Origin: Kribbella albertanoniae
Lineage (GTDB): Bacteria > Actinomycetota > Actinomycetes > Propionibacteriales > Kribbellaceae
DNA length: 64,000 nucleotides
Assembly (NCBI RefSeq): GCF_004348455.1
Contig: NZ_SMKA01000013.1
Span: 1 to 64,000, forward strand
Reading direction: 5' to 3'
In this document: in pieces, positions 1-64,000 of the stretch
Numbering within the stretch: the stretch's first letter is position 1
Layout: each line of letters begins with the position of its first letter
The notes under the pieces: generated by a model
The model's database searches: none
Told to the model about the DNA's origin: nothing
Seen by the model: the letters and a program-made list of their open reading frames with translations, nothing else
Made by a program: the position numbers and the translations under genes

Positions 1-1
1 G

Positions 2-637
2 GGCAAGCAGTTGGGGGACGTGGGCGCGTACGCACGGGACCGGCTGCGGACTGTCACCCGGATCGAGGCCGCCGTCGCCGTACTCGCCCGGCACCTCGCG
101 CACCCGGACCCCCAGGCCATCACAATTGGCGAACTCGGGCCGGCTCAGGCGGGAGAGAGCGAGCAAACCGCAATTGTGATGGCCCCCAGGTTCGGGCAGC
201 TTGAGTCGGCGTGGGGTGCGCGGACGCCGAGCCGGGCGTTGCGGGCCGCGTCGCGGCGGCAGGGGCGGGCATATCTGCGGCTGGCCGAGCGGGTTTGGCC
301 CGACACGCTGCGGTACTTGCCACGGGACGGCGAGATCGCGCGGCCGATCGTGATCGGCGTGATCGGGGCGGTGACCGGGTTGTCGGCCGAGCAGGTGGCA
401 CGACTCGTGGCGTACGACGATGCGCAGACCGTGGTCGCCGCGTCGCTGAAGTTGCTGCCGGTTGATCCGGCCGGTGCGGTCACCTGGCTGGCCGCGTTGC
501 ATGACGACATCGAACGGCTCGTCGACGACGTCGCGCCGCTGACCGACATCGAGAAGATTCCCGCCGGCGGCGCACCACTGATCGATCAGTTCGCCGAGCA
601 GCACGCCATCGAGAGAATGAGGTTGTTCCATGCCTGA
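2..637 (+). CDS. ureF: Urease accessory protein UreF (5' end missing)
   Basis: UreF is a GTPase-regulating chaperone that works with UreD and UreG to insert nickel into urease. The frame is open at the left edge of the window. The visible 211 residues begin inside the family, and roughly 45-50 N-terminal residues are missing compared with the usual length of about 220-260. The helical segment ending in L-K-L-L-P-V and the C-terminal [10 protein letters not shown] are typical of UreF. The gene overlaps ureG by eight bases, so the two are translationally coupled. The order ureF-ureG-ureD is the usual actinobacterial one, with the structural ureABC genes expected just left of the window. Confidence 0.9.
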
Positions 638-1367
638 CACGACACAGCCTGAGACCACCAGGACTCGCTCGTTCCGGCTCGGCGTCGCCGGCCCGGTCGG
701 TACGGGGAAGAGTTCGCTGATCGCCACGGTCTGCCGCGAACTCGCCGACGAACTCCGCCTCGGCGTGATCACCAACGACATCTACACCGACGAGGACGCG
801 CGCCTGCTCCGCTCGGCCGGTGTGCTCGACCCGGAGCGGATCCGGGCCGTCGAGACCGGCGCCTGCCCGCACACCGCGATCCGCGACGATGTCACGCCGA
901 ACCTGATCGCCGTCGAGGATCTCGAACGCGACTTCGCACCCCTGGACGTCGTACTGGTCGAATCCGGCGGCGACAATCTGACCGCGACCTTCTCCCCCGC
1001 ACTCGTCGACGCGCAGATCTTCGTGCTCGATGTGGCCGGCGGTGGTGACGTCGCGCGCAAGGGTGGACCGGGCATCGCGCGGGCAGATCTGCTGGTGGTC
1101 AACAAGACCGACCTCGCCCAGTACGTCGGCGTCGACGTACCGCAGATGGTCAAGGACGCCGAGGCCGCCCGCAACGGTAAGCCAGTACTCGCGTTGTCCC
1201 GGCACGACCCGGAATCCGTTGCGGGTCTGAAGGAATGGGTGCTGGCGATGACCAAGATCGTCCGGGACGGCGGTCACACACCGATCGACCCCGGTCCGAT
1301 GGCACCGCATTCACACGTCGACGAGAACGGCGTACTGATCTCGCATACCCATGCCCACTCGCATTGA
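630..1367 (+). CDS. ureG: Urease accessory GTPase UreG
   Basis: UreG is the SIMIBI-class GTPase that drives nickel delivery to apo-urease. The P-loop G-P-V-G-T-G-K-S lies near residues 20-27, a C-P-H metal-binding motif follows in the segment E-T-G-A-C-P-H-T-A, and the N-K-T-D guanine-specificity motif lies near residue 155. At 245 residues it is slightly longer than usual because of a C-terminal tail rich in histidine (H-S-H and H-T-H-A-H-S-H), a likely nickel store. Such tails are more often found at the N terminus of UreG or in HypB. The ATG start overlaps ureF, and the 3' end overlaps ureD by 17 bases. Confidence 0.96.
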
Positions 1368-2040
1368 GGTCGTCGCCGACCCGGTTCGCGACCGCTGTGT
1401 GCTGATCACGGATCACCTGTCACCGCGGCGGCTCCCCGGACCGCCCGGCGTCGTACGGGTCGCTCTGGTGGCGGCCGGTGCGCTGCTGCTTGCCGGGGAT
1501 CAGGTGCGGATCGAGGTCGTGGTGTCGGGACCGATCCGGCTCGAGATCGTCGAGACGGCCGGGACGGTCGCGTACGCGATGCGCGGTTCGTCGGCGCGAT
1601 GGGACGTGGAGATCGAGCTGATCGACGGCGCGAGCCTGCAGTGGTACGGCGAACCGTTCGTGGTCGCCGCGGAGGCCGACGTCACCCGATCCACGACCGT
1701 GCGCCTGGAGCCGGGGTGCACGGCCGAGATCCGGGAGTCGCTCGTCCTTGGCCGGTACGGCGAAATCGGCGGCACGTTGCATACCCAGACTCGCGCGTGG
1801 ATGGGGCCGGAACTGTTGCTGGCCGAGGACCTCGACCTCAGTCCGGAGAACCGCACCGGCTGGGCGATTCTCGGTCAGGCCCGCTGCCTCGACACCGTGA
1901 CCACGCTCGGCCACCGTCTACCCGAGGCCCCGCACACCCTCCAGTTGGAAGGCAGCGGCTCAATCGCTCGCCGACTGGTTCATCAGCAACACGAGAGCGA
2001 CCTCGGCCGAACGCGGATGCGGACGCCAGCCACTGACTAA
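1351..2040 (+). CDS. ureD: Urease accessory protein UreD (UreH)
   Basis: UreD is the scaffold that binds apo-urease and recruits UreF and UreG during nickel activation. The 229-residue protein is predicted to be rich in beta strands. It carries family segments such as W-Y-G-E-P-F near residue 96 and the R-E-S-L-V-L-G-R motif near residue 130, and it is close to the short actinobacterial UreD length. It starts inside the 3' end of ureG, which points to translational coupling. It is the last gene of the urease operon, since the 132 bases that follow hold no further urease gene. Confidence 0.88.
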
Positions 2041-2172
2041 CATCCCCGGACGCCGTCACCCGCGCCTCCGCTGAGCGTGGATCCACCGCGGGTAGACGAG
2101 TTGATCAGTGGTGGCGGTCCGCGTCGTGCGCAAAGCGGGCGGTGGCGGGGCAGGCCGCTCTAGGATCGGCGG

Positions 2173-2817
2173 GTGCGCACACTTGATTCGGAGGCCGCGT
2201 TCGACCTTGCGGTTGAGCTGGCGACCAGTGGTGAACGGCGGATCCTCGGGATCTGTGGGGCGCCTGCGGCCGGGAAGTCGACGTTCGCGGAGCAGCTCGC
2301 GGAGCGCCTGACCAAGGCGGGCCACGGGGTCGCGTTGGTACCGATGGACGGGTACCACCTGGCGCAGGCCGTGCTTGACGAGCTCGGCCTGGCAGCGGTG
2401 AAGGGCGCACCACACACCTTCGACGGGTACGGTTTTGTTGCCTTGCTCAAAAGGTTGAAAGAGGCACCCACCGAGCAGATCTGGGCGCCGCGATTCGACC
2501 GCGGGCTTGAGGATTCAATTGCCGCCAGCATCGGAGTTGCACCGGAGGTCAGCCTGGTCGTGACCGAGGGCAACTACCTACTGCTCGACCAGATGCCGTG
2601 GGCAACCATCCGCACAGTGCTCGATCAGTGCTGGTACGTCGAGGTGCCCGAGGAACTGCGGCATCAGCGGCTCGAGGCCCGGCACATGCAGTTCGGCCGC
2701 ACTCAGGCGGAGGCCCACGAACGCACCTTCGGCAGCGACGAACGCAACGCCCAGCTGATCGCCGCGACCGCCAAGTCCGCCGACGCGATCGTGGAACTCA
2801 GCCAACCCGTTCGATGA
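2173..2817 (+). CDS. P-loop nucleoside/nucleotide kinase family protein (uridine kinase/PRK-like)
   Basis: This 214-residue protein belongs to the phosphoribulokinase/uridine kinase/pantothenate kinase fold group. The Walker A motif G-A-P-A-A-G-K-S-T is near residues 34-42. The P-M-D-G-Y-H-L acidic motif that follows and the late R-H-Q-R-L-E-A-R lid segment are characteristic of this group. The true substrate cannot be read from sequence: related proteins phosphorylate fructose derivatives, pantothenate or nucleosides. Translation starts at a GTG seven bases after a TAGGAT sequence that could be a -10 hexamer, so the message may be nearly leaderless. Its 3' end overlaps the convergent TetR gene by 20 bases. 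Confidence 0.8.
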   Translation: MRTLDSEAAFDLAVELATSGERRILGICGAPAAGKSTFAEQLAERLTKAGHGVALVPMDGYHLAQAVLDELGLAAVKGAPHTFDGYGFVALLKRLKEAPTEQIWAPRFDRGLEDSIAASIGVAPEVSLVVTEGNYLLLDQMPWATIRTVLDQCWYVEVPEELRHQRLEARHMQFGRTQAEAHERTFGSDERNAQLIAATAKSADAIVELSQPVR

Positions 2818-3532
2818 AGGCGGCAACACCATCCAGGTAGAGCTGCAGACCGAAGTCGAAGTCCTGGTCACTCTCCTGCTCGAAGTCCCCCACCTCGTCG
2901 AAGACACCAGCATCCAGCACCCGCGCCAGCGCAGGCATCTGCTTCGGATCGATCACCCGAGCCAGCGTCGCGCCGTACTGGCGGAAGACGTCCGGGTTGT
3001 CGGCGAACCCTGCCGCCAGGTCCATCGCCATCCGCATCTCGCCCTGGACGTACGTGATCAAGCCCATCGCGATGCCGACCTTGGCCTCCTCTGGCAGCCC
3101 GGTGCCGGCCAGCGCTCCGAGCGCGGCGTCGAACCAGGCGAGGTTGTTCGGTCCGGCCGGCGGCCCGGAGATCGGCAGCTTCGCGTACCAGCTGTGCTTG
3201 CGGACCGCGGTCATCACGCCGTCGGCCCAGAACGTCAGCCCGGTCCGCCAATCGACATCGGCCGGTAGCGGCTCGGGGCGCTCGAGCGCCGCGTCCGACA
3301 TCAGTATGAGCAGCTCGTCCTTGCTCTTCACGTGCCGGTAGAGCGCCATCGTCGAGTTGCCGAGCCGCTCGGCGACCCGTGCCATCGAGACGGCGGCCAG
3401 GTCGTTCTCCTCGTCGGCAATCTCGATCGCGGCCCGGACGATGTCGTCGAGGCTCAGCGTCGGCTTCGGCCCGCGCCGCGGCGTCTCCCGCAGTCTCCAC
3501 ATCAGGGCCACGTCGGGCGGCAGTTCGTCCAC
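2798..3532 (-). CDS. TetR/AcrR family transcriptional regulator
   Basis: This 244-residue repressor has an N-terminal helix-turn-helix (about residues 24-70, with the segment V-A-E-R-L-G-N-S-T-M-A-L-Y-R-H-V) and a larger C-terminal ligand domain of the TetR_C_1 type (W-F-D-A-A-L-G-A-L). It is transcribed away from a DrrAB-like ABC exporter whose promoter region carries a strong nested palindrome, so it very likely represses that exporter and responds to an exported compound. About 17 residues precede the usual TetR start, and an internal start cannot be excluded. Confidence 0.9.
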   Translation of the reverse strand: MDELPPDVALMWRLRETPRRGPKPTLSLDDIVRAAIEIADEENDLAAVSMARVAERLGNSTMALYRHVKSKDELLILMSDAALERPEPLPADVDWRTGLTFWADGVMTAVRKHSWYAKLPISGPPAGPNNLAWFDAALGALAGTGLPEEAKVGIAMGLITYVQGEMRMAMDLAAGFADNPDVFRQYGATLARVIDPKQMPALARVLDAGVFDEVGDFEQESDQDFDFGLQLYLDGVAAFIERVG

Positions 3533-3560
3533 GACCTCAGTCTAGGGCTTGCGCGACACC

Positions 3561-3602
3561 ACTGCGTACCTGCTACGCTATTTAGCGTAGTCCATACGCA
3601 GT
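3561..3602. promoter_or_regulatory. Nested TetR operator between regulator and exporter
   Basis: A 42-base region holds two concentric perfect inverted repeats. The inner arms are CTACGCTA (3573-3580) and TAGCGTAG (3583-3590). The outer arms are ACTGCGTA (3561-3568) and TACGCAGT (3595-3602). Read as half-sites, GCGTA/TACGC recurs four times at steps of 10-11 bases, one face of the helix, which suits two TetR dimers bound side by side. It ends just before the ribosome binding site AAGGAGG of the exporter ATPase at 3615. The assignment to the adjacent TetR protein is inferred from position. Confidence 0.75.
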
Positions 3603-3614
3603 AAGGAGGGGATC

Positions 3615-4514
<900 letters not shown>

Positions 4515-4523
4515 GAGCTGCAC

Positions 4524-5297
4524 ATGTCACACCAGAGTGTTGCCGCCGCACTGTCGGACACGGCGACCATGATCGACCGCAGTGTGCGACTAGCCCGCCG
4601 CAACGTGGACACGCTGTTCGCAGCGATCCTGCTTCCGCTACTGATGATGGCGCTGTTCGTGTACGTGTTCGGCGGTGCCATCAGCACCGGCACGCAGTAC
4701 GTGAACTACGTCGTCCCGGGCATCCTGCTGCTCACCACCGGGTACGGCGCCGCGTCCACTGCCATGGCCGTCGCGGACGACATGAACACCGGCATGATCG
4801 ACCGTCTGCGCTCACTGCCGATCCGCAGCGTCGCAGTGCTCACCGGCCACGTCGCAGCGAGCGTGGCGCGCAATGCGACGGCGACCGCGATCGTCGTACT
4901 GGCTGCACTCGCCATGGGCTTCCGGCCGAACGCCGGCGTCGGCGACTGGCTCGCTGCGATCGGACTGCTGCTTCTGTACGTCGTTGCGCTGTCATGGCTG
5001 GCTGCTGGACTCGGTGTGATCGCGCGGTCGGTGGAGTCGGCCAGCACGTTGAGTTTCTTCATGCTGTTCCTGCCCTACCTCAGTAGCGCGTTCGTACCGC
5101 CGGAGACGATGCCGGCGTGGTTGCGGCCGGTCAGTACGCACCAGCCGATCACTCCGGTGATCGAAACGGTACGGGGTTTTCTGACCGGCGCACCGGTTGG
5201 AAACAACGGCATCCGCGCACTCCTCTGGTGCTGTGGTCTACTCCTGTTCTCGGTCGTGCTCGCGACTTCGCTGTACCGGAAGCGGACTCGCCGTTGA
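4524..5297 (+). CDS. ABC-2 type exporter permease (DrrB-like)
   Basis: This 257-residue integral membrane protein is the partner of the preceding ATPase. About six hydrophobic segments are visible, the first near residues 30-50 (L-F-A-A-I-L-L-P-L-L-M-M-A-L-F-V) and the last near residues 230-250. The ABC-2 family motif is present as V-P-P-E-T-M-P-A-W-L-R near residues 192-202, followed by Q-P-I-T-P. It sits in the same operon, so TetR control should cover it. A hairpin about 140 bases downstream probably ends the transcript. Confidence 0.9.
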   Translation: MSHQSVAAALSDTATMIDRSVRLARRNVDTLFAAILLPLLMMALFVYVFGGAISTGTQYVNYVVPGILLLTTGYGAASTAMAVADDMNTGMIDRLRSLPIRSVAVLTGHVAASVARNATATAIVVLAALAMGFRPNAGVGDWLAAIGLLLLYVVALSWLAAGLGVIARSVESASTLSFFMLFLPYLSSAFVPPETMPAWLRPVSTHQPITPVIETVRGFLTGAPVGNNGIRALLWCCGLLLFSVVLATSLYRKRTRR

Positions 5298-5433
5298 GCG
5301 CACGAAACGCACCGCTCAGCGGACAGCTTTTCGAGAAGCAGCGAAATGGTTCGGACATGACCCCGCCAAATTGTTAATGTCCAAGTCCCCCCCAACGTGT
5401 GGAGGTCCCACTCCCCCCGGGACCCACACGGAC

Positions 5434-5462
5434 AAGCGCCCCGGTCATCGACCGGGGCGCTT
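5434..5462. terminator. Rho-independent-type terminator hairpin
   Basis: A perfect 12-base-pair stem AAGCGCCCCGGT/ACCGGGGCGCTT encloses the five-base loop CATCG and is followed on the plus strand by CGTTTTAC. It lies between the convergent ABC exporter operon and the P450 gene and probably serves both. The 136 bases between the permease stop and the hairpin hold no convincing gene. Confidence 0.8.
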
Positions 5463-5486
5463 CGTTTTACCCAACCTTCACAAGTC

Positions 5487-6644
5487 CTACCCAACCTTTA
5501 CAGGCAGTCCGGTCAGACCGCGGGTGCGGATGGTGTCCCGCCACCGCAGCTCCGACTGCGGTACGGCGAGGGTGAGACCCGGTGCGTGGTCGAGTAGCGC
5601 GTCGATCGCTATCGCCACCTCCACCCGAGCGAGTGGTGCGCCGAGGCAGTAGTGGATGCCGTGGCCCAGTGCGAGCTGTCCACCGGCCGCCCGGTCGAGG
5701 TCGAACCGGTCCGCGTCCGGGAAGCGGTCGGCGTCCCGGTTCGCCGAAGCGAGTCCCAGCAGCACGGTCTCCCCTGCCGGGATCACCACACCGCCGATCT
5801 CGAGGTCCTCTAGCGGGAAGCGGCGGATGGCGAGCGGCGCAGGGCCGTCGTACCGCATCACCTCCTCGATCGCAGCCGGGAGCAGTGAGCGATCCGCGCG
5901 CACGCGCTCCCAGCGGCTGCGGTCGTCCAGCAACGCCAGAGTGGTGTTGCCGATCAGATGCACCACGTTCTCGTAGCCGGCGAACAGGATGAGGAAGACC
6001 AGCGACGTGAGCTCGTCGTCGCTCAACTGGTCCTCCTGGTCGCGTGCTGCGATCAGGTCACTGATCAGGTCGTCGGCCGGCGCCGACCGCTTCGCCTCGA
6101 TCAGTCCGGCGAAGAAGCGGAGCATGGCGCCGATTGCGGCGCGTGCCTCGTCCGGTCCGGGCGGCGTCAGCATGGTGTCGGTCCAGGACCGGAAGTCGGG
6201 CCGCGCTTCGACCGGTACGCCGAGCAGGTCGCAGATGACCGTGATCGGCAGCGGTGCGGCGTACTCCGGGACCAGGTCGGCCGCACCGCGCGCAGTGATC
6301 GGTTCCAGCAGGACATCCGCCGTACGACGGATCGGGCCGCGCAGTGCCTCGATCCGGCCGGCTGTGAACGCCTTGGTGACCAGTGTGCGGATCCGGGTGT
6401 GGTCAGGCGGGTCCATGTTGAGCAGGTTGGCGTCCAGCGCCGGCGGGAGGCTCAGACCGCGGTAGTTGCCGGGGAGCGCGTTGCGCTTGTCCACGGACAG
6501 ACGCGGATCCGCGAGCGCGCGGCGGACGTCGTCGTACCGGGTGACGAGCCAGGACGGGCTGCCGTCCGGGCCGGCGATGCGGTGCACCGGTCCGGCGGTG
6601 CGGAGTGCGGCGTAGGCGGCGTACGGGTCGGCGGTGTCGATCAC
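5487..6644 (-). CDS. Cytochrome P450
   Basis: This 385-residue soluble bacterial P450 is a haem-thiolate monooxygenase that needs ferredoxin partners not present nearby. The haem-ligand motif G-H-G-I-H-Y-C-L-G-A-P-L-A-R is near residues 324-337. The K-helix E-E-V-M-R has the E-x-x-R pair, and N-M-D-P-P-D-H-T-R is the conserved C-helix region. In the I-helix the usual A-G-x-E-T reads A-G-Y-E-N, with asparagine in place of the threonine that normally assists oxygen activation. Some natural P450s carry such changes and remain active. It is a single-gene unit, and its substrate is unknown. Confidence 0.95.
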   Translation of the reverse strand: MIDTADPYAAYAALRTAGPVHRIAGPDGSPSWLVTRYDDVRRALADPRLSVDKRNALPGNYRGLSLPPALDANLLNMDPPDHTRIRTLVTKAFTAGRIEALRGPIRRTADVLLEPITARGAADLVPEYAAPLPITVICDLLGVPVEARPDFRSWTDTMLTPPGPDEARAAIGAMLRFFAGLIEAKRSAPADDLISDLIAARDQEDQLSDDELTSLVFLILFAGYENVVHLIGNTTLALLDDRSRWERVRADRSLLPAAIEEVMRYDGPAPLAIRRFPLEDLEIGGVVIPAGETVLLGLASANRDADRFPDADRFDLDRAAGGQLALGHGIHYCLGAPLARVEVAIAIDALLDHAPGLTLAVPQSELRWRDTIRTRGLTGLPVKVG

Positions 6645-6729
6645 TGTTTCAAATTAGTCGAGTGGAGGTGTCAAATTCCGGGGTGCTGATCCGACGTACC
6701 AGTAAGAGCAACCAGAGGAGAGGGTCAGG

Positions 6730-6906
6730 ATGAACGCCACCACCACCATGATCATCACCATGCTGGCCGAGGGAAACCCGGTCTGGTACGTCGCAGCGAT
6801 GGTGAACATGCGCAGTCACGACGTCTACGAGATCGGCCACGCCGCCGGTTACCCCGACAAGACCAAGCTGCGGTGCGCACTGCTCGCCGCCCGCCATGCC
6901 GCATAG
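6730..6906 (+). CDS. Small conserved-looking 58-residue protein
   Basis: A 58-codon frame starts with ATG after a purine-rich AGGAGAGGGTCAGG site and ends with TAG nine bases before the next gene. The product is compact and coherent: an M-L-A-E-G-N-P-V-W-Y-V-A-A-M helix, then S-H-D-V-Y-E-I-G-H-A-A-G-Y-P-D-K-T-K-L-R. The second half resembles a helix-turn-helix recognition unit of the kind seen in small phage or actinobacterial proteins. I do not recognise a named family. It may be co-transcribed with the racemase-family gene. Confidence 0.6.
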   Translation: MNATTTMIITMLAEGNPVWYVAAMVNMRSHDVYEIGHAAGYPDKTKLRCALLAARHAA

Positions 6907-6915
6907 GCTGCCCGT

Positions 6916-7884
6916 GTGGAGCCTGTGAGCGTTGTTGACTATCACACCGCTGGAGAGCCGTTCCGTATCGTCACTGCTGGCGGTCCGGTGGTTCCTGGCC
7001 CCACTGTGGCGGAGCGTCGGCTGACAGCACAGTCCACTCCGGAGATCGACGCCGTACGGCTGTTGCTGGTGAATGAGCCGCGTGGGCACGCGGACATGTA
7101 CGGGTGCTTCGTCGTACCGCCGGATGACGCAGGTGCTCATTTCGGGGTGCTGTTCTGGCACAAGGACGGCTACTCGACCGCATGTGGGCACGGCACGATC
7201 GCCTTGGGTGTCTGGGCAGTCGAGAGCGGCCTGGTCCCCGCTGCACCGGATGGCGAGACCGAGGTGGTCATCGACGTACCGTCTGGGCGAGTGACGGCGC
7301 AGGTGACGTGTGCCGGCGGCAGAGTGGTCGGTGTGGCGTTCCAGAACGTCGCCTCGTTCGTACTGGCTCGTTCTGTGCCGGTGGCGGGTGTGGTCGCGGA
7401 CATCAGCTTCGGGGGCGCCTTCTATGCCTCAGTACCCGCGTCGTCAGTCGGTCTGACCGTCACACCGGACTGCTACACCGAGCTGATCAAAATCGGCCGC
7501 CAGATCAAGTGGGACCTGAACGACGCGGCAGTCCACCCGACCGACCCGCGCCTGAACGGCCTCTACGGCACGATCCTGTACGACGACCTCGGACCACTGC
7601 ACCAGCGCAACGTAGCCGTCTTCGCCGACGGCCAGGTCGACCGCTCGCCCTGCGGCTCCGGCACCTCCGCCCGCCTCGCCCTCCTGCACGCCGACGGCCT
7701 GCTACCGCCCGGCACTGCCCTGCTGCACGAATCCATCGTCGGTACGACGTTCCGCGGCCGCGTGCTGTCCGAAACCCCCGCTGGCGTCCTCACCGAGGTC
7801 TCCGGCACCGCCCACCGCACCGGCACCTCCACCTTCACCCTCGACCCGCACGACCCCCTCGGCACCGGATTCACCCTGCGCTAA
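6916..7884 (+). CDS. Proline racemase / 4-hydroxyproline epimerase family enzyme
   Basis: The 322-residue protein belongs to the cofactor-independent proline racemase family, which moves the alpha proton of proline, 4-hydroxyproline or related imino acids between two cysteines. Both acid/base cysteines are visible: S-T-A-C-G-H-G near residue 93 and D-R-S-P-C-G-S-G-T near residue 245. This argues for a racemase or epimerase and against a trans-3-hydroxyproline dehydratase, in which the first cysteine is threonine. The start is taken as GTG at 6916, and a GTG three codons later is an alternative. Confidence 0.9.
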   Translation: MEPVSVVDYHTAGEPFRIVTAGGPVVPGPTVAERRLTAQSTPEIDAVRLLLVNEPRGHADMYGCFVVPPDDAGAHFGVLFWHKDGYSTACGHGTIALGVWAVESGLVPAAPDGETEVVIDVPSGRVTAQVTCAGGRVVGVAFQNVASFVLARSVPVAGVVADISFGGAFYASVPASSVGLTVTPDCYTELIKIGRQIKWDLNDAAVHPTDPRLNGLYGTILYDDLGPLHQRNVAVFADGQVDRSPCGSGTSARLALLHADGLLPPGTALLHESIVGTTFRGRVLSETPAGVLTEVSGTAHRTGTSTFTLDPHDPLGTGFTLR

Positions 7885-7893
7885 CGTCGGTCC

Positions 7894-8217
7894 ATGATCT
7901 TCATCACCGCGAAGTTCCGCGTGAAGCCCGAGCACGCCGAGGACTGGCCCGCCATCACCGCCGACTTCACCGCAGCCACCCGCGCCGAGCCCGGCTGCCT
8001 CTGGTACGACTGGTCCCGCTCCCTCGACGACGACAACGAGTACGTCCTGGTCGAAGCCTTCGCCGACGACGAAGCCGCCACCGCCCACGTCACCTCCGAC
8101 CACTTCAAAACCGCCCAGCACCACCTCCCGCCGCACCTGGTCGAAACGCCGCGCATCGTCAACTTCAAGGTGCCACAGGACGACTGGTCCGAACTGGGCG
8201 AGCTCGCTGTCAAGTAG
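7894..8217 (+). CDS. Antibiotic biosynthesis monooxygenase (ABM) domain protein
   Basis: This single-domain, 107-residue ferredoxin-like (dimeric alpha/beta barrel) protein of the ABM/YgiN type has a typical start M-I-F-I-T-A-K-F-R-V-K-P-E-H and the central segment E-P-G-C-L-W-Y-D-W-S. Members include quinol monooxygenases and many proteins of unknown function. It begins nine bases after the racemase-family gene and so is probably in the same transcript. No active-site assignment can be made from sequence. Confidence 0.85.
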   Translation: MIFITAKFRVKPEHAEDWPAITADFTAATRAEPGCLWYDWSRSLDDDNEYVLVEAFADDEAATAHVTSDHFKTAQHHLPPHLVETPRIVNFKVPQDDWSELGELAVK

Positions 8218-8228
8218 CTGACGATCTG

Positions 8229-9008
8229 ATGATCGTTGCTTCACTCAACACGCGGGGGATGCCGCTGCGCGGTTCGCGGCTCGGCGAGCGGTACGCCGCG
8301 ATCGGTGCGGTGTTCGAAGCGTCCGACGTTGACGTGGTGAACTTCCAGGAGGTTCTGACGTACTACCACCTCCGCCAACTGGTGCGGGCGATGCCGTCGT
8401 ACCGGTTCGCCAGCTACCGGAGGTCGGCGGCCGGCCCGGCGGGCGGACTGCTGACGCTGTCGCGTACGCCGATCGCCCGGACCGGCTACCGGCGTTTCCC
8501 GATGCCCGTCGCGGCGGATGCGGCTGGCCTCCCCCGGCTGTCCCGGCTGAAGGCGTCGCTGAAGGGGGTACTGCTGACAAGCCTCCCGGGTGTCACCGTC
8601 GCCAACACTCACCTACTGGCCAATTTCGACGGCGACTGGTCCGAGACAAACCGCTACTACCGCCTGCACCAAGGGCAGCTCGCAGCACTCGGCCGAACGG
8701 TCGCGAGCATCGACGTACCAGTGATCCTGTCCGGTGACTTCAACATCGCGCGGGACAGCAGCCTGTACGGCGACTTCATCCGCGACACCGGTCTGGTCGA
8801 TGCGTTCGGGGCCGACTGTCCGCCGACCTTCCACGCGTCGTACCTGCACTCCAACCAGACAGCGCACTGCATCGACTTCCTACTGCTGTCCGATCCGTCG
8901 ATCACCATCGAGGCCGCGCAGCTCACCTTCACCGAGCAACTGCCGATGCCGGGCGGCCCCGACTACCTGACCGACCACCTCGGCCTACAGGTCAGCCTGG
9001 CGCTCTAG
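8229..9008 (+). CDS. Endonuclease/exonuclease/phosphatase (EEP) family hydrolase
   Basis: The gene is taken to start at the ATG at 8229, 11 bases after the previous stop, giving 259 residues. The same frame is open much further upstream, but only as a shadow of the racemase gene. Family motifs are in order: S-L-N-T-R-G near the N terminus, N-F-Q-E-V with the metal-binding glutamate, A-N-T-H-L-L, S-G-D-F-N with the catalytic Asp-Asn pair, and T-D-H-L-G-L near the C terminus. It could be a nuclease, sphingomyelinase-like or phosphatase enzyme. No signal peptide is visible. Confidence 0.88.
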   Translation: MIVASLNTRGMPLRGSRLGERYAAIGAVFEASDVDVVNFQEVLTYYHLRQLVRAMPSYRFASYRRSAAGPAGGLLTLSRTPIARTGYRRFPMPVAADAAGLPRLSRLKASLKGVLLTSLPGVTVANTHLLANFDGDWSETNRYYRLHQGQLAALGRTVASIDVPVILSGDFNIARDSSLYGDFIRDTGLVDAFGADCPPTFHASYLHSNQTAHCIDFLLLSDPSITIEAAQLTFTEQLPMPGGPDYLTDHLGLQVSLAL

Positions 9009-9027
9009 CGGTTTCGCTTCCAGCGCG

Positions 9028-9201
9028 ACCATCGCCTGGCGGATGGCACACCTGAGCGTCGTCTTCGCATCGACGGGCGGCCTCGGCCGCACACCTGTCA
9101 CCGAGTCGACCTATCCGTACGCCGGTACGGCGCGGGAGGCGTTGAGCCGGCTCGACGCCGAGATCTGCCTGCTGCGGGATCTCTACCTGCAGAAGATGTG
9201 A
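9028..9201 (+). pseudogene. C-terminal remnant of a DinB/DUF664-type protein
   Basis: An open stretch of 57 codons ending in TGA reads T-I-A-W-R-M-A-H-L-S-V-V-F, a typical internal DinB-family segment, and closes with L-R-D-L-Y-L-Q-K-M. There is no start codon or ribosome site in a sensible place and no N-terminal four-helix part, so this is probably an internally deleted gene. A natural gene with an unusual start is much less likely. Confidence 0.5.
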
Positions 9202-9219
9202 CGGAACACGGCTGGCTTT

Positions 9220-9238
9220 TAAGGTAAGGGTTACCTAA
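9220..9238. promoter_or_regulatory. Iron box (IdeR/DmdR1-type) upstream of siderophore uptake operon
   Basis: The 19-base sequence TAAGGTAAGGGTTACCTAA is a near-perfect dyad with arms TAAGGTAA/TTACCTAA. It matches the actinobacterial iron-repressor consensus TTAGGTTAGGCTAACCTAA at most positions. It lies 72 bases before the substrate-binding protein gene and should repress the uptake-NRPS1-SIP operon when iron is plentiful. Confidence 0.85.
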
Positions 9239-9309
9239 TATGACGCGAGGGTCCGAGCGTCGATGGAGCGCGGCCTAGTCTCCCTGCAGCTGAAAGAAAG
9301 AGCACAGCC

Positions 9310-10299
9310 ATGACCACGACACCCCTGCGACGGCGCGGCGCGGCCCTGACCGCCGCGATCCTGAGCGTCTCGCTCGTCCTCACGGCCTGCGGCGGCGGCG
9401 AGGACACCGCCGGCGCCAAGCCCGGCGACACCGCCGCCGAGACCCGCACCGTCACGGCCGGCAACGGCCCCATCAAGGTCCCGGCCGCCCCGAAGCGGGT
9501 CGTCACGATCGGCAACACGGACCTGCCGTTCATCGACATGGGTGGCGCGCCGGTGGGCGTCAGCGGCGCGGCCCCCTCCGAAATCAGCTTGTTGCCGGCC
9601 GACCAGCAGGAGACGTACAAGAAGGCCACGAGCGTCGGCGGCGAGGTGGACCTCGAGAAGGTCGCCGCCCTCAAGCCGGACCTCATCCTGGTCCAGATCC
9701 CCGATGCCGAGTTCAAGAAGATGGAGAAGCAACTCACGTCGATCGCCCCGACCGTCTTCTGGGGACTCGACACCGAGTGGAAGGCGCTCGCCGAACAGCT
9801 CGCGGACGCCGGTAACGTGAAGGACTCGCTCACCCGGCAGAAGGCGGAGTACGAGAGCAAGGTCGCCACGATGAAGCAGACCTACGCGGAGCTCATCAAG
9901 ACCACCAAGTTCGTCAACCTCGATCGCTACTCCAATTCCGATCCCGGGACGTACGTCATCGGGGACATCGGCTGCGTCGAGATCGCCCAGGACGACATCG
10001 GCTTCAACTTCCCCAAGGCGCCCGCCGGCAAGGACCCACTGGCCTACACGTCCCTGCCGTTCGAGCAGCTCACCAAGCTGTCCCAGTACGGCGTGATCAC
10101 CTACCCCGCCGACGCCGAGGGCAAGCCGACCGAGGTCTTCGCGCCGGTGGTCGACACCAACACCTGGAAGGCACTGCCGCTCGTGACGTCGGGTCACGCG
10201 CTCGGCGTCTTCTGCCCCGGCAACAACTCGTACGGCGCCGTTCTGCGGTACCTGGACTCGCTCGACAAGGCGCTGGCAACGCTCCCCGCCAAGAAGTGA
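9310..10299 (+). CDS. Iron-siderophore ABC transporter substrate-binding lipoprotein
   Basis: This 329-residue periplasmic-binding-fold protein of the FecB/FepB/FhuD class captures ferric siderophore outside the membrane. The N terminus has arginine-rich residues, a hydrophobic stretch and a lipobox L-T-A-C near residue 28, so it should be a membrane-anchored lipoprotein. The K-R-V-V-T-I-G-N-T-D-L-P-F entry strand and the Y-K-K-A-T-S-V-G-G-E-V-D-L-E-K segment are typical of class III binding proteins. It heads an operon behind an iron box, with the two permeases and the ATPase following. Confidence 0.95.
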   Translation: MTTTPLRRRGAALTAAILSVSLVLTACGGGEDTAGAKPGDTAAETRTVTAGNGPIKVPAAPKRVVTIGNTDLPFIDMGGAPVGVSGAAPSEISLLPADQQETYKKATSVGGEVDLEKVAALKPDLILVQIPDAEFKKMEKQLTSIAPTVFWGLDTEWKALAEQLADAGNVKDSLTRQKAEYESKVATMKQTYAELIKTTKFVNLDRYSNSDPGTYVIGDIGCVEIAQDDIGFNFPKAPAGKDPLAYTSLPFEQLTKLSQYGVITYPADAEGKPTEVFAPVVDTNTWKALPLVTSGHALGVFCPGNNSYGAVLRYLDSLDKALATLPAKK

Positions 10300-11342
10300 C
10301 TGCTCTCACCCTGCGTCGACCCAGCGATCCGGGCACCGTCACGGTGTCCGGATCGCGGCGTCGGCTGATCGGCCTGGTCATCGCGCTCATCGTGCTGCTG
10401 GCGTTGCTGGTGGCGAGCGTGCTGATCGGGTCGACGGCCATCTCACCCGCCGTGGTGTGGAAGGCCTTGTTCCATCCAACGGACGACATCGATCAGTTCG
10501 CGATCCGCGACTTCCGGCTACCGCGCACGGTCGTCGGTCTGGTCGTCGGTACGGCGCTTGGCGTCGCGGGAGCGTTGATCCAGGCGCTGACCCGCAACCC
10601 GCTGGCCGATCCGGGCATCCTCGGCGTGAACGCCGGCGCCTCCTTCGCGGTGACTGTCGCCGTGGGACTGCTCGGCATCCGCAACATTCAGGGCTACCTG
10701 TGGTTCGCCTTCGGCGGAGCGTTGATCGTCACGTTGATGGTGCTCGCTCTCGGGTCGACCCGACGCGGCCAATCGCCGGTGATGATGGTTCTCGCCGGGG
10801 TCTGCGTCGGCGCGGTCCTCGGTGGCGCCGGTTCGGCACTCGAGCTGACCAATCCGGACGCCTTCGACGCGATGCGTTCCTGGAACGCCGGTTCGATCGT
10901 TGACCGCCCGCTCGACCTGGTCTGGCCGATCCTGCCGTTCTTCGGGGTCGGGCTCCTGTTGGCCTTCGCGGTGTCCGGTCCGCTCAACGCGATGGCCCTC
11001 GGTGACGAGCTGGCCGTGGCTCAAGGCGTCCAACTGGTACGCACCCGGGTCCTGGCGATCATCGCACTGACACTTCTCGCCGGCGGCGCCACCGCGATCG
11101 CCGGCCCCATCGGCTTCGTCGGACTGATGGTCCCGCACGTCGCGCGCTGGATCGTCGGCCCGAACCAGCGCTGGATCTTCGCCTACAGCGTGCTGCTGGC
11201 GCCGAGTCTGCTGCTGGCCTCCGACATTCTCGGGCGGGTCGTGATGCGGCCCGGCGAGATCCCCGTCGGCATCGTCACCGCCTTCGTCGGCGCCCCCGTG
11301 CTCATCGCGCTGGTGCGGCACAAGAAAGCAAGCGGGCTATGA
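10296..11342 (+). CDS. FecCD-family siderophore permease, subunit 1
   Basis: This 348-residue polytopic inner-membrane protein is one half of the import channel. FecCD hallmarks are visible: R-L-P-R-T-V-V-G-L-V-V-G-T-A-L-G, then L-I-Q-A-L-T-R-N-P-L-A-D-P-G-I-L-G-V, and late G-P-I-G-F-V-G-L-M-V-P-H-V-A-R, the ATPase-contacting loop. About ten membrane segments are expected. Its GTG start overlaps the binding-protein stop by four bases. Confidence 0.95.
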   Translation: MTALTLRRPSDPGTVTVSGSRRRLIGLVIALIVLLALLVASVLIGSTAISPAVVWKALFHPTDDIDQFAIRDFRLPRTVVGLVVGTALGVAGALIQALTRNPLADPGILGVNAGASFAVTVAVGLLGIRNIQGYLWFAFGGALIVTLMVLALGSTRRGQSPVMMVLAGVCVGAVLGGAGSALELTNPDAFDAMRSWNAGSIVDRPLDLVWPILPFFGVGLLLAFAVSGPLNAMALGDELAVAQGVQLVRTRVLAIIALTLLAGGATAIAGPIGFVGLMVPHVARWIVGPNQRWIFAYSVLLAPSLLLASDILGRVVMRPGEIPVGIVTAFVGAPVLIALVRHKKASGL

Positions 11343-12388
11343 GCACACGTGTGGACTTCGGGCGGCGGGTGCTGGTGCTGCGGCGCCGCCGGTTCGCAGC
11401 CCGGTTCGATTGGCGCTCGGTCGTCATCTGCTCGGTCCTCGCGCTGGCAGTCGCCGGTATGGCGGTGCTCGCGCTGATGACCGGCTCGTTCCAGCTCAGT
11501 CCAGGAGAGGTCGTCTCCGCGCTGACTGGTCGGACGAGCGGGCTCGTCCGCGACATCGTGGTCGAGTGGCGGCTCCCCCGCGTCGCAGCGGCGCTGGTGT
11601 TCGGCGCTGCGCTGGGGGTAAGCGGCGCTGTCTTCCAGTCGACACTGCGCAACCCGCTCGCCGACCCCGGCATCATCGGGTTCTCCCAGGGCTCCTACAC
11701 CGGTGCGCTGATCGTGATCCTCGTTGTCAACGGCACCTACTGGCAGCTCGTCGGCGGTGCGCTGATCGGCGGTGTCGCTACGGCCGTCGCCGTGTACCTG
11801 CTCGCCTATCGGCGCGGCGTCCAAGGGTTCCGCTTGATCATCGTGGGCATCGGCATCTCGGCGATGCTCGGGTCGCTCAACACCTGGCTGATCCTCAAAG
11901 CCGATCTGGATCAGGCGATGGCTGCCGCGACCTGGGGTGCCGGGTCACTCAACGGCGTCTCCTGGCCGCAGGTCGCAGTCGGTGGCGCCTTCATCGCCGT
12001 ACTGCTTGTCCTGGCAGCGATGTCGAGCCGGCCGATGCGGCAACTGGAACTGGGGGACGACGCGGCCGCAGCCCAGGGCGTGTGGGTCTCAGCAGTTCGG
12101 CTCGGGCTGATCGTGCTGGGGGTGGCGTTGACGGCAACGGTCACCGCCGCGTCGGGCCCGATCGCGTTCATCTCGCTGGTCGCGCCGCAGATCGGACGCC
12201 GGCTCACCCGGAGCGCAGGGATCACCCTCGCTCCCGCCGCCTTGGTCGGCGCGCTGCTCTGTCTGGCCGCGGACTACATCGCCCAGCACGTCGCCCCAAC
12301 CCCGTTGCCGGTCGGCATCATCACCGTCATTCTCGGCGGCGGCTACCTCGGCTGGCTGCTGATCACCGAAGCCAGGAGACGCCTGTGA
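11339..12388 (+). CDS. FecCD-family siderophore permease, subunit 2
   Basis: This 349-residue partner permease has the same hallmarks as subunit 1: R-L-P-R-V-A-A-A-L-V-F-G-A-A-L-G, then R-N-P-L-A-D-P-G-I-I-G-F, and G-P-I-A-F-I-S-L-V-A-P-Q-I-G-R near residue 280. Its ATG overlaps the stop of subunit 1 by four bases, so the pair should be made in equal amounts and form a heterodimer. The cytoplasmic N terminus is basic. Confidence 0.95.
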   Translation: MSTRVDFGRRVLVLRRRRFAARFDWRSVVICSVLALAVAGMAVLALMTGSFQLSPGEVVSALTGRTSGLVRDIVVEWRLPRVAAALVFGAALGVSGAVFQSTLRNPLADPGIIGFSQGSYTGALIVILVVNGTYWQLVGGALIGGVATAVAVYLLAYRRGVQGFRLIIVGIGISAMLGSLNTWLILKADLDQAMAAATWGAGSLNGVSWPQVAVGGAFIAVLLVLAAMSSRPMRQLELGDDAAAAQGVWVSAVRLGLIVLGVALTATVTAASGPIAFISLVAPQIGRRLTRSAGITLAPAALVGALLCLAADYIAQHVAPTPLPVGIITVILGGGYLGWLLITEARRRL

Positions 12389-13269
12389 CCACCCATATCG
12401 ACAACGGGCTTGCGGCGGCGGAAGACGCATCTACGTCCAGTGGCTCACGGCTCCACGTCGAGTCGGCGACGATCGGCTACGACAAACGCATCATCTCCCG
12501 GGAACTGTCGGTGGCGATCCCCGACGAGTCGTTCACAGTGATCGTGGGTCCGAACGCGTGCGGCAAGTCCACCCTGCTCCGCGGCCTGTCCCGGCTGCTG
12601 AAGCCGTCGGCCGGACAGGTCGTTCTCGATGGCGCCGACATCAACTCCTTCAAGACCAAGGAGGTGGCCCGGCGGGTCGGACTGCTGCCGCAGAGCTCGA
12701 TCGCCCCCGATGGCATCACCGTGGCCGATCTGGTCGCGCGGGGACGGTATCCGCATCAGGGGTTCGCCCGGCAGTGGACCGAGGCCGACGAGCAGGCCGT
12801 CCTGCGGGCGATGGAGCAAACCGCAGTCACCGACCTCTCCGGCCGTCTGGTCGACGAGCTGTCGGGTGGTCAGCGCCAGCGGGTGTGGGTGGCCATGGCG
12901 CTCGCACAGCACACCAGCATCATGCTGCTCGACGAGCCGACCACGTTCCTCGACATCACCCATCAGATCGAGCTGATGGAGCTGTTCACCGACCTGCATC
13001 ACGTCGGCCACACCCTGGTCGCCGTACTGCACGATCTCAATCAGGCTGCCCGCTACGGCACCCACCTGATTGCGATGAAGGACGGCCACATCGTCGCCGA
13101 AGGCAAGCCGGCCGAGATCGTGACCGCCGACCTCGTGCACGAGGTCTTCGGACTCCGCTGCCTCGTCGTGCCCGACCCAGTCGCCGGTACGCCGTCCGTC
13201 GTACCGCTGGGCCGCGAACGCCCGGCGCACTTCAAGAAGGGTGGGTGTGCTTCCGTTGACGGCTTTTGA
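12385..13269 (+). CDS. Ferric-siderophore ABC transporter ATPase (FepC-like)
   Basis: This 294-residue ATPase energises the FecCD permeases. It has Walker [10 protein letters not shown] near residues 56-64, Q-loop L-L-P-Q-S, signature L-S-G-G-Q-R-Q-R near residue 157 and Walker [12 protein letters not shown], the last being typical of FepC/FhuC proteins. The GTG start at 12385 overlaps the permease stop by four bases; the frame runs open further upstream only as a shadow. About 20 N-terminal residues are low-complexity. Its 3' end overlaps the NRPS gene by 29 bases, tying uptake and synthesis into one transcript. Confidence 0.94.
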
Positions 13270-16200
13270 TCGTCTGCAACTGACCGCGAGCCAGCGAGGC
13301 AACTGGGTAGCGCGAAGCCTCACTCCAGAATCCTCAGTGTTCTGCGCAGGCCGGCTGATCTGGCTGAACGGCCCGATCGACCCCGCCCTGCTCGCATCCT
13401 CGATCAGCACAGCCTTCGCCGAAACCGACACACTCCGCGCCCGGTTCGGCGACAACGACGGCGACCCGTTCCAATACGTCGACACCACCACGACACTCCC
13501 GACCGAGATCATCGACACCGGCCAGGACGACGACCAGGTCCGGACCCTGGCCCGCGAACAACTCACCGAGACGGCCGCCGCCGGGGAACCGGTGACAAGC
13601 TCGACGCTGGTCCGCCGCGCGGACGGGACCTGGGCCTGGATCCTGGTCACCAGCATCCTGCTCGTCGACGGCTACAGCATCTTCCTGTTCATCCGCCGCG
13701 TCGCCGAGATCTACACCGCGACCCAAGCCGGCGAACCCGTCCCAGACCGCTGGTTCGGCGACTTGAAGAACATCCTGGACACCGAGCGGCCCGACACAGC
13801 CGCAGACATCGCCTACTGGAACAGCGTCCTCGACATCGAGACCAACGGCCACGAGAACGCGGAAGACATCGCCGAACTCTTCGCCACCTCCAGCCGACCA
13901 GTTCCCGTCCCGATCCCCGACGACCTCTACCCCAAAATCCAGCAGTTCGCCCGCGCCGCGCGAGTCTCCTGGACCGACACCCTGATCACCTTGTGGGGCA
14001 TCTACACCGCCCTAGCCGACGGACGTGACTTCATCGCGGTCCGAGTCCCGCTGATGATGCGCGACGACCGCGAAGCACTCAAAACACCCAGCGCGATCTC
14101 CAGAGCGATCCCGATCGCCACCGCCATCAGCCCGCACCACACAATCGAGCACGTCCTCGAAACCGTCGCCGGCCAATTGAAGACCGCCCGGCAGCACACA
14201 ACTGCCGAAGACCACCAGATCGCCCGCTCCTGGCCCGGCGGCCAAGCGTCCTACCTCGCGCTGCCGACGATCAACATCAAACTCTTCGAGTCAACACCGC
14301 GCCTAGGCGACACCGGCGTGATCACCGAGAGAGTCAGCAGTGGCCCGGTCGGTTCACTCGACCTCGTCATCCACCGCACCCGCGACACCGGCATCCAGCT
14401 CGACCTCTCCAGCGGATCCGCCGCCGGCGATCCGGTCGTGCACGCCAACCGACTCGGCCGCTTCCTCACCGCCGTCCTCAACGACTCCCCCACCCAGACC
14501 CTGCACCAAGCAAGCACCAGACTCACACCCGACACCAAAACCCCAGACCCAACCTGGACACACGGCGAAGCACTCGAGGTTTCCGGCGCCACCGTCGACG
14601 AACTAGTACGCCGACAGGCAGCAGCGACCCCGGACGCAGTCGCTATTGTTGCTGATGGCACCGAACTTACCTACCGCCAGTTCGACGAACGGGTCAACGC
14701 GTTCGCCCACCGCCTGGTCGAGGACGGTGTGCGGGTCGGAGACCGCGTCGCAATCACCATGCCGCGTTCGGTCGACCTGGTAGTAGCGCTGGCCGGCGTA
14801 CTGCGCGCGGGAGCGGCCTATGTGCCGATCGATCCGGCATACCCCACAGAACGCATCCACTACATCCTCGACATCGCCGCACCCGCCGTCGTGATCACAG
14901 AGCAGTACGTCACCGAAGTGCAGGAACGCCTGGCCAAGGGCGAGCGAACCGCTCCCGTTCTGGCCCGGCCGCTGAACGACCTCGACGCCGCGGTCGTCAT
15001 CTTCACCTCAGGAACAACGGGTAATCCGAAAGGCGTCGCCGTCGCCCACCGCGCACTCGTGAACCGCCTCGCGTGGGGCCAACGTCTGCTGGACTACCGG
15101 CCGGACGATGTGGCGTTGTCGAAGAGCGGTGTCGGTTTCGTCGATGCCGTGACCGAGTTGTTCGGGCCGCTGATCGCCGGCACCCGAATCGTCGTCGTAC
15201 CGACCGAAACCGCCCAAGACCCAGCAGCACTCCTCGACACCATCGCCCGGCACCGCGTCACCCACCTGCTGACCGTACCCAGCCTCGCCGACATCCTCGT
15301 CCGGCACGACGACGCACCCACAGCGTTGGCCACCCTCCGGCACTGGATCTCCTCCGGCGAACCACTCACGCAAGCCAGCGCAGACGCCCTGCAAATCGCT
15401 GCACCACAAGCAGAACTCCACAACTTCTACGGCTCCACCGAAGTCACCGGCGACGCCACCACCGGACACCTTGCGATCGGCGCCCCGGTCGCCAACACCA
15501 CAGCGCACGTCCTCGACAACTGGCTGCACCCAGTACCAGCAGGAGCAACCGGCGAGCTCTACCTCGGCGGAGTCCAACTCGCCGACGGATACATCACCAA
15601 CCCAGCCCTCACCGCCAACCGATTCGTAGCCGGTGAAGACGGCACCCGGCTCTACCGCACCGGCGACCTCGTACGCTGGAACACCCAAGGACAGCTGGAG
15701 TACCTCGGCCGCAGCGACGACCAGATCAAAATCCGCGGAAACCGCATCGAACCCGCCGAAATCCGCGCAGCCCTCGAACAACACCCAGCAGTGTCGGGTG
15801 CGGCAATCATCGCCCTGGACCACCCCGCCGGCGGCAAATACCTCGCCGCCTACACCACCGGCGACACCGTGTCGTTCGACGAACTGCGCGAGCACCTCGC
15901 ACGCTCGCTCCCGGACTACATGGTGCCCACCACCTACACCCACCTGGACCGATTCCCCGTTACCCCCAACGGGAAACTGGACCGCAACGCCCTCCCGCAC
16001 CCAGATCTCACCGCAGACACAACCAACGGCCGGGCACCAAGGACCCACACCGAGATCACCCTCGCCGGCATCTTCCGCGACGTACTCAACCTCGACACCG
16101 AACTCGGTATCGACACCGACTTCTTCCGCCTCGGCGGACACTCACTACTCGCCGCCCGAGTCGTCGCCCGCGCCAACGCACTCCTCAGCACCACACTCAC

Positions 16201-19200
16201 CCTGCGCGACGTCTTCGACCACCCACGCATCAGCGAACTCGCCCGCATCGCCGACACCAGCAGCGGAACGTCCTCGACGCGAATCGGCGAACTACCCCGC
16301 CCAGCCGTCCTCCCTGTCTCCTACGGACAACAAGCACTCTGGCTGATCGACCAACTGGGTACGCCGGGTGGGCGGTACGTCGTACCGGTGGTCCTGCGTT
16401 TGCGCGGCGAGCTGGATCCTGACGTCCTGGCCACCGCGGTCCGGGACGTGGTGTCTCGGCACGAGGCACTTCGCACACTCCTGGTGGAGAACGACGGCAT
16501 GCTGAGTCAAGTCGTCGTACCGGCGAACGAAGCGGCCGAGCGGCTCTCGTTGCTCCTCGAGGACGACGTCACGAGCGTGGACACACGGGTGGACGCGGTG
16601 GTGCGGGCCGGGTTCGATCTGGCGGTCGACCTCCCGATCCGGGTCGCGCTGTTCCGCGCAGGCGACAACGACTGGGTGTTCGTTGTCGCGGTCCATCACC
16701 ACGCGGTGGACGAATGGTCGTTCCCGTCGCTGCTGGGCGATCTGTCGACTGCTTATCAAGCGCGGACCGCGGGGCAGGAGCCGGGCTGGACGCCGCTACC
16801 GGCGCAGTACGCGGACTACGCGATCTGGCAACGCGATGTCCTGGGCGCAGCCTCGGATGCGCGGTCACCACTTTTCGACCATCTCGCCTATTGGCGTGAC
16901 GTCCTCGCCGATGCGCCGGAGGAGTCCACGATCACGCCGGACCGGCCCCGACCGGTCGCGCCGACCCACCGCGGTGCGGATCTGCGATTCAGCATCGATC
17001 CAGAGGTGGTGACCGGCCTGCGTCAGGTTGCCGATGCGCAGGGCGTGAGCATGTTCATGACGTTGCAGGCCGCGACCGCGTTGACCGTCTCGGCGCTGGG
17101 CGCCGGTACGGACGTGGTGATCGGCTCACCGGTCGGCGGACGCACCGAGGACGGTCTGGAAGAGCTGGTCGGATACTTCGTGAACACGCTGCCGATCCGC
17201 CATCGGTTCCACGCCGGCGACTCGATCGCCGACGTTCTGCAGAACACCAGACGATCGGTACTCGGCGGATTCGAGCATCAGGCCGCGCCCTTCGAGGAGA
17301 TCATCCGCGCGCTGGGCACCGGTCGATCCGTTGGCCGCAACCCCCTCTTCCAGACCATGCTCACCCACCGCGTCGTGGGTAGCCGCCGTGCGAACAGCCT
17401 GCGCCTCGATGGTGTCGAGACGACGTCAACTCCCGTCTCGGTGGGCGCGGTCAAGACCGATCTCGACCTCGACATCTTCGATTCGCACACCGAGCTGAGC
17501 GGAAGACTCGCTTACGCTACCGACCTGTTCGACGACACCACCGCGGAGCGGTTCGTCGCCGTCCTCAAGTCGGCGCTGGCGGCTATCGCCGCCGATCCGA
17601 ACGCGCGGGTCGGCGATCTGGGCCTGTTGCCCACACCGGAGATGCGGCAACTGGACGCCTGGTCGCGTGGTGAGCCGATCGAGGTTCCCGAAACGACTCT
17701 TGACGAGTTGGTACGACGGCAAGCCGCGGCGAGCCCGGACGCCGTCGCGGTCGTCGCCGACGACGGCACCGAACTCAAGTACAGCCAGTTCGATGCCCGG
17801 GTCAACGCTCTCGCCCACCTCCTTGTCGAGAAGGGCGTGCAGGTTGGGGATCGGGTCGCGGTCGCCCTGCCGCGCTCCGCCGATCTGGTGGTCGCTTTGA
17901 CCGGGGTCATCCGTGCCGGGGCGGCGTACGTACCGATCGACCCCGACTATCCCGCCGAGCGCGTCAAGCACATCCTCGCGGACGCCACACCCCGGGTGGT
18001 GATCGACGACGAATTCGTGCGGCAGCACTTCGAGGCCGGCCCGGTCGACCCACCGCAGCCCTCGCGTCCGCTGCTTCCGACGGATGCGGCGTACGTGATC
18101 TTCACCTCCGGCACCACCGGACGCCCCAAAGGCGTCCAGATCAACCACCAAGCCATCGTCAACCGCCTGTGGTGGATGCGGGACGACTACCAGATCGGTA
18201 CGTCGGATCGCGTGCTGCTGAAGACCCCGTTCACGTTCGACGTGTCGGTGTGGGAGTTCTTCCTGCCACTGATCACCGGCGCCGTAGTAGTCGTAGCGAA
18301 AGACGGCGGACACAAGGATCCGCAGTACCTGCTCGGGGCCATCGACCGGCACGCCGTGACCGTCACCCACTTCGTACCATCAATGTTGCAAGCCTTCCTC
18401 ACCTCGAACCCGGACAAGTCCTCAGTGGCTTCGGTACGGCGTGTGTTCTGCTCCGGCGAGGCATTGCCGGTGTCGCCCGCGGCCAGTGCCGTTGCGCTGT
18501 TCGAGAACGCGGAGGTGCACAACCTCTACGGACCGACTGAGGCAGCCGTCGATGTGACCGCTCACCCGGTGCTTGGGGTCGATGCGGTCAGCGTGCCGAT
18601 CGGCGGTCCGGTGGCGAACACGACGACCTGCGTTCTCGACGCCTGGCTGCGTCCGGTGCCGGTCGGTGTGGCGGGTGAGCTCTACCTGGGTGGAGTCCAG
18701 CTCGCGGACGGGTACGTCGCTCGCGCAGGCCTGACCGCGGGCCGATTCGTCGCTGCCGACGACGGCGCGCGGTTGTATCGCACCGGCGACGTGGTGCAGT
18801 GGAACGCCCGGGGACAGCTGGAGTACCTCGGCCGCGGCGACGACCAGGTGAAGATCCGCGGAAACCGGATCGAGCTCGGCGAGATCAGCGCGGTCCTCGA
18901 ACAGCATCCCGCGGTCACGGGGGCGGCCGTCGTCGCGCTCGACAACCCGGCCGGCGGCAAGTACCTCGCGGCCTACGTCATCACGGATGCCGAGGACGCC
19001 GCGCTGCGCGAGCATCTCGCCCAGTCGCTGCCGGACTACATGATCCCCACGACGTTCACCCAGCTGGACCGATTCCCCGTTACCGTCAACGGGAAACTGG
19101 ATCGCCGCGCGTTGCCACAACCGAACCTGGCGGCCGGCGCGACCGACGGCCGGCCGCCCGAAACCGACACCGAGCTCACGCTCGCCACCGTCTTCCGCGA

Positions 19201-20401
19201 GGTACTCCACCTCGACACCGAGCTCAGCGTCGACGACGACTTCTTCCGCCTGGGCGGCGACAGTATCTCCGCGGCCCGAATCGTTGCCTTCGCCCGTGAG
19301 CGCGATCTGATCTTCAAACTGTCCGATGTGTTCGCGCAGCGCACCATCGGCGCCCTCGCCGCGCTGTTGACGCACGATGCCGGGCCGGCCGAGCCGGTGC
19401 TGGTTCCGACGCCCGCTGCCCTCGAGCGCCTCCGCGAAGCGGCCCCCGCACCCGACGAGTACGTCTTCACCGAGCTCATCAACCTGTCCGCGGAGTCGAC
19501 GAGCGAATCGGTCGGCGCGGCCTTCCGCTCACTCGTCGCCACCACGGACGCACTTCGCCTCTCGGTGGACGCGACCAGCCGGCGGCTCTGGTTCACCTAT
19601 CTCCTGCCTCCGGAGACGGTCGAACCCCCGACGGTAAAGTTGGTTGCCGAGAGCAACCTCAGATCGGCCGCCGTTGAGCTCATCGATATCTCCGCCGGCC
19701 GCCCGGCCGCGCTCGCGTACACACACACGACTGCAGTGCTGGCCGTCCATGCGGGAACCGTCGACCGGGCGTCGCTGCACCGGCTGGCGGAGGCACTCCG
19801 GCAGTCCGCGTCCGGCGGAGCAGCGCTCGTCCCGGCACTCGAAGCCATCGAAGCGGCCGGCGAAGCCGTGGCTACGGACGGCCTCGATCACTGGAAGGGA
19901 CTGCTCGCCCGAGCGCAGCCGATCGACGAACAAGCCTTTGTCGCTGGCAACGTCTCCACATTCCACCGGGAGGGCTCCCGGACCGAAGACGTCGTCCGCA
20001 AAGCCATCCGCAACGCGCTCCACTCAGCAGGGATCGTCGTCGTCGACGAAGAGGTTTCGCTGACTCCCGACGACACCACGATCGGTCCGTTCACCGCGGC
20101 GACCGCCGTCGCTCTCGACGAGCCCGAGCCAACCAGGACCGCCGAGTTGGCGTTACTCCGTTACCACAACAAGACCGGACGGAGAGCGTTGCGACGTACC
20201 CCCTCCCCCGCGGTACTCCTCACGCGGGTCTACGACGGTGGGTCACCAAGCACGGAGGGCACCGAGCAGCTGTATCGCGCCGTGATCCGCTATCACCTTG
20301 CTCCGGACTCGACGACCATCAATTTCCTCGGTTTCGCGGACGCCGTTGTCACCGAGCTCCGAGAAGCTCTGAGCCGAGCTTCCTTAAAGTTAGGGTTTTG
20401 A
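13241..20401 (+). CDS. Siderophore NRPS 1: C*-A(beta-Ala?)-T-C-A(Ser)-T-E*
   Basis: This 2386-residue two-module peptide synthetase begins at GTG 13241; GTG 13247 is an alternative. Domains: C1 1-440, with the HHxxxDG motif replaced by S-I-L-L-V-D-G at 138-144; A1 450-910; T1 with pantetheine serine S968 in G-G-H-S; C2 1020-1480 with intact H-H-H-A-V-D at 1152-1157; A2 1486-1960; T2 with S2008 in G-G-D-S; then 2040-2386, a degenerate epimerisation-like domain whose motif reads V-H-A-G-T-V-D-R near 2170. By hand alignment the A2 code is D-V-W-H-F-S-L-V-D-K, a serine code. The A1 code reads V-D-T-L-I-S-F-G-D-K and lacks Asp235, as in beta-alanine activators. It is iron-regulated with the upstream uptake genes. 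Confidence 0.9.
14221..16255 (+). repeat. Segment nearly identical to NRPS2 DNA (C1 end-A1-T1)
   Basis: Long stretches of this segment match the NRPS2 gene base for base or nearly so, starting from the matched pair 14221 and 27110. The first 60 bases at 14221 recur at 27110, and the stretches around 15350-15470 and 15560-15780 recur around 28195-28315 and 28405-28640 with only scattered changes. The rest of the two genes is clearly more diverged. Recent duplication or gene conversion of the beta-alanine-type module is the likely cause. The boundaries are approximate. Confidence 0.75.
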
Positions 20402-20402
20402 C

Positions 20403-22253
20403 ATGCCACGCCGCGCCCGTCCGACCGTCGTACACGCCATCGTCCTGCGGGAGCTGGAGGTGGCGCGCGTCGTCGATGTCACTCCCGGGCTGCGCCGGAT
20501 CACTCTGACCGGTGATCAGCTGGGCCCGTTCACCGGACCTGACGGTACGGCGTTCCCCGCGTTCGCCAGCCACGGTTTCGACGACAACATCCGCTTGGTC
20601 TTCCCGTACCCCGGTGACAGCGAGCCGGTGCTCCCGACGTACAAGGACGGCAAGTACCGCTGGCCGTCCGACCCGCCGTCGCTCTGGCGGGTCTACACGG
20701 TCCGTCGGTACGACGCGCAGACACGCGAGCTCGACGTCGACTTCGTGAAACACGGCGTGGGCGTCGCGACGACGTGGGCGTACCGGGCGAATCCGGGCGA
20801 TCGCCTCCACATCGGTGGGCCATCGGTCTCGAAGGGTTTGGCCGAAGGGTACGACCGGTACCTCGTGGTCGGTGACGACACGGCCATCCCGGCCATCGAC
20901 CGGTTGCTCACGGAGCTGCCCGACGATGCGCAAGCCGAGGTCTACATCGAGGTGGCCGAGGAATCGCACCGGATCGACTTCCCCGCGCACCAAGGCGTCG
21001 AGGTGACCTGGGTGGTGCGGAACGGACAGCCGACGGGTGCCGCGCCCTTGCTGCTGCAGGCGGTCCGCGCGACCGGCCGGCACGACGGCTCGACCTTCGT
21101 CTGGCTCGCCGGGGAGCAGTCCATCGTCCGTGATCTGCGGCGCTATCTCATCGAGGAGCGCGATGTCGACAAGGCCGACATCGATTTCAGCGGCTACTGG
21201 CGGCGCGCCGAGGTGGTGGCGCTGGACGAAGATCCCGCCCTGCCGGACCCGGAGCGCAACGAGAAGGCCTTCGCGAAGTTCCACGAGATGTCCGAGCTGC
21301 TGCCACCACTGGCGATTCGGGCGGCCGCGAACCTCGGGATCGCCGACGGCATCAGCCGCGGCGTCCGCACCGTCCCCGCGCTCGCACAGCACACCGGCGC
21401 GAAAGAACGCTCGCTGGCGAAGTTCCTGCGGTACCTGCAGGCGATCGAACTCGTGGACCGCGACGGTGACGAGTACAAGCTCACCGAGACCGGCGAATTC
21501 CTGACCAGCGAGGCCATCCTCGATCACCTGGTCGCCGACGGGGTCGACTTCCGGATGTCGCAGGCCTTCTTCGGCCTCGAGGAGGCGGTCCGCCACGACC
21601 GTCCGGTGCTCGAGTCGGTGACCGGCCAGGACTGGGACGCCCTCCGTGCCGAGCAGCCGTTCGAGCACAAGCGGCTGGAGAGCAAGTCCGGGTTCGTGCA
21701 TATCCTCGCCGAGCCGCTCGCGAAGTCCCCCGTCCTCGCGGGCGTCGGCAAGGTCGTCGTCCACGCCGCCGGCGCCGCGGTCCACGCCGACTACCTCACT
21801 GCGACGCATCCGGAAGCAAGTGTCACGATCGTGGCGCTCCCCACCGCGGCGGACTGGTTCCGCCGGGACGTTCCGGCCAGCATCGCGGACGAGTCACGAC
21901 GTGACCGGATCCGCATCGTCGAGCAGTCGGTGTTCGAGCAGACCGAACCCGCGGACGCCGTACTGATCATCCAAGCGCTCGGGCAGCACCCGGACGCGGA
22001 GGCGAGGCTGATTCTGCAGCGGGCAGCCGCCAGCCTGGGCCCCGATGGCCGGGTCCTGCTGGTGGAGGCGACCTTCGATCCCGACGAGCTGGACGAACAT
22101 GACGCGGAGCTCGACCTCCTGCGGTTGACGCTGCACGGATCGGGATACCGCACCAAGGACGAGCTAGAGGCAGTCATCGCCGACGCCGGCCTGAAGGTGG
22201 TCGAGAGGTCGCTCGTGGGCTGGGGCAACATGTTGCGGGTGCTGGCCCCCTGA
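20403..22253 (+). CDS. Siderophore-interacting protein fused to methyltransferase-like domain
   Basis: This 616-residue two-part protein starts one base after the NRPS1 stop. Residues 1-275 are a siderophore-interacting flavoprotein (FAD-binding 9 plus SIP domains): R-V-Y-T-V-R-R-Y near 100 for FAD, G-D-D-T-A-I-P-A near 160, and the closing Y-W-R-R-A-E. Such proteins reduce ferric siderophore with NAD(P)H to release iron. Residues 290-616 resemble the dimerisation and Rossmann parts of small-molecule O-methyltransferases, but the expected glycine-rich SAM loop reads G-V-G-K-V-V-V-H-A-A-G, so activity is doubtful. It is the last gene of the uptake-NRPS1 operon. Confidence 0.85.
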   Translation: MPRRARPTVVHAIVLRELEVARVVDVTPGLRRITLTGDQLGPFTGPDGTAFPAFASHGFDDNIRLVFPYPGDSEPVLPTYKDGKYRWPSDPPSLWRVYTVRRYDAQTRELDVDFVKHGVGVATTWAYRANPGDRLHIGGPSVSKGLAEGYDRYLVVGDDTAIPAIDRLLTELPDDAQAEVYIEVAEESHRIDFPAHQGVEVTWVVRNGQPTGAAPLLLQAVRATGRHDGSTFVWLAGEQSIVRDLRRYLIEERDVDKADIDFSGYWRRAEVVALDEDPALPDPERNEKAFAKFHEMSELLPPLAIRAAANLGIADGISRGVRTVPALAQHTGAKERSLAKFLRYLQAIELVDRDGDEYKLTETGEFLTSEAILDHLVADGVDFRMSQAFFGLEEAVRHDRPVLESVTGQDWDALRAEQPFEHKRLESKSGFVHILAEPLAKSPVLAGVGKVVVHAAGAAVHADYLTATHPEASVTIVALPTAADWFRRDVPASIADESRRDRIRIVEQSVFEQTEPADAVLIIQALGQHPDAEARLILQRAAASLGPDGRVLLVEATFDPDELDEHDAELDLLRLTLHGSGYRTKDELEAVIADAGLKVVERSLVGWGNMLRVLAP

Positions 22254-22254
22254 C

Positions 22255-22286
22255 GTGTAGTGCGGTCGTCATGACCGCACTTACAC
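22255..22286. terminator. Bidirectional terminator hairpin
   Basis: The stem AGTGCGGTC/GACCGCACT (22259-22267 and 22273-22281), extended by GTGT/ACAC flanks, encloses a five-base loop. It sits directly after the SIP-fusion stop codon and 14 bases beyond the end of the convergent carrier-protein gene, so it can end both transcripts. Confidence 0.75.
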
Positions 22287-22299
22287 ACGCACCGCAGGA

Positions 22300-22551
22300 T
22301 CAGGACGCTACTTCTTCGCCGGCCTGCAGCTTCTCGACGACCTCGATCCAGTGGGCCAGGCGCGAGTCCTCGGCCAGGGTGATGAAGTCGATCCGGTCCA
22401 GGCCCGCGGTGCGCCAGCGCTCCACCAGATCCATCAGCCGGACCGAGTCCATCCCCTGGTCGCGCAGGCTCAGTTCGTAGTCGATCTCCTTCGGTTCGAT
22501 GTACAGCACGTCGGCGACGTCGGCGATCAACTGCTCGGTGGTGAGACTCAT
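22300..22551 (-). CDS. Stand-alone aryl carrier protein (EntB C-domain-like)
   Basis: This 83-residue carrier protein accepts an aryl or acyl group on a phosphopantetheine arm. The serine sits in the motif D-Q-G-M-D-S-V-R-L-M near residue 35, and the pattern L-V-E-R-W-R after it is typical of the aryl carrier domain of EntB/VibB/DhbB. Here it is free-standing, with no isochorismatase domain attached. The start chosen is the ATG at 22551, which overlaps the stop of the ABC transporter gene (TGATG), although the frame is open further upstream. Its natural loader is probably the aryl-AMP ligase at 36702-38330. Confidence 0.85.
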   Translation of the reverse strand: MSLTTEQLIADVADVLYIEPKEIDYELSLRDQGMDSVRLMDLVERWRTAGLDRIDFITLAEDSRLAHWIEVVEKLQAGEEVAS

Positions 22552-24314
22552 CAGAACTCCTTGTTTTCCTGCTTGTCGATGACTGTGTTGTTCGTGCTTC
22601 GTCCGGCCTCCCACGCGCTCCACAGCCCGCCGTACACGCCACCGGCGGCGACCAGCTCGTTGTGAGTACCGCTCTCGATGATCCGGCCCTGCTCCATGAC
22701 GACGATCCGGTCACAGGTCGCGGCTTGGGAGAGGCGATGCGCGATCACCAACCCGGTGCGCCCGTGCAGCACCGCGTCGGCGGCCCGGTCCAGCAACCCG
22801 GCGTGGGTGGAGCCGGCCTCGGCGGTCGCCTCGTCGAGGATCGCCAGTTCCGGGTCAGCGAGCAGGAGCCGGGTGAGGGCGAGCTGTTGGGCCTGAGCAT
22901 CGGTCAGCGGATGTCCGCCGGTGCCGACGATCGTGTTCAGACCGTCCGGCAGCAGGTCGAGCAGACCGGCCGCCCCCGTCGCGTCCAGCGCGGCGTGGAC
23001 GTCGTCGTCGCCGGCCGTCGGGGCGCCGAGCGTGAGGTTGTCCCGCAGGGTGCCCACGAACACGTGGGTCTCTTGGGTGATCAACGTCGTCCGGCCGGGC
23101 TGGGCCACCGTCCCGTCCTCGGGGAGATGGATGCCGGCGATGACGGCAGCCAGCGTCGTCTTGCCTGCCCCGGACGCACCGACAACAGCGGTGCGCTGAC
23201 CGGTCGGGATGTCGAGGGTGAGGTTGTCGAACAGGCGGGGGCCGTCGCCGTAGCGGAAAGCGACGCCGTTGAGCCGCACCGCGACACCCGCGTCCACGGT
23301 CGCCGACGGCTCGCCTGCTTCCTCCGGAATCGTGACGACGCCGATCATCCGGCTGAGCGATGCCAGGGCCGACTGGAGGTCGTCGACGACGAACACCAGT
23401 TCGTTGATCGGACCGAGCAGGCGCAGGACGAGCAGCATCGCGGCGGTGGCAGCGCCGACAGTGGACACGTCCGCGTCGATCAGCACGAAGCCGACGACGA
23501 GGACGGTGGCCAGGCTGAGACATTCGCCGAAGTTCAGGCGGAGGTTGAGCATGACCCCCACGGCGCGGGCGCGAAGCGTCCACACCGCGACGCCCCAGGA
23601 CGCGGCCAGCACGCTGCGGTGCCGCTGCTCGGTGAGCCCGAGCCCGAGCACGGTGGCGTAGCCACGCTGGGATTCGAGGATCTGCTGAGCCCGGGCGCTC
23701 ATCGCCGCGCGTTCGGCGCCGTAGACCCGCGGACCGATGCGGAGGTACCAGCGCATGACGAGCACGTAGACGGGCAGTACGACGGCGAACGCGACGGCGT
23801 ACGGCCATTCCAGCGCCGCGAGCCCGCCCAGCGACACAACAATGGTGAACGCCGTGACGGTGAGCGCGGGAATCACCGAGGGAGCGGCATCGGCGACGGC
23901 GGTGACATCGTCGCTGGTCCGGGAGATCAGGTCCCCCGTCCCGGCGCGTTCGACCAGGTGCTGCGGGAGCGTCATCGCACGGCTCACGAGTTGTTCGCGC
24001 AACCCGGCGAGGATGGTGTGGTAGACGCGGGTGGCCAGCACGATCGTCATCGCGGTGCCGGCCGCGCCGAGAGCTGCCGAACCGACCATCGCGGCCGTGA
24101 CCATCGCGACGGTGCCGAGGTCGGCGGTACCTGCCCGGACCCGGTCGACGAGGAACCCGATGATCACCGGCGGGATCACGTTCACGGCGGTACTGACGAT
24201 CCCCAGCACTCCGACAGTGGCGAGCCGGAGCCGATGGCCGCGGCTGAGCCGCCATACCTCTCGGGCCGTCTCCCTGCCGCTCGCGATCGGCAGCGCAGCT
24301 GATGCCTGGCTCAC
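22551..24314 (-). CDS. ABC transporter half (TM-NBD), intact Walker site, degenerate signature
   Basis: This 587-residue fused membrane/ATPase half-transporter is encoded next to a second one; together they should form a heterodimer that exports the new siderophore or, as in mycobacterial IrtAB, imports the ferric form. The six-helix region spans about residues 30-320. The NBD has Walker A G-A-S-G-A-G-K-T-T near 385, Q-loop I-T-Q-E-T and Walker B L-A-I-L-D-E-A-T with catalytic glutamate. The signature reads L-T-D-A-Q-A-Q-Q where L-S-G-G-Q is expected. Its ATG overlaps the upstream gene's stop by four bases. Confidence 0.92.
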   Translation of the reverse strand: MSQASAALPIASGRETAREVWRLSRGHRLRLATVGVLGIVSTAVNVIPPVIIGFLVDRVRAGTADLGTVAMVTAAMVGSAALGAAGTAMTIVLATRVYHTILAGLREQLVSRAMTLPQHLVERAGTGDLISRTSDDVTAVADAAPSVIPALTVTAFTIVVSLGGLAALEWPYAVAFAVVLPVYVLVMRWYLRIGPRVYGAERAAMSARAQQILESQRGYATVLGLGLTEQRHRSVLAASWGVAVWTLRARAVGVMLNLRLNFGECLSLATVLVVGFVLIDADVSTVGAATAAMLLVLRLLGPINELVFVVDDLQSALASLSRMIGVVTIPEEAGEPSATVDAGVAVRLNGVAFRYGDGPRLFDNLTLDIPTGQRTAVVGASGAGKTTLAAVIAGIHLPEDGTVAQPGRTTLITQETHVFVGTLRDNLTLGAPTAGDDDVHAALDATGAAGLLDLLPDGLNTIVGTGGHPLTDAQAQQLALTRLLLADPELAILDEATAEAGSTHAGLLDRAADAVLHGRTGLVIAHRLSQAATCDRIVVMEQGRIIESGTHNELVAAGGVYGGLWSAWEAGRSTNNTVIDKQENKEF

Positions 24315-26062
24315 GACGATCTCCCAACGCGCACCGGTGCGTCCTCGAGCAGATCGACGACGCGGTCACAGCTACTCAGCAACGCCGGGGACGAGGTGAT
24401 CAGCAGGGTCGAGCGTCCCGCGCGGACGGCGCGCAGCCGCTCCGCGATCGTGTGCTCGGTGACCGAGTCGACCGCCGTGGTCGGGTCATGCAGTACGAGG
24501 ACCGGTGCGTCGCTCGCCAAGGCGCGGGCGAGCGCAAGTCGCTGGAGCTGACCGCCGGAGAAGCGGTTGCCGTCCTCGCCGACCGGAAGGTCAAGATCGG
24601 CGGCGAAGTCGTCGCAGGCCGCGGCCCGCACGGCCGCTGTCACCAGCTCGGGTGCCGCCGCCGTGACGGTGAGATTGTCGCGAATCGTTCCGCTGAACAG
24701 CGTCACCCGGTGCGGAGAGAAGGTGACCCGGCTGCGGTACTCCCGCGCAGTCAACTCACCCGCCGCGATGCCATCCAGCCGCACCGCCACCTCGCCGCCG
24801 GACTCGCGCGGATCCAGCAGCGCCTCCGCGACGCGGGCCGCGGTCACGTCGTCGGTGCGCACTCCCACGAGTTCACCGGGCTCGATCCGGATCGTCGTGC
24901 TGGGCGTGGAAACCTCCAGCACCGGCAGTTGCGGAAGCACCGGCGATACGGCGTCGTCGGGCTCGGGCGCCACGGCGACATCGGCCTGCAGCGCGTCCAG
25001 GATGCGCGCGGACGACGCGCGCGAGCCGGCGAGGTTGGGGATGGAGTCGTTCGCGATCGACCGGATCTGCGGCAGCAACGCCTGTGCGAGCCCGACGGCG
25101 GCGATCAGCTCGCCGATGCTCAGCTGACCGTCCACGGCGAACCAGCCCGCCAGCCCCATCACCGCTGCGACGAACACGCCGGTGACCACACCGGAACCCA
25201 TCAGGAACCTCCCCAGCAGCCCCGCGTTGCGCTTGGCACCGACGAGCGTCTCCTGGCTTGCCTGCCGGTACCTTCTGGTCGCCTCGGTCTCGGCGCGGAT
25301 CCCCTTGACCACCCGGTATCCGGCCACGACATCCGTGGCCATTCCGACGGTGGTGGCCAGCAATCCCTGGTACTCGCGGGTGTCGCGGGACAGCCGCTCG
25401 CTGAGCACACCCATCAACCACACCGCCACCGGCGCCCCCACCAGCACGGCGAGCCCGAGGATCCAGTGCGTCGTCAGCAGTGAGACGGCGATGAAGCTGA
25501 TGGTCACGACCCTCGCGATCGGCATGATCACGAGCTGAACCCCGTTGGACATGCGACCGACGTCATTGGTCATCAGCGAGACAACGCCGCCGTCCGGCGC
25601 GTGGGCGCCACCGGCGACGGGATGCAGTACGCCGGTCGAGAGGGTGCTCCGAAGCCGGTGCTGCAGCAACTGAATGGCATACGCGGTCAGCTGGATGGCG
25701 AACTTCGCCGCCGCCGTCAGCACGACGTACAGGCCCACCAGTACGCCGATCCACAGCACCAACTGCCCCACATCCCCGGTTGCCAACGCCCGGTCGATCG
25801 CGAGTCCCATCACCACCGGGACCCCCGCCTCGCCCACCTGCCACAGGGTCGCTGCCAGCGCGGCGGGGACGGTCACCCGCCGTACGGAGAGGATCACGCG
25901 CAGCAGAAATCGGCCGGCCGTGGTTTCCGGATCGGCCGCGAACGGCTGCACATCGGGCGGATCGGCGGGCGCCTGCAGGATCAGCGGTAGCCAACGGGTC
26001 AACGGTCCCCGGCCCAGCCGGGACAGCTCTTCCCGGTCGGGAGGTGGGATGGATGGCGGCAC
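24311..26062 (-). CDS. ABC transporter half (TM-NBD), degenerate Walker site, intact signature
   Basis: This 583-residue partner half-transporter has a membrane domain (about residues 55-345) that is standard. In the NBD the Walker A position reads G-V-R-T-D-D-V-T-A-A with no lysine, and Walker B reads V-L-V-L-H-D-P-T-T, with histidine and aspartate in place of the D-E pair. The signature F-S-G-G-Q-L-Q-R is intact. With the partner subunit this leaves one complete composite ATP site and one dead site, as in asymmetric heterodimeric exporters. The gene starts just beside the iron box shared with NRPS2. Confidence 0.92.
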   Translation of the reverse strand: MPPSIPPPDREELSRLGRGPLTRWLPLILQAPADPPDVQPFAADPETTAGRFLLRVILSVRRVTVPAALAATLWQVGEAGVPVVMGLAIDRALATGDVGQLVLWIGVLVGLYVVLTAAAKFAIQLTAYAIQLLQHRLRSTLSTGVLHPVAGGAHAPDGGVVSLMTNDVGRMSNGVQLVIMPIARVVTISFIAVSLLTTHWILGLAVLVGAPVAVWLMGVLSERLSRDTREYQGLLATTVGMATDVVAGYRVVKGIRAETEATRRYRQASQETLVGAKRNAGLLGRFLMGSGVVTGVFVAAVMGLAGWFAVDGQLSIGELIAAVGLAQALLPQIRSIANDSIPNLAGSRASSARILDALQADVAVAPEPDDAVSPVLPQLPVLEVSTPSTTIRIEPGELVGVRTDDVTAARVAEALLDPRESGGEVAVRLDGIAAGELTAREYRSRVTFSPHRVTLFSGTIRDNLTVTAAAPELVTAAVRAAACDDFAADLDLPVGEDGNRFSGGQLQRLALARALASDAPVLVLHDPTTAVDSVTEHTIAERLRAVRAGRSTLLITSSPALLSSCDRVVDLLEDAPVRVGRSS

Positions 26063-26066
26063 GACG

Positions 26067-26085
26067 CAAGGTTAGCCTAACCTTC
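26067..26085. promoter_or_regulatory. Divergent iron box between transporter and NRPS2
   Basis: CAAGGTTAGCCTAACCTTC contains a perfect 17-base dyad, AAGGTTAG-C-CTAACCTT, the best iron-repressor site in the window. It starts four bases from the minus-strand transporter start codon and ends 39 bases before the NRPS2 start, so it should control the transporter/carrier operon and NRPS2 together. Confidence 0.92.
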
Positions 26086-26123
26086 CTTGATGTGGCAGTG
26101 ACCGTCACCTCGTCCCTAGAGAA

Positions 26124-29100
26124 GTGGGTGTGCTTCCGTTGACGGCTCTTGATCGTCTGCAACTGACCGCGAGCCAGCGAGGCAACTGGGTAGCGCGAAG
26201 CCTCGCTCCGGAGTCCTCAGTGTTCTGCGCGGGCCGGCTGATCTGGCTGGACGGCCCGGTCGACCCGGTCCTGCTCGCATCCTCGGTCAGCGCGGTCTTC
26301 GCCGAAACCGATACGCTCCGGGCCCGGTTCGGCGACGACGACGGCGTCCCGTTCCAGTACGTCGACACCACCACGACACTTCCGACCGAGATCATCGACG
26401 CCGGCCAGGACGACGACCAGGTCCGGGCTCTGGCCCGCGAACAACTCGCCGAGACGGCCGCCGGGGAGCCGGCGACAACCTCGACGCTGGTCCGCCGCGC
26501 GGACGGGACCTGGGCCTGGATCCTGGTCACCAGCATCCTGCTCGTCGACGGCTACAGCATCTTTCTCTTCATCCGCCGCGTCGCCGAGGTCTACTCCGCG
26601 GCCCAAGCCGGTGAGCCGGTCCCGGACCGCTGGTTCGGCGACTTGAAGAACGTCCTGGAGACCGAGCGGCACGACGCTGCCGCGGCGGCGGCAGACGTCG
26701 CGTACTGGAACAGCGTCCTCGAGATCGAGAACGCCGGCCACGAGAGCGTGGAAGACGTCGCCGGGCTCTTCGCCTCCTCCAGCCGGCCGGTTGCCGTCCC
26801 GATCCCTGACGACCTCTATCCGAGAGTCCAGCAGTTCGCCCGCGCCGCGCGGGTTTCCTGGACCGACGCCCTGATCGCTCTGTGGGGCGTCTACACCGCT
26901 CTGGCCGACGGTCGTGACTTCGTCGCGGTCCGGGTTCCGCTGATGATGCGCGACGATCGCGAAGCACTGAAAACGCCGAGCGCGATCTCCAGAGCGATCC
27001 CGATCGTCACCGGGATCAGCCCGCACCACACAGTCGAGAACGTGCTCGAGATCGTCGCCGGGCAGTTGAAGACTTCCCGGCGGCACACGACTGCCGAAGA
27101 CCACCAGATCGCCCGCTCCTGGCCCGGCGGCCAAGCGTCCTACCTCGCGCTGCCGACGATCAACATCAAACTCTTCGAGTCAACACCGCACCTGGGCGAC
27201 ACCGACGCCACCACCGAGAGAATCAACAGCGGCCCCGTCGGTTCACTCGACCTCGTCATCCACCGCACCCGCGACACCGGCATCCAGCTCGACCTCTCCA
27301 GCGGATCCGCCGCCGGCGACCCGACCGTGCACGCCGACCGGCTCGGCCGCTTCCTCACCGCTGTCCTCGACGGCTCCCCCACCCAGACCCTGCACCAAGC
27401 GAGTACCGGATTCACACCGGTCACCGACGGCCCGGATCCGTCCTGGGCACAGGGCGAAGCGCTCGATGTTTCCGGCGCGACTGTCGACGAGCTGGTACGC
27501 CGACAGGTGGCAGCGACCCCGGACGCGGTCGCAATCGTTGCTGATGGCACCGAACTTACGTACCGCCAGTTCGATGAACGGGTCAACGCCTTCGCCAACG
27601 ACCTCGTTGAGCGGGGTGTGCGGGTCGGAGACCGCGTCGCGATCACCATGCCGCGTTCGGTCGATCTGGTAGTAGCGCTGGCCGGCGTACTGCGCGCGGG
27701 AGCGGCTTATGTGCCGATCGATCCGGCATACCCCGCAGAACGCATTCAACACATCCTCGACGTCGCCGCACCCGCCGTCGTGATCACCGAAGTACGGCAC
27801 GACGGTGAAAAGACCGCACCGGTCCTGGCCCGGCCGCTGAACGACCTCGACGCCGCAGTCGTCATCTTCACCTCAGGAACAACGGGTAACCCGAAAGGCG
27901 TCAGCCTTTCCCACCGCGCACTCGTCAACCGCCTCACCTGGGGCCAACGTGTACTGGACTACAGGCCAGAAGACGTCGCACTCTCCAAGAGCGGCCTCGG
28001 TTTCGTCGATGCCGTGACCGAGTTGTTCGGGCCGCTGATCGCCGGCACCCCTGTCGTCGTCGTCCCGGCCGAAACCGCCCAAGACCCAGCCGCACTCCTC
28101 GACACCATCGCCCGGCACCGCGTCACGCATCTGCTGACCGTGCCCAGCCTCGCCGAGGCTCTCGTCCGCCAGGACAACACGACACTAACCACCCTCCGGC
28201 ACTGGATCTCCTCCGGCGAACCACTCACCCGAGCCAGCGCAGACGCCCTGCAAATCGCTGCGCCACAAGCAGAACTCCACAACTTCTACGGCTCCACCGA
28301 AGTCACCGGCGACGCCACCACCGCCGACAACGCCACCATCGGCACACCGGTCGCGAACACCGCAGCGCACGTCCTCGACACCTGGCTGCGCCCAGTACCA
28401 GCCGGAGCGACCGGCGAGCTCTACCTCGGCGGCGTCCAACTCGCCGACGGATACATCACCAACCCAGCCCTCACCGCCAACCGATTCGTAGCCGGTGAAG
28501 ACGGCACCCGGCTCTACCGCACCGGCGACCTCGTACGCTGGAACCCCCAAGGACAGCTGGAGTACCTCGGCCGCAGCGACGACCAAGTCAAGATCCGCGG
28601 AAACCGCATCGAACCCGCCGAAATCCGCGCAGCCCTCGAACAACACCCAGCGGTATCAGGCGCCGCAATCATCGCCCTGGACCACCCCGCCGGCGGCAAA
28701 TACCTCGCCGCCTACACCACCGGCGACACCGTGTCGTTCGACAAACTGCGCGAGCACCTCGCACAGTCGCTACCCGACTACATGGTCCCCACGACGTTCA
28801 CCCAGCTGGACCGATTCCCCGTTACTGCCAACGGGAAACTGGACCGCAGCGCGCTGCCGTACCCAGACCTGACCGCCGGCGCGGCCGACGGGCGGGCGCC
28901 GGAAACCGACACGGAGATCGCCCTCGCCGGCATCTTCCGAGACGTTCTGCAACTGAACGACGACCTCCGCGTCGAAACCGACTTCTTCCGCCTCGGCGGA
29001 CACTCACTACTCGCCGCCCGAGTCGTCGCCCGCGCCAACACACTCCTCGGCACCACACTGACCTTGCGCGACGTCTTCGACCACCCACGCATCAGCGAAC

Positions 29101-32100
29101 TCGCCCGCATCGCCGACACCAGCACCGGAACCGCCGAAATCTCCGGCACCCGAATCGGCGAACTACCGCGCCCCGCCGTCCTACCGGTTTCCTACGGCCA
29201 GCAATCGCTGTGGTTCACCGAGCAGATCGCCGGACGGTCGATCTATCGGACCGAGATCGTGTTGCAGGCAGCCGAGCGGCTCGAGCTGGATGCGCTGGCG
29301 ACCGCGGTCCGTCGGGTCGTCGCCCGGCACGAGATCCTGCGCACGATCCTCGTACCGGACGAGGAGACCTCGTCACTGCGCCAGGTCATTCATCCGGAAC
29401 CCGACGCCGACGCCAAGGTCCTGGAAGTCGAACACGTCGAGTCCGGGGTCCTCGCCGACAAGATCGCCCAGGTCGCCGCGCTGCCCCTGGACTTCACCTC
29501 CGAGTTCGGGCTGAAGTTCCATCTGCTGCGTCATTCCGATGGCGATGTTCTGATCGCCTACGGGCATCACATCGTGACCGATGCGGACTCCTTCGGGACG
29601 CTGATTCAGGAACTGAACAGGTTCTACGTCGAAGCAGCGACCGGCAATCCCACCGAGCTCGCGCCGTTGCCGACGCAGTACGCGGACTTCTCGGTCTGGC
29701 AGCGGCACGTGCTGGGGAGTCGAGAAGATCCCGAATCCCGCTATCAGTCGGACCTCCGGTACTGGCAGGACACACTGTCGGATCTCCCGACGGAGACGGT
29801 CCTGCCGCTCGACCGGCCCCGGGACGAGTCCGACGAGCGAACCATCCGGCCCGCCACGACATCCCTCACGAGCGCCGAGACGGCCGCGGTCGACGAATTC
29901 CTGGTCGAGCACAAGGCAACGCCGCTGCAGGCGTTGCTTGCGGCCTTCTCCTTGGCGCTCTGGGACGAAGGAGCAGGCGATTCGGTACCGATCGGCATCC
30001 CGGCCAGTCTGCGCGACCTGCCCGAGCTGCAGGACCTGATCGGCTACTTCGTCAACACCGTCGTGGTGCGCGCCGATATCGACGCCGACGCCGGATTCGC
30101 CCAGACCCTGCTCGGTTGCCGCGATCGGATGCTCGAAGCCGCTGACCACAAGCTCGTTCCGTTCGAGCACGTCGTCGAGGCGGTGAACCCGCCGCGACAG
30201 GTGGGGATCAGTCCGCTCTTCCAGGTGATGGCCGCCTATGTCGATCGCGGTGGCGACGCCGCATCGCCACTGGCCAACTATGTCTCGACCACCACGGGCG
30301 GTCCGCTGGCAGCTCAGCCCGCGCTGTTCGATCTCGTGTCGAGTATCGAACGACTGGGCAGCGGCGCCTACGGGATGAACCTGCACGCGGCCCGCGAATT
30401 GTTCTCGGCGGAGACCACCGCACGGTTGCTGCGGAAGACAGCACGCTTCCTGGTGCTTGGTGCCCAGCACACGGAGGTGACGGTCAAGCAACTCGCCCAG
30501 ATCGTTCGAGCCGGAGGCGACGGTCTCGAAAACACAGGTGCTGTCCGCCGCTTCCAGCTCCCGCTTGCGGATTTCGACATCAGTGCGGCTCCGCTCTGGC
30601 GGGCGGCGATCGACCACGTCAGTCATGCGCTGTCGGGGGCAGGTCTCGCCCTGCACCTGGCGGTCCGCGACGACGGCACCGGTGCGCTGGTCGCCGAGAC
30701 CAGCAATCCTGAGCTGATGGACGCGGTCCGGGACAACCTCGCCGAGCTGGTCAGCGCCTATCAGGCGCGCATTCCGATGGTCGTCGCCCCGGTTCGGACC
30801 GCGACCGGGTACAGCGACGACGAATTGACCGCCATTGTTGACGATCCGTTCTGGGAGGACTGGGTCGATGAGCTCGCGGACGCGACCGACACGGTACTGC
30901 GGCAGCGCGGCGACTCGGTAGCTTCGGAGGCCTCGAGCGTCGCGCCGGTTCCCGCCACGGACGGACCTTCCCTGCGGTCCGTGGTGTTGACGGCCGTGGC
31001 CAAGTCTTTGGCTGAGGTCACCGAAGGCGATCTGCTCGTGGAACTCCACGAGTCCGACGGTCCCAGATTCCCTGTACTGCTTGACGATGGTGATGTTGTC
31101 GGGCTGAGCCCGGAGCGAGCGGCCGAGTACGCCGCGCTGGCCGGACACCCGCGGTTCAGTCGCTTCTTCGATGATGTCCCGACGCCCCGGATCCGCGTAG
31201 GCGTGTTCCGTAGCGAAGCGGAACTGATCCCCGAGGCTGCTGAGAACGGACTCGGCATTCAGGTGTTCGTTGCGGGCGGTGAAGTCCGCGTCTGGGTCGA
31301 ATCAGCTGCCACTGTCGATATCGATGCGAAGGCGTTGGCCGCCGCGATCACCGAGGAGATCAGCGGGGCCGGCATCCCGGCACCCGGCCGCGAGCGTCGA
31401 CCCGCGTTCACGCTGCGGCGCGCTGACCGGGTCACGCTGACGCCCGGCGAAGAAGAATCCGTCCGGGCCCGGTACGGGCGCGACGCCCAGATCCTTCCGC
31501 TTGCTCCGCTGCAGCGCGGGTTGTTCTATCACCTGCTGCGGTCCCAGGAGTCCGACGACCACAACACCTACGTCTCGCAGATCACTCGGCAGCTTGCAGG
31601 AGATCTCGATCCCGAGCGGATGACGGCTGCCATCGCCAGTGCCTTGGAGAGGTACCCCAACCTCCGGGCGGCGTTCGTCCCGCCCGGCGACGTACAGGTG
31701 ATCCCGTCCGGCGTCGAAGTCCCGGTGCGGGTCATCCGCGGCGACGAGTGGAGCGGCGATACGGAGCAGTTCCTGGCGGCCGAGCGAGGTGAACCGTTCG
31801 ACTTCGAGACCCCGCCGCTGATCCGCTTCACCCTGCTCGAACACGGCCACGAAGCGTGGACGTTGGTGATGAGTTTCGAGCACATCCTGCTGGACGGCTG
31901 GTCCATCAACTCGCTGCTGGCCGAGATCCTCACCATCTACGGCGATGCCGGGTACGTCGATCGGGTGCCTCCGGCGTCCTTCCGCTCCTACCTGGACTGG
32001 GTCGACGACCAGGACCCCGGTGCCGCCTACCGTGCTTGGGACGACTACCTGGCGGAGCTGACCGGCCCGACGTTGCTGTGCCCGGACTTCGTCGACCGTG

Positions 32101-35100
32101 GTGACGCCCAGGGTGAGATGGGTGAGCTGAGCCTCGATCTCAGCCCGGCCGAGGCCGAGACGGTGTTCCAGGCCGCGCGCGACGCCAAGGTCACGGCGGG
32201 CACCCTGCTGCAGACCGCCTGGGGGATCACCCTCGGTCGGCTCACCGGCAGCAATGACGTTGTCTTCGGCAACACCGTCTCCGGCCGGCCGCCGGCGTTG
32301 GCCGACGCCGACCGCATCATCGGGCTGCTGTTCAACACGGTCCCGATGCGGGTGAACCTGCCTCCGTTCACCACGAATCGGGAACTGCTCGCCCAAGTCC
32401 AGTCAGAGCTGCTGCGCGTCATCGACCATCCACAAGCCGCGCTGACCCAGATCCAGACCAATGCCGGCGTTCCGGTTCTGTTCGACACGCTGTTCGTGGT
32501 GCAGAACATGCCATTGGCCAAGACCGGCGGGAAGGACACGGGCGGGTTGGAGGTCGTCGGCGCCAAGGTTGACGACGCGACCCACTACCCCGTGACGTTC
32601 GCGGTCGACCCGGAGGAGCGCGACGGTGCGGCGACCGTGCATGTGCGCCTGTCCTACCGCCGCGACATGTTCGAGCCGTCGGCCGCGGAGCTGATGCTCA
32701 CGCGGTACGCGCATGTGCTCGTTTCGCTCACAGGCCGGCTCGACGAGCCCGTTGGCAGGTTGTCCGCACTGCTGCCGGACGAGACCGACCCGCACACGGG
32801 CATCCCCGCTGATCTCGTCCGCGAGATCGAGCCGGTCACGGTCGCCGAACTGCTGGACCGGCAGGTGCGGCTGTCCGGATCGGAGACGGCGCTGGTCGCC
32901 GGCGAGCGCCGGTTCACCTTCGACGAGTTCTCGGCAGAAGTGAACCGCTACGCCCGTCTGCTCCTGGCGGAGGGCGTGCGACCGGAGCATCGGGTCGCGC
33001 TGCTGCTGCCCCGCGACGAGCGCACGGTCATCGCGATGTTCGCGGTGTTCGCGGTGGGAGCCGCCTACGTCCCGGTGGACTGCGAGTTGCCGGACGAACG
33101 GATCAACTACATGGTCGAGGTCGCCGAACCGACCGTCACGCTGGTGACCGACCGCGACGTGGATCGAATCACCGGCGCCGCCGGCCAGGTGATCAACCTG
33201 GACTCCGCGATGATCTTGGACCGCCTAGCGCAGACCGCGCCGGATCCGATCACGGCCGCCGAACGCGGCGGTGAGGTCTCGCTCGACCACCTCGCGTACA
33301 TCATCTTCACCTCGGGAACCACCGGACGGCCCAAGGGAGTCGCCGTCGGCTACCGCGGACTGACGAACATGTATGTCAACCACGTCGAGAAGATCTTCGA
33401 TCGAGTGGTGGACCACCAGCGCGGGCGCCGGATGAAGATCGCGCACACGACTTCGTTCTCCTTCGACGCCTCCTGGGAACAGCTGTTCTGGCTGCTGAAC
33501 GGGCACGAGGTCCACGTCATCGACGAGGAGATGCGGCGCGACCATCAGCGGCTGCTGGCTCACTACGACGAGGTGTGCATGGACGGGTTCGACGTGACCC
33601 CGTCGTACGGGCAACTGCTGGTCGAAGAAGGGCTGCTCGATCGGGACCGGCCGGCCGGTCGGTCCGTGGCTTCCGACGCACCCGGTGTCGTGTTCGTCTC
33701 CCTTGGTGGCGAGGCCGTCCCGGACCGCTTGTGGCAACAGTTGCGCGACGCACCCGGTGTCGAGTCGTACAACCTCTACGGGCCGACCGAGTACACGATC
33801 AACGCGCTCGGTGCCGACCTGGCCGACAGCACCACGTCGAGTGTCGGTACGCCGATCTTCAACACCCGGGCCTACATCCTCGACGAGAACCTGCAGCCTG
33901 CTCTCCCCGGTGTCGCCGGTGAGCTCTACCTGGCAGGCGAAGGAACCGCGCGGGGTTACTGGGGGCAGGCCGCGATGACCGCCGAACGTTTTGTCGCCTG
34001 CCTGTGGGAGCCGGCGGAGCGCATGTACCGCACCGGCGATCTCGCCCGGTGGAACGACGACGGGATGATCGACTACCTCGGTCGCGCCGACGAGCAGATC
34101 AAGATCCGCGGTTATCGCATCGAACCGGACGAGATCCGGGACGTGGTGCAAGAGTTCCCCGAGGTGACGCGCGCCGAAGTGGTCGCCTTCGCCCATTCGA
34201 CCGGGCTGCAACTGGCGGCCTACTACAGCACAACCTCGGACCTCGACATCAGTGAGTCGTTGCGTAACCATCTGGCCAAGTTCTTGCCTGACTACATGGT
34301 CCCGGCAGCTCTTGTCGTGGTGGACTCCTTCCCCCTCACCCCGACCGGGAAGCTGGATCGCCGAGCGTTGCCGCCGGCTGACGTCGCCGCGTCCGGAGGC
34401 GCTACGGGCCGACCGCTCGAGTCGGCGACGGAGCTGGCGCTGGCCGCGATCTTCCGTGAGGTGCTCGACCTCAGCGAGGACCTGGAACTGGGTGCAGGGA
34501 ACGACTTCTTCCGGCTGGGCGGGCATTCGCTCGCGGCCATGCGGCTTGCCTCGAAGATGAATCGCACGTTCCCGGTCAACATAGCGATGCGAGACGTCAT
34601 CACCGCTTCGACGATCGGCGAGCTGAGCTCGGTGGTCGACCAGAAGCTGCAGCAGGACGCGGATCCTGACGTCGGCATCACCGCGATCGCGACCCGGCTC
34701 GTCCCATCCCTGAACGGCCGTACGGTGTTCTGCGCGCACCCGAAGTTCGGCGCCTCGTTCATGTACTCGGAACTGTCGGCGTACCTCCCGGACGCGGTCG
34801 GGCTGGTCGGGATCGACGATCCGGCGATGGCCGGCCTGGAGATCGAGTTCGACGACCTCGACGACCTCGCTTCGACCTATGCCGACGTCATCCAGGGCAT
34901 GCAGCCGGCCGGGCCGTACGAACTGCTGGGTTGGTCCTACGGCGCCCATGTCATGTTCGCCGTGGCGCGCCGGCTGCTGGCCCGCGGCGAGCAGGTCAGG
35001 TCCTTGGTGATCGTGGATGCGATGCCGGCCGGTTCGGAGAACACGACCGAGCGCCTCGCCCGGCCGGGATCCGCCGAGTCGATGCGCGACGAGATGCGGA

Positions 35101-35426
35101 AAGCCTTCGGCGAGGAAGCGTTCAACGAGTTGCTCGCCGACGCGAAGCAGCTCAAGGCTGTCGAGACGGCCGGCCGTCGATGCGACGTCCTGACATCGGC
35201 GCCGACGCAGGGCGTTCTCGACGTCGAGGCGCTCGTGATCGCGTCGTCCGCGACTCATGAGCCCCGAGTGGCCGAGCTGGGTCGTGCGGACTCGCTGGGA
35301 TGGGTCAATCACCTGACGAACTTCTCGTTCTTCGTCGCCGAGGACGAAGACCACCAGTCCATCCTCGAGCCCGGTTCCGGGCTCCCGAAATGGGGGCCGC
35401 TGCTGACGAAGTTGTTGAGCAGCTGA
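26124..35426 (+). CDS. Siderophore NRPS 2: C*-A(beta-Ala?)-T-C-X-C-A-T-TE
   Basis: This 3100-residue terminating synthetase has C1 1-440, with S-I-L-L-V-D-G in place of HHxxxDG at 137-143; A1 452-905, with the same hand-read code as NRPS1 A1; and T1 with S961. C2 (1013-1470) has intact H-H-I-V-T-D at 1148-1153. Residues 1475-1790 are a degenerate segment with pieces of epimerisation-like sequence and no A or T domain. C3 (1790-2230) has E-H-I-L-L-D-G at 1919-1925. A2 (2238-2745) reads D-A-E-D-V-L-L-I-N-K with uncertain alignment and no confident substrate. T2 has S2802. The thioesterase has G-W-S-Y-G with S2938 and should release or cyclise the product. Confidence 0.9.
27110..29120 (+). repeat. 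Partner of the NRPS1 near-identical segment
   Basis: This is the second copy of the shared C1 end-A1-T1 DNA described at 14221-16255. The stretch coding for the A3-A5 and A7-A8 core motifs is close to identical between copies, while the start of the linker at 27780-27830 differs by a short deletion. The boundaries are approximate. Confidence 0.75.
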
Positions 35427-35440
35427 GCGGATCCCGTCGT

Positions 35441-35472
35441 CCGGTGCGGTACGGAACGTCGTACCGCACCGG
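35441..35472. terminator. Bidirectional terminator hairpin
   Basis: The perfect 13-base-pair stem CCGGTGCGGTACG/CGTACCGCACCGG has loop GAACGT. It lies in the 50-base gap between the convergent ends of NRPS2 and the flavin monooxygenase gene. Confidence 0.82.
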
Positions 35473-35476
35473 GGTC

Positions 35477-36697
35477 TCAGGTGATGGCGGCTGCGTCCTG
35501 CAGGCTGTCGAACAGGGCCGCTCGGCGCATGTAGGCGCGAGCGGTGTCGAGGTTGTCCGCGGTACGGCGCAGTTCGTCGAAGTTGCGGCGCCGTACCTCG
35601 GGGTCGCGTTCCTCCAGCAGCCGTTTGTTGGCGATCGTTTGGGCCTGTACGTAGTTCACCGCGGCGTGGCGACGCTGGCGGCTGTAGAGGTCGAGTACGT
35701 CGTCTCCGGCCGCACCGGAGATCACCTTCGTGAGCTTCTCGGTCAGGTTGATCGCGTCATGGATGCCGCCGTTCATGCCCATGCCTCCGATCGGGTTGTT
35801 GACGTGCGCGCTGTCGCCGGCGAGCAGGATGCGCCCTTTACGGAAGGTCGCGGCCACGCGCTGATTGACGCCGTACACGTTGATGTACTCGACGTGGTAC
35901 GGGCCGGTCTTCGGGAGGAACTTCTGCAGCCGCTGCTCGACGCGTGCCGGCGACAATGCGGTGGCGTCGTCCTCGTCCTGGCCGATCGGCAGAATCACCC
36001 GCCAGAGCCCATCCGGGGATTCTCCGCGCACCTTGAACACGTTGGCCCACTCGTCGGGGTCGGAGAAGTAGTTGCGGAACCTCAGCTCCGGCTTGATGGT
36101 CTGGAGGTCGAAGCTGGTCGCGATCTTGATGAATCGCTCCTGATAGGTGAAGCCTTCGAACTCGATCCCGGCGAACTTGCGCACCGTCGATCGGCCGCCG
36201 TCACAACCGATGACATAGGCCACGGACAGGCGTTCGGTGCCGGCCGGCGAGGTGTACTCCACTTCGATGCCGCTCGCGGTTTCGGTCAGACCGGTCAGCG
36301 TGTGCGAGAACCGTACGTCGAAATCGGACTCGTTCGCGTACTCCGCGGCGATGGCGGCGGTCAGCTTGTACTGCTCGTACTGCAGGACGTACGGGAACCG
36401 GATCTCGTCCTTGAGCCGGCCGAGATCGAACTCGGCCACGACCTCTCCGGTCGGCCGGTCGTGGAAGCGGTAGGTGCTCGACGGCAGGCTGTGCGGCCGG
36501 ATCTTCTCGGTGATGCCCAGCTCGTCGAGCATCTCCAGCGTGCTCGGATGGATGGTCGCCGCGCGCTGATCCTGCACCGGTGCCAGCTCCGACTCGAGAA
36601 CCGTCACCGGAATACCTTGCCGATTCAGCGCCAGCGCGCAGACCATGCCGACGGGCCCGGCGCCCGCGATGAGGACCCGGGTGTTCTCGGTCGCCAT
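35477..36697 (-). CDS. FAD-dependent aromatic-ring hydroxylase-like monooxygenase
   Basis: This 406-residue class A flavoprotein monooxygenase is of the PheA/TfdB/p-hydroxybenzoate hydroxylase type. Motifs: G-A-G-P-V-G at the N terminus for FAD, the D-G motif C-D-G-G-R-S-T-V near residue 170, and the G-D motif L-L-A-G-D-S-A-H near residue 290, followed by P-I-G-G-M-G-M-N. It follows the aryl-AMP ligase by four bases, at the end of an iron-boxed operon. The inferred role is hydroxylation of the siderophore cap or its precursor; decarboxylative hydroxylation of salicylate-like acids is possible. Confidence 0.88.
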   Translation of the reverse strand: MATENTRVLIAGAGPVGMVCALALNRQGIPVTVLESELAPVQDQRAATIHPSTLEMLDELGITEKIRPHSLPSSTYRFHDRPTGEVVAEFDLGRLKDEIRFPYVLQYEQYKLTAAIAAEYANESDFDVRFSHTLTGLTETASGIEVEYTSPAGTERLSVAYVIGCDGGRSTVRKFAGIEFEGFTYQERFIKIATSFDLQTIKPELRFRNYFSDPDEWANVFKVRGESPDGLWRVILPIGQDEDDATALSPARVEQRLQKFLPKTGPYHVEYINVYGVNQRVAATFRKGRILLAGDSAHVNNPIGGMGMNGGIHDAINLTEKLTKVISGAAGDDVLDLYSRQRRHAAVNYVQAQTIANKRLLEERDPEVRRRNFDELRRTADNLDTARAYMRRAALFDSLQDAAAIT

Positions 36698-36701
36698 ACG
36701 T

Positions 36702-38330
36702 CTAGTAGTTCAGCTCGCGCTGCAGACGCTTGCTGACCTTGCCGACCGCGGTGTACGGGAACTCGTCGACGACCTCCACGACATCGGGAAGTTTGAACGT
36801 GGCAAGGCCCTTGTCGCGCAGGAACTGGCGCAGTTTGCCCAAGGTGAGCTCGGCCGCGCTCTCCGGCGTCCGGGGAATCAGGTACGCCTTGACACGTTCG
36901 CCGAGCACGTCGTCATCGATGCCGACGACGGAGACGTTGTGGACGCCGGCATGAGTGAGCAGCGCGTTCTCCAGCTCCTCGGGCGCGATCTTCTCGCCGC
37001 CGCGGTTGATCTGGTCCTTCGACCGGCCCACGACCCGGATGAAGCCGCGCTCGTCCCGCTCGACGATGTCACCGGTGCGGTAGAAACCGTCGCTGGTGAA
37101 CGCCAGCGCATTCTGCTCGGGGTTGCGGTAGTAGCCGCGAATCACCGACGGTCCGCGCGTCAGCAAGTGACCAGGCGCACCGGGTGGCACTTCGTTGCCC
37201 TCGTCATCGATGACCTGGATCTCGTCGGCCGCCGAGGCCGGCCGGCCCTGGTACCGCACGCTGGTGGCCCGATCGACGTCGGCAGGATTGCTGACGACGA
37301 GGCCCTCCCCCATCCCGAAGCTCTGGGACAGTTGTACGCCGAACTCCGGCTCGACCCGCGACGCCACGGCTTCGACCAATTTCGCGCCGCCGCACATGAG
37401 CACCTTCAGGCTGGACAGGTCATAGGACTTACGGAGCGAGGAGTTCAGCCAGGCCAGCAGGATCGGAGGGACCAGCGAAACGCGGGTCACCCCGTGCTTC
37501 TCGATCAGCGGGAACGCCGTGTCGGGGCTGCCGTTCGGTGCGATCACGATGGTGGCGCCCACGCTGAACGCACCGAGGAATCCGGGCGAACGCGTCGACA
37601 TACTGTGGCAGATCGGGATCACCAGCAGATGCACGGTGCGCTCGGTGATGCCGCGTTCCCCGACGCTTCGCCGCAGGGCGTAGCCGTACGTCTGATGCGT
37701 ATGCGGCATCAGCTTCGGAACGCCCGTCGTACCGCCTGACATCTGCAATAGCGCGACGTCCTGCGGGCTGCACCGGCGTGCGTGCTCGAGCGATCCCTTT
37801 GACTGCAACGCCTCGTATTCGGCGCCGCCGCCATCACGTTCGAGTACGACGGTGTGCTCCAGCTGCGGCCATTTGTCCTTCAGATCGGCAGCCATCGCAG
37901 CGAGGTCGGTGCCGCTGTCCGAGGCGACCGTGATGTAGGCACGCGCCTGGGCGATCTCGATGAAGTGCTCGATCTCAGCACGACGGTGCGCGACGGGAGC
38001 GACGACCGGAACCGCCCCGAGCTCCCACAAGGCGAAGACGAAGGCGATGTACTCGTAGATGTTGGGCAGATGGACCACTACCCGGTCGCCACGGTTCAGC
38101 CCCAGGTCCTGCAGGCCGGCCGCGAGGCGCAGGACCTCGTCGGTGAGCTGCGCATAGCTCAACTCGGCCTTGCGGTCGATGACAGCGAGCTTGTCGGGAC
38201 AGCGCTCCGCGGTGGCGAACAGCAACTCCGGAAGCGTCTGATCGCGCCAGTGTCCCTCGGCGAGGTACTTGGCTACCGTCTCCGGCGGAAACGGAACGAC
38301 CCCGTCAAGGGTCAGCGGTTCGATGCTCAT
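36702..38330 (-). CDS. Aryl-AMP ligase (DhbE/EntE family) with altered pocket
   Basis: This 542-residue adenylating enzyme activates an aryl acid and loads it on an aryl carrier protein, presumably the one at 22300-22551. The phosphate loop M-S-G-G-T-T-G-V-P-K, the F-G-M-G-E-G motif, Y-R-T-G-D-I-V, and the hinge and catalytic region Q-I-N-R-G-G-E-K plus the late G-K-V-S-K are all present. In DhbE the pocket strand reads H-N-Y-P-L-S-S-P-G; here it is H242-S-M-S-T-R-S-P-G. The asparagine that contacts the 2-hydroxyl in DHB and salicylate ligases is serine and the tyrosine is methionine. The substrate is therefore uncertain. The ATG overlaps the hydrolase stop. Confidence 0.92.
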   Translation of the reverse strand: MSIEPLTLDGVVPFPPETVAKYLAEGHWRDQTLPELLFATAERCPDKLAVIDRKAELSYAQLTDEVLRLAAGLQDLGLNRGDRVVVHLPNIYEYIAFVFALWELGAVPVVAPVAHRRAEIEHFIEIAQARAYITVASDSGTDLAAMAADLKDKWPQLEHTVVLERDGGGAEYEALQSKGSLEHARRCSPQDVALLQMSGGTTGVPKLMPHTHQTYGYALRRSVGERGITERTVHLLVIPICHSMSTRSPGFLGAFSVGATIVIAPNGSPDTAFPLIEKHGVTRVSLVPPILLAWLNSSLRKSYDLSSLKVLMCGGAKLVEAVASRVEPEFGVQLSQSFGMGEGLVVSNPADVDRATSVRYQGRPASAADEIQVIDDEGNEVPPGAPGHLLTRGPSVIRGYYRNPEQNALAFTSDGFYRTGDIVERDERGFIRVVGRSKDQINRGGEKIAPEELENALLTHAGVHNVSVVGIDDDVLGERVKAYLIPRTPESAAELTLGKLRQFLRDKGLATFKLPDVVEVVDEFPYTAVGKVSKRLQRELNY

Positions 38331-39169
38331 TGGTTTCCCTTCAAGGGCCCGGCGCGTTCGGCCAGGAAGTCGATGATCAGCTGGTTGACCTTCTGCGGCT
38401 GCTCGAGGTAGCCGAAGTGGCCGGCGTCGGGAATCTCGACGTACTGCGCGCCCGGTACGGCATCGGCGACCTCCCGGCCCAGGAAGGCCGGGATCCGCCG
38501 GTCGTCCGCGAAGGCGATGACGAGCAGTGGCTTCGTGATCGCGGTGTACGCCGCGAGCCGGTTCTCGAGGTGGGCGGACACCTCGCGTTGACCGCGCTCG
38601 CCGGGATCCATCCGGCCCGCCGAGAACGCCAGCACGTCGAGCCAGTCGCGTGCTTTACGGGGATCGCGCAAGGTCGCCGGAGAGAGGTACAAGACCGCGT
38701 CGATGGCGGCCTTGTACTCAGCTGGTAACGCCATGGACGTATCGAACAGCTCTCGCTCGCCGGCACTCAGGCGCCGGTTCACCTCGTCGAGGCGCCCGTG
38801 CGCCGCCATGGCCACTCCTCGCCGCACGAGCTCCGGGCGACTCAGCGCCAGTTCCTGTACGACGCGTGCGCCCAATGACGTTCCGACCACATGCGCGGGT
38901 GCACCGAGGTGCTCGATCAGTTTCGCGACGTCGTCGACCAGGTCGTCGATCGTCATGCGGGGAAAGGGGTCGCCTGCCGGCCGCGGCGTCGGACTGATCC
39001 CCCGGGCATCGAAGGTCGCCACCCGGTATCCGGCGCCGACCAGCGCCGGGACCTGATGCAAGGTCCAGACGTTGCCCTTGGCACCGGTCCCCATCACGAG
39101 TACGACGAGGTCGCCGTCACCGACCACGTCGTACGTCAGATCCAGGCCACCGACCGCCAGCCTCGGCAT
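38327..39169 (-). CDS. Alpha/beta hydrolase
   Basis: This 280-residue alpha/beta-hydrolase-fold enzyme has the nucleophile elbow V-G-T-S-L-G-A near residue 95, an acid near F-A-D-D-R-R and the catalytic histidine in D-A-G-H-F-G-Y near residue 255. It lies between the dapB homologue and the aryl-AMP ligase in the iron-boxed operon. It might hydrolyse a thioester as an editing enzyme, cleave an ester of the siderophore or act in precursor supply. The sequence alone does not decide. Confidence 0.85.
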   Translation of the reverse strand: MPRLAVGGLDLTYDVVGDGDLVVLVMGTGAKGNVWTLHQVPALVGAGYRVATFDARGISPTPRPAGDPFPRMTIDDLVDDVAKLIEHLGAPAHVVGTSLGARVVQELALSRPELVRRGVAMAAHGRLDEVNRRLSAGERELFDTSMALPAEYKAAIDAVLYLSPATLRDPRKARDWLDVLAFSAGRMDPGERGQREVSAHLENRLAAYTAITKPLLVIAFADDRRIPAFLGREVADAVPGAQYVEIPDAGHFGYLEQPQKVNQLIIDFLAERAGPLKGNQ

Positions 39170-39206
39170 CAGCTCTCCGCCACAGGTACGGCGTCGTTGC
39201 TTCGGG

Positions 39207-39953
39207 TCAGCCCAGGCTCATGACGGCATCGAGACCGACGGTCACTCCGGTGAGCTTCGGGACGGCGCGCAGTGCCGTGAGCACTCCGGGCATCAGGGAC
39301 TCGCGGGTCACGGAGTCGTAGCGCAGCCTCAGAATTTCGCCGTCGACTCCGAACAGCACCTCTTGCGATGACATGAACCCACGGACCCGGACCGCGTGGA
39401 CACTGACTCCCTCGATCCGTCCGCCGCGCACGCCATGTGGGTCGAGGTAGGTGGCATCGGGTGATTGCGCGGTGCCCGCCGCGGCGCGCGCGCGACCGAT
39501 CAGTTCGGCAGTGTGCTGCGCCGTTCCCGATGGCGCGTCCACCTTGCCCGGATGATGCATCTCGATGATCTCGACGGACTCGAAGTACGGCGCGGCCTGG
39601 GCGGCGAACTTGGCCATCAGCACCGCACTGACCGAGAAGTTCGGAACGACGAACACGCCGACCTCGGCATGGTCGACCAGCGCGGCGCGGATCTGCTCCA
39701 CCGACTGCTCGTCGAAGCCGGAGGTCCCCACCACGACATGGAGCCCCTGCTTGATGCACCACTGGACCTGCTCGTGGGCAACGTCCGGCGGCGAGAACAC
39801 GAGCACGACCTCGGCGTTGTGGTCGACGATGTCCTGGACGTCGTCGTCGATGTCGATCTCGGCAGCCACGGTCAGATCGGAACTGGCCTCAATTGCGCGG
39901 ACCGACGCCACGCCCATGCGCCCGCGGGCACCCACCACAGCGATTCGAGTCAT
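39207..39953 (-). CDS. dapB: 4-hydroxy-tetrahydrodipicolinate reductase (DapB) homologue
   Basis: This 248-residue NAD(P)H-dependent reductase normally makes tetrahydrodipicolinate in the lysine/diaminopimelate pathway. The coenzyme motif V-G-A-R-G-R-M-G and the catalytic signature E-M-H-H-P-G-K-V-D-A-P-S-G-T-A near residue 130 are intact, so it should be active. Its start codon is overlapped by an iron box and it heads the operon with the hydrolase, aryl-AMP ligase and flavin monooxygenase. A housekeeping dapB is expected elsewhere, so this copy probably supplies a lysine-pathway precursor or reduces a cyclic imine for the siderophore. Confidence 0.9.
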   Translation of the reverse strand: MTRIAVVGARGRMGVASVRAIEASSDLTVAAEIDIDDDVQDIVDHNAEVVLVFSPPDVAHEQVQWCIKQGLHVVVGTSGFDEQSVEQIRAALVDHAEVGVFVVPNFSVSAVLMAKFAAQAAPYFESVEIIEMHHPGKVDAPSGTAQHTAELIGRARAAAGTAQSPDATYLDPHGVRGGRIEGVSVHAVRVRGFMSSQEVLFGVDGEILRLRYDSVTRESLMPGVLTALRAVPKLTGVTVGLDAVMSLG

Positions 39954-39971
39954 ATGGGTAGCCTAACCTAA
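39953..39971. promoter_or_regulatory. Iron box at the dapB-hydrolase-ligase operon
   Basis: Read on the minus strand the sequence is TTAGGTTAGGCTACCCATA, which matches the iron-repressor consensus perfectly in the left half and for most of the right half. It overlaps the first base of the dapB-homologue start codon, so a bound repressor would block transcription, and translation from any leader would be very short. Confidence 0.8.
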
Positions 39972-39999
39972 CTTTCTCGGTCGCCTCCAGTGCGAAAGC

Positions 40000-40413
40000 T
40001 CACGCCAGGCGAGCAGAAAGCTGATCGGCCGCCCCTGGCACCGGCTCGGCGAGGTCGTTCCCCAAGGCGATGATGCGGTTGTCTGCGTCGACGTGGACGA
40101 CCTTCGGCTCGTAGCCGACCAGTTCGGACTCCTCGGCCAGCAGGAACGACATGATGATCACCAGGTCGCCGGGGTGGATCAGGTGCGCGGCCGCGCCGTT
40201 GATGCAGATCTCGCCGCCACCGGCGGGGCCGTTGATGATGTAGGTCTCGAGGCGGGCCCCGTTGGTGATGTCGACGACCTGCACCTTCTCGCCTTCGATC
40301 AGGCCTGCGGCCCGGGCGAGGTCTACATCGATCGTCAGGGAACCCACGTAGTGCAGGTCGGCCTGGGTGACAGTGGCGCGGTGGATTTTTCCGCCCAGGA
40401 CTTCGCGAAGCAT
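40000..40413 (-). CDS. panD: Aspartate 1-decarboxylase (PanD)
   Basis: This 137-residue pyruvoyl-dependent enzyme converts L-aspartate to beta-alanine. The self-cleavage site is visible as Y-V-G-S-L-T-I-D near residues 22-29 (Gly-Ser bond), with the active-site lysine in G-G-K-I-H-R near residue 9 and the tail N-G-A-A-A-H-L near residue 70. In bacteria it normally feeds coenzyme A synthesis. Here it lies in an iron-regulated operon behind the mbtH gene, so its likely job is beta-alanine supply to the NRPSs. About 25 C-terminal residues extend beyond a compact PanD. Confidence 0.95.
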
Positions 40414-40456
40414 GTCCGGCTCCTTAGGAGTTGTGCAGGGGTGGGTACTGCGGGGA

Positions 40457-40699
40457 TCAGTTGCTGGCGTGCGTCTCGTACTGGGAAATATGGTCGCGCA
40501 ACGACTTGGGGCGGATGTCGGTCCAGTGCTCGTCGATCCAGTCGAGTACTTCCTGGCGCGTCCTGCCGCCGGGTTCGCCGTACGCGATGCTCCAGCCGGT
40601 CGGGACCGGCTTGAACGTCGGCCACAACGAGTGCTGCTCCTCGCCGTTGATCAGCGCGTAGAAGGAACCGTTGTCGTCGTCGAACGGATTCTGGGCCAT
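40457..40699 (-). CDS. MbtH-like NRPS partner protein
   Basis: This 80-residue MbtH-family chaperone binds adenylation domains and raises their activity. The family pattern is complete: N-P-F-D-D, then S-L-W-P, then V-P-x-G-W near residue 35 and the closing W-T-D-I-R-P. A clear GAGGAG ribosome site precedes the ATG. The nearest iron box is 69 bases upstream, and panD follows in the same direction. Confidence 0.96.
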
Positions 40700-40767
40700 C
40701 AGTGCTGCTCCTCGTCGTTCCTAGCGGGGGTCGGTCCGGGCCGCGGCCGGACAATAACACCAACAAC

Positions 40768-40786
40768 TTAGGTAAGCCTAACTTCG
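40768..40786. promoter_or_regulatory. Iron box upstream of mbtH-panD
   Basis: TTAGGTAAGCCTAACTTCG matches the iron-repressor consensus, with the core TTAGGTAAGCCTAA being the conserved part. It lies between the end of the FAD dehydrogenase gene and the mbtH start, 69 bases from the latter. Confidence 0.82.
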
Positions 40787-40795
40787 GTCGATGGC

Positions 40796-42244
40796 TCAGG
40801 CGAGCGAGCCTGCACGTCGCCCGATCACCATGCCCGCGGTCAGGCCGGCCCCCGTCGGGTAGTTCCCGCTGAAGAGTCCTCCGAGCGTTTCACCGCACGC
40901 GAAGAGCCCGGGGATGGGCCGATCCGACCGGTCGAGCACCCGGCCGTCCACGTCACCGCGAAGGCCACCGAAGGTGAAACTGATCCCGCAGGTCACCGGA
41001 TACGCGTAATACGGCGGCGCCTCGACCGCCGAGGCCCAGTTGCTCTTGACGGGCTGCACCGACGCGCCGCGGCCGTCCTTGATCGTCGGATCGAGCGACC
41101 GGCTGGTGTCGATCGACGAGTTGAACTCCCGGACCGTCCGCACGAATCCGTCGACATCGACCTCCATGGCCGCGGCGAGCTCTTCGAGGCTGTCGGCGAC
41201 CACCGGGATGATCCCGGGCATCTCGTACTCGTACGCCGCGAGCATCGAGCGCGACGTCGCATCGAAGACCTGGAACGCCACCGAACCCGGCTGTTCGAGG
41301 ATCACCTTGCCGTACTTCGCGTACGTGTAGTTGCGAAAGTCCGCGCCTTCGTCGAGGAACCGTTGCCCCCGGCGGTTGACCACGATGCCGAGCGGATAGC
41401 CGTACCGGCTGAGCCGGTTCGTCAACGCACGATTGCTCTCGTTCTCGGGGAACGACGCGTCCCACGGAACGCTGTGGCAGGTCGACCAGTCCCCGCCACG
41501 ATCCGCACCGATCTCCAGCGCCGCCTGGATCAGGTCACCGGTGTTGTACGGCGTGCCACGCACCTTCGCGTGCTGCCAGCCGTCTCCCAGGTAAAGCTGA
41601 CGCCATTCCGCATTCGCCTGGAAACCGCCACTGGCGATCACCACCGACTCCGCTGGAAGCTCCTGGTCACCGATCCGGACACCGACGACCGAATCGCCGT
41701 CGGTCATCAGCCCGGTCACCGGGCAGTCGTAGCGCACCTCGACTCCGAGCCTGGCTGCGATCTGCTCATGGACCGACACCAGCCCGGGCCCGCCGTCGAC
41801 GTTGCGCACATGCGATCCACCCCAGAACACGAAGGTCCCGTCGGGATGCTCGTGAGCTTGCCGCTCGTACATCAACTGGAATCGCAGCCCCAAGGCATGC
41901 AGCCATCGGACGGCGTCACGCGAGCCTTCAACGACAGCCTCGGCAAGTTCCTTGTCGCCCCGGCCCCCGGTGACCCGCTCCAGATCGGCCAGGAACTCCA
42001 CCGCCGAGTACGGCGGGACCTCCGTGCGCGCGTGCCGCTCATCCGGCTCGAGGACCTCGAGCAGGTCGCCGAGCCCGTCGTGCACCATCCGGGTCGACCC
42101 CAGGGTGTAGAAGCTGTTTCCACCGGCGTGCGCCCGCGGCGCCTTCTCCAGCAGCACCACGCGTCGCCCACGCTCGGCCGCCGCGTGAGCCGCGCAGTAC
42201 CCGGCGTTTCCGCCGCCCACGACAACAACATCCGGATTGCGCAT
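40796..42244 (-). CDS. FAD-dependent dehydrogenase of the fumarate reductase/TcuA type
   Basis: This 482-residue flavoprotein resembles FAD-dependent tricarballylate dehydrogenase (TcuA) and the flavin subunits of fumarate reductases. It has V-V-V-G-G-G-N-A-G at the N terminus for FAD, G-G-S-H-V-R near residue 145 and the C-terminal F-S-G-N-Y-P-T-G-A-G-L-T-A-G motif. The start chosen is ATG 42244, because the frame further upstream crosses an iron box. It presumably oxidises a carboxylate intermediate or a ring for siderophore synthesis, but the substrate is unknown. It sits alone behind its own iron box. Confidence 0.85.
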   Translation of the reverse strand: MRNPDVVVVGGGNAGYCAAHAAAERGRRVVLLEKAPRAHAGGNSFYTLGSTRMVHDGLGDLLEVLEPDERHARTEVPPYSAVEFLADLERVTGGRGDKELAEAVVEGSRDAVRWLHALGLRFQLMYERQAHEHPDGTFVFWGGSHVRNVDGGPGLVSVHEQIAARLGVEVRYDCPVTGLMTDGDSVVGVRIGDQELPAESVVIASGGFQANAEWRQLYLGDGWQHAKVRGTPYNTGDLIQAALEIGADRGGDWSTCHSVPWDASFPENESNRALTNRLSRYGYPLGIVVNRRGQRFLDEGADFRNYTYAKYGKVILEQPGSVAFQVFDATSRSMLAAYEYEMPGIIPVVADSLEELAAAMEVDVDGFVRTVREFNSSIDTSRSLDPTIKDGRGASVQPVKSNWASAVEAPPYYAYPVTCGISFTFGGLRGDVDGRVLDRSDRPIPGLFACGETLGGLFSGNYPTGAGLTAGMVIGRRAGSLA

Positions 42245-42273
42245 GTCCACTCCCACCCCACTCCTCAGGCGGC

Positions 42274-42292
42274 CAAGCTTAGCCTTACCTAA
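42274..42292. promoter_or_regulatory. Iron box upstream of the FAD dehydrogenase
   Basis: On the minus strand the site reads TTAGGTAAGGCTAAGCTTG, matching TTAGGTTAGGCTAACCTAA at most positions. It is 30 bases before the start codon chosen for the dehydrogenase and marks the right edge of the siderophore locus. Confidence 0.82.
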
Positions 42293-42372
42293 ATTGGATG
42301 GTGATGTGTTCTGGACCACTGCGCGTCAGTTGGTAGCCACCGGTGGCGCCGCCTCCGCGCACATGCCGTCTC

Positions 42373-42411
42373 TGACCTCATTGGATGTACATCTGCTACA
42401 TTCGTTACATG
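42373..42411 (+). promoter_or_regulatory. Probable leaderless promoter with TACAT repeats
   Basis: A TGACCT hexamer (42373-42378) and TACATT (42397-42402) are spaced by 18 bases and the antitoxin ATG follows at 42409, so the transcript would be leaderless. TACAT occurs three times at nine-base steps and ATGTACAT (42385-42392) is a palindrome, which may form an autoregulatory operator. This is inferred from spacing only. Confidence 0.4.
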
Positions 42412-42690
42412 GGTGAGCCTGTGATCGAGTCCATGGCGGAGGTCCGCAGTCATCTCGCCGACGTCCTTGACCGGGCCCGCCGGGATGAGATCCCGACGAT
42501 CATCACCCGGCGCGGCAAGCAAGAAGCTGTAGTGATCGACATTCGCGAGTACCGGCGGCTGAGCCGGCTGGCGGAGCAGGCCGAGGAGTCCTGGCTCAAT
42601 CAGTTGGCCGACGAGGCGGAGTCCGAAGGTTCTGAAGGGTCGGTCTCGCTCGAGGAGATGGCTGCCCTGCTCCGCACTCCAGACGCCTGA
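42409..42690 (+). CDS. YefM/Phd-type antitoxin
   Basis: This 93-residue antitoxin has a Phd/YefM N-terminal DNA-binding half (S-M-A-E-V-R-S-H-L-A-D-V-L-D, then R-R-G-K-Q-E-A-V-V-I-D) and an acidic flexible C terminus that should wrap the toxin. The start is the ATG at 42409; an in-frame ATG at 42385 would add eight unlikely residues across the probable promoter. The gene ends five bases before the toxin gene. Confidence 0.9.
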   Translation: MGEPVIESMAEVRSHLADVLDRARRDEIPTIITRRGKQEAVVIDIREYRRLSRLAEQAEESWLNQLADEAESEGSEGSVSLEEMAALLRTPDA

Positions 42691-42695
42691 TCGCC

Positions 42696-42974
42696 GTGGG
42701 TTACGTCACTCGGTTCACCCCGCACGCCCAGCGCGACATGCTCAAGATTCCCCGCCCCGACGCCCTGCGGATCCTCTATCGCCTCGCCGAACTCCAGAAG
42801 GCGATGGACGGAGGGGATATTGCGGCCTTCGACATCAAGGCCCTTCAAGGGCATAGCTCGCGGTGGCGACTCAGGGTCGGGGACTACCGCGTCGTGTACA
42901 CGCTCGAGGATGGCCACCTGATCGTGTGGGTCATGGCCGTCGGCAACCGCCGCGACATCTACCGCAACCTGTAG
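42696..42974 (+). CDS. RelE/ParE-family toxin
   Basis: This 92-residue RelE-type toxin would be a ribosome-dependent mRNA interferase. The family pattern is clear: F-T-P-H-A-Q-R-D-M-L-K near the start, L-Q-G-H-S-S-R-W-R-L-R-V-G-D-Y-R-V-V-Y near residues 50-68 and N-R-R-D-I-Y at the C terminus. It starts with GTG and forms an operon with the YefM-type antitoxin. The pair sits at the right boundary of the siderophore locus, beside a tRNA gene. Confidence 0.9.
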   Translation: MGYVTRFTPHAQRDMLKIPRPDALRILYRLAELQKAMDGGDIAAFDIKALQGHSSRWRLRVGDYRVVYTLEDGHLIVWVMAVGNRRDIYRNL

Positions 42975-43041
42975 GTCCGGAACGGCAACCAGCGCTGGTT
43001 CGGACCGGGCAGCGTCGCCGAACTGGGCCAGCGCGAAAGAC

Positions 43042-43071
43042 GAAGACCCGGACCAACTGGTCCGGGTCTTC
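43042..43071. terminator. Terminator hairpin between toxin and tRNA genes
   Basis: GAAGACCCGGACCA pairs with TGGTCCGGGTCTTC across a tiny loop. It lies seven bases from the 3' end of the minus-strand tRNA and 67 bases after the toxin stop, so it can serve both convergent transcripts. Confidence 0.8.
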
Positions 43072-43078
43072 GTGAAAG

Positions 43079-43152
43079 TAGCGGGGGCAGGATTTGAACC
43101 TGCGACCTCTGGGTTATGAGCCCAGCGAGCTACCGAGCTGCTCCACCCCGCG
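43079..43152 (-). tRNA. Initiator tRNA-fMet (CAU), copy 1
   Basis: On the minus strand the 74 bases begin CGCGGGGTGGAGCAGC and fold into a cloverleaf with anticodon CAT in the loop C-T-C-A-T-A-A. Initiator features are the three G:C pairs at the foot of the anticodon stem (GGG/CCC) and an unpaired first position: C1 faces T72 as read here. The T arm is GGTTCAAATCC. No CCA is encoded. An identical copy lies at 63623-63696. Confidence 0.93.
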
Positions 43153-43171
43153 CCGCTTTCTTACGTTCGTA

Positions 43172-43199
43172 AGTCTAGGGGATGGCCGGTGCGCAACCA
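43172..43199 (-). promoter_or_regulatory. Promoter of tRNA-fMet copy 1
   Basis: On the minus strand TTGCGC and TAGACT are spaced by 16 bases and end about 20 bases before the mature tRNA. The inverted repeat CTTACG-TT-CGTAAG (43160-43173) overlaps the -10 side. Confidence 0.45.
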
Positions 43200-43208
43200 A
43201 ATCGGGGG

Positions 43209-45638
43209 TCACTGCGCCAGGTAGCGCTGGGTGACCCACTGGGCGACGTGGACGCGGGACGGCATCCCGAGTTTGCGCATCACGTGCCGCACGTGGTTCG
43301 TCGCCGTCCACTCGGCGATGTTCAGCCGGTTCGCGATCTGCCGGTTGGTCAGTCCGTTCGCGACCAGTACGACGACCTCCCGTTCGCGCGCGGTGAGCGT
43401 CGTACCGTGGAACACGTCGGCCGGCGTGCGGTTCGCGTCGACGCGTTCTGTCCGTGCGGCTGCCTCGGTCCAGGCGGGTTGCTCGACCAGACCGGCGTCC
43501 TCGTCCAGCAGGGTCGGCAGTGGGAGCGTCTTGCCCGCGATGCAGGCGTTGTCGAAGGCAACGGTCCCCAGTCGTTGCCGCAGGTGCTGCAGCGCGCGGT
43601 CGACGTACGTGAGGATCTCCGCGCACGCGTAGCTTTGCGTCTCGGCCCGGATCGAGCCTGCGGCCGCGATCAGGCGAACGGCCGCCAGATCTGTCGGTGG
43701 CCGGCGACGGCCGGCGAGCACCAAGGCAAGAGCTTCCAGCGCGAACGGCGTACCAGGATGGGTCTGCATCTCGACCGCCTCCGACGCCACGGACTGGCAG
43801 ATGCGTTCAGCCTTCTGCTGATCACCGCGCCGGAAGGCCATCAGCCCGGCCAGCGCACGGACGCAGAGAGCGTTCCAGTCGTCGCCGTCCTCCTCCAGCA
43901 GCGGTAACGCGAAGCTGATCGCCTCATCGATCGCCGACACATCGCCACGGCGCATCGAGATCATGGCCAGGTCGATGAGCACCAGCGCCGCCGCCCGAGG
44001 CGCCTCGACTGCGCGCCACAGCGACAGGCTCTGCTCGCACAGTCTCCGGGCCGCCTGCAGATCGCCGCGGAGCCGGGCAAGGTTTCCCTGGCAGTTCAAG
44101 GCTGCTGCCTCGCCCGCGACCTCGCCGAGGTCGTGGAAGGCCGCAATCGCACGACGCTGGTAGTTCTCGGCGCAGGCGTACTTCCCAAGCGCCGTCGCCA
44201 GTACGCCGGCAGCGTGGAACGCGTCCGCGTTGAGCCGGCCGCCCGCGCGCACCAAGCCGTCCCCCAGCGTCTGCTCCAGCATCTGCAGGCCTTCACTCCA
44301 GTGGCCCTGGCTGAACATGAATCGCCAGATCCCAGTCGCCAGCGCGAGTGCAGCGTCAGTGTCACCACGGACGCGCAGGTGCTGGAAGGCCGCACGGGCG
44401 TCGGCCAGGTCCGACGTCAGCCGGCGAACGTACGCAGCGAGTCGTCCGCCGTAAAGATCCTGCCCGGCATCAGCAACCAGCCGCAGCACATACTCGGCGT
44501 GCCGGTCGCGCACCTCTTGCTCGTCATCGGCGCTCCGCAGCTGTTCGACGCAGAACGCTCTGGTCGTGTGCAGCTGATCGAACCGCGGCTCACCATCAGC
44601 ACCCACCGACGAGGTCAGCATCCCCTTGTCCAGCAGGGCTTCCAGCAATTCGTCACCGCGAGCCTGAGACACCTGTACGACGTCCGCCGCGGCCGCCGCG
44701 GTGAATCCGCCCGCGAAGACACCCAGCCTGATCAGGAGGTGGCGCTCCTCCTCCGTGAGCAACTGGTAGCCCCAGAGGATCGCCGCCCGCATGGACTGCT
44801 GGCGACGCGGGACATCGGTCAGTTCCAGGCGCAGGATGTCGAGTCCGTCGTGCAGCCTCGCCAGCAGAGCAGGTGGACCGAACAGCCGGAGCTTCGTGGC
44901 AGCGAGTTCGATGGCCAGAGGCAGTCCGTCGACGAGCCGGCAGATCTCAGCCACGTCGCTCACGTTGTCGTCGGTCAGAGCGAAGTCCGGTGCTACTGCT
45001 CGAGCCCGCTGCCCGAAGAGTGCCACCGAGGGGACCGCCGCGATCTCGGCCAGCGGAGCCCTTAAGGAGCGCACCAGCGGCAGCGGCCGGACCGGGTACA
45101 ACCGCTCGCCGTAGATCTGCAGCGGCTGCCGACTCGTGGTCAGAACCCGCAGACCGCGACAGTGCGACAGCAGACTGGTCAGCAGCTCGGCAACACCGTC
45201 CGCCACGTGCTCGCAGTTGTCGAGCACCAGCAGCAGCTCGCTGTCCCGCAGCCCGTCATGGAGGTTGGAGCTGCTGCCGAGCACGACCCGGCAGGCAGCC
45301 GTGACCGCGCCGGCGACCTGGCTCGACTCGGACAGCGATGCGAGCTCGACAGGCCAGGCGCCGTCCCGGAAGCCGGCCCGCACATCGCCGACCACGGCCT
45401 GAGCCAGCCGGGTCTTACCGGTACCGGCCGGGCCGGTGAGGGTGACCAGCTGCGCCGCGCCCTGGACGATCTGCCGCAGTGCGGCGCGGTCATCGTCACG
45501 GCCGACCATCCGATTGGGCGGGCGGACGCCGGCCGCCCAGGCTGCGGCGGCCGGGCCGATCCGTTCCGAGAGGCCACAGCTGCCGGCCTGCGGGTCGCCT
45601 CTTAGTCCCAAGCCTGCTATGTCACGTTGCCTGGCCAC
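43209..45638 (-). CDS. LuxR-family regulator with ATPase (AfsR/LAL-like) domain
   Basis: This large 809-residue regulator has an N-terminal P-loop ATPase with Walker A G-P-A-G-T-G-K-T near residue 70 and Walker B L-L-L-V-L-D-N-C-E-H near 135. A tetratricopeptide-like middle follows (about 400-690), and a C-terminal LuxR helix-turn-helix (L-T-A-R-E-R-E-V-V-V-L-V-A-N-G-L-T-N-R-Q-I-A near 745). The GTG start has a strong AGGAGG site six bases upstream. Such proteins often activate adjacent biosynthetic genes, here plausibly the polyketide-like operon to the right. An iron-box-like sequence lies about 70 bases upstream. Confidence 0.9.
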   Translation of the reverse strand: MARQRDIAGLGLRGDPQAGSCGLSERIGPAAAAWAAGVRPPNRMVGRDDDRAALRQIVQGAAQLVTLTGPAGTGKTRLAQAVVGDVRAGFRDGAWPVELASLSESSQVAGAVTAACRVVLGSSSNLHDGLRDSELLLVLDNCEHVADGVAELLTSLLSHCRGLRVLTTSRQPLQIYGERLYPVRPLPLVRSLRAPLAEIAAVPSVALFGQRARAVAPDFALTDDNVSDVAEICRLVDGLPLAIELAATKLRLFGPPALLARLHDGLDILRLELTDVPRRQQSMRAAILWGYQLLTEEERHLLIRLGVFAGGFTAAAAADVVQVSQARGDELLEALLDKGMLTSSVGADGEPRFDQLHTTRAFCVEQLRSADDEQEVRDRHAEYVLRLVADAGQDLYGGRLAAYVRRLTSDLADARAAFQHLRVRGDTDAALALATGIWRFMFSQGHWSEGLQMLEQTLGDGLVRAGGRLNADAFHAAGVLATALGKYACAENYQRRAIAAFHDLGEVAGEAAALNCQGNLARLRGDLQAARRLCEQSLSLWRAVEAPRAAALVLIDLAMISMRRGDVSAIDEAISFALPLLEEDGDDWNALCVRALAGLMAFRRGDQQKAERICQSVASEAVEMQTHPGTPFALEALALVLAGRRRPPTDLAAVRLIAAAGSIRAETQSYACAEILTYVDRALQHLRQRLGTVAFDNACIAGKTLPLPTLLDEDAGLVEQPAWTEAAARTERVDANRTPADVFHGTTLTAREREVVVLVANGLTNRQIANRLNIAEWTATNHVRHVMRKLGMPSRVHVAQWVTQRYLAQ

Positions 45639-45706
45639 CGGTGCCTCCTAGTCAAGCCTCACGCCTGGAAACTCCGCTACCGCCTCCAACGACCGTTTCA
45701 TCACAC

Positions 45707-45725
45707 TCGGTGAGGCTAACCCCAC
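45707..45725. promoter_or_regulatory. Weak iron-box-like site upstream of the LuxR-type regulator
   Basis: TCGGTGAGGCTAACCCCAC carries the core GAGGCTAACC of the iron-repressor site but mismatches at both ends. It is 69 bases upstream of the regulator start. It may be a real but weaker site or a coincidence. Confidence 0.35.
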
Positions 45726-45777
45726 GCTCGGTGTGTTGACGAAGTGGACAACCCCCTCTCCAGCAGGCCTTTTCCGG

Positions 45778-46539
45778 TCATTTCGCCGCGTAGCCACCGT
45801 CGACCAACAGGTCTGTACCAGTGACGAACGAGGCGTCGTCGGACAACAGGAACAGGACGGCGGCAGCGATCTCCCGCGGCACCGCCATCCGGCCCATCGG
45901 TGTCGCCGCCACGAAGTCGGCCACGAACTGCTCCGGCAGCCCCACCGTCATCGGTGTCTCGACCAGGCCGGGTGAGACGGCGTTTACCCGGATCCCCGCG
46001 GCCGCCAACTCGACAGCCGCAGCGCGGGTCATCGCGGCCACCGCGCCTTTGGCCCCGTGGTACGCGAACGCAGCGCCGGAGCCGATCTGACCGAACACCG
46101 AGGACACGTTGACGATCGCGCCGCCACCGGCCAGGTGCATGAACGGTACGACGGTCTGCATCCCGAGCCAGGTGCCGCGCTGACTGACATCGACGACCCG
46201 ATCCCACTCGTCAGCTGTGACACCGGCGAGGCCGTGACCCCCGAGGACACCGGCGTTGTTCACCAGCAGCGTGGGATAGCCGAAACACCGACGGGCAGTC
46301 CTGGTGAGCCTCGCCCACGCCTCGGGGTCGGTGACGTCCGCCACCGCAGCCGCGACCCGGCCGGGGTGCCCAGCCGCCTCGATCTCCTTGGCTGCTGCCT
46401 CGCATCGATCACCGTCGAGGTCAGCGAGCACAACTCCGGCTCCAGCCGCGGCCAAACCTGCAGCCACGGCACGGCCGATGCCGCTGGCCGCACCTGTGAC
46501 CAGAGCGCTGCGGCCGGCCAGCCCCGCACCCGTCGTCAC
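45778..46539 (-). CDS. Short-chain dehydrogenase/reductase
   Basis: This 253-residue classical SDR has the coenzyme motif T-G-A-A-S-G-I-G near residue 16, N-N-A-G, an active-site serine in N-V-S-S-V-F-G and Y-H-G-A-K near residue 160. It is the last gene of the polyketide-like operon and overlaps the AcpS-like gene by four bases. It could oxidise or reduce an alcohol or ketone on the finished chain; the FabG-type gene upstream is the better candidate for chain ketoreduction. Confidence 0.9.
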   Translation of the reverse strand: MTTGAGLAGRSALVTGAASGIGRAVAAGLAAAGAGVVLADLDGDRCEAAAKEIEAAGHPGRVAAAVADVTDPEAWARLTRTARRCFGYPTLLVNNAGVLGGHGLAGVTADEWDRVVDVSQRGTWLGMQTVVPFMHLAGGGAIVNVSSVFGQIGSGAAFAYHGAKGAVAAMTRAAAVELAAAGIRVNAVSPGLVETPMTVGLPEQFVADFVAATPMGRMAVPREIAAAVLFLLSDDASFVTGTDLLVDGGYAAK

Positions 46540-46889
46540 GCTGCCGCCTCAACTGGCAGCCAGGCCAGGGCTACGGCGTACCCAGCGGCATGGCTGAGTG
46601 ACACCCGCGGCACCACGAGGTTCGCTTGCCGGCACCACCGCTCGATCGCACCGGCCAGCGATACCACCGGCGCGGAGGGCGGCGTACGGAGAATCTCGAT
46701 GCCCTGCCACGGAACCGGCCCGGGCCAGTGCAGTGCCTCGGCGACTGCGTGCTTCGCCGCCACCCGCGCGGCCAGGTGCTCGCCAGCGCGGGCGAACCCT
46801 GCGCAATAGGCCAGCTCTGCGGGGCTGAGGAACTGGTGCCATGCATAGGCATCAGTGGGCACCTGGAGGACATAGACGGCTGACATCAT
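46536..46889 (-). CDS. Degenerate AcpS-like protein
   Basis: This 117-residue protein has the fold pattern of holo-ACP synthase: the segment E-H-L-A-A-R-V-A-A-K-H-A-V-A-E-A-L aligns with the R-F-A-A-K-E-A helix. Two metal-binding positions look lost. There is no clear G-x-D at the N terminus, and the helix glutamate is histidine (A-K-H-A where A-K-E-A is expected). It may be inactive, a partner subunit or a binding scaffold. The start at 46889 gives the ATGA overlap with the ketosynthase stop. A canonical AcpS lies at the other end of the operon. Confidence 0.65.
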   Translation of the reverse strand: MMSAVYVLQVPTDAYAWHQFLSPAELAYCAGFARAGEHLAARVAAKHAVAEALHWPGPVPWQGIEILRTPPSAPVVSLAGAIERWCRQANLVVPRVSLSHAAGYAVALAWLPVEAAA

Positions 46890-49312
46890 TGCCACGGCGT
46901 CAGTACGACGGATGCGTACGTACCGCCCCAGTTGGCTGCTGTGATCAGTGCGGCACGTCCGGCGGGATCGTGGTCCGAGCTGACGTATGGCTCCAGCCCC
47001 GGCAACGGATCACGCAGTCCGGCGATCGATGGAACCCAGCTGGTGCTCACACTCTCGGCCGCGGCGAGTACTGACATCAGTGCAGTGGTGGCGTGGATGT
47101 GACCCACCTGGCCGGAGAGGTTGGCCAGTCGGGTCGAGCTGCCCGGGAACACGGCAGCCACAGCACGCGCCTCCGCCAGGTCGATCGCGGCGGTTCCCCG
47201 AGCGTCGCCGTACACGACTCCTACGTCGGACGGTGTCAGTCCCGCCGCGTCCAGGGCGCTGCGGTGACACTGTGCCCAGGCCTCCCCAGATGCGTCGTTA
47301 CCCGCCACCCGATAGGCATCCCCCGTGCTGGCGTGCCCGCGGACCTCGGCGAGGATCGTTGCCCCACGCTGTTGCGCGTGGTCCAACGACTCGAGCACGA
47401 GAGCCACTGAGCCCGCACCGATCGCGCAGCCGCTGGACTCGCGGTCGTAGGGATGGACGGCATCGGAGGCGAGGATTCCGAGGTGGTCGTAGCCGAGGTG
47501 GAGCAGTCCGGTCAGCTCGTCCGCGCTCACCGCTGCCATCACCTCCGCCTCACCCCTGCGGATCAGATCCGATGCATAGCCAAGGCCTGCGACGCCGGAC
47601 GCGCAGCCGATGGCCAGTGTGGACAACGGGCCCTTGATCTGCAGCGAAAGGCAGGCGTGGCCGGGCGCCGCGTTCATCACCGAGTTCGGGAACAGCCGTG
47701 GGTTGACACGGTGCGGACCCTCCGTACCGATCGTCTCGGTCAGCTGCGCCACCGTCTCCAGCGGTCCGGTACAGGTGCCGAACACCATCCCGACCTCAGT
47801 CGCGTTCTGGCGAGTGATTTGGTACGCCGCGTCTGAGAAGGCGTCTCGCGTCGCAGCCAGCACCAGTGCGCCGAGCTGGTCGAGCCGGCGGGCATACGCC
47901 GGGTTGATCCAGCGCCGGTAGCCCTGGTCGGTGATCTCCGCCGCGAGCCCGCTTGTGGACTGGCTGGTGTCGATCCGGGTCGCCGGAGCGATACCGACCG
48001 CACCTGTCCGCAGGCCGGTGATCAGGCCCTCGCGTCCCAGGCCTACCGACGAGACCACACCGGCACCGGTGATCACCACTCGGCGGTCTGGTCGCTGCGG
48101 ACCTGACTTGAGAGTCCTGCCGAGTACCAGCGAGCAGTTGTTGCCCCCGAACGCGAATGAGTTCGAGACCACCAGACCGATGTCGGCCGGGCGCGATGCG
48201 TTCGGCACGATGTCGTACGGCGGGCTGTCGGCCGAGGTGTCGACGTTCACTGTGGGCGGCAGAATCTGCTCACGCATTGCCAGCGCGCAGACCGCAGCCT
48301 CCACTGCCCCCGCGGCGCCGAGCGTGTGGCCGACCTGCGACTTGGTACTGCTCATCGGCGGCACCTTCTCGCCACCGAACAGCGCCGTCACAGCCTTGGG
48401 CTCAGAGCTGTCGTTCGCCGGGGTCCCGGTGCCGTGGCCGTTCACGTAGTCGACGTCCGCCGGCGTGTACCCAGCCTGCTCCAGCGCGCGTCGCATCGAT
48501 CGCAACGCTCCACCGCCCACTGGATCCGGAGCAGTCGCATGGTGCGCGTCGCTGGTCAGCGCATAGCCCAGTACGTAACCCAGCACTCGCGCGCCACGCG
48601 CTTGGGCTACCTGCGCGGACTCGAGCACCAGGAAGGCGGCGCCCTCCCCGATGTTGAGACCGCTGCTGCGTGAGTACGGCGCGCACGGTTGGTCGTCGAG
48701 CGCCTTCAGACTGTCGAACCCAGCCAGCGAGAGCATGTCGAGCACGTCCACGCCACCGGCCAGCATCACATCGGCCCGGCCTTCCCGGATCGCGTCCAGC
48801 GCCCAGCCGATCGAGTTGGCGCCGGCCGCACAGGCGTTGGAGATCACCACCTTCGGACCCTTCAGTCCGAAGGCCGCGCTGACCGCATCGGTCGACGTGT
48901 ACAGCGGGTACACCAGCAGGTGGGCCTTCGATGCGCCGGCGACGCCGTCCCGGAGCAGTTGCCAGTGGTACTGCTCACCCGCGTCGAGGCCGCCGACCGA
49001 CGTACCCATCGCAATCCCGACCCGGTACGGATCGAACGCCGCGATGTCCAGCTTGGCGTCCTCGATCGCCTCTGCCGCAGTACTCAACGCGAGGCGGATC
49101 GCGCGATCGGTCCGGCCCCGCCCCTTGATCGGCGGGACGGGGACTTCCGCGACCTCACCGGAGTACTGGCAGCTCAGCGGCGAGGTGTCCAGCCGCCGGG
49201 TCCGGCCGATCCCGCTCGCCGCGTCGCGTACGCCGGCCCAGACCGACTCGGCCCCGGTACCCAGCGCGCAGGTCATCCCGATGCCGGTAATGGCTACACC
49301 TGTGGCGTTCAT
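46886..49312 (-). CDS. Fused double ketosynthase (KS plus chain-length-factor-like half)
   Basis: This 808-residue protein consists of two tandem thiolase-fold ketosynthases. KS1 (1-400) has a full triad: cysteine in S-N-A-C-A-A-G, histidine in G-H-G-T-G-T-P and lysine/histidine in K-S-Q-V-G-H. KS2 (415-808) keeps a cysteine in I-G-C-A-S-G, but the first histidine motif reads G-D-A-R-G-T and the lysine is missing in L-S-G-Q-V-G-H. The arrangement resembles a KS-CLF heterodimer fused into one chain, though type II systems almost always use separate genes. A GAGGAG ribosome site precedes ATG 49312. It should extend chains on the ACP at 50863-51147. Confidence 0.9.
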   Translation of the reverse strand: MNATGVAITGIGMTCALGTGAESVWAGVRDAASGIGRTRRLDTSPLSCQYSGEVAEVPVPPIKGRGRTDRAIRLALSTAAEAIEDAKLDIAAFDPYRVGIAMGTSVGGLDAGEQYHWQLLRDGVAGASKAHLLVYPLYTSTDAVSAAFGLKGPKVVISNACAAGANSIGWALDAIREGRADVMLAGGVDVLDMLSLAGFDSLKALDDQPCAPYSRSSGLNIGEGAAFLVLESAQVAQARGARVLGYVLGYALTSDAHHATAPDPVGGGALRSMRRALEQAGYTPADVDYVNGHGTGTPANDSSEPKAVTALFGGEKVPPMSSTKSQVGHTLGAAGAVEAAVCALAMREQILPPTVNVDTSADSPPYDIVPNASRPADIGLVVSNSFAFGGNNCSLVLGRTLKSGPQRPDRRVVITGAGVVSSVGLGREGLITGLRTGAVGIAPATRIDTSQSTSGLAAEITDQGYRRWINPAYARRLDQLGALVLAATRDAFSDAAYQITRQNATEVGMVFGTCTGPLETVAQLTETIGTEGPHRVNPRLFPNSVMNAAPGHACLSLQIKGPLSTLAIGCASGVAGLGYASDLIRRGEAEVMAAVSADELTGLLHLGYDHLGILASDAVHPYDRESSGCAIGAGSVALVLESLDHAQQRGATILAEVRGHASTGDAYRVAGNDASGEAWAQCHRSALDAAGLTPSDVGVVYGDARGTAAIDLAEARAVAAVFPGSSTRLANLSGQVGHIHATTALMSVLAAAESVSTSWVPSIAGLRDPLPGLEPYVSSDHDPAGRAALITAANWGGTYASVVLTPWQ

Positions 49313-49340
49313 GTGCTCTCCTCACGCGGGCGGATTGCGG

Positions 49341-50363
49341 TCATTCGAGCGGTACGCCGAAGCTGGTAGCGACCAGGAACGGAGCTGCAGTGGTCCGGAT
49401 CGGCCGGGTGAGCTGCTCAAGGGTCAGCTTCAGACCGGCCGCCGCGACATCGGCGTCGACCCGGGCCGTGCCGATCACGCGACCGAGCCGGGGCGAGTAC
49501 ACCGCGTGGGCGACGGCACCCACCGATTCGTCCTCCACCACCAGCCAGCTGCCCGGGTCCGGAATCGCCTGCAGCCGATCGGAGGCGATCCAGCAGACCG
49601 GGCGGCGCGGCGGGCCGGCCTCCCAGTGCGCAACGAGAGCGTCCTTCCCGATGAAGTCGTGCCCGAAGTCGACCATCCACTGCAAGCCGACCTCGAACGG
49701 CGTCACACCGGCCGCTTCCTGTTCCAGGTTGGCGAACCGCATCTCCATCCGGCAGACGTTCACGGCTGCCAGACCGACCTGCCGCGCACCGAGATCGACG
49801 AGATGCCGGCGCAACTCGTTGCCTGCAGCAACCGGTACATGCAGTTTGTAGCCGTATTCGCCGGTCACTCCGGTGCGGCTCACCAGGAGCTCCAGGTCGT
49901 CGCGCCAAGGCGTGGTGACGAAGCCGGCGTACGAGAGTGAGGTGATCGGGAATGGCAGGAACTTCTGCGCGATCGCAGGCGCCTGCGGACCCTCGATGCC
50001 GAAGACGCAGTACTCGTCACCAACATCCTGCACGGTCACGTCGTGCGCACCGGTGTTGCCGGCGGCAACCAGGTACTCGGTCGCGGCCGCCGCCTGGGCC
50101 GGCCAGATCTCGATGAGGTAGTCGGTGCCGTGGCAGTGGATCAACACCTCGGCCAGCACTGACCCGTCCGAGTTCAGCAGCAGTGCCGACGAGATCTGCC
50201 CCTCGAGCAGGAAATCGACGCTGCGGGTCGACACCTGGCTGAGGAAGGCCGACGCGCCACTACCGGCGATTCGGAGCAGGCCGATGCCGCTGTAGTCGAT
50301 CAGCCCGCACGCACTGCGCAGCACTTCGTATTCGGCGACGCTGTCGGAGTAGACGCTCTCCAT
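49341..50363 (-). CDS. GcvT-family (aminomethyltransferase-like) folate-binding protein
   Basis: This 340-residue protein has the glycine-cleavage T-protein/YgfZ fold: the segment A-C-G-L-I-D-Y-S-G-I-G-L near residue 18, D-F-L-L-E-G-Q-I-S-S near residue 50, R-T-G-V-T-G-E-Y-G-Y-K near residue 165, and the C-terminal barrel with G-R-V-I-G-T-A. Family members use tetrahydrofolate to take or give one-carbon units (GcvT, DmdA, LigM). No glycine-cleavage partner genes are nearby, so a special one-carbon or demethylation step in this pathway is likely. The start at 50363 has the AGGGGAG site; ATG 50378 overlaps the dehydratase stop. Confidence 0.85.
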   Translation of the reverse strand: MESVYSDSVAEYEVLRSACGLIDYSGIGLLRIAGSGASAFLSQVSTRSVDFLLEGQISSALLLNSDGSVLAEVLIHCHGTDYLIEIWPAQAAAATEYLVAAGNTGAHDVTVQDVGDEYCVFGIEGPQAPAIAQKFLPFPITSLSYAGFVTTPWRDDLELLVSRTGVTGEYGYKLHVPVAAGNELRRHLVDLGARQVGLAAVNVCRMEMRFANLEQEAAGVTPFEVGLQWMVDFGHDFIGKDALVAHWEAGPPRRPVCWIASDRLQAIPDPGSWLVVEDESVGAVAHAVYSPRLGRVIGTARVDADVAAAGLKLTLEQLTRPIRTTAAPFLVATSFGVPLE

Positions 50364-50374
50364 GGTTCTCCCCT

Positions 50375-50866
50375 TCATTCGCTGTCCCGTTCGGTGACGA
50401 CGAGCCGGGCCGTCATCACCACGTCGCGGCCGACCGACGCCTGGCCGGTCACCGACATGAGGTCGCCCATCCTGGGACCGGCCTGGGCCCGGACGACCAC
50501 TTGATCGCCAGGCAGCACGGTGCGCAGGAACTTGGCCTGTTTGATCTCCGCGAGGTAGCCGACCCGCTCTGCGACATCGGCCACCAGCTCACCGGTGCTC
50601 CGGGTCGCCGCTGCGCTGCCATAGATCACCGCGGCGAGCTGCGCGACACATTCGACGAGCAGCACGCCTGGGTAGAGCATCCGGCCGGGAAAGTGGCCGG
50701 CGAGCACCGGATCGGAGGCGGTGACGTTCTTGATCGCCTCGGCCCGTACGCCGGGCTCGACCGAGGTGACCCGGTCCAGCAGGGCGAACGGGTACCGGTG
50801 CGGGAGCAGTCGCGCGATCTCGTCGGCCGACAGACCACCTGGTCGCACGGACGGCGCCGCGGTCAT
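50375..50866 (-). CDS. 3-hydroxyacyl-ACP dehydratase (FabZ-like)
   Basis: This 163-residue hotdog-fold dehydratase has L-P-H-R-Y-P-F-A-L-L-D near residue 20 and the catalytic histidine and glutamate pattern G-H-F-P-G-R-M-L-Y-P-G-V-L-L-V-E near residues 57-72, as in FabZ. It should remove water from beta-hydroxyacyl-ACP to give enoyl chains. No enoyl reductase is present in the operon, so double bonds may be kept. It overlaps the ACP gene by four bases. Confidence 0.92.
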   Translation of the reverse strand: MTAAPSVRPGGLSADEIARLLPHRYPFALLDRVTSVEPGVRAEAIKNVTASDPVLAGHFPGRMLYPGVLLVECVAQLAAVIYGSAAATRSTGELVADVAERVGYLAEIKQAKFLRTVLPGDQVVVRAQAGPRMGDLMSVTGQASVGRDVVMTARLVVTERDSE

Positions 50867-51147
50867 CGATTGCCTTCTACATAGTCGACGAGCCGGTTGA
50901 GCGAGAGCAGGCTCTCGGTGTCGTCGTCGGTGATCATCACACCGAACTTCTCCTCCACGGCCATCGCCAGTTCGAGGGTGTCGATGGAGTCGAGCTCGAG
51001 TCCCCTACCGAACAGCGGCTGGTCGTCACCGATCAGGTCTGGGTCTACCGAGAGGCCGAGCCGGTCCACCAGCAGGTGTTTGACCTCACCGCAGAGGACC
51101 TGCCGAGCCTTTGCGGCTGTCTTCGTCTCTTCCAGCGTTGCCACCAT
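50863..51147 (-). CDS. Acyl carrier protein
   Basis: This 94-residue ACP has its phosphopantetheine serine in G-L-E-L-D-S-I-D-T-L-E-L near residue 55. The start chosen is ATG 51147; the frame is open much further upstream, but only as a shadow of the reductase gene. An extension of about 15 residues precedes the usual ACP start. It is flanked by the reductase and dehydratase genes and should carry the growing chain. Confidence 0.92.
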   Translation of the reverse strand: MVATLEETKTAAKARQVLCGEVKHLLVDRLGLSVDPDLIGDDQPLFGRGLELDSIDTLELAMAVEEKFGVMITDDDTESLLSLNRLVDYVEGNR

Positions 51148-51182
51148 GTGGGCCACTTCCTGTCGCGTTGTTGGGTGGGCGT

Positions 51183-51917
51183 TCAGCAGGTCAAGCCGCC
51201 GTCGATGACGACGGAGGCTCCGGTCACATAGGCCGACTCGGCACCGAGCAGAAACCGGACCACCGGCGCCACGTCCGCCGGCGTACCGATGCGGCCCAGT
51301 GGTACTCGTTCCATGAAGGCGGTCAGCTGGTCCTGCGGCATCGAGCGCGTCATCGCGGTGTCGACGAAGCCAGGGACCACCGCGTTGACCCGGATGCCGT
51401 AGCTGCCAAGCTCCTTCGCCAGCACCCGGACCATGGCCAGCACACCTGCTTTGGAGGCGGCGTAGTTCACCTGTCCGGCCGGTGCGGCCAGGCCGCTGGT
51501 GGAGGCAACCGCGACGATCGCGCCAGTACGCCGTACTGCCATCAACCGGGCTGCCGCACGGCAAACCAGGAACGAGCCGGTGAGGTTCGTGTCGACGACG
51601 GACCGCCATTTCTGCTCGCCCATCATCAGCGCGTAGCCGTCACTCGCGATGCCGGCGTTGCTGACCAGGCCGTCCAACTGGCCGTGGTCGGAGCGAATCC
51701 GGCGGAACATCCGGTCCACGTCGGTGGGCTCGGCGACATCGGCCTGGATCAGCTCCGCGTCCGGCTGCAGCTCGCGGACCTGATCGAGCGCCTGCTTCGC
51801 CTGCTCGATGTCGCGCCGATAGTTCAGCAGCACTCGGCTGCCGGCGGCGGCCAGCTCCAGTGCGACGCCGAGACCGATCCCCTTGGTGGCGCCGGTTATC
51901 AGAACCACGTTGGTCAT
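51183..51917 (-). CDS. 3-oxoacyl-ACP reductase (FabG-type SDR)
   Basis: This 244-residue SDR has T-G-A-T-K-G-I-G at the N terminus, S-N-A-G near residue 80, Y-A-A-S-K near residue 148 and the FabG-type ending Y-V-T-G-A-S-V-V-I-D-G-G. It should reduce beta-ketoacyl-ACP to beta-hydroxyacyl-ACP. The start at 51917 makes an ATGA overlap with the acyltransferase gene; a longer frame start at 51956 is less likely. Confidence 0.92.
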   Translation of the reverse strand: MTNVVLITGATKGIGLGVALELAAAGSRVLLNYRRDIEQAKQALDQVRELQPDAELIQADVAEPTDVDRMFRRIRSDHGQLDGLVSNAGIASDGYALMMGEQKWRSVVDTNLTGSFLVCRAAARLMAVRRTGAIVAVASTSGLAAPAGQVNYAASKAGVLAMVRVLAKELGSYGIRVNAVVPGFVDTAMTRSMPQDQLTAFMERVPLGRIGTPADVAPVVRFLLGAESAYVTGASVVIDGGLTC

Positions 51918-52846
51918 GGCTGACTCACCGCCGCCAGCGCACCGAGCGCCTCGCAACCGGTCAGATGTCTAGCGGTCCGGATCATGTTTCGCCCCAACCC
52001 GGTCAGCACCCGGCCCGGGCCGACCTCGACGAAGGTGCGTGGGCCGCTCCGGGTGAGCGATGCGACGGTGTCGGTCCAGCGCACCGGCCGGGTGATCTGT
52101 CCGCCGAGCAGCTTCCGGTACTTCTCGATGTCGTGGACCACGCCACCAGTGAGGCTGGAAACGAACGGCACCCGCGGTGCTCGCAGATCCGCCGCCGCGA
52201 GCAGCGGCGCAAGCTCACGCTCGGCCTCGGACATCAGCGGCGAGTGGTAGGCACCGCCGACCGGCAGCCGTTTCACCCGCAGGGCGCCAGCCGACTGGGC
52301 AGCGTCGACCACTCCGCACACCTCATCGGTTGTCCCGGAGACAACCACCTGCCGGGGTGCATTCAGGTTCGCCATGACCACGATGCCGCCGCCGACCGAG
52401 AACCGTGCGCACAGGTCGGTCACCTGGTCATCCGAGAGCCCTGCGATGGCGGCCATCGCGCCCGGCTGACACCGTGCAGCATCGGCCATCGCTCGCCCTC
52501 GCCGGGCCACGATTGCCAGCGCGGCTTCCCAGCTGAGACAGCCGGCCGCGACGAGGGCGGCGTACTCGCCGAGGCTGTGCCCAGCGACCGCGACCGGTCG
52601 GCATCCGGCAGCTGCGAGCTCGGCTGCCAGCACGCTGGACCAGACGAAGATCGTGAGCTGGGCGGCCTCGGGATCGGCCAGCGTCCGCTCGTCCGCCCGG
52701 GTCATCAGCTCGCCGATGGCGACTCCGGTCAGCTGCTCTGCTTGGACGATCAGCTCGCGCGCTTCGACGCCGCAGCGGGCCAGCTCGCGGCCCATCCCGG
52801 GGCGCTGGCTGCCCTGACCGGGAAACACGAACGCTGTGTCGATCAT
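51914..52846 (-). CDS. Malonyl-CoA:ACP acyltransferase (FabD-like)
   Basis: This 310-residue acyltransferase loads malonyl units on the ACP. The active serine lies in G-H-S-L-G-E near residue 90, the substrate arginine in R-R-G-R-A-M near residue 115 and the catalytic histidine in Y-H-S-P-L-M near residue 195. The F-P-G-Q-G-S-Q N terminus is standard. The ATG at 52846 overlaps the AcpS stop (ATGA). Having its own FabD makes this operon independent of primary fatty acid synthesis. Confidence 0.93.
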   Translation of the reverse strand: MIDTAFVFPGQGSQRPGMGRELARCGVEARELIVQAEQLTGVAIGELMTRADERTLADPEAAQLTIFVWSSVLAAELAAAGCRPVAVAGHSLGEYAALVAAGCLSWEAALAIVARRGRAMADAARCQPGAMAAIAGLSDDQVTDLCARFSVGGGIVVMANLNAPRQVVVSGTTDEVCGVVDAAQSAGALRVKRLPVGGAYHSPLMSEAERELAPLLAAADLRAPRVPFVSSLTGGVVHDIEKYRKLLGGQITRPVRWTDTVASLTRSGPRTFVEVGPGRVLTGLGRNMIRTARHLTGCEALGALAAVSQP

Positions 52847-53280
52847 CGCGCCGCCTCCACTTCGGTGGCGACCGCCCAGCACAGGGCGAGATCGGGGCCG
52901 AGTGCATCGTCGGCGGGCAGGACGCCGCCGGTCAGAACGACCCGGTGGTCGTTAGCCAGCTCGCCCCGTAGGCCGATGAGGCGGACGCCGTCGGTGTCGG
53001 CCCTGCCGACGATGATGTCGCGGTAGCAGGCGCCGGCCGGCAGACCGCCGACCACCTTGACCACGCACTCCTTGATCCCGAACATACGGGCCAGGTGCGC
53101 GAGCTCCGCCGTACCAGGCAGTTGCTCGGCGTCCCATTCGGTGGTGGCGAAAATTCGCCGCAGCCACGCCGGACCGGTACGCCGTGCGGCCAGCGCGAAC
53201 CGCTGCTGGTCCAGCAGGTCGACACCGGCACCACGCAGCCGGCCGGCCGGAACCCGGCAGGTATCGATGGCAGAAATCAT
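52843..53280 (-). CDS. Holo-ACP synthase (AcpS-type phosphopantetheinyl transferase)
   Basis: This 145-residue AcpS-type enzyme activates the operon ACP with coenzyme A. The metal-binding aspartate is present in G-V-D-L-L-D near residue 19 and the lysine-glutamate pair in F-G-I-K-E-C-V-V-K near residue 70. It is the first gene of the nine-gene minus-strand operon, about 80 bases downstream of a good promoter. It differs from the degenerate AcpS-like protein at the other end of the operon in keeping its metal ligands. Confidence 0.85.
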   Translation of the reverse strand: MISAIDTCRVPAGRLRGAGVDLLDQQRFALAARRTGPAWLRRIFATTEWDAEQLPGTAELAHLARMFGIKECVVKVVGGLPAGACYRDIIVGRADTDGVRLIGLRGELANDHRVVLTGGVLPADDALGPDLALCWAVATEVEAAR

Positions 53281-53367
53281 GAATTGCTCCCAACACGCGC
53301 TGAATCGAGGGGCGGGCCGGCTCGGCTATTTACCTTCCGAGCAGTTGATAGCGCGGGACAGGACGGA

Positions 53368-53397
53368 ATGCTAGGAATCGTTTCGCGGCAGTGTCAA
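53368..53397 (-). promoter_or_regulatory. Promoter of the polyketide-like operon
   Basis: On the minus strand a perfect TTGACA (53392-53397) and TAGCAT (53368-53373) are spaced by 18 bases, about 88 bases upstream of the AcpS gene start. This is a good housekeeping-sigma promoter. Confidence 0.6.
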
Positions 53398-53479
53398 GGA
53401 ATAGTCGTATGACTGATTCCTGCTAGCCGGTAAATGCAGCGTCGGGATAGCAGGGATCAGCCATGGCGGGCCGGATTGC

Positions 53480-53509
53480 TTGACACCACGACAAGCCGGA
53501 CACCAATCT
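53480..53509 (+). promoter_or_regulatory. Possible promoter of the thioesterase/oxidase pair
   Basis: A perfect TTGACA (53480-53485) is followed after 18 bases by CAATCT (53504-53509), a weak -10. It would give a leader of about 110 bases before the thioesterase gene. Confidence 0.4.
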
Positions 53510-53628
53510 TGGCGCAGCCGCCACAGCCGGCTCAAATTGTTGAGAGTCGCACCATAAAGAGGTTTATGGCCACCCCGAGATTTATGGAAGATCTTTCATT
53601 TTCTCAATCGAGCGGAAGGAAACGGCCT

Positions 53629-54078
53629 ATGCCGCGCTGGGTCGAAACTGCGCCCCGGATCATGCGCCAGGCATTCGTGGAGACGGGTGTCCGGGTCCGC
53701 TGGTCCGAGTGCGATCTGCAGCGCCATGCCTACTACGGCAACTACATGACCTGGTGCGACCTCGGCCGCGAGGCCTTCGCCCTGGCCGCCGGCGTCGACT
53801 ACCGGGACTACCTGGTCACCACCACCGAATTTCACATCCGATTCCACACACCGGCCCACTACCTCGACGACCTACTGATCCGGACCTGGACGGCACCGCT
53901 CACCATCCGCCTCGACTGTCATTACGAGATCTACCGCAAAACCGGTGGGCAACTGATCGCCGAGGCGAAGTCACAACACGCGCTGGTGGACCCGCAGAAA
54001 GGACTTCGCCTGAGCGGCCCGGCATCCTGGCACGAGAAATTCGAGGCATTTCTCGAAAATAGGAAGGCTTCGTTATGA
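53629..54078 (+). CDS. Hotdog-fold acyl-(ACP/CoA) thioesterase (4HBT/YbgC-like)
   Basis: This 149-residue hotdog thioesterase has the signature W-S-E-C-D-L-Q-R-H-A-Y-Y-G-N-Y-M-T-W near residue 23, with the catalytic aspartate of the 4-hydroxybenzoyl-CoA thioesterase group. ATG 53629 is chosen because GGAAGG lies eight bases upstream and family homology begins right after it; upstream in-frame ATGs at 53566 and 53581 lack good sites. It overlaps the oxidase gene by four bases. It probably releases the chain built by the divergent operon. Confidence 0.85.
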   Translation: MPRWVETAPRIMRQAFVETGVRVRWSECDLQRHAYYGNYMTWCDLGREAFALAAGVDYRDYLVTTTEFHIRFHTPAHYLDDLLIRTWTAPLTIRLDCHYEIYRKTGGQLIAEAKSQHALVDPQKGLRLSGPASWHEKFEAFLENRKASL

Positions 54079-55454
54079 ATCAGCTCCCGACCGATCAACT
54101 GGCCGCGCAAATGCGCGGTGAAATCGTTGTCCCGGGTGATCCCGGCTACGACGACGCCCGGCACGTCTACAACGGCATGATCGATCGTCGGCCCGCCGTG
54201 ATCGCCCACTGCCGCGGCGTCGCCGATGTCGTCCACTCGGTGCGGTTCGCCGTAGCGCACGACCTACCGGTCGCCATCCGCGGCGGTGGCCACAGCGTTG
54301 CCGGCCACGGCACCTGCGACGACGGCCTGCTGGTCGACCTGTCCGGCATGCGCGACGTCCGCGTCGATCCGGTGGCGCAGACCGTGCGCGTCTCGGGTGG
54401 CGCCACGCTGGCTGACCTGGATGCCAACACGCAACTGTTCGGCCTGGCCACACCCAGCGGCCAGGTTTCGATGACCGGCATCGGAGGGCTGGCGCTGACG
54501 GGTGGCATGGGAATGCTGCAGCGTCGCTACGGCCTCACCTGCGACAACCTCCTGTCCGCTGACGTAGTCACCGCAGACGGCACAGTCGTCACCGCCAGCG
54601 CCGACAGCCATCCCGAGCTGTTCTGGGCGCTGCGTGGCGGCGGCGGAAACTTCGGCGTGGTGACCTCGTTCGAGTTCCGCTGCCATCCGGTCGGTCCGAC
54701 CATCCTCGCCGGCATGGTCGCCTGGCCGGTCGAACAGGCGCCCGAGGTGCTGGCCTTCCTACGCGACTTCATCGTGGACACTCCCGAGGAGCTGAGCGCG
54801 GACGCCGTCATCCAGTTCGCCCCACCGCTCGACGTCATCCCGGAGGAACACCGCGGCCGCCGGCTGATCGGAATCTTCCTGCGGTACTTCGGCACCGACC
54901 TCGACCCGGAGATCGTGCGTCCGGTCCAGGAGTTCGGATCACCGGTCCTCGACTTCATCTACCCAATGCCGTACGTCGCCGTACAGCAACTGCTCGACCC
55001 GCTGAACCCGAACGGCAACCTGCACTACTGGACCGGCGAATACCTCCCCGAACTGGGCACCAAACAAATCGAAACCCTGTCCACGTACGCCGCCACCCTG
55101 CCGACCGACCACTCGATCATGCAGGTGATCCCGTTCGACAACGCCGTGACCCGGGTCGAGCCGGACGCCACCGCCTTCAGCCACCGCCAGGACAGCTGGC
55201 TGATCCACGTCATGGCCCAATGGACCGACCCCACCGACACCGACCGCTGCCGAAGCTGGGCCAAACAAGCAGGTGCCGACCTCCGCGCAGTCGGCTCCGG
55301 AGACAGCTACCTCAACCTCGTCACCGACGAGGAAGACGTAGACCGAGTCAGCGCCTTCTGGAACGAGGCCCGCCTGTCCCGGCTCGCGGCAGTAAAGGCC
55401 CAGTACGACCCGAACAACACCTTCCGCTTCAACCACAACATCAAGCCGGCTTGA
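54075..55454 (+). CDS. Berberine-bridge-enzyme-type FAD oxidoreductase
   Basis: This 459-residue FAD-linked oxidase of the PCMH/BBE family has a histidine for covalent flavin attachment in R-G-G-G-H-S near residue 76, the segment G-G-L-A-L-T-G-G-M-G near residue 140, a cysteine in Y-G-L-T-C-D-N-L that lies where bicovalent members attach a second time, and the BBE C-terminal motif Y-D-P-N-N-T-F-R-F-N. Such enzymes oxidise alcohols, close rings or desaturate secondary metabolites. It is the second gene of the divergent pair and is likely a tailoring enzyme for the polyketide-like product. Confidence 0.9.
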   Translation: MNQLPTDQLAAQMRGEIVVPGDPGYDDARHVYNGMIDRRPAVIAHCRGVADVVHSVRFAVAHDLPVAIRGGGHSVAGHGTCDDGLLVDLSGMRDVRVDPVAQTVRVSGGATLADLDANTQLFGLATPSGQVSMTGIGGLALTGGMGMLQRRYGLTCDNLLSADVVTADGTVVTASADSHPELFWALRGGGGNFGVVTSFEFRCHPVGPTILAGMVAWPVEQAPEVLAFLRDFIVDTPEELSADAVIQFAPPLDVIPEEHRGRRLIGIFLRYFGTDLDPEIVRPVQEFGSPVLDFIYPMPYVAVQQLLDPLNPNGNLHYWTGEYLPELGTKQIETLSTYAATLPTDHSIMQVIPFDNAVTRVEPDATAFSHRQDSWLIHVMAQWTDPTDTDRCRSWAKQAGADLRAVGSGDSYLNLVTDEEDVDRVSAFWNEARLSRLAAVKAQYDPNNTFRFNHNIKPA

Positions 55455-55461
55455 GGGTGAC

Positions 55462-55734
55462 TCAGGAGTCGAACCCGGCGACCGGGTCGAGCTTCACCGG
55501 CGGCTCGCGGAGTGCGAGTCGCTGCGCGATCGCCGGGACCTCGGGGTCGGCGAGGAACTTCTCGTAGTCCTCGAGCTCCCAGTCGAAGAACGCCCAGACC
55601 CGCTGGGGATCCTCGGGATCCCGGAACACATAGGCACCCCTGCACCCGTGCTCACGTCTCTTCTCGACCCCCTGGCTCGAGAACGTCGTCAGAAACTGAT
55701 CAAGGTCAGCAACCTTGGCGACGGTGGCGATCAT
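55462..55734 (-). CDS. Small dimeric alpha/beta-barrel-like protein
   Basis: This 90-residue protein has a pattern like antibiotic-biosynthesis-monooxygenase or stress-response barrels: I-A-T-V-A-K-V-A-D-L-D-Q-F, then G-C-R-G-A-Y-V-F-R-D and V-W-A-F-F-D-W-E. Function is unknown. It converges on the oxidase gene with a gap of seven bases and no terminator between them. The next 97 bases hold nothing I recognise. Confidence 0.7.
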   Translation of the reverse strand: MIATVAKVADLDQFLTTFSSQGVEKRREHGCRGAYVFRDPEDPQRVWAFFDWELEDYEKFLADPEVPAIAQRLALREPPVKLDPVAGFDS

Positions 55735-55831
55735 GCCCCTCCTCTACAAGCAAGCTCCTGCCCTGCCCGCGGACAACGCGCCCACCACCCGGTACCCGAA
55801 CCTGAACCAGGCCTAGCTCCTCGGCTGGCGA

Positions 55832-56134
55832 TCAACTGCGACGGTGTGGTCGGCCGCGTTCCCACCAATCGATCGGCTCACCGTCCTCAGCCATGCGCTG
55901 GATGATCTGAGCAGTGAACTCAGCCCGACTGCCGGCACCCTGGCAGAACGTCCACAACTGCCGCGCCGCACGCTGGTACTGGAACATCACCTCATCGGCT
56001 TCAAAGGCGTCCAGCTCACCACCACGAAACCGATCAACCGCCTCAGCAACCCGCTGAATCAGCGCGGCCAGTTGCGCCTCGTGATAGGCAGCAACCTGCT
56101 CCCGCGCGGCCTGACGCTCAGCCTTAGTACTCAC
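55832..56134 (-). CDS. Hypothetical 100-residue helical protein
   Basis: This small, largely helical protein of unknown function starts with GTG. It has K-A-E-R-Q-A-A-R-E-Q near the start, a central F-E-A-D-E-V-M-F-Q-Y and ends with I-D-W-W-E-R-G. A broken second copy lies at 60147-60290 on the same strand, showing that this gene has been duplicated around the SWIM/partner gene pair. Both copies begin with a V-S-x-K-A-E-R-Q-A-A-R pattern. Confidence 0.65.
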   Translation of the reverse strand: MSTKAERQAAREQVAAYHEAQLAALIQRVAEAVDRFRGGELDAFEADEVMFQYQRAARQLWTFCQGAGSRAEFTAQIIQRMAEDGEPIDWWERGRPHRRS

Positions 56135-56252
56135 GAGCCAACGCTACCGGGCGAAGACCGCTGAGACCCGTTAGGAAGGTGCGGACTTCTTCGCGACTGC
56201 CAGACTCGAACGCTGCGAGCGCGGCATCGAGGCCATCATGAACCGCGCCTGA
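56124..56252 (-). pseudogene. Possible C-terminal gene fragment
   Basis: A frame with no start codon, beginning just after a stop, reads V-H-D-G-L-D-A-A-L-A-A-F-E-S-G-S-R-E-E-V-R-T-F-L. This looks like the helical end of a real protein and stops inside the start of the small hypothetical gene. It overlaps the 3' end of the SWIM gene by 17 bases. It is probably a relic of a third gene once lying between them. Confidence 0.35.
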
Positions 56253-57597
56253 TCAGGTCGGCTGCGAGCACATGCTTGCAGGGACCTCGGCTGCCCTTGT
56301 GTTTCCCATACCAGGGGCAGGTGCACCTGTCGCCGTCGGCCGTGCGGCGTACGACGTGTTCGGTGTCGCCGCTGCGAACGTAGGCGGTGTCGCCAGCGAG
56401 TCGTACTGCGCCCGCATCGACCAAGGCGGTCGCGTCGCGCAGGCGGGGGTGCATGGTGGCAAGCCGCTCCGCGTCGTACGGCAGTTCGCGGTGGAAGTAA
56501 GCGCCTTCGGCCGCGTCGTACCCGACCCTGCCGGCCGCGCCGAGGCGGCCGAGCGCGCGCGTGACGCGCTCCGCAGCCAGGCCCGATTCGGCGGACAGTC
56601 GTGAGATGTCGATCCGTGGTTCGAAGGCCAGCATGGCCGAGACGAGGTCCGCGTCGTCGGCCGTTTGCTCGTCGGCGAGGTCCCAGAGCACTCCGCCTTC
56701 ACCGGAGAAGCCTCGGCTGGATTCGGGGCTGAGGGCAACAACGAGTCGTGCGTGGTCAAGCTGAAGTTCCCAGACGCCGGTCGCGCCTTGCGCGTCGTGT
56801 GGAGCTGCGTAGGCGCGGAGGGATCGGGCGAACCGGAGCAGCGGCTCGAGCGGCTTGAGACGATCGAGCCCTGAAAGCGAAACGGCGCCGGGTGTCGGGC
56901 GCGTGGTGATGCGCAGGCCGCGCCCCGCCGGGACGACCCAGACCGGTTTGCGACTGCCGGAACTCGGCAAGCTCCGGATGAATCGTCTGGCTTCGGAGGC
57001 AGCAACGTCGAAGGCTGGGGCGACTGTGGCGGAGGCGAGCTGCACCTCGGCGAAGCCCTTGAGCCAGCGCTCGGGAAGCGGCACCTTCTTCTCGATGACC
57101 GCTGCGTCGAGGGTGCGGACGGCAACGTCCTCGCCGACTTGTAGGTGGAGCGGTTCGAGGCCACTGATGCGGGCGAGTGCGTCGCGGATCGGCGGGTTGA
57201 AGTCGACGTTGGTGGTGCCGGTGTCGAGCAGGGCGCCGTCGAGGCTACCTGGCAGCGCGTCGTAGCGGGCGTACACACCGCAACAGGCAGAGAAGCTCTC
57301 GAACCGAAGCCGATCGCCGTTGCTGGTGACAACCGGGTCAGCCGCTCGCAGGATCGCAGCGACCATCCCGGGTGGCGTGTAGAAGCGGGTGCGAGCGACC
57401 TTGGCGACCGCGAGCAACGCAGCCGCAGCTTGCTCGGGGTGCCCGAGGAAGCCGTCGAAGAAGACAGGGTGCGCATCGTGGCCGGTTGCGGTGCGGCCGC
57501 CGCTGGTGGCGAGCATCATGTCAGCCTGTCCGTCGCCGAAGGTCAGCGTCGACGGGCGGACGTAGTTGTACATCTGCTCCTCTGCAGTTGCGGCCAT
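56236..57597 (-). CDS. SWIM zinc-finger protein
   Basis: This 453-residue protein ends in a SWIM zinc finger: C-T-C-P-W-Y near residue 427 and G-P-C-K-H near residue 440 give the C-x-C-x(n)-C-x-H ligands. The body has no other recognisable domain. SWIM fingers bind DNA or proteins and in bacteria often sit next to large repeat proteins in conserved pairs, as here with the gene 9 bases upstream. Its cellular role is not established from sequence. Confidence 0.85.
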   Translation of the reverse strand: MAATAEEQMYNYVRPSTLTFGDGQADMMLATSGGRTATGHDAHPVFFDGFLGHPEQAAAALLAVAKVARTRFYTPPGMVAAILRAADPVVTSNGDRLRFESFSACCGVYARYDALPGSLDGALLDTGTTNVDFNPPIRDALARISGLEPLHLQVGEDVAVRTLDAAVIEKKVPLPERWLKGFAEVQLASATVAPAFDVAASEARRFIRSLPSSGSRKPVWVVPAGRGLRITTRPTPGAVSLSGLDRLKPLEPLLRFARSLRAYAAPHDAQGATGVWELQLDHARLVVALSPESSRGFSGEGGVLWDLADEQTADDADLVSAMLAFEPRIDISRLSAESGLAAERVTRALGRLGAAGRVGYDAAEGAYFHRELPYDAERLATMHPRLRDATALVDAGAVRLAGDTAYVRSGDTEHVVRRTADGDRCTCPWYGKHKGSRGPCKHVLAADLIRRGS

Positions 57598-57606
57598 GTC
57601 GAGAAC

Positions 57607-60045
57607 CTATCCGAGCAGGAGCCGCGCGGTCCTGGCTGCAGCCGAACTCCCCGCGAAGCCGCCAAGCCATTGCGCCAACGCCGGATCGGTGGCGCGACGG
57701 TCCAGACGGATCAGTTCATCCCGGAGCAGGTCGAGAAGCTTTTTGAGGCCACGATGCTCGGCGGACAGTTGCGGCAGAAGACAGGTCAGCAGGTCCACGG
57801 TCACGGCAGCGCCTCCGGGCACCTGGGCCACAGATGCCAGGGACTCCACCCACCGGTTGGCCGGCCAGACCCCGGCGTAGCGCGCCATGACTGAGGCAAC
57901 CTCATGAACCGGGATGCGACCGGACACCACCAGGTCGATGAAGGCGTCGACGGCGTGGAGCCGGTGGTCTCGCTGTGTTGCCGAGATGCCGGCCGCGAGC
58001 GTGGCTGCTGCCAGCGTTCCCATGCGTCCAGGGTGTCGCGCCAAGGCGTCAAGGGTTCGCGGCACGTCATGGGTGGACTCGGCCCAGTTCGGGGACTCCA
58101 GGACGGGCAGGCAGGTGAGGGAGAGGAAGTGCTCGGCGTCGCGGGGCCAGATGGCCGCCAGGGTCGGGATCCAGTCGCCGAGAAACCTGCTGGCAGAGCC
58201 GTCGCCCCACCGGTCGGAGGTTTGGGTTTTCAGCTCGGTCGGCTGGTCGCCGGTGGGCCGGTCGGTGTTTGCGGTGGTGACGGTGAACTTGGCGTACCAG
58301 GATCGGCGGTCGCGTCCGTTCTCCTGCCAGGTGTGCGTCTTGACGTCACCGCTCAGTTGCGGAGCGGCGGTGGTGTATGGCGTCCAGGACCGTTCGGCAG
58401 CGATCCACCATGCTGCGGGTCCCTCCCGCCCGCTGCGCAGCAGTCGCCGAGTCGGCTCCACGCCGTCCAGTGCGAACCGGGCCGCAGCGGGCAGACTGCA
58501 CGCCGTACGAGCGGCATCGTCGCGTCCGTCGGGGTGGAGGCGGAGCAGCGCTGCGATGAGGTCATGGTGCCGCGGGCTGGGGTTCTGAACCAGGCGTTCG
58601 ACGAAAGCCATGGGGTCGACCCAGCCACCCGGGAGGTCGGGGGTGGCCAGCAACGGGGCACCTGAGGTGTAGATCTCGGACAGCCGTCGTGCGACGAATC
58701 GCTGGGCCGGGTGGTCGGGGACCGCGGGCGGCGCCGTGTCGCCGAGGACGCTCAGGACGAGTCGTGCCACTTGTCCGGGCAGCCACGAGTCGCCGAGGTC
58801 GGTTTGCGGGCCGCGCGCGACGACGGCCTTGGCCCGCTTCCTCAAAGGTTCGAGTACTTCGGCTCCGCCGGTGGCGAGGCAGGCCAGGACCGCTTCGAGC
58901 TCACCTGCGTCCGACGCATCCTCCAGCAGTGCGGCCGCGCGCTCTGCCAAGTCGCGTGTTGAGACGGGCACTGGTACCGGCGCCAGACTCTGATCGTGTG
59001 GAACCTCGTTCTCCTGCCTGGCCTCGGCTTGCAGTCCGAGTTCTTGGCGCACGCTTGGGGTGAGGTCTTCTGCGGCAGCGAGTACGCCGTCGGCTTCGCC
59101 GAGGTCGGCGAGGAGCTTGGCGGCTGCTCGCTGGACGTCAGGATGCGGGTGCCCAAGCGCTGCCCTTGCCACTATGCCAACGAGGCCTCGGAAGTCGGCT
59201 CGTCCGGCGCGGGCCAGGGTGAGGGCAGCAATGGCTGTCCCCTTGGCCTTGACCACAGTGGCGGGCGGTAGCGCTTCGAGGGTCGCCTCGACGTCGAGAA
59301 GGCCCGTCTTCTGGACTCGGGCCAGTTGTTTGACGGCGAACGCGACTGTGGCAGGGACAGCGGAGCTGAGCAATCGACGCAGGTCCGTCTGCAGGCCGGC
59401 CGTCTCTTCGGCTGTGGGCTCCAGCGCCAGATAGGTGGCCGAATACCAGCTGGCTCGGTAGGCGGCGAAATCCCTGCCCAGGGCATGTAGGCAGGCGGTG
59501 ATGACTCGGGTGCGGTCGAGAGTTCGGTCCGAGGTCAGCTCCAGGAAGGTCTTGCGCCAGTCGTCTGCGCCGAAGCGGTCGACGTTGGTCAGGCTGACCT
59601 CCCCGCCGCCTTCGACCTCGAAGACCCGCCACAGGGCGCGCTCGACCAGGTCGGGGTCGGCGCGCAGCTTGTCGGACTTGTCCGGGCCAACCGCGCTAAC
59701 CATGGCTAGCACATAGCTCTCGTCCACATCGAGTTGGACCAGCCCGAGCCGCTCCAGCAGACGAACTCGCAGGAAGCGCTCGCTCGACCAGGACGACGTG
59801 GATGCCGCGCTCAACTCTCGGGTGACCAGCCCCTGCAGCCACCGAGGCCTCGAAGCGTCGGCCGCGCGGCTACCGGTGGCGGCGGCCGCCAGCGCCCGGT
59901 CGATCACGCCGAGCAGCGCATGGTCCTTCTGCCAGGCGAACTCGTAGCTGGCATTCAGGGCCTTATCGGCTCCAGACTCGAGCAGCCCGAAGAGCGTTGC
60001 CGGTGCCACACCGACGAGCGATGTGTATGACGGCAGCTCACCCAT
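57607..60045 (-). CDS. Large repeat-like protein paired with SWIM protein
   Basis: This 812-residue protein is of unknown function. The start is ATG 60045, preceded by a good AGGAG site six bases upstream; the frame extends upstream only through a broken small gene. The middle (about 220-480) is helical with recurring A-A-A-K-L-L-A-D-L-like patterns that suggest HEAT-type repeats. The C-terminal third is mixed, with W-I-A-A-E-R-S-W and a W-x-E-N-G-R-D-R-R-S-W-Y segment. No catalytic motif is visible. It is transcribed with the SWIM gene and they probably act together. Confidence 0.7.
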   Translation of the reverse strand: MGELPSYTSLVGVAPATLFGLLESGADKALNASYEFAWQKDHALLGVIDRALAAAATGSRAADASRPRWLQGLVTRELSAASTSSWSSERFLRVRLLERLGLVQLDVDESYVLAMVSAVGPDKSDKLRADPDLVERALWRVFEVEGGGEVSLTNVDRFGADDWRKTFLELTSDRTLDRTRVITACLHALGRDFAAYRASWYSATYLALEPTAEETAGLQTDLRRLLSSAVPATVAFAVKQLARVQKTGLLDVEATLEALPPATVVKAKGTAIAALTLARAGRADFRGLVGIVARAALGHPHPDVQRAAAKLLADLGEADGVLAAAEDLTPSVRQELGLQAEARQENEVPHDQSLAPVPVPVSTRDLAERAAALLEDASDAGELEAVLACLATGGAEVLEPLRKRAKAVVARGPQTDLGDSWLPGQVARLVLSVLGDTAPPAVPDHPAQRFVARRLSEIYTSGAPLLATPDLPGGWVDPMAFVERLVQNPSPRHHDLIAALLRLHPDGRDDAARTACSLPAAARFALDGVEPTRRLLRSGREGPAAWWIAAERSWTPYTTAAPQLSGDVKTHTWQENGRDRRSWYAKFTVTTANTDRPTGDQPTELKTQTSDRWGDGSASRFLGDWIPTLAAIWPRDAEHFLSLTCLPVLESPNWAESTHDVPRTLDALARHPGRMGTLAAATLAAGISATQRDHRLHAVDAFIDLVVSGRIPVHEVASVMARYAGVWPANRWVESLASVAQVPGGAAVTVDLLTCLLPQLSAEHRGLKKLLDLLRDELIRLDRRATDPALAQWLGGFAGSSAAARTARLLLG

Positions 60046-60146
60046 CGGTTCTCCTGACTTGGCGAAGCCCTCCCCCGCCGTGGACTCGAGTATCCCGTGT
60101 CCCGACAACGTCAAGCCACCGGCTTTGAGCCGCCACGCATGACAAA

Positions 60147-60290
60147 GGCCGCGTTCCCACCAATCGATAACCTCGCCGTCCTCAGCCATGCGCTGAATGA
60201 TCCGAGCAGTGAGCTCAGCGCCGCGAGATGCGCCTCATGATTGGCAGCGATCTGCTGGCGCGCGGCTTGACGTTCAGCCTTCGCGCTCAC
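60147..60290 (-). pseudogene. Frameshifted, internally deleted copy of the 100-residue hypothetical gene
   Basis: The first 25 codons from GTG 60290 match the start of the gene at 55832-56134 (K-A-E-R-Q-A-A-R). The sequence then jumps to its end (I-I-Q-R-M-A-E-D-G-E, then I-D-W-W-E-R-G) in another frame, so about 160 bases are deleted at the junction. The flanking DNA GGCCGCGTTCCCACCAATCG is also shared with 55853-55872. This is a clear duplication relic. Confidence 0.75.
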
Positions 60291-60327
60291 GGGCCAACGC
60301 TACCCAGTGCTTGGCATTGCTGAGGTA

Positions 60328-60359
60328 AGGGCTGACCGGAATCTGTTCCGGTCAGCCCT
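60328..60359 (-). terminator. Terminator of the protease gene
   Basis: A perfect 14-base-pair stem AGGGCTGACCGGAA/TTCCGGTCAGCCCT with loop TCTG begins 15 bases past the protease stop codon. Confidence 0.82.
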
Positions 60360-60373
60360 GCGATCCGTCGCGG

Positions 60374-63331
60374 CTACGGGGTGACCGTGACTACCGTGCC
60401 CCCGATCTCGGTGAAGCCGTCGGAGTAGCTGACCCGGCCGAGATACTTCGTCGCCGGGGTGAGGCCGGTCCACGACACCGTGATGTCCGCTGAGCCGCCG
60501 ATGGTGGCGGTCGCCGTACTTGACGTCGCCGTCATGTTGCCTGTGGCGGTGCCCGGCACGAGCCAGCGGAAGAGGGTGTAGACGGCGTCGGCACCGTCGG
60601 TCTCGAAGCCGTGCGCGTAGAGGCGATAGGTGCCCGCGCCGGGCTTGGCGAGGTCGATGAGTTCCGCGCTGGTGGTGGTGAAGCTGGCCCCGACGAGGGT
60701 CAACACGCCTCCCGCGCCGACCCGGTACAAGTACAGGTCGATGTCGTCGTTGCCGTCGGTGAACTCGTCGAACAGTTGCACCCGCAGCAGCGGCGTGCCG
60801 CTGGGCACCGCGAACTCGTGCACCTGGATGCCCTGGTTGGCGTCCGGAGCATTCGCGTTGAAGTCGTTCGCCGGGTCGTCGACGATCGTCCTCGTCTCGG
60901 TCGTCGCTGCCACGAGACCTTGCGGCGCGACGTTGAAGCTGCCCGAGTAGCCGAACTTGACGGCGTACTGGAGCGATCCGGTTGCCCCTGTGCCCGCCGC
61001 GGAGGCCGGCGCGGCGATGCTGACCGGGCGGACCACCACCGGGCTTCGCACGCTGTGGCCGGCGCTGTCCGACCAGGTCAGCGCCCCGAAGCTGTACTCG
61101 TCGAAATCCGCAGCCGGGGTCGACGTGAACGTGACCTGGTACGAGGCCGTGGCGCCGGTGCCGAGGGTCAGCACGCTCGGGGTGACCACGACGTCAACCC
61201 CTGGCGGTGCGGCGACGGAGACCGCGTAGGTCCCGGCCGGGCCGACGTTGCGCACCGTACGTGTCACCGTCCGGACGCCCGCGAGCGAGCGGACCGTGAT
61301 CGTCGCAGCGTTGAAGTCGGTCGGAGCGATGACCGGCGCCGGGGTGGTGCCGAAGCAGAGAGTGCACAACCCCTGGCTTCGCAGGAACGCCCGGTAGTCG
61401 TCGAAACCGGCTGGGTAGACGAGACCGGGATCCGCCGCGCTGTTGGGCACGATGTGACCCGCACCGAAGTCGAACGGGTCGGCAGGCGTACTGCCGTCCT
61501 CCTTCCACACGTCCTGCCGGGCACTCGTCATGAGCGCCGACTGCATCATGTCGGGCGTCCAGCCGGGATGCCGATCCCGCAGCAGCGCGCCGATGCCGGC
61601 GACGTGCGGGCTGGACATCGACGTACCGGCGATCGCCTGGAACAGCTGGCCGGGCGCCCCGACGAACGCGGTCGGGGTGTTGCCGGCCAGGATCTGGACG
61701 CCGGGCGCGGTGACGTCCGGCTTCAGCAGGTCACCCGTGCTCCGCGCGCTGTCGACCAGCGGTCCGCGGGACGAGAACGCCGCCATGGTGTTGCCGCCAC
61801 CGAAAGCCTTCGCGCCACCCGACAGCGATGCCGTCGGAGCACTGGTCGCCGCGATGTACGTCTTGATCGCGAGGCCGTCGGAGTTGCGGATGTGGACGGT
61901 CGGCACATAGTGGTTGTCACTCAGCAGCGCGTCGCTCTGGTCCACCGTGTAGAGGATCATCCCGACGCCACCCGCGTTCTTGACCCCCAGGCTCCGTGCC
62001 GCTCGGGAGAAGCTCCCCTTGCACAGCACGATCTTGCCCGTCACAGCCGCCGGGGCGAGGCCGGACAGGCAGCCCTCGCTGCCCGCCGCCGCACCGTCGA
62101 CCAGCGGCGTCGCCGCGAGCCCCGGCGTGACGGAGGCACCTTGGAAGGCCGCGCCGTTGCCGAGCGTCGCCGTACCGACGAGCGAGCGGTTCTGGGTGCT
62201 CGCACCGACCGTCGTCAGCCACGGACCGCCGTGGTCGACCGTGCTGGGACCAGGTCCGGAGTTGCCTGCCGAGGCCGCGACGAAGACACCGGCCTGCCGG
62301 GCGAACAGGAAGGCGACGTCATCGGCGTCAAGGAAGTCCGGATCGTCGTCGCCGATCGAATAGTTGATGACGTCGACACCGTCGCCGACCGCCGAGTCGA
62401 TCGCGCCGACGAGGTCGCTGACCGCGCAGCCGCCCGGCCAGCAGGCCTTGTACGCCGCGACCCGGGCGCGCGGCGCCATCCCGCTGACCGTGCCGAAGCT
62501 GCGTCCGAAGATCGACGCGTTGACGTTAGCGTTGCCGCCGGCGGTTGACGTGGTGTGCGTACCGTGGCCGTCGTGGTCGCGCGCCGAGATGTAGTCGTCC
62601 TTCAGCCCTCCGCCGAAGTGGCCGAAGCCCTTGTGGAAGTAGCGGGCGCCGATCAGCTTGTTGCTGCACTGCTGCTGGCTCCACAGCTGGCCGGACTGGC
62701 ACACCCCGTTCCAGCCGGCCGGCACGGGGCCGTAGCCGGCGGCGGCGAAGCTCGGGTGCTCCGGCCAGATACCGGTGTCCACCACACCGATGATCACGTC
62801 CTCCCCGGCGCTGCCCTGCCCGCCGAGCTGGCTCCAGAGACCGCCGGCGGCGTTCAGTCCGAGAAAGGCCGGCGTGTTGTCGGTTTTGACCTGCGCCAGC
62901 TTGTCCCGCTGGATCGAGACGACGCCGGGCGTCGTGCTCAGCTTCGCCAGCTGTGCCTTGGTGAGCGTCGCCGCGAAGGCGTTCAGCGAGTACTCGTAGT
63001 CGTACTCCCGCGTCGCGCCGACGCTGTTCGCCACCTGGGCGTGCCGGGAGCGCAGGTAGTTGACGTACCGCTGGACCTTCGCGTCCTTCTTGTTGAACCG
63101 CTTTCCGGCCGCCGGCTTCGTCGCCGGGTAGCCGGCGATCCCGCCTGCGTATGCGCCTGCGGGTGCCTCACCGAGCAGCACCAGGTAGACGTCGCTGGCG
63201 CCTGCCTTGCCGCTGCCTGCGGGCGCTGCGCCCGGACTCTCCCCCTGGGCCCCGGCCGCACCAGTGGTGACCGTGGCCGTGATCAGGCACGCAACGAGGA
63301 CGACGATCCATCCCCCCATGAGTCGCTTCAT
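60374..63331 (-). CDS. Secreted subtilisin-type (S8) serine protease
   Basis: This 985-residue pre-pro-protease has a Sec signal near residues 1-30, cleaved around A-A-G-A-Q-G, then an I9 propeptide (about 45-150). The S8 domain carries catalytic aspartate in G-V-V-D-T-G-I-W near 180, histidine in H-D-G-H-G-T-H-T near 255 and serine in G-T-S-M-S-S-P-H near 560. A protease-associated insert lies near 400-500, as in cucumisin-like subtilases, followed by a fibronectin-type region (660-760) and two beta-rich C-terminal parts. ATG 63331 has an AGGGGAG site; the frame runs 12 codons further upstream. It is likely extracellular and nutritional. Confidence 0.93.
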   Translation of the reverse strand: MKRLMGGWIVVLVACLITATVTTGAAGAQGESPGAAPAGSGKAGASDVYLVLLGEAPAGAYAGGIAGYPATKPAAGKRFNKKDAKVQRYVNYLRSRHAQVANSVGATREYDYEYSLNAFAATLTKAQLAKLSTTPGVVSIQRDKLAQVKTDNTPAFLGLNAAGGLWSQLGGQGSAGEDVIIGVVDTGIWPEHPSFAAAGYGPVPAGWNGVCQSGQLWSQQQCSNKLIGARYFHKGFGHFGGGLKDDYISARDHDGHGTHTTSTAGGNANVNASIFGRSFGTVSGMAPRARVAAYKACWPGGCAVSDLVGAIDSAVGDGVDVINYSIGDDDPDFLDADDVAFLFARQAGVFVAASAGNSGPGPSTVDHGGPWLTTVGASTQNRSLVGTATLGNGAAFQGASVTPGLAATPLVDGAAAGSEGCLSGLAPAAVTGKIVLCKGSFSRAARSLGVKNAGGVGMILYTVDQSDALLSDNHYVPTVHIRNSDGLAIKTYIAATSAPTASLSGGAKAFGGGNTMAAFSSRGPLVDSARSTGDLLKPDVTAPGVQILAGNTPTAFVGAPGQLFQAIAGTSMSSPHVAGIGALLRDRHPGWTPDMMQSALMTSARQDVWKEDGSTPADPFDFGAGHIVPNSAADPGLVYPAGFDDYRAFLRSQGLCTLCFGTTPAPVIAPTDFNAATITVRSLAGVRTVTRTVRNVGPAGTYAVSVAAPPGVDVVVTPSVLTLGTGATASYQVTFTSTPAADFDEYSFGALTWSDSAGHSVRSPVVVRPVSIAAPASAAGTGATGSLQYAVKFGYSGSFNVAPQGLVAATTETRTIVDDPANDFNANAPDANQGIQVHEFAVPSGTPLLRVQLFDEFTDGNDDIDLYLYRVGAGGVLTLVGASFTTTSAELIDLAKPGAGTYRLYAHGFETDGADAVYTLFRWLVPGTATGNMTATSSTATATIGGSADITVSWTGLTPATKYLGRVSYSDGFTEIGGTVVTVTP

Positions 63332-63575
63332 CACTCTCCCCTTCAGACGACGAGCATCCGGCCGCACAGCACGGCGGAGTCTGGCGAGGTCGCGATGGTG
63401 CCCCCGGCGTCATCGCGGTGGCCCCCTGAACCCACCATGCACCCGGCCGGGCGCCCGCGCCAGATGGAAAATCGGGTGAAAGAGGGTGCGGGCGAGCCGA
63501 TCGTGACTTGCGCTACGAGGCTTCCGAAGTACCTGGAATCCGCTGGCCAGGAGAACCTGATCCAGCGCCAATGAC

Positions 63576-63617
63576 GAAGGCCCTCCGACCGGCATATCGC
63601 CTGATCAGAGGGCCTTC
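63576..63617 (-). terminator. Terminator hairpin downstream of tRNA copy 2
   Basis: GAAGGCCCTC pairs with GAGGGCCTTC across a 22-base loop, starting six bases beyond the 3' end of the minus-strand tRNA. The loop is long and no clear T-run follows, so it is weaker than the terminator after copy 1. Confidence 0.6.
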
Positions 63618-63622
63618 TGTAG

Positions 63623-63696
63623 TAGCGGGGGCAGGATTTGAACCTGCGACCTCTGGGTTATGAGCCCAGCGAGCTACCGAGCTGCTCCACCCCGCG
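63623..63696 (-). tRNA. Initiator tRNA-fMet (CAU), copy 2
   Basis: This is identical over all 74 bases to the copy at 43079-43152, including the anticodon CAT, the GGG/CCC anticodon stem and the unpaired C1/T72 end. Identity extends to one base on the 3' side and about five on the 5' side, and the promoter region shares a GATTTGGTTGC block with copy 1, so the whole transcription unit was copied. Confidence 0.93.
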
Positions 63697-63801
63697 CCGC
63701 TGGGTTTAGATTAGTGGATCGAGGCCGGGCAACCAAATCAGTTAATGGGCTGCCCGAAAATCCGTGTCCCGCGGGAAGCGGCGCGGCGTACCGTCGCGGG
63801 T

Positions 63802-64000
63802 ATGTCTCGACTCGACATCCGGCCGTTCGAAGCAACGGATCTGCCTGCGGCGGCAGCTCTGCTGGCGGAGCGGCACCGGCAGCATCGCCTGCGGCATCCC
63901 CTGTTGCCGGCTGCCTACGAGGACCAACAGCGTGCGCTGGCTGAGGTGACCGCCGCCTGGGAGTCCGAGGATGCCTCCGGCACCGTACTGCGGGACGGCG
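63802..64000 (+). CDS. GNAT-family acetyltransferase (N-terminal part only)
   Basis: The frame starts at ATG 63802 and runs off the window. The 66 visible residues begin S-R-L-D-I-R-P-F-E-A-T-D-L-P-A-A-A, the usual first strand and helix of GNAT acetyltransferases, followed by L-A-E-R-H-R-Q-H-R. The acetyl-CoA-binding motif would lie beyond the edge. The substrate is unknown. Confidence 0.65.
   Translation, partial: MSRLDIRPFEATDLPAAAALLAERHRQHRLRHPLLPAAYEDQQRALAEVTAAWESEDASGTVLRDG

What the first reader, a model, noticed from the sequence alone, without database searches (positions are those of the whole stretch)
45778..55454. Uncharacterised-looking reducing type II polyketide/fatty-acid-like locus
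A nine-gene overlapping operon contains its own AcpS, FabD, FabG-type KR, ACP, FabZ-type DH and a double KS, but no enoyl reductase, plus a GcvT-like protein, a second AcpS-like protein and an SDR; a divergent thioesterase and BBE oxidase complete it. It is self-contained and should build a reduced, unsaturated chain that is then released and oxidised. I cannot match the combination to a known pathway.
Basis: partly seen in the sequence, partly recalled or inferred. Interest (0 to 1): 0.75.

Follow-up and report, generated by a model that had tools for sequence, protein, structure and literature searches.

The report
Polyene-making operon with two-part activator
This soil bacterium carries a compact, conserved set of eleven genes that probably builds a coloured, chain-like polyene acid, related to the machinery for the pigment granadaene but lacking the parts that finish granadaene, and it appears to split one helper enzyme into two proteins.

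Summary
Nine tightly spaced minus-strand genes encode AcpS-like 1, FabD, FabG, ACP, FabZ, a GcvT-like protein, a fused KS-CLF, AcpS-like 2 and an SDR; a divergent thioesterase and BBE-type oxidase complete the block. It is not a cyl operon as published: CylE, called universal there, was not found genome-wide, and the block has no ABC transporter or glycosyltransferase. The same eleven genes, in the same order, occur in the window and ten further actinomycete loci; a Priestia plasmid has ten of the eleven kinds. I infer a linear polyene acid, released by the thioesterase and then oxidised.

Two points look new. The two AcpS-like proteins keep complementary parts of the AcpS motif set in 12 of 12 loci, suggesting a two-subunit phosphopantetheinyl transferase. 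The CylF-like protein lacks three T-protein residues in 29 of 29 loci, 14 of which lack CylE; both argue against its published role, making ammonia for ornithine. Nothing was tested biochemically; structure models were too poor to use. Verdict: new variant of a known kind.

The parts
52843..53280 (-). AcpS-like protein 1 (145 aa): keeps GxD and FxxKE motifs, lacks the C-terminal SxSH motif
   Evidence: Pfam ACPS E 9e-6; NCBIfam AcpS models matched from position 3-4 to 58-81% of their length; motif pattern in 12 of 12 loci
51914..52846 (-). FabD-type malonyl-CoA:ACP transacylase (310 aa)
   Evidence: Pfam Acyl_transf_1 3e-46, NCBIfam fabD 7.7e-75, slightly under its cut-off, start
51183..51917 (-). 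FabG-type beta-ketoacyl-ACP reductase (244 aa)
   Evidence: NCBIfam 3oxo_ACP_reduc 4e-77
50863..51147 (-). acyl carrier protein (94 aa)
   Evidence: Pfam PP-binding 1.3e-8; NCBIfam ACP families
50375..50866 (-). FabZ-type dehydratase (163 aa)
   Evidence: Pfam FabA-like 1.1e-19; NCBIfam PRK00006 FabZ 4.6e-37, above its cut-off; TIGR01750 fabZ below its cut-off
49341..50363 (-). CylF-like (GcvT-fold) protein (340 aa); an upstream ATG at 50378 is also possible
   Evidence: Pfam GCV_T 2.1e-40; T-protein D96/E195/R227 replaced; directly upstream of KS-CLF in 29 of 29 KS-CLF loci with a CylF-like hit
46886..49312 (-). fused KS-CLF (808 aa): first half catalytic KS, second half CLF-like
   Evidence: residues
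46536..46889 (-). AcpS-like protein 2 (117 aa): keeps SLxH, lacks GxD, Glu of KE not conserved
   Evidence: No Pfam hit; NCBIfam holo-ACP synthase 2.8e-12 on profile positions 37-111 of 116; motifs
45778..46539 (-). classical SDR oxidoreductase (253 aa, GTG start)
   Evidence: Pfam adh_short_C2 8.6e-62; YxxxK in the sequence
53584..54078 (+). 4HBT-family (hotdog) thioesterase; the longest ORF starts at 53434, likely start 53584 (164 aa)
   Evidence: Pfam 4HBT_2 3.3e-12; the orthologue in L012 is called at 165 aa
54075..55454 (+). BBE-type FAD-linked oxidase (459 aa), 4-base overlap with the thioesterase gene
   Evidence: Pfam FAD_binding_4 1.5e-34 and BBE 1.8e-9; nearest NCBIfam BagK/FevA1, 236 bits, far below its cut-off of 800
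53281..53583 (.). divergent intergenic region between the operon and thioesterase-oxidase pair (presumed promoters)
   Evidence: Gene arrangement only; promoters not tested

Best explanation
A self-contained, cyl-like reducing type II polyketide synthase that makes a linear conjugated polyene carboxylic acid. FabD loads malonate on the dedicated ACP. The fused KS-CLF condenses and sets chain length. FabG and FabZ reduce and dehydrate each new keto group, and without an enoyl reductase every cycle leaves a double bond. The ACP is activated by the operon's own phosphopantetheinyl transferase, most likely a two-subunit enzyme made of AcpS-like 1 (metal-binding half) and AcpS-like 2 (SxSH half). 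The CylF-like protein is an accessory of the synthase itself rather than a source of ammonia. In place of CylE, which in granadaene joins the chain to ornithine, the hotdog thioesterase frees the acid, and the BBE oxidase and SDR then oxidise it. Their likeliest target is the hydroxyl near the far end of the chain, which granadaene carries under its rhamnose (recalled structure). Shown: gene identity, order, conservation, motif states, no CylE found. Inferred: every chemical step, the product, and the two-subunit enzyme.
For: Family assignments. Same core as published cyl operons, with CylF universal there (PMC6985545). Same eleven-gene block in the window and ten further actinomycete loci. 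Ten of the eleven kinds of gene on Priestia pBM500, which is the nearest outside row in both the KS-CLF and CylF-like trees, with moderate support (87/79 and 88/87). KS residues intact and CLF-half residues lost. CylE not found in 13 genomes and one plasmid, while two positive controls were found. Thioesterase in 14 of 14 CylE-less loci against 4 of 13 CylE-bearing ones by HMM. Complementary AcpS motifs in 12 of 12 loci.
Against: No product is known and nothing was tested biochemically. Chain length cannot be read from sequence. The SDR could in principle reduce rather than oxidise. Structure models of the two AcpS-like proteins were too poor to use (pLDDT 54.9 and 39.7). Six of twelve AcpS-like 2 proteins keep the Glu of the KE motif, and AcpS-like 1 has the loosest constraint of the eleven genes (dN/dS 0.26 and 0.63). 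The Priestia AcpS-like 2 matches no Pfam or NCBIfam family and is found by the other rows' model only weakly (12.8 bits, top of 134 ORFs). One KS-CLF without a CylF-like neighbour (L146) falls inside the actinomycete KS clade, and the program warns that this and Priestia's join may be long-branch artefacts. The KS-CLF score exceeds the NCBIfam cispentacin AmcF cut-off (352 against 325), probably because two KS halves are summed. The thioesterase-CylE contrast is not corrected for shared ancestry; a hotdog-like protein seen by eye in L024 would make it 5 of 13. The CylE model comes from actinobacterial rows and scores Bacilli CylE at 66-146 bits, so a very divergent CylE could be missed.
Confidence: 0.72

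Rival explanations
1. It is a true granadaene-type (cyl) operon making an ornithine-linked, glycosylated polyene, with CylE, transporter and glycosyltransferase elsewhere in the genome.
For: Shared lipid core and CylF-like gene. Transporters and glycosyltransferases were not searched genome-wide.
Against: A CylE profile finds only short GNAT stretches (best 18.6 bits in the window's own genome; at most 29.4 bits in any CylE-less genome searched), while controls give 422 and 133 bits. A thioesterase accompanies each of the 14 CylE-less loci.
Confidence: 0.07
2. A hybrid fatty-acyl supply line for the neighbouring NRPS, making an unsaturated lipid tail.
For: NRPS genes lie in the same window.
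Against: In the 20-kb stretches around three related loci (L012, L013, L014) no window NRPS gene had a match, apart from a 25% match of an AMP-binding gene in L014; the neighbours that recur are a LuxR-type gene (L012, L013) and a subtilase (L012). The NRPS region looks like a siderophore cluster (SIP, FecCD).
Confidence: 0.07
3. A cyclising, cispentacin-like type II PKS making a small ring.
For: KS-CLF exceeds the AmcF model cut-off; weak AmcE and AmcB matches.
Against: AmcE and AmcB matches are well below cut-off (79.8 against 140; 35.1 against 80). No adenylating enzyme like AmcH in the block, which the paper finds in almost all such clusters. KR and DH imply repeated reduction.
Confidence: 0.04
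4. The two AcpS-like proteins are not one enzyme: AcpS-like 1 is a diverged full transferase and AcpS-like 2 a regulatory or decayed copy.
For: AcpS-like 1 keeps the metal-binding motifs; models inconclusive; Glu kept in half of AcpS-like 2.
Against: SLxH is kept in 12 of 12 AcpS-like 2 and absent in 12 of 12 AcpS-like 1; the three single AcpS proteins of related loci carry an SxSH-type motif together with at least one of the other two. AcpS-like 2 evolves under constraint (dN/dS 0.14 and 0.34).
Confidence: 0.3

Closest known systems
cyl operon (granadaene biosynthesis), PMC6985545
   Same: FabD-type or CylD, CylG-type KR, ACP, CylZ-type DH, double KS (CylH/I), CylF; no enoyl reductase in the published table
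   Different: No CylE, ABC transporter or glycosyltransferase in the block; has thioesterase, BBE oxidase, SDR and two complementary AcpS-like proteins
Priestia megaterium QM B1551 pBM500 locus (NC_014025.1)
   Same: An SDR, thioesterase, AcpS-like 1, FabD, FabG, ACP (by its annotation), FabZ, CylF-like, KS-CLF and AcpS-like 2 (annotated hypothetical) in one run
   Different: No BBE oxidase; MFS transporter adjacent; KS-CLF 41% identical; its SDR and thioesterase stand at the 5' end, and its SDR fits the FabG model better than the window SDR's, so orthology of the SDR is not shown; product unknown to me
Aryl polyene (APE) clusters, PMC8253772 (passages)
   Same: KS-CLF, KR, DH, ACP and thioesterase; polyene carboxylic acid
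   Different: APE has separate KS and CLF plus a further KS, an aromatic starter ligase, a methyltransferase and RND/Lol-type export; no GcvT-like gene in the printed gene table
Streptomyces plasmid double-KS clusters (L020, L021) and the own-genome cluster on contig C33 (L015)
   Same: Fused double KS with KR and DH
   Different: No CylF-like gene by HMM in any of the three; extra KS and DH genes

Membership tests
cyl (granadaene) operon | Lipid core: FabD/CylD, CylG, ACP, CylZ, CylH/I | tested here: met
cyl (granadaene) operon | CylF-like (GcvT-fold) gene | tested here: met
   orthology with streptococcal CylF itself was not tested, only with CylF-like genes of CylE-bearing loci
cyl (granadaene) operon | CylE acyltransferase, stated to be universally present | tested here: not met
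cyl (granadaene) operon | CylA/CylB ABC transporter and glycosyltransferase in the operon | tested here: not met
   None among the eleven genes; not searched genome-wide; the ABC transporter genes at 22551-26062 lie in the NRPS region
cyl (granadaene) operon | Ornithine- and sugar-bearing polyene product | not testable with these tools
   Needs chemistry
GcvT aminomethyltransferase | NCBIfam GcvT curated cut-offs | tested here: not met
   160.9 against 300 and 112.9 against 235.85 bits
GcvT aminomethyltransferase | Residues at T. maritima T-protein D96, E195, R227 (importance recalled) | tested here: not met
   0 of 29 CylF-like rows keep any of the three; both other GcvT-family proteins found in the same genome keep all three
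AcpS phosphopantetheinyl transferase | GxD, KE and SxSH motifs in one chain (motif roles recalled) | tested here: not met
   GxD and SxSH are divided over two chains in 12 of 12 loci
AcpS phosphopantetheinyl transferase | Transfer of phosphopantetheine to the ACP | not testable with these tools
   Needs an assay
Cispentacin-type type II PKS | AmcH-like adenylating enzyme and AmcE/AmcB above cut-off | tested here: not met
   paper sections read
Type II KS-CLF | Catalytic KS paired with a KS-like partner lacking the active-site residues | tested here: met

The most novel reading that the evidence does not exclude
The operon encodes an obligate two-subunit phosphopantetheinyl transferase: AcpS has been duplicated and each copy has kept only one part of the shared active site, as fused Sfp-type enzymes do within one chain. 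It serves a CylE-less branch of cyl-like polyene synthases whose CylF-like protein is a non-T-protein accessory of the synthase.
Probability: 0.55. Interest if true: 0.7.

Novelty: new variant of a known kind. Interest (0 to 1): 0.58.

Why it matters
It separates the polyene-building core of granadaene-type operons from the parts that attach ornithine and sugar, so the open question of what CylF does can be tested in soil bacteria and without ornithine in the way. If CylF served only to make ammonia for ornithine, it should be lost with CylE; in 14 loci it is not. A two-gene phosphopantetheinyl transferase would be an unusual architecture (I know of none, and six phrases found no paper) for an enzyme family used widely in natural-product engineering. 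The clade also marks a group of probable polyene acids, in Streptomyces-type and Kribbella-type actinomycetes, for which I found no description.

Tried and rejected
Cispentacin-type assignment: rejected on sub-threshold AmcE and AmcB and no AmcH-like gene. Aryl polyene assignment: gene set differs. Link to the neighbouring NRPS: thought unlikely on neighbours and content. Fold of the AcpS-like proteins: AlphaFold2 with two-row alignments gave pLDDT 54.9 and 39.7; Foldseek hits for AcpS-like 2 all had E above 1 although the top one was an AcpS, and AcpS-like 1 was not searched, so I count this as inconclusive. Lactobacillus reuteri fun/pks clusters were read about as relatives (passages); thioesterase, aminomethyltransferase and glycine cleavage had no occurrences there. 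Exosporium paper on pBM500 (passages): the terms fatty acid, ketoacyl, pigment and acyl carrier had no occurrences.

Sampling limits. Of 53 plasmid records with a KS-CLF match I looked at three. Of the 18 genomes that passed in the genus of G289, 8 with weaker matches (and a second match in G840) were not looked at. L024 counts as CylE-bearing only on a weak 33-bit match; L025 and L029 could not be decided and were left out of the CylE contrast. Loci L001, L009-L011 and L016 duplicate others and were not counted; L017 and L018 are the genome's two other GcvT-family genes.
Full report
Observation. Pfam and NCBIfam place the minus-strand genes, in order of transcription, as AcpS-like 1, FabD, FabG, ACP, FabZ, GcvT-like, double KS, AcpS-like 2 and SDR, and the divergent pair as a 4HBT thioesterase and a BBE-type FAD oxidase. 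Start choice gives nine genes without internal stops, with five 4-base overlaps among the eight junctions and gaps of at most 35 bases at the others. Between the window and L012 all eleven genes show dN/dS of 0.05 to 0.26; a second pair of loci, L022 and L140, gives 0.06 to 0.63; AcpS-like 1 is highest in both.

Who else has it. A KS-CLF search found the locus in 3 of 38 genomes of the window's own family, the window's included, all in one genus. In the genus of G289, which I take to be Streptomyces because L140 from that genus is 87-98% identical in flanking genes to L022, titled Streptomyces sp. HD, 18 of 392 genomes passed the KS-CLF threshold and 7 of them, G289 included, scored above 1300 bits. 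In the class draw 2 of 394 and in the phylum draw 2 of 396 genomes passed, the window's own included; the other phylum hit, L148, has no CylF-like neighbour. In the class of the Paenibacillus locus 9 of 398 passed, its own included. Family models on the window and the ten further actinomycete loci of its type (L012-L014, L022, L139-L144), picked by KS-CLF similarity, show the eleven genes in the same order and orientation, with the ACP unseen by HMM in L142 only.

A relative in another phylum. Plasmid pBM500 of Priestia megaterium QM B1551 carries an SDR, a thioesterase, AcpS-like 1, FabD, FabG, a phosphopantetheine-binding protein, FabZ, a GcvT-like protein, KS-CLF and a hypothetical protein, followed by an MFS transporter. 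The hypothetical protein stands where AcpS-like 2 stands in the window. It matches no Pfam or NCBIfam family. A model built from five actinomycete AcpS-like 2 rows without it ranks it first among 134 ORFs of the locus, but weakly (12.8 bits, E 0.0006); the same test finds AcpS-like 1 at 46 bits. The Priestia SDR fits the FabG model, so that it is the same gene as the window's SDR is not shown. In maximum-likelihood trees Priestia is the nearest outside row of the actinomycete loci, with 87/79 for KS-CLF (34 rows) and 88/87 for the CylF-like protein (31 rows), below the program's mark for firm support. The CylF-like tree groups the 11 actinomycete rows at 100/99; the KS-CLF tree has a 12-row group at 100/100 that also takes in L146, which has no CylF-like neighbour. 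The program warns that the joins of L146 and of Priestia may be long-branch artefacts, and the roots are midpoints.

What it belongs with. The only paper found with granadaene, cylF and aminomethyltransferase together describes cyl operons in Gram-positive bacteria (PMC6985545; outline, passages, sections 7 and 17 read). It lists malonyl loading, KR, ACP, DH, a double KS and CylF, states that CylE is universally present, and builds its tree on CylE. It proposes that CylF makes ammonia for ornithine. CylE-like proteins of about 700 residues are present in related loci L026, L027, L028 and L035 between FabZ and the CylF-like gene. With a CylE profile from these four I found none in the window's genome or in 12 other genomes, nor in pBM500, beyond GNAT-sized stretches of at most 29.4 bits; two control genomes gave 422 and 133 bits. 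The limits were E 0.01 and 0.0001, and G791 is only 79% complete. So the defining CylE feature is not met, and I do not file the locus as a cyl operon. I read it as a CylE-less branch on the same core.

CylF without CylE. Among the KS-CLF loci examined, 29 have a CylF-like hit above 90 bits, and in 29 of 29 it lies directly upstream of KS-CLF. CylE is not found in 14 of these (11 actinomycete loci, Priestia, Paenibacillus L023, L155), is present in 13 (one of them, L024, on weak evidence) and is undecided in two. In the KS-CLF tree L023 nests among CylE-bearing Bacilli and L155 stands next to them, which suggests that CylE has come or gone more than once. The thioesterase model hits 14 of 14 CylE-less and 4 of 13 CylE-bearing loci (Fisher p 0.00015, not corrected for ancestry; 5 of 13 with a hotdog-like protein seen by eye in L024), which fits a swap of release step. 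Against the T. maritima T-protein, positions D96, E195 and R227 are replaced in 29 of 29 CylF-like rows and kept in the genome's two other GcvT-family proteins. Their catalytic importance is recalled. The window's clade and Priestia, 12 rows, have Glu at the D96 position, so a changed rather than lost chemistry remains possible. Together this speaks against the ammonia role and for a role in the synthase; what that role is I cannot say.

Two AcpS-like proteins. For the window, AcpS-like 1 matches NCBIfam AcpS models from position 3 or 4 to between 58 and 81% of their length, and AcpS-like 2 from position 25 or later to near their end; L022 shows the same contrast, with one AcpS-like 1 match reaching 87%. 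Against solved AcpS structures none of the 20 listed matches of AcpS-like 1 ends later than residue 116 of 143, while 28 of 29 listed matches of AcpS-like 2 end within 11 residues of the end of the chain. In 12 of 12 loci AcpS-like 1 keeps GxD and FxxKE and lacks SxSH; in 12 of 12 AcpS-like 2 keeps SLxH and lacks GxD, with the Glu after Lys kept in 6 (GxD of L144 read by eye as GLD). Single AcpS proteins of L148, L155 and L156 carry an SxSH-type motif together with at least one of the other two; the pattern used failed to see GxD in L156 and KE in L155. AcpS active sites lie between subunits, and fused Sfp enzymes carry the two motif sets on different halves (recalled), so a two-subunit enzyme is the natural reading. 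Six phrases for such an enzyme found no paper in the library. Structure models were too poor to test it.

Chemistry. KS residues are intact in 34 of 34 rows and the CLF half lacks the KS His in 33 of 33 rows readable there. With KR and DH and no enoyl reductase each cycle should leave a double bond. By sequence similarity the eight Streptomyces-type loci share, next to the block, a gene for an MFS transporter in 8 of 8, an MMPL protein, an FMO-like monooxygenase and an alpha/beta hydrolase in 7 of 8 each, and an AMP-binding ligase in 4 of 8; Pfam names come from L022, and for two of them also L014. An alcohol oxidase, a Baeyer-Villiger-like monooxygenase and an esterase would together trim the end of a chain bearing a hydroxyl next to a terminal methyl; this is a guess.

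Literature limits. Ten searches of the open-access library were used. I saw none that describes this eleven-gene block. For some searches I saw listings only (15 of 191 papers), apart from PMC10698177, read in part earlier, and passages of the 2025 type II PKS review PMC12664062, where granadaene has no occurrence. Subscription papers and MIBiG were out of reach.

Mended against the calls: orthology of the Priestia SDR and AcpS-like 2 is now stated as weak or not shown, tree support as moderate, and the neighbour and sampling statements are narrower.

Noticed in passing
window 9310-35426: A separate stretch with a FecCD-type permease, NRPS genes, a siderophore-interacting protein and ABC transporter genes; looks like a siderophore locus (the 3100-aa gene at 26124-35426 was not scanned).
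   Followed up: partly
window 43209-45638: LuxR-type regulator of 809 aa just downstream of the SDR, kept beside the operon in the two other loci of the window's genus (L012 88%, L013 69% identity) but not seen near the Streptomyces-type loci in the flanking-gene comparison.
   Followed up: partly
window 43078-43152 and 63622-63696: Two tRNA-Met genes on the minus strand, the first just beyond the LuxR-type gene.
   Followed up: no
window 60374-63367: Subtilase-family gene beyond the BBE oxidase, also found near the block in L012 at 88% identity.
   Followed up: no
G000:C33 (L015 7426-14241): The same genome carries a second double-KS cluster with extra KS and DH genes and no CylF-like gene by HMM.
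   Followed up: partly
L024 12854-15840: A Lachnospiraceae cyl-like locus next to a PALP-family enzyme, an ornithine cyclodeaminase-family enzyme and an ABC ATPase, a pair of types used for diaminopropionate synthesis (recalled).
   Followed up: no
L022 1075-3867: FMO-like monooxygenase and alpha/beta hydrolase beyond the BBE oxidase, with similar genes in 7 of 8 Streptomyces-type loci each; a possible chain-end trimming cassette.
   Followed up: partly
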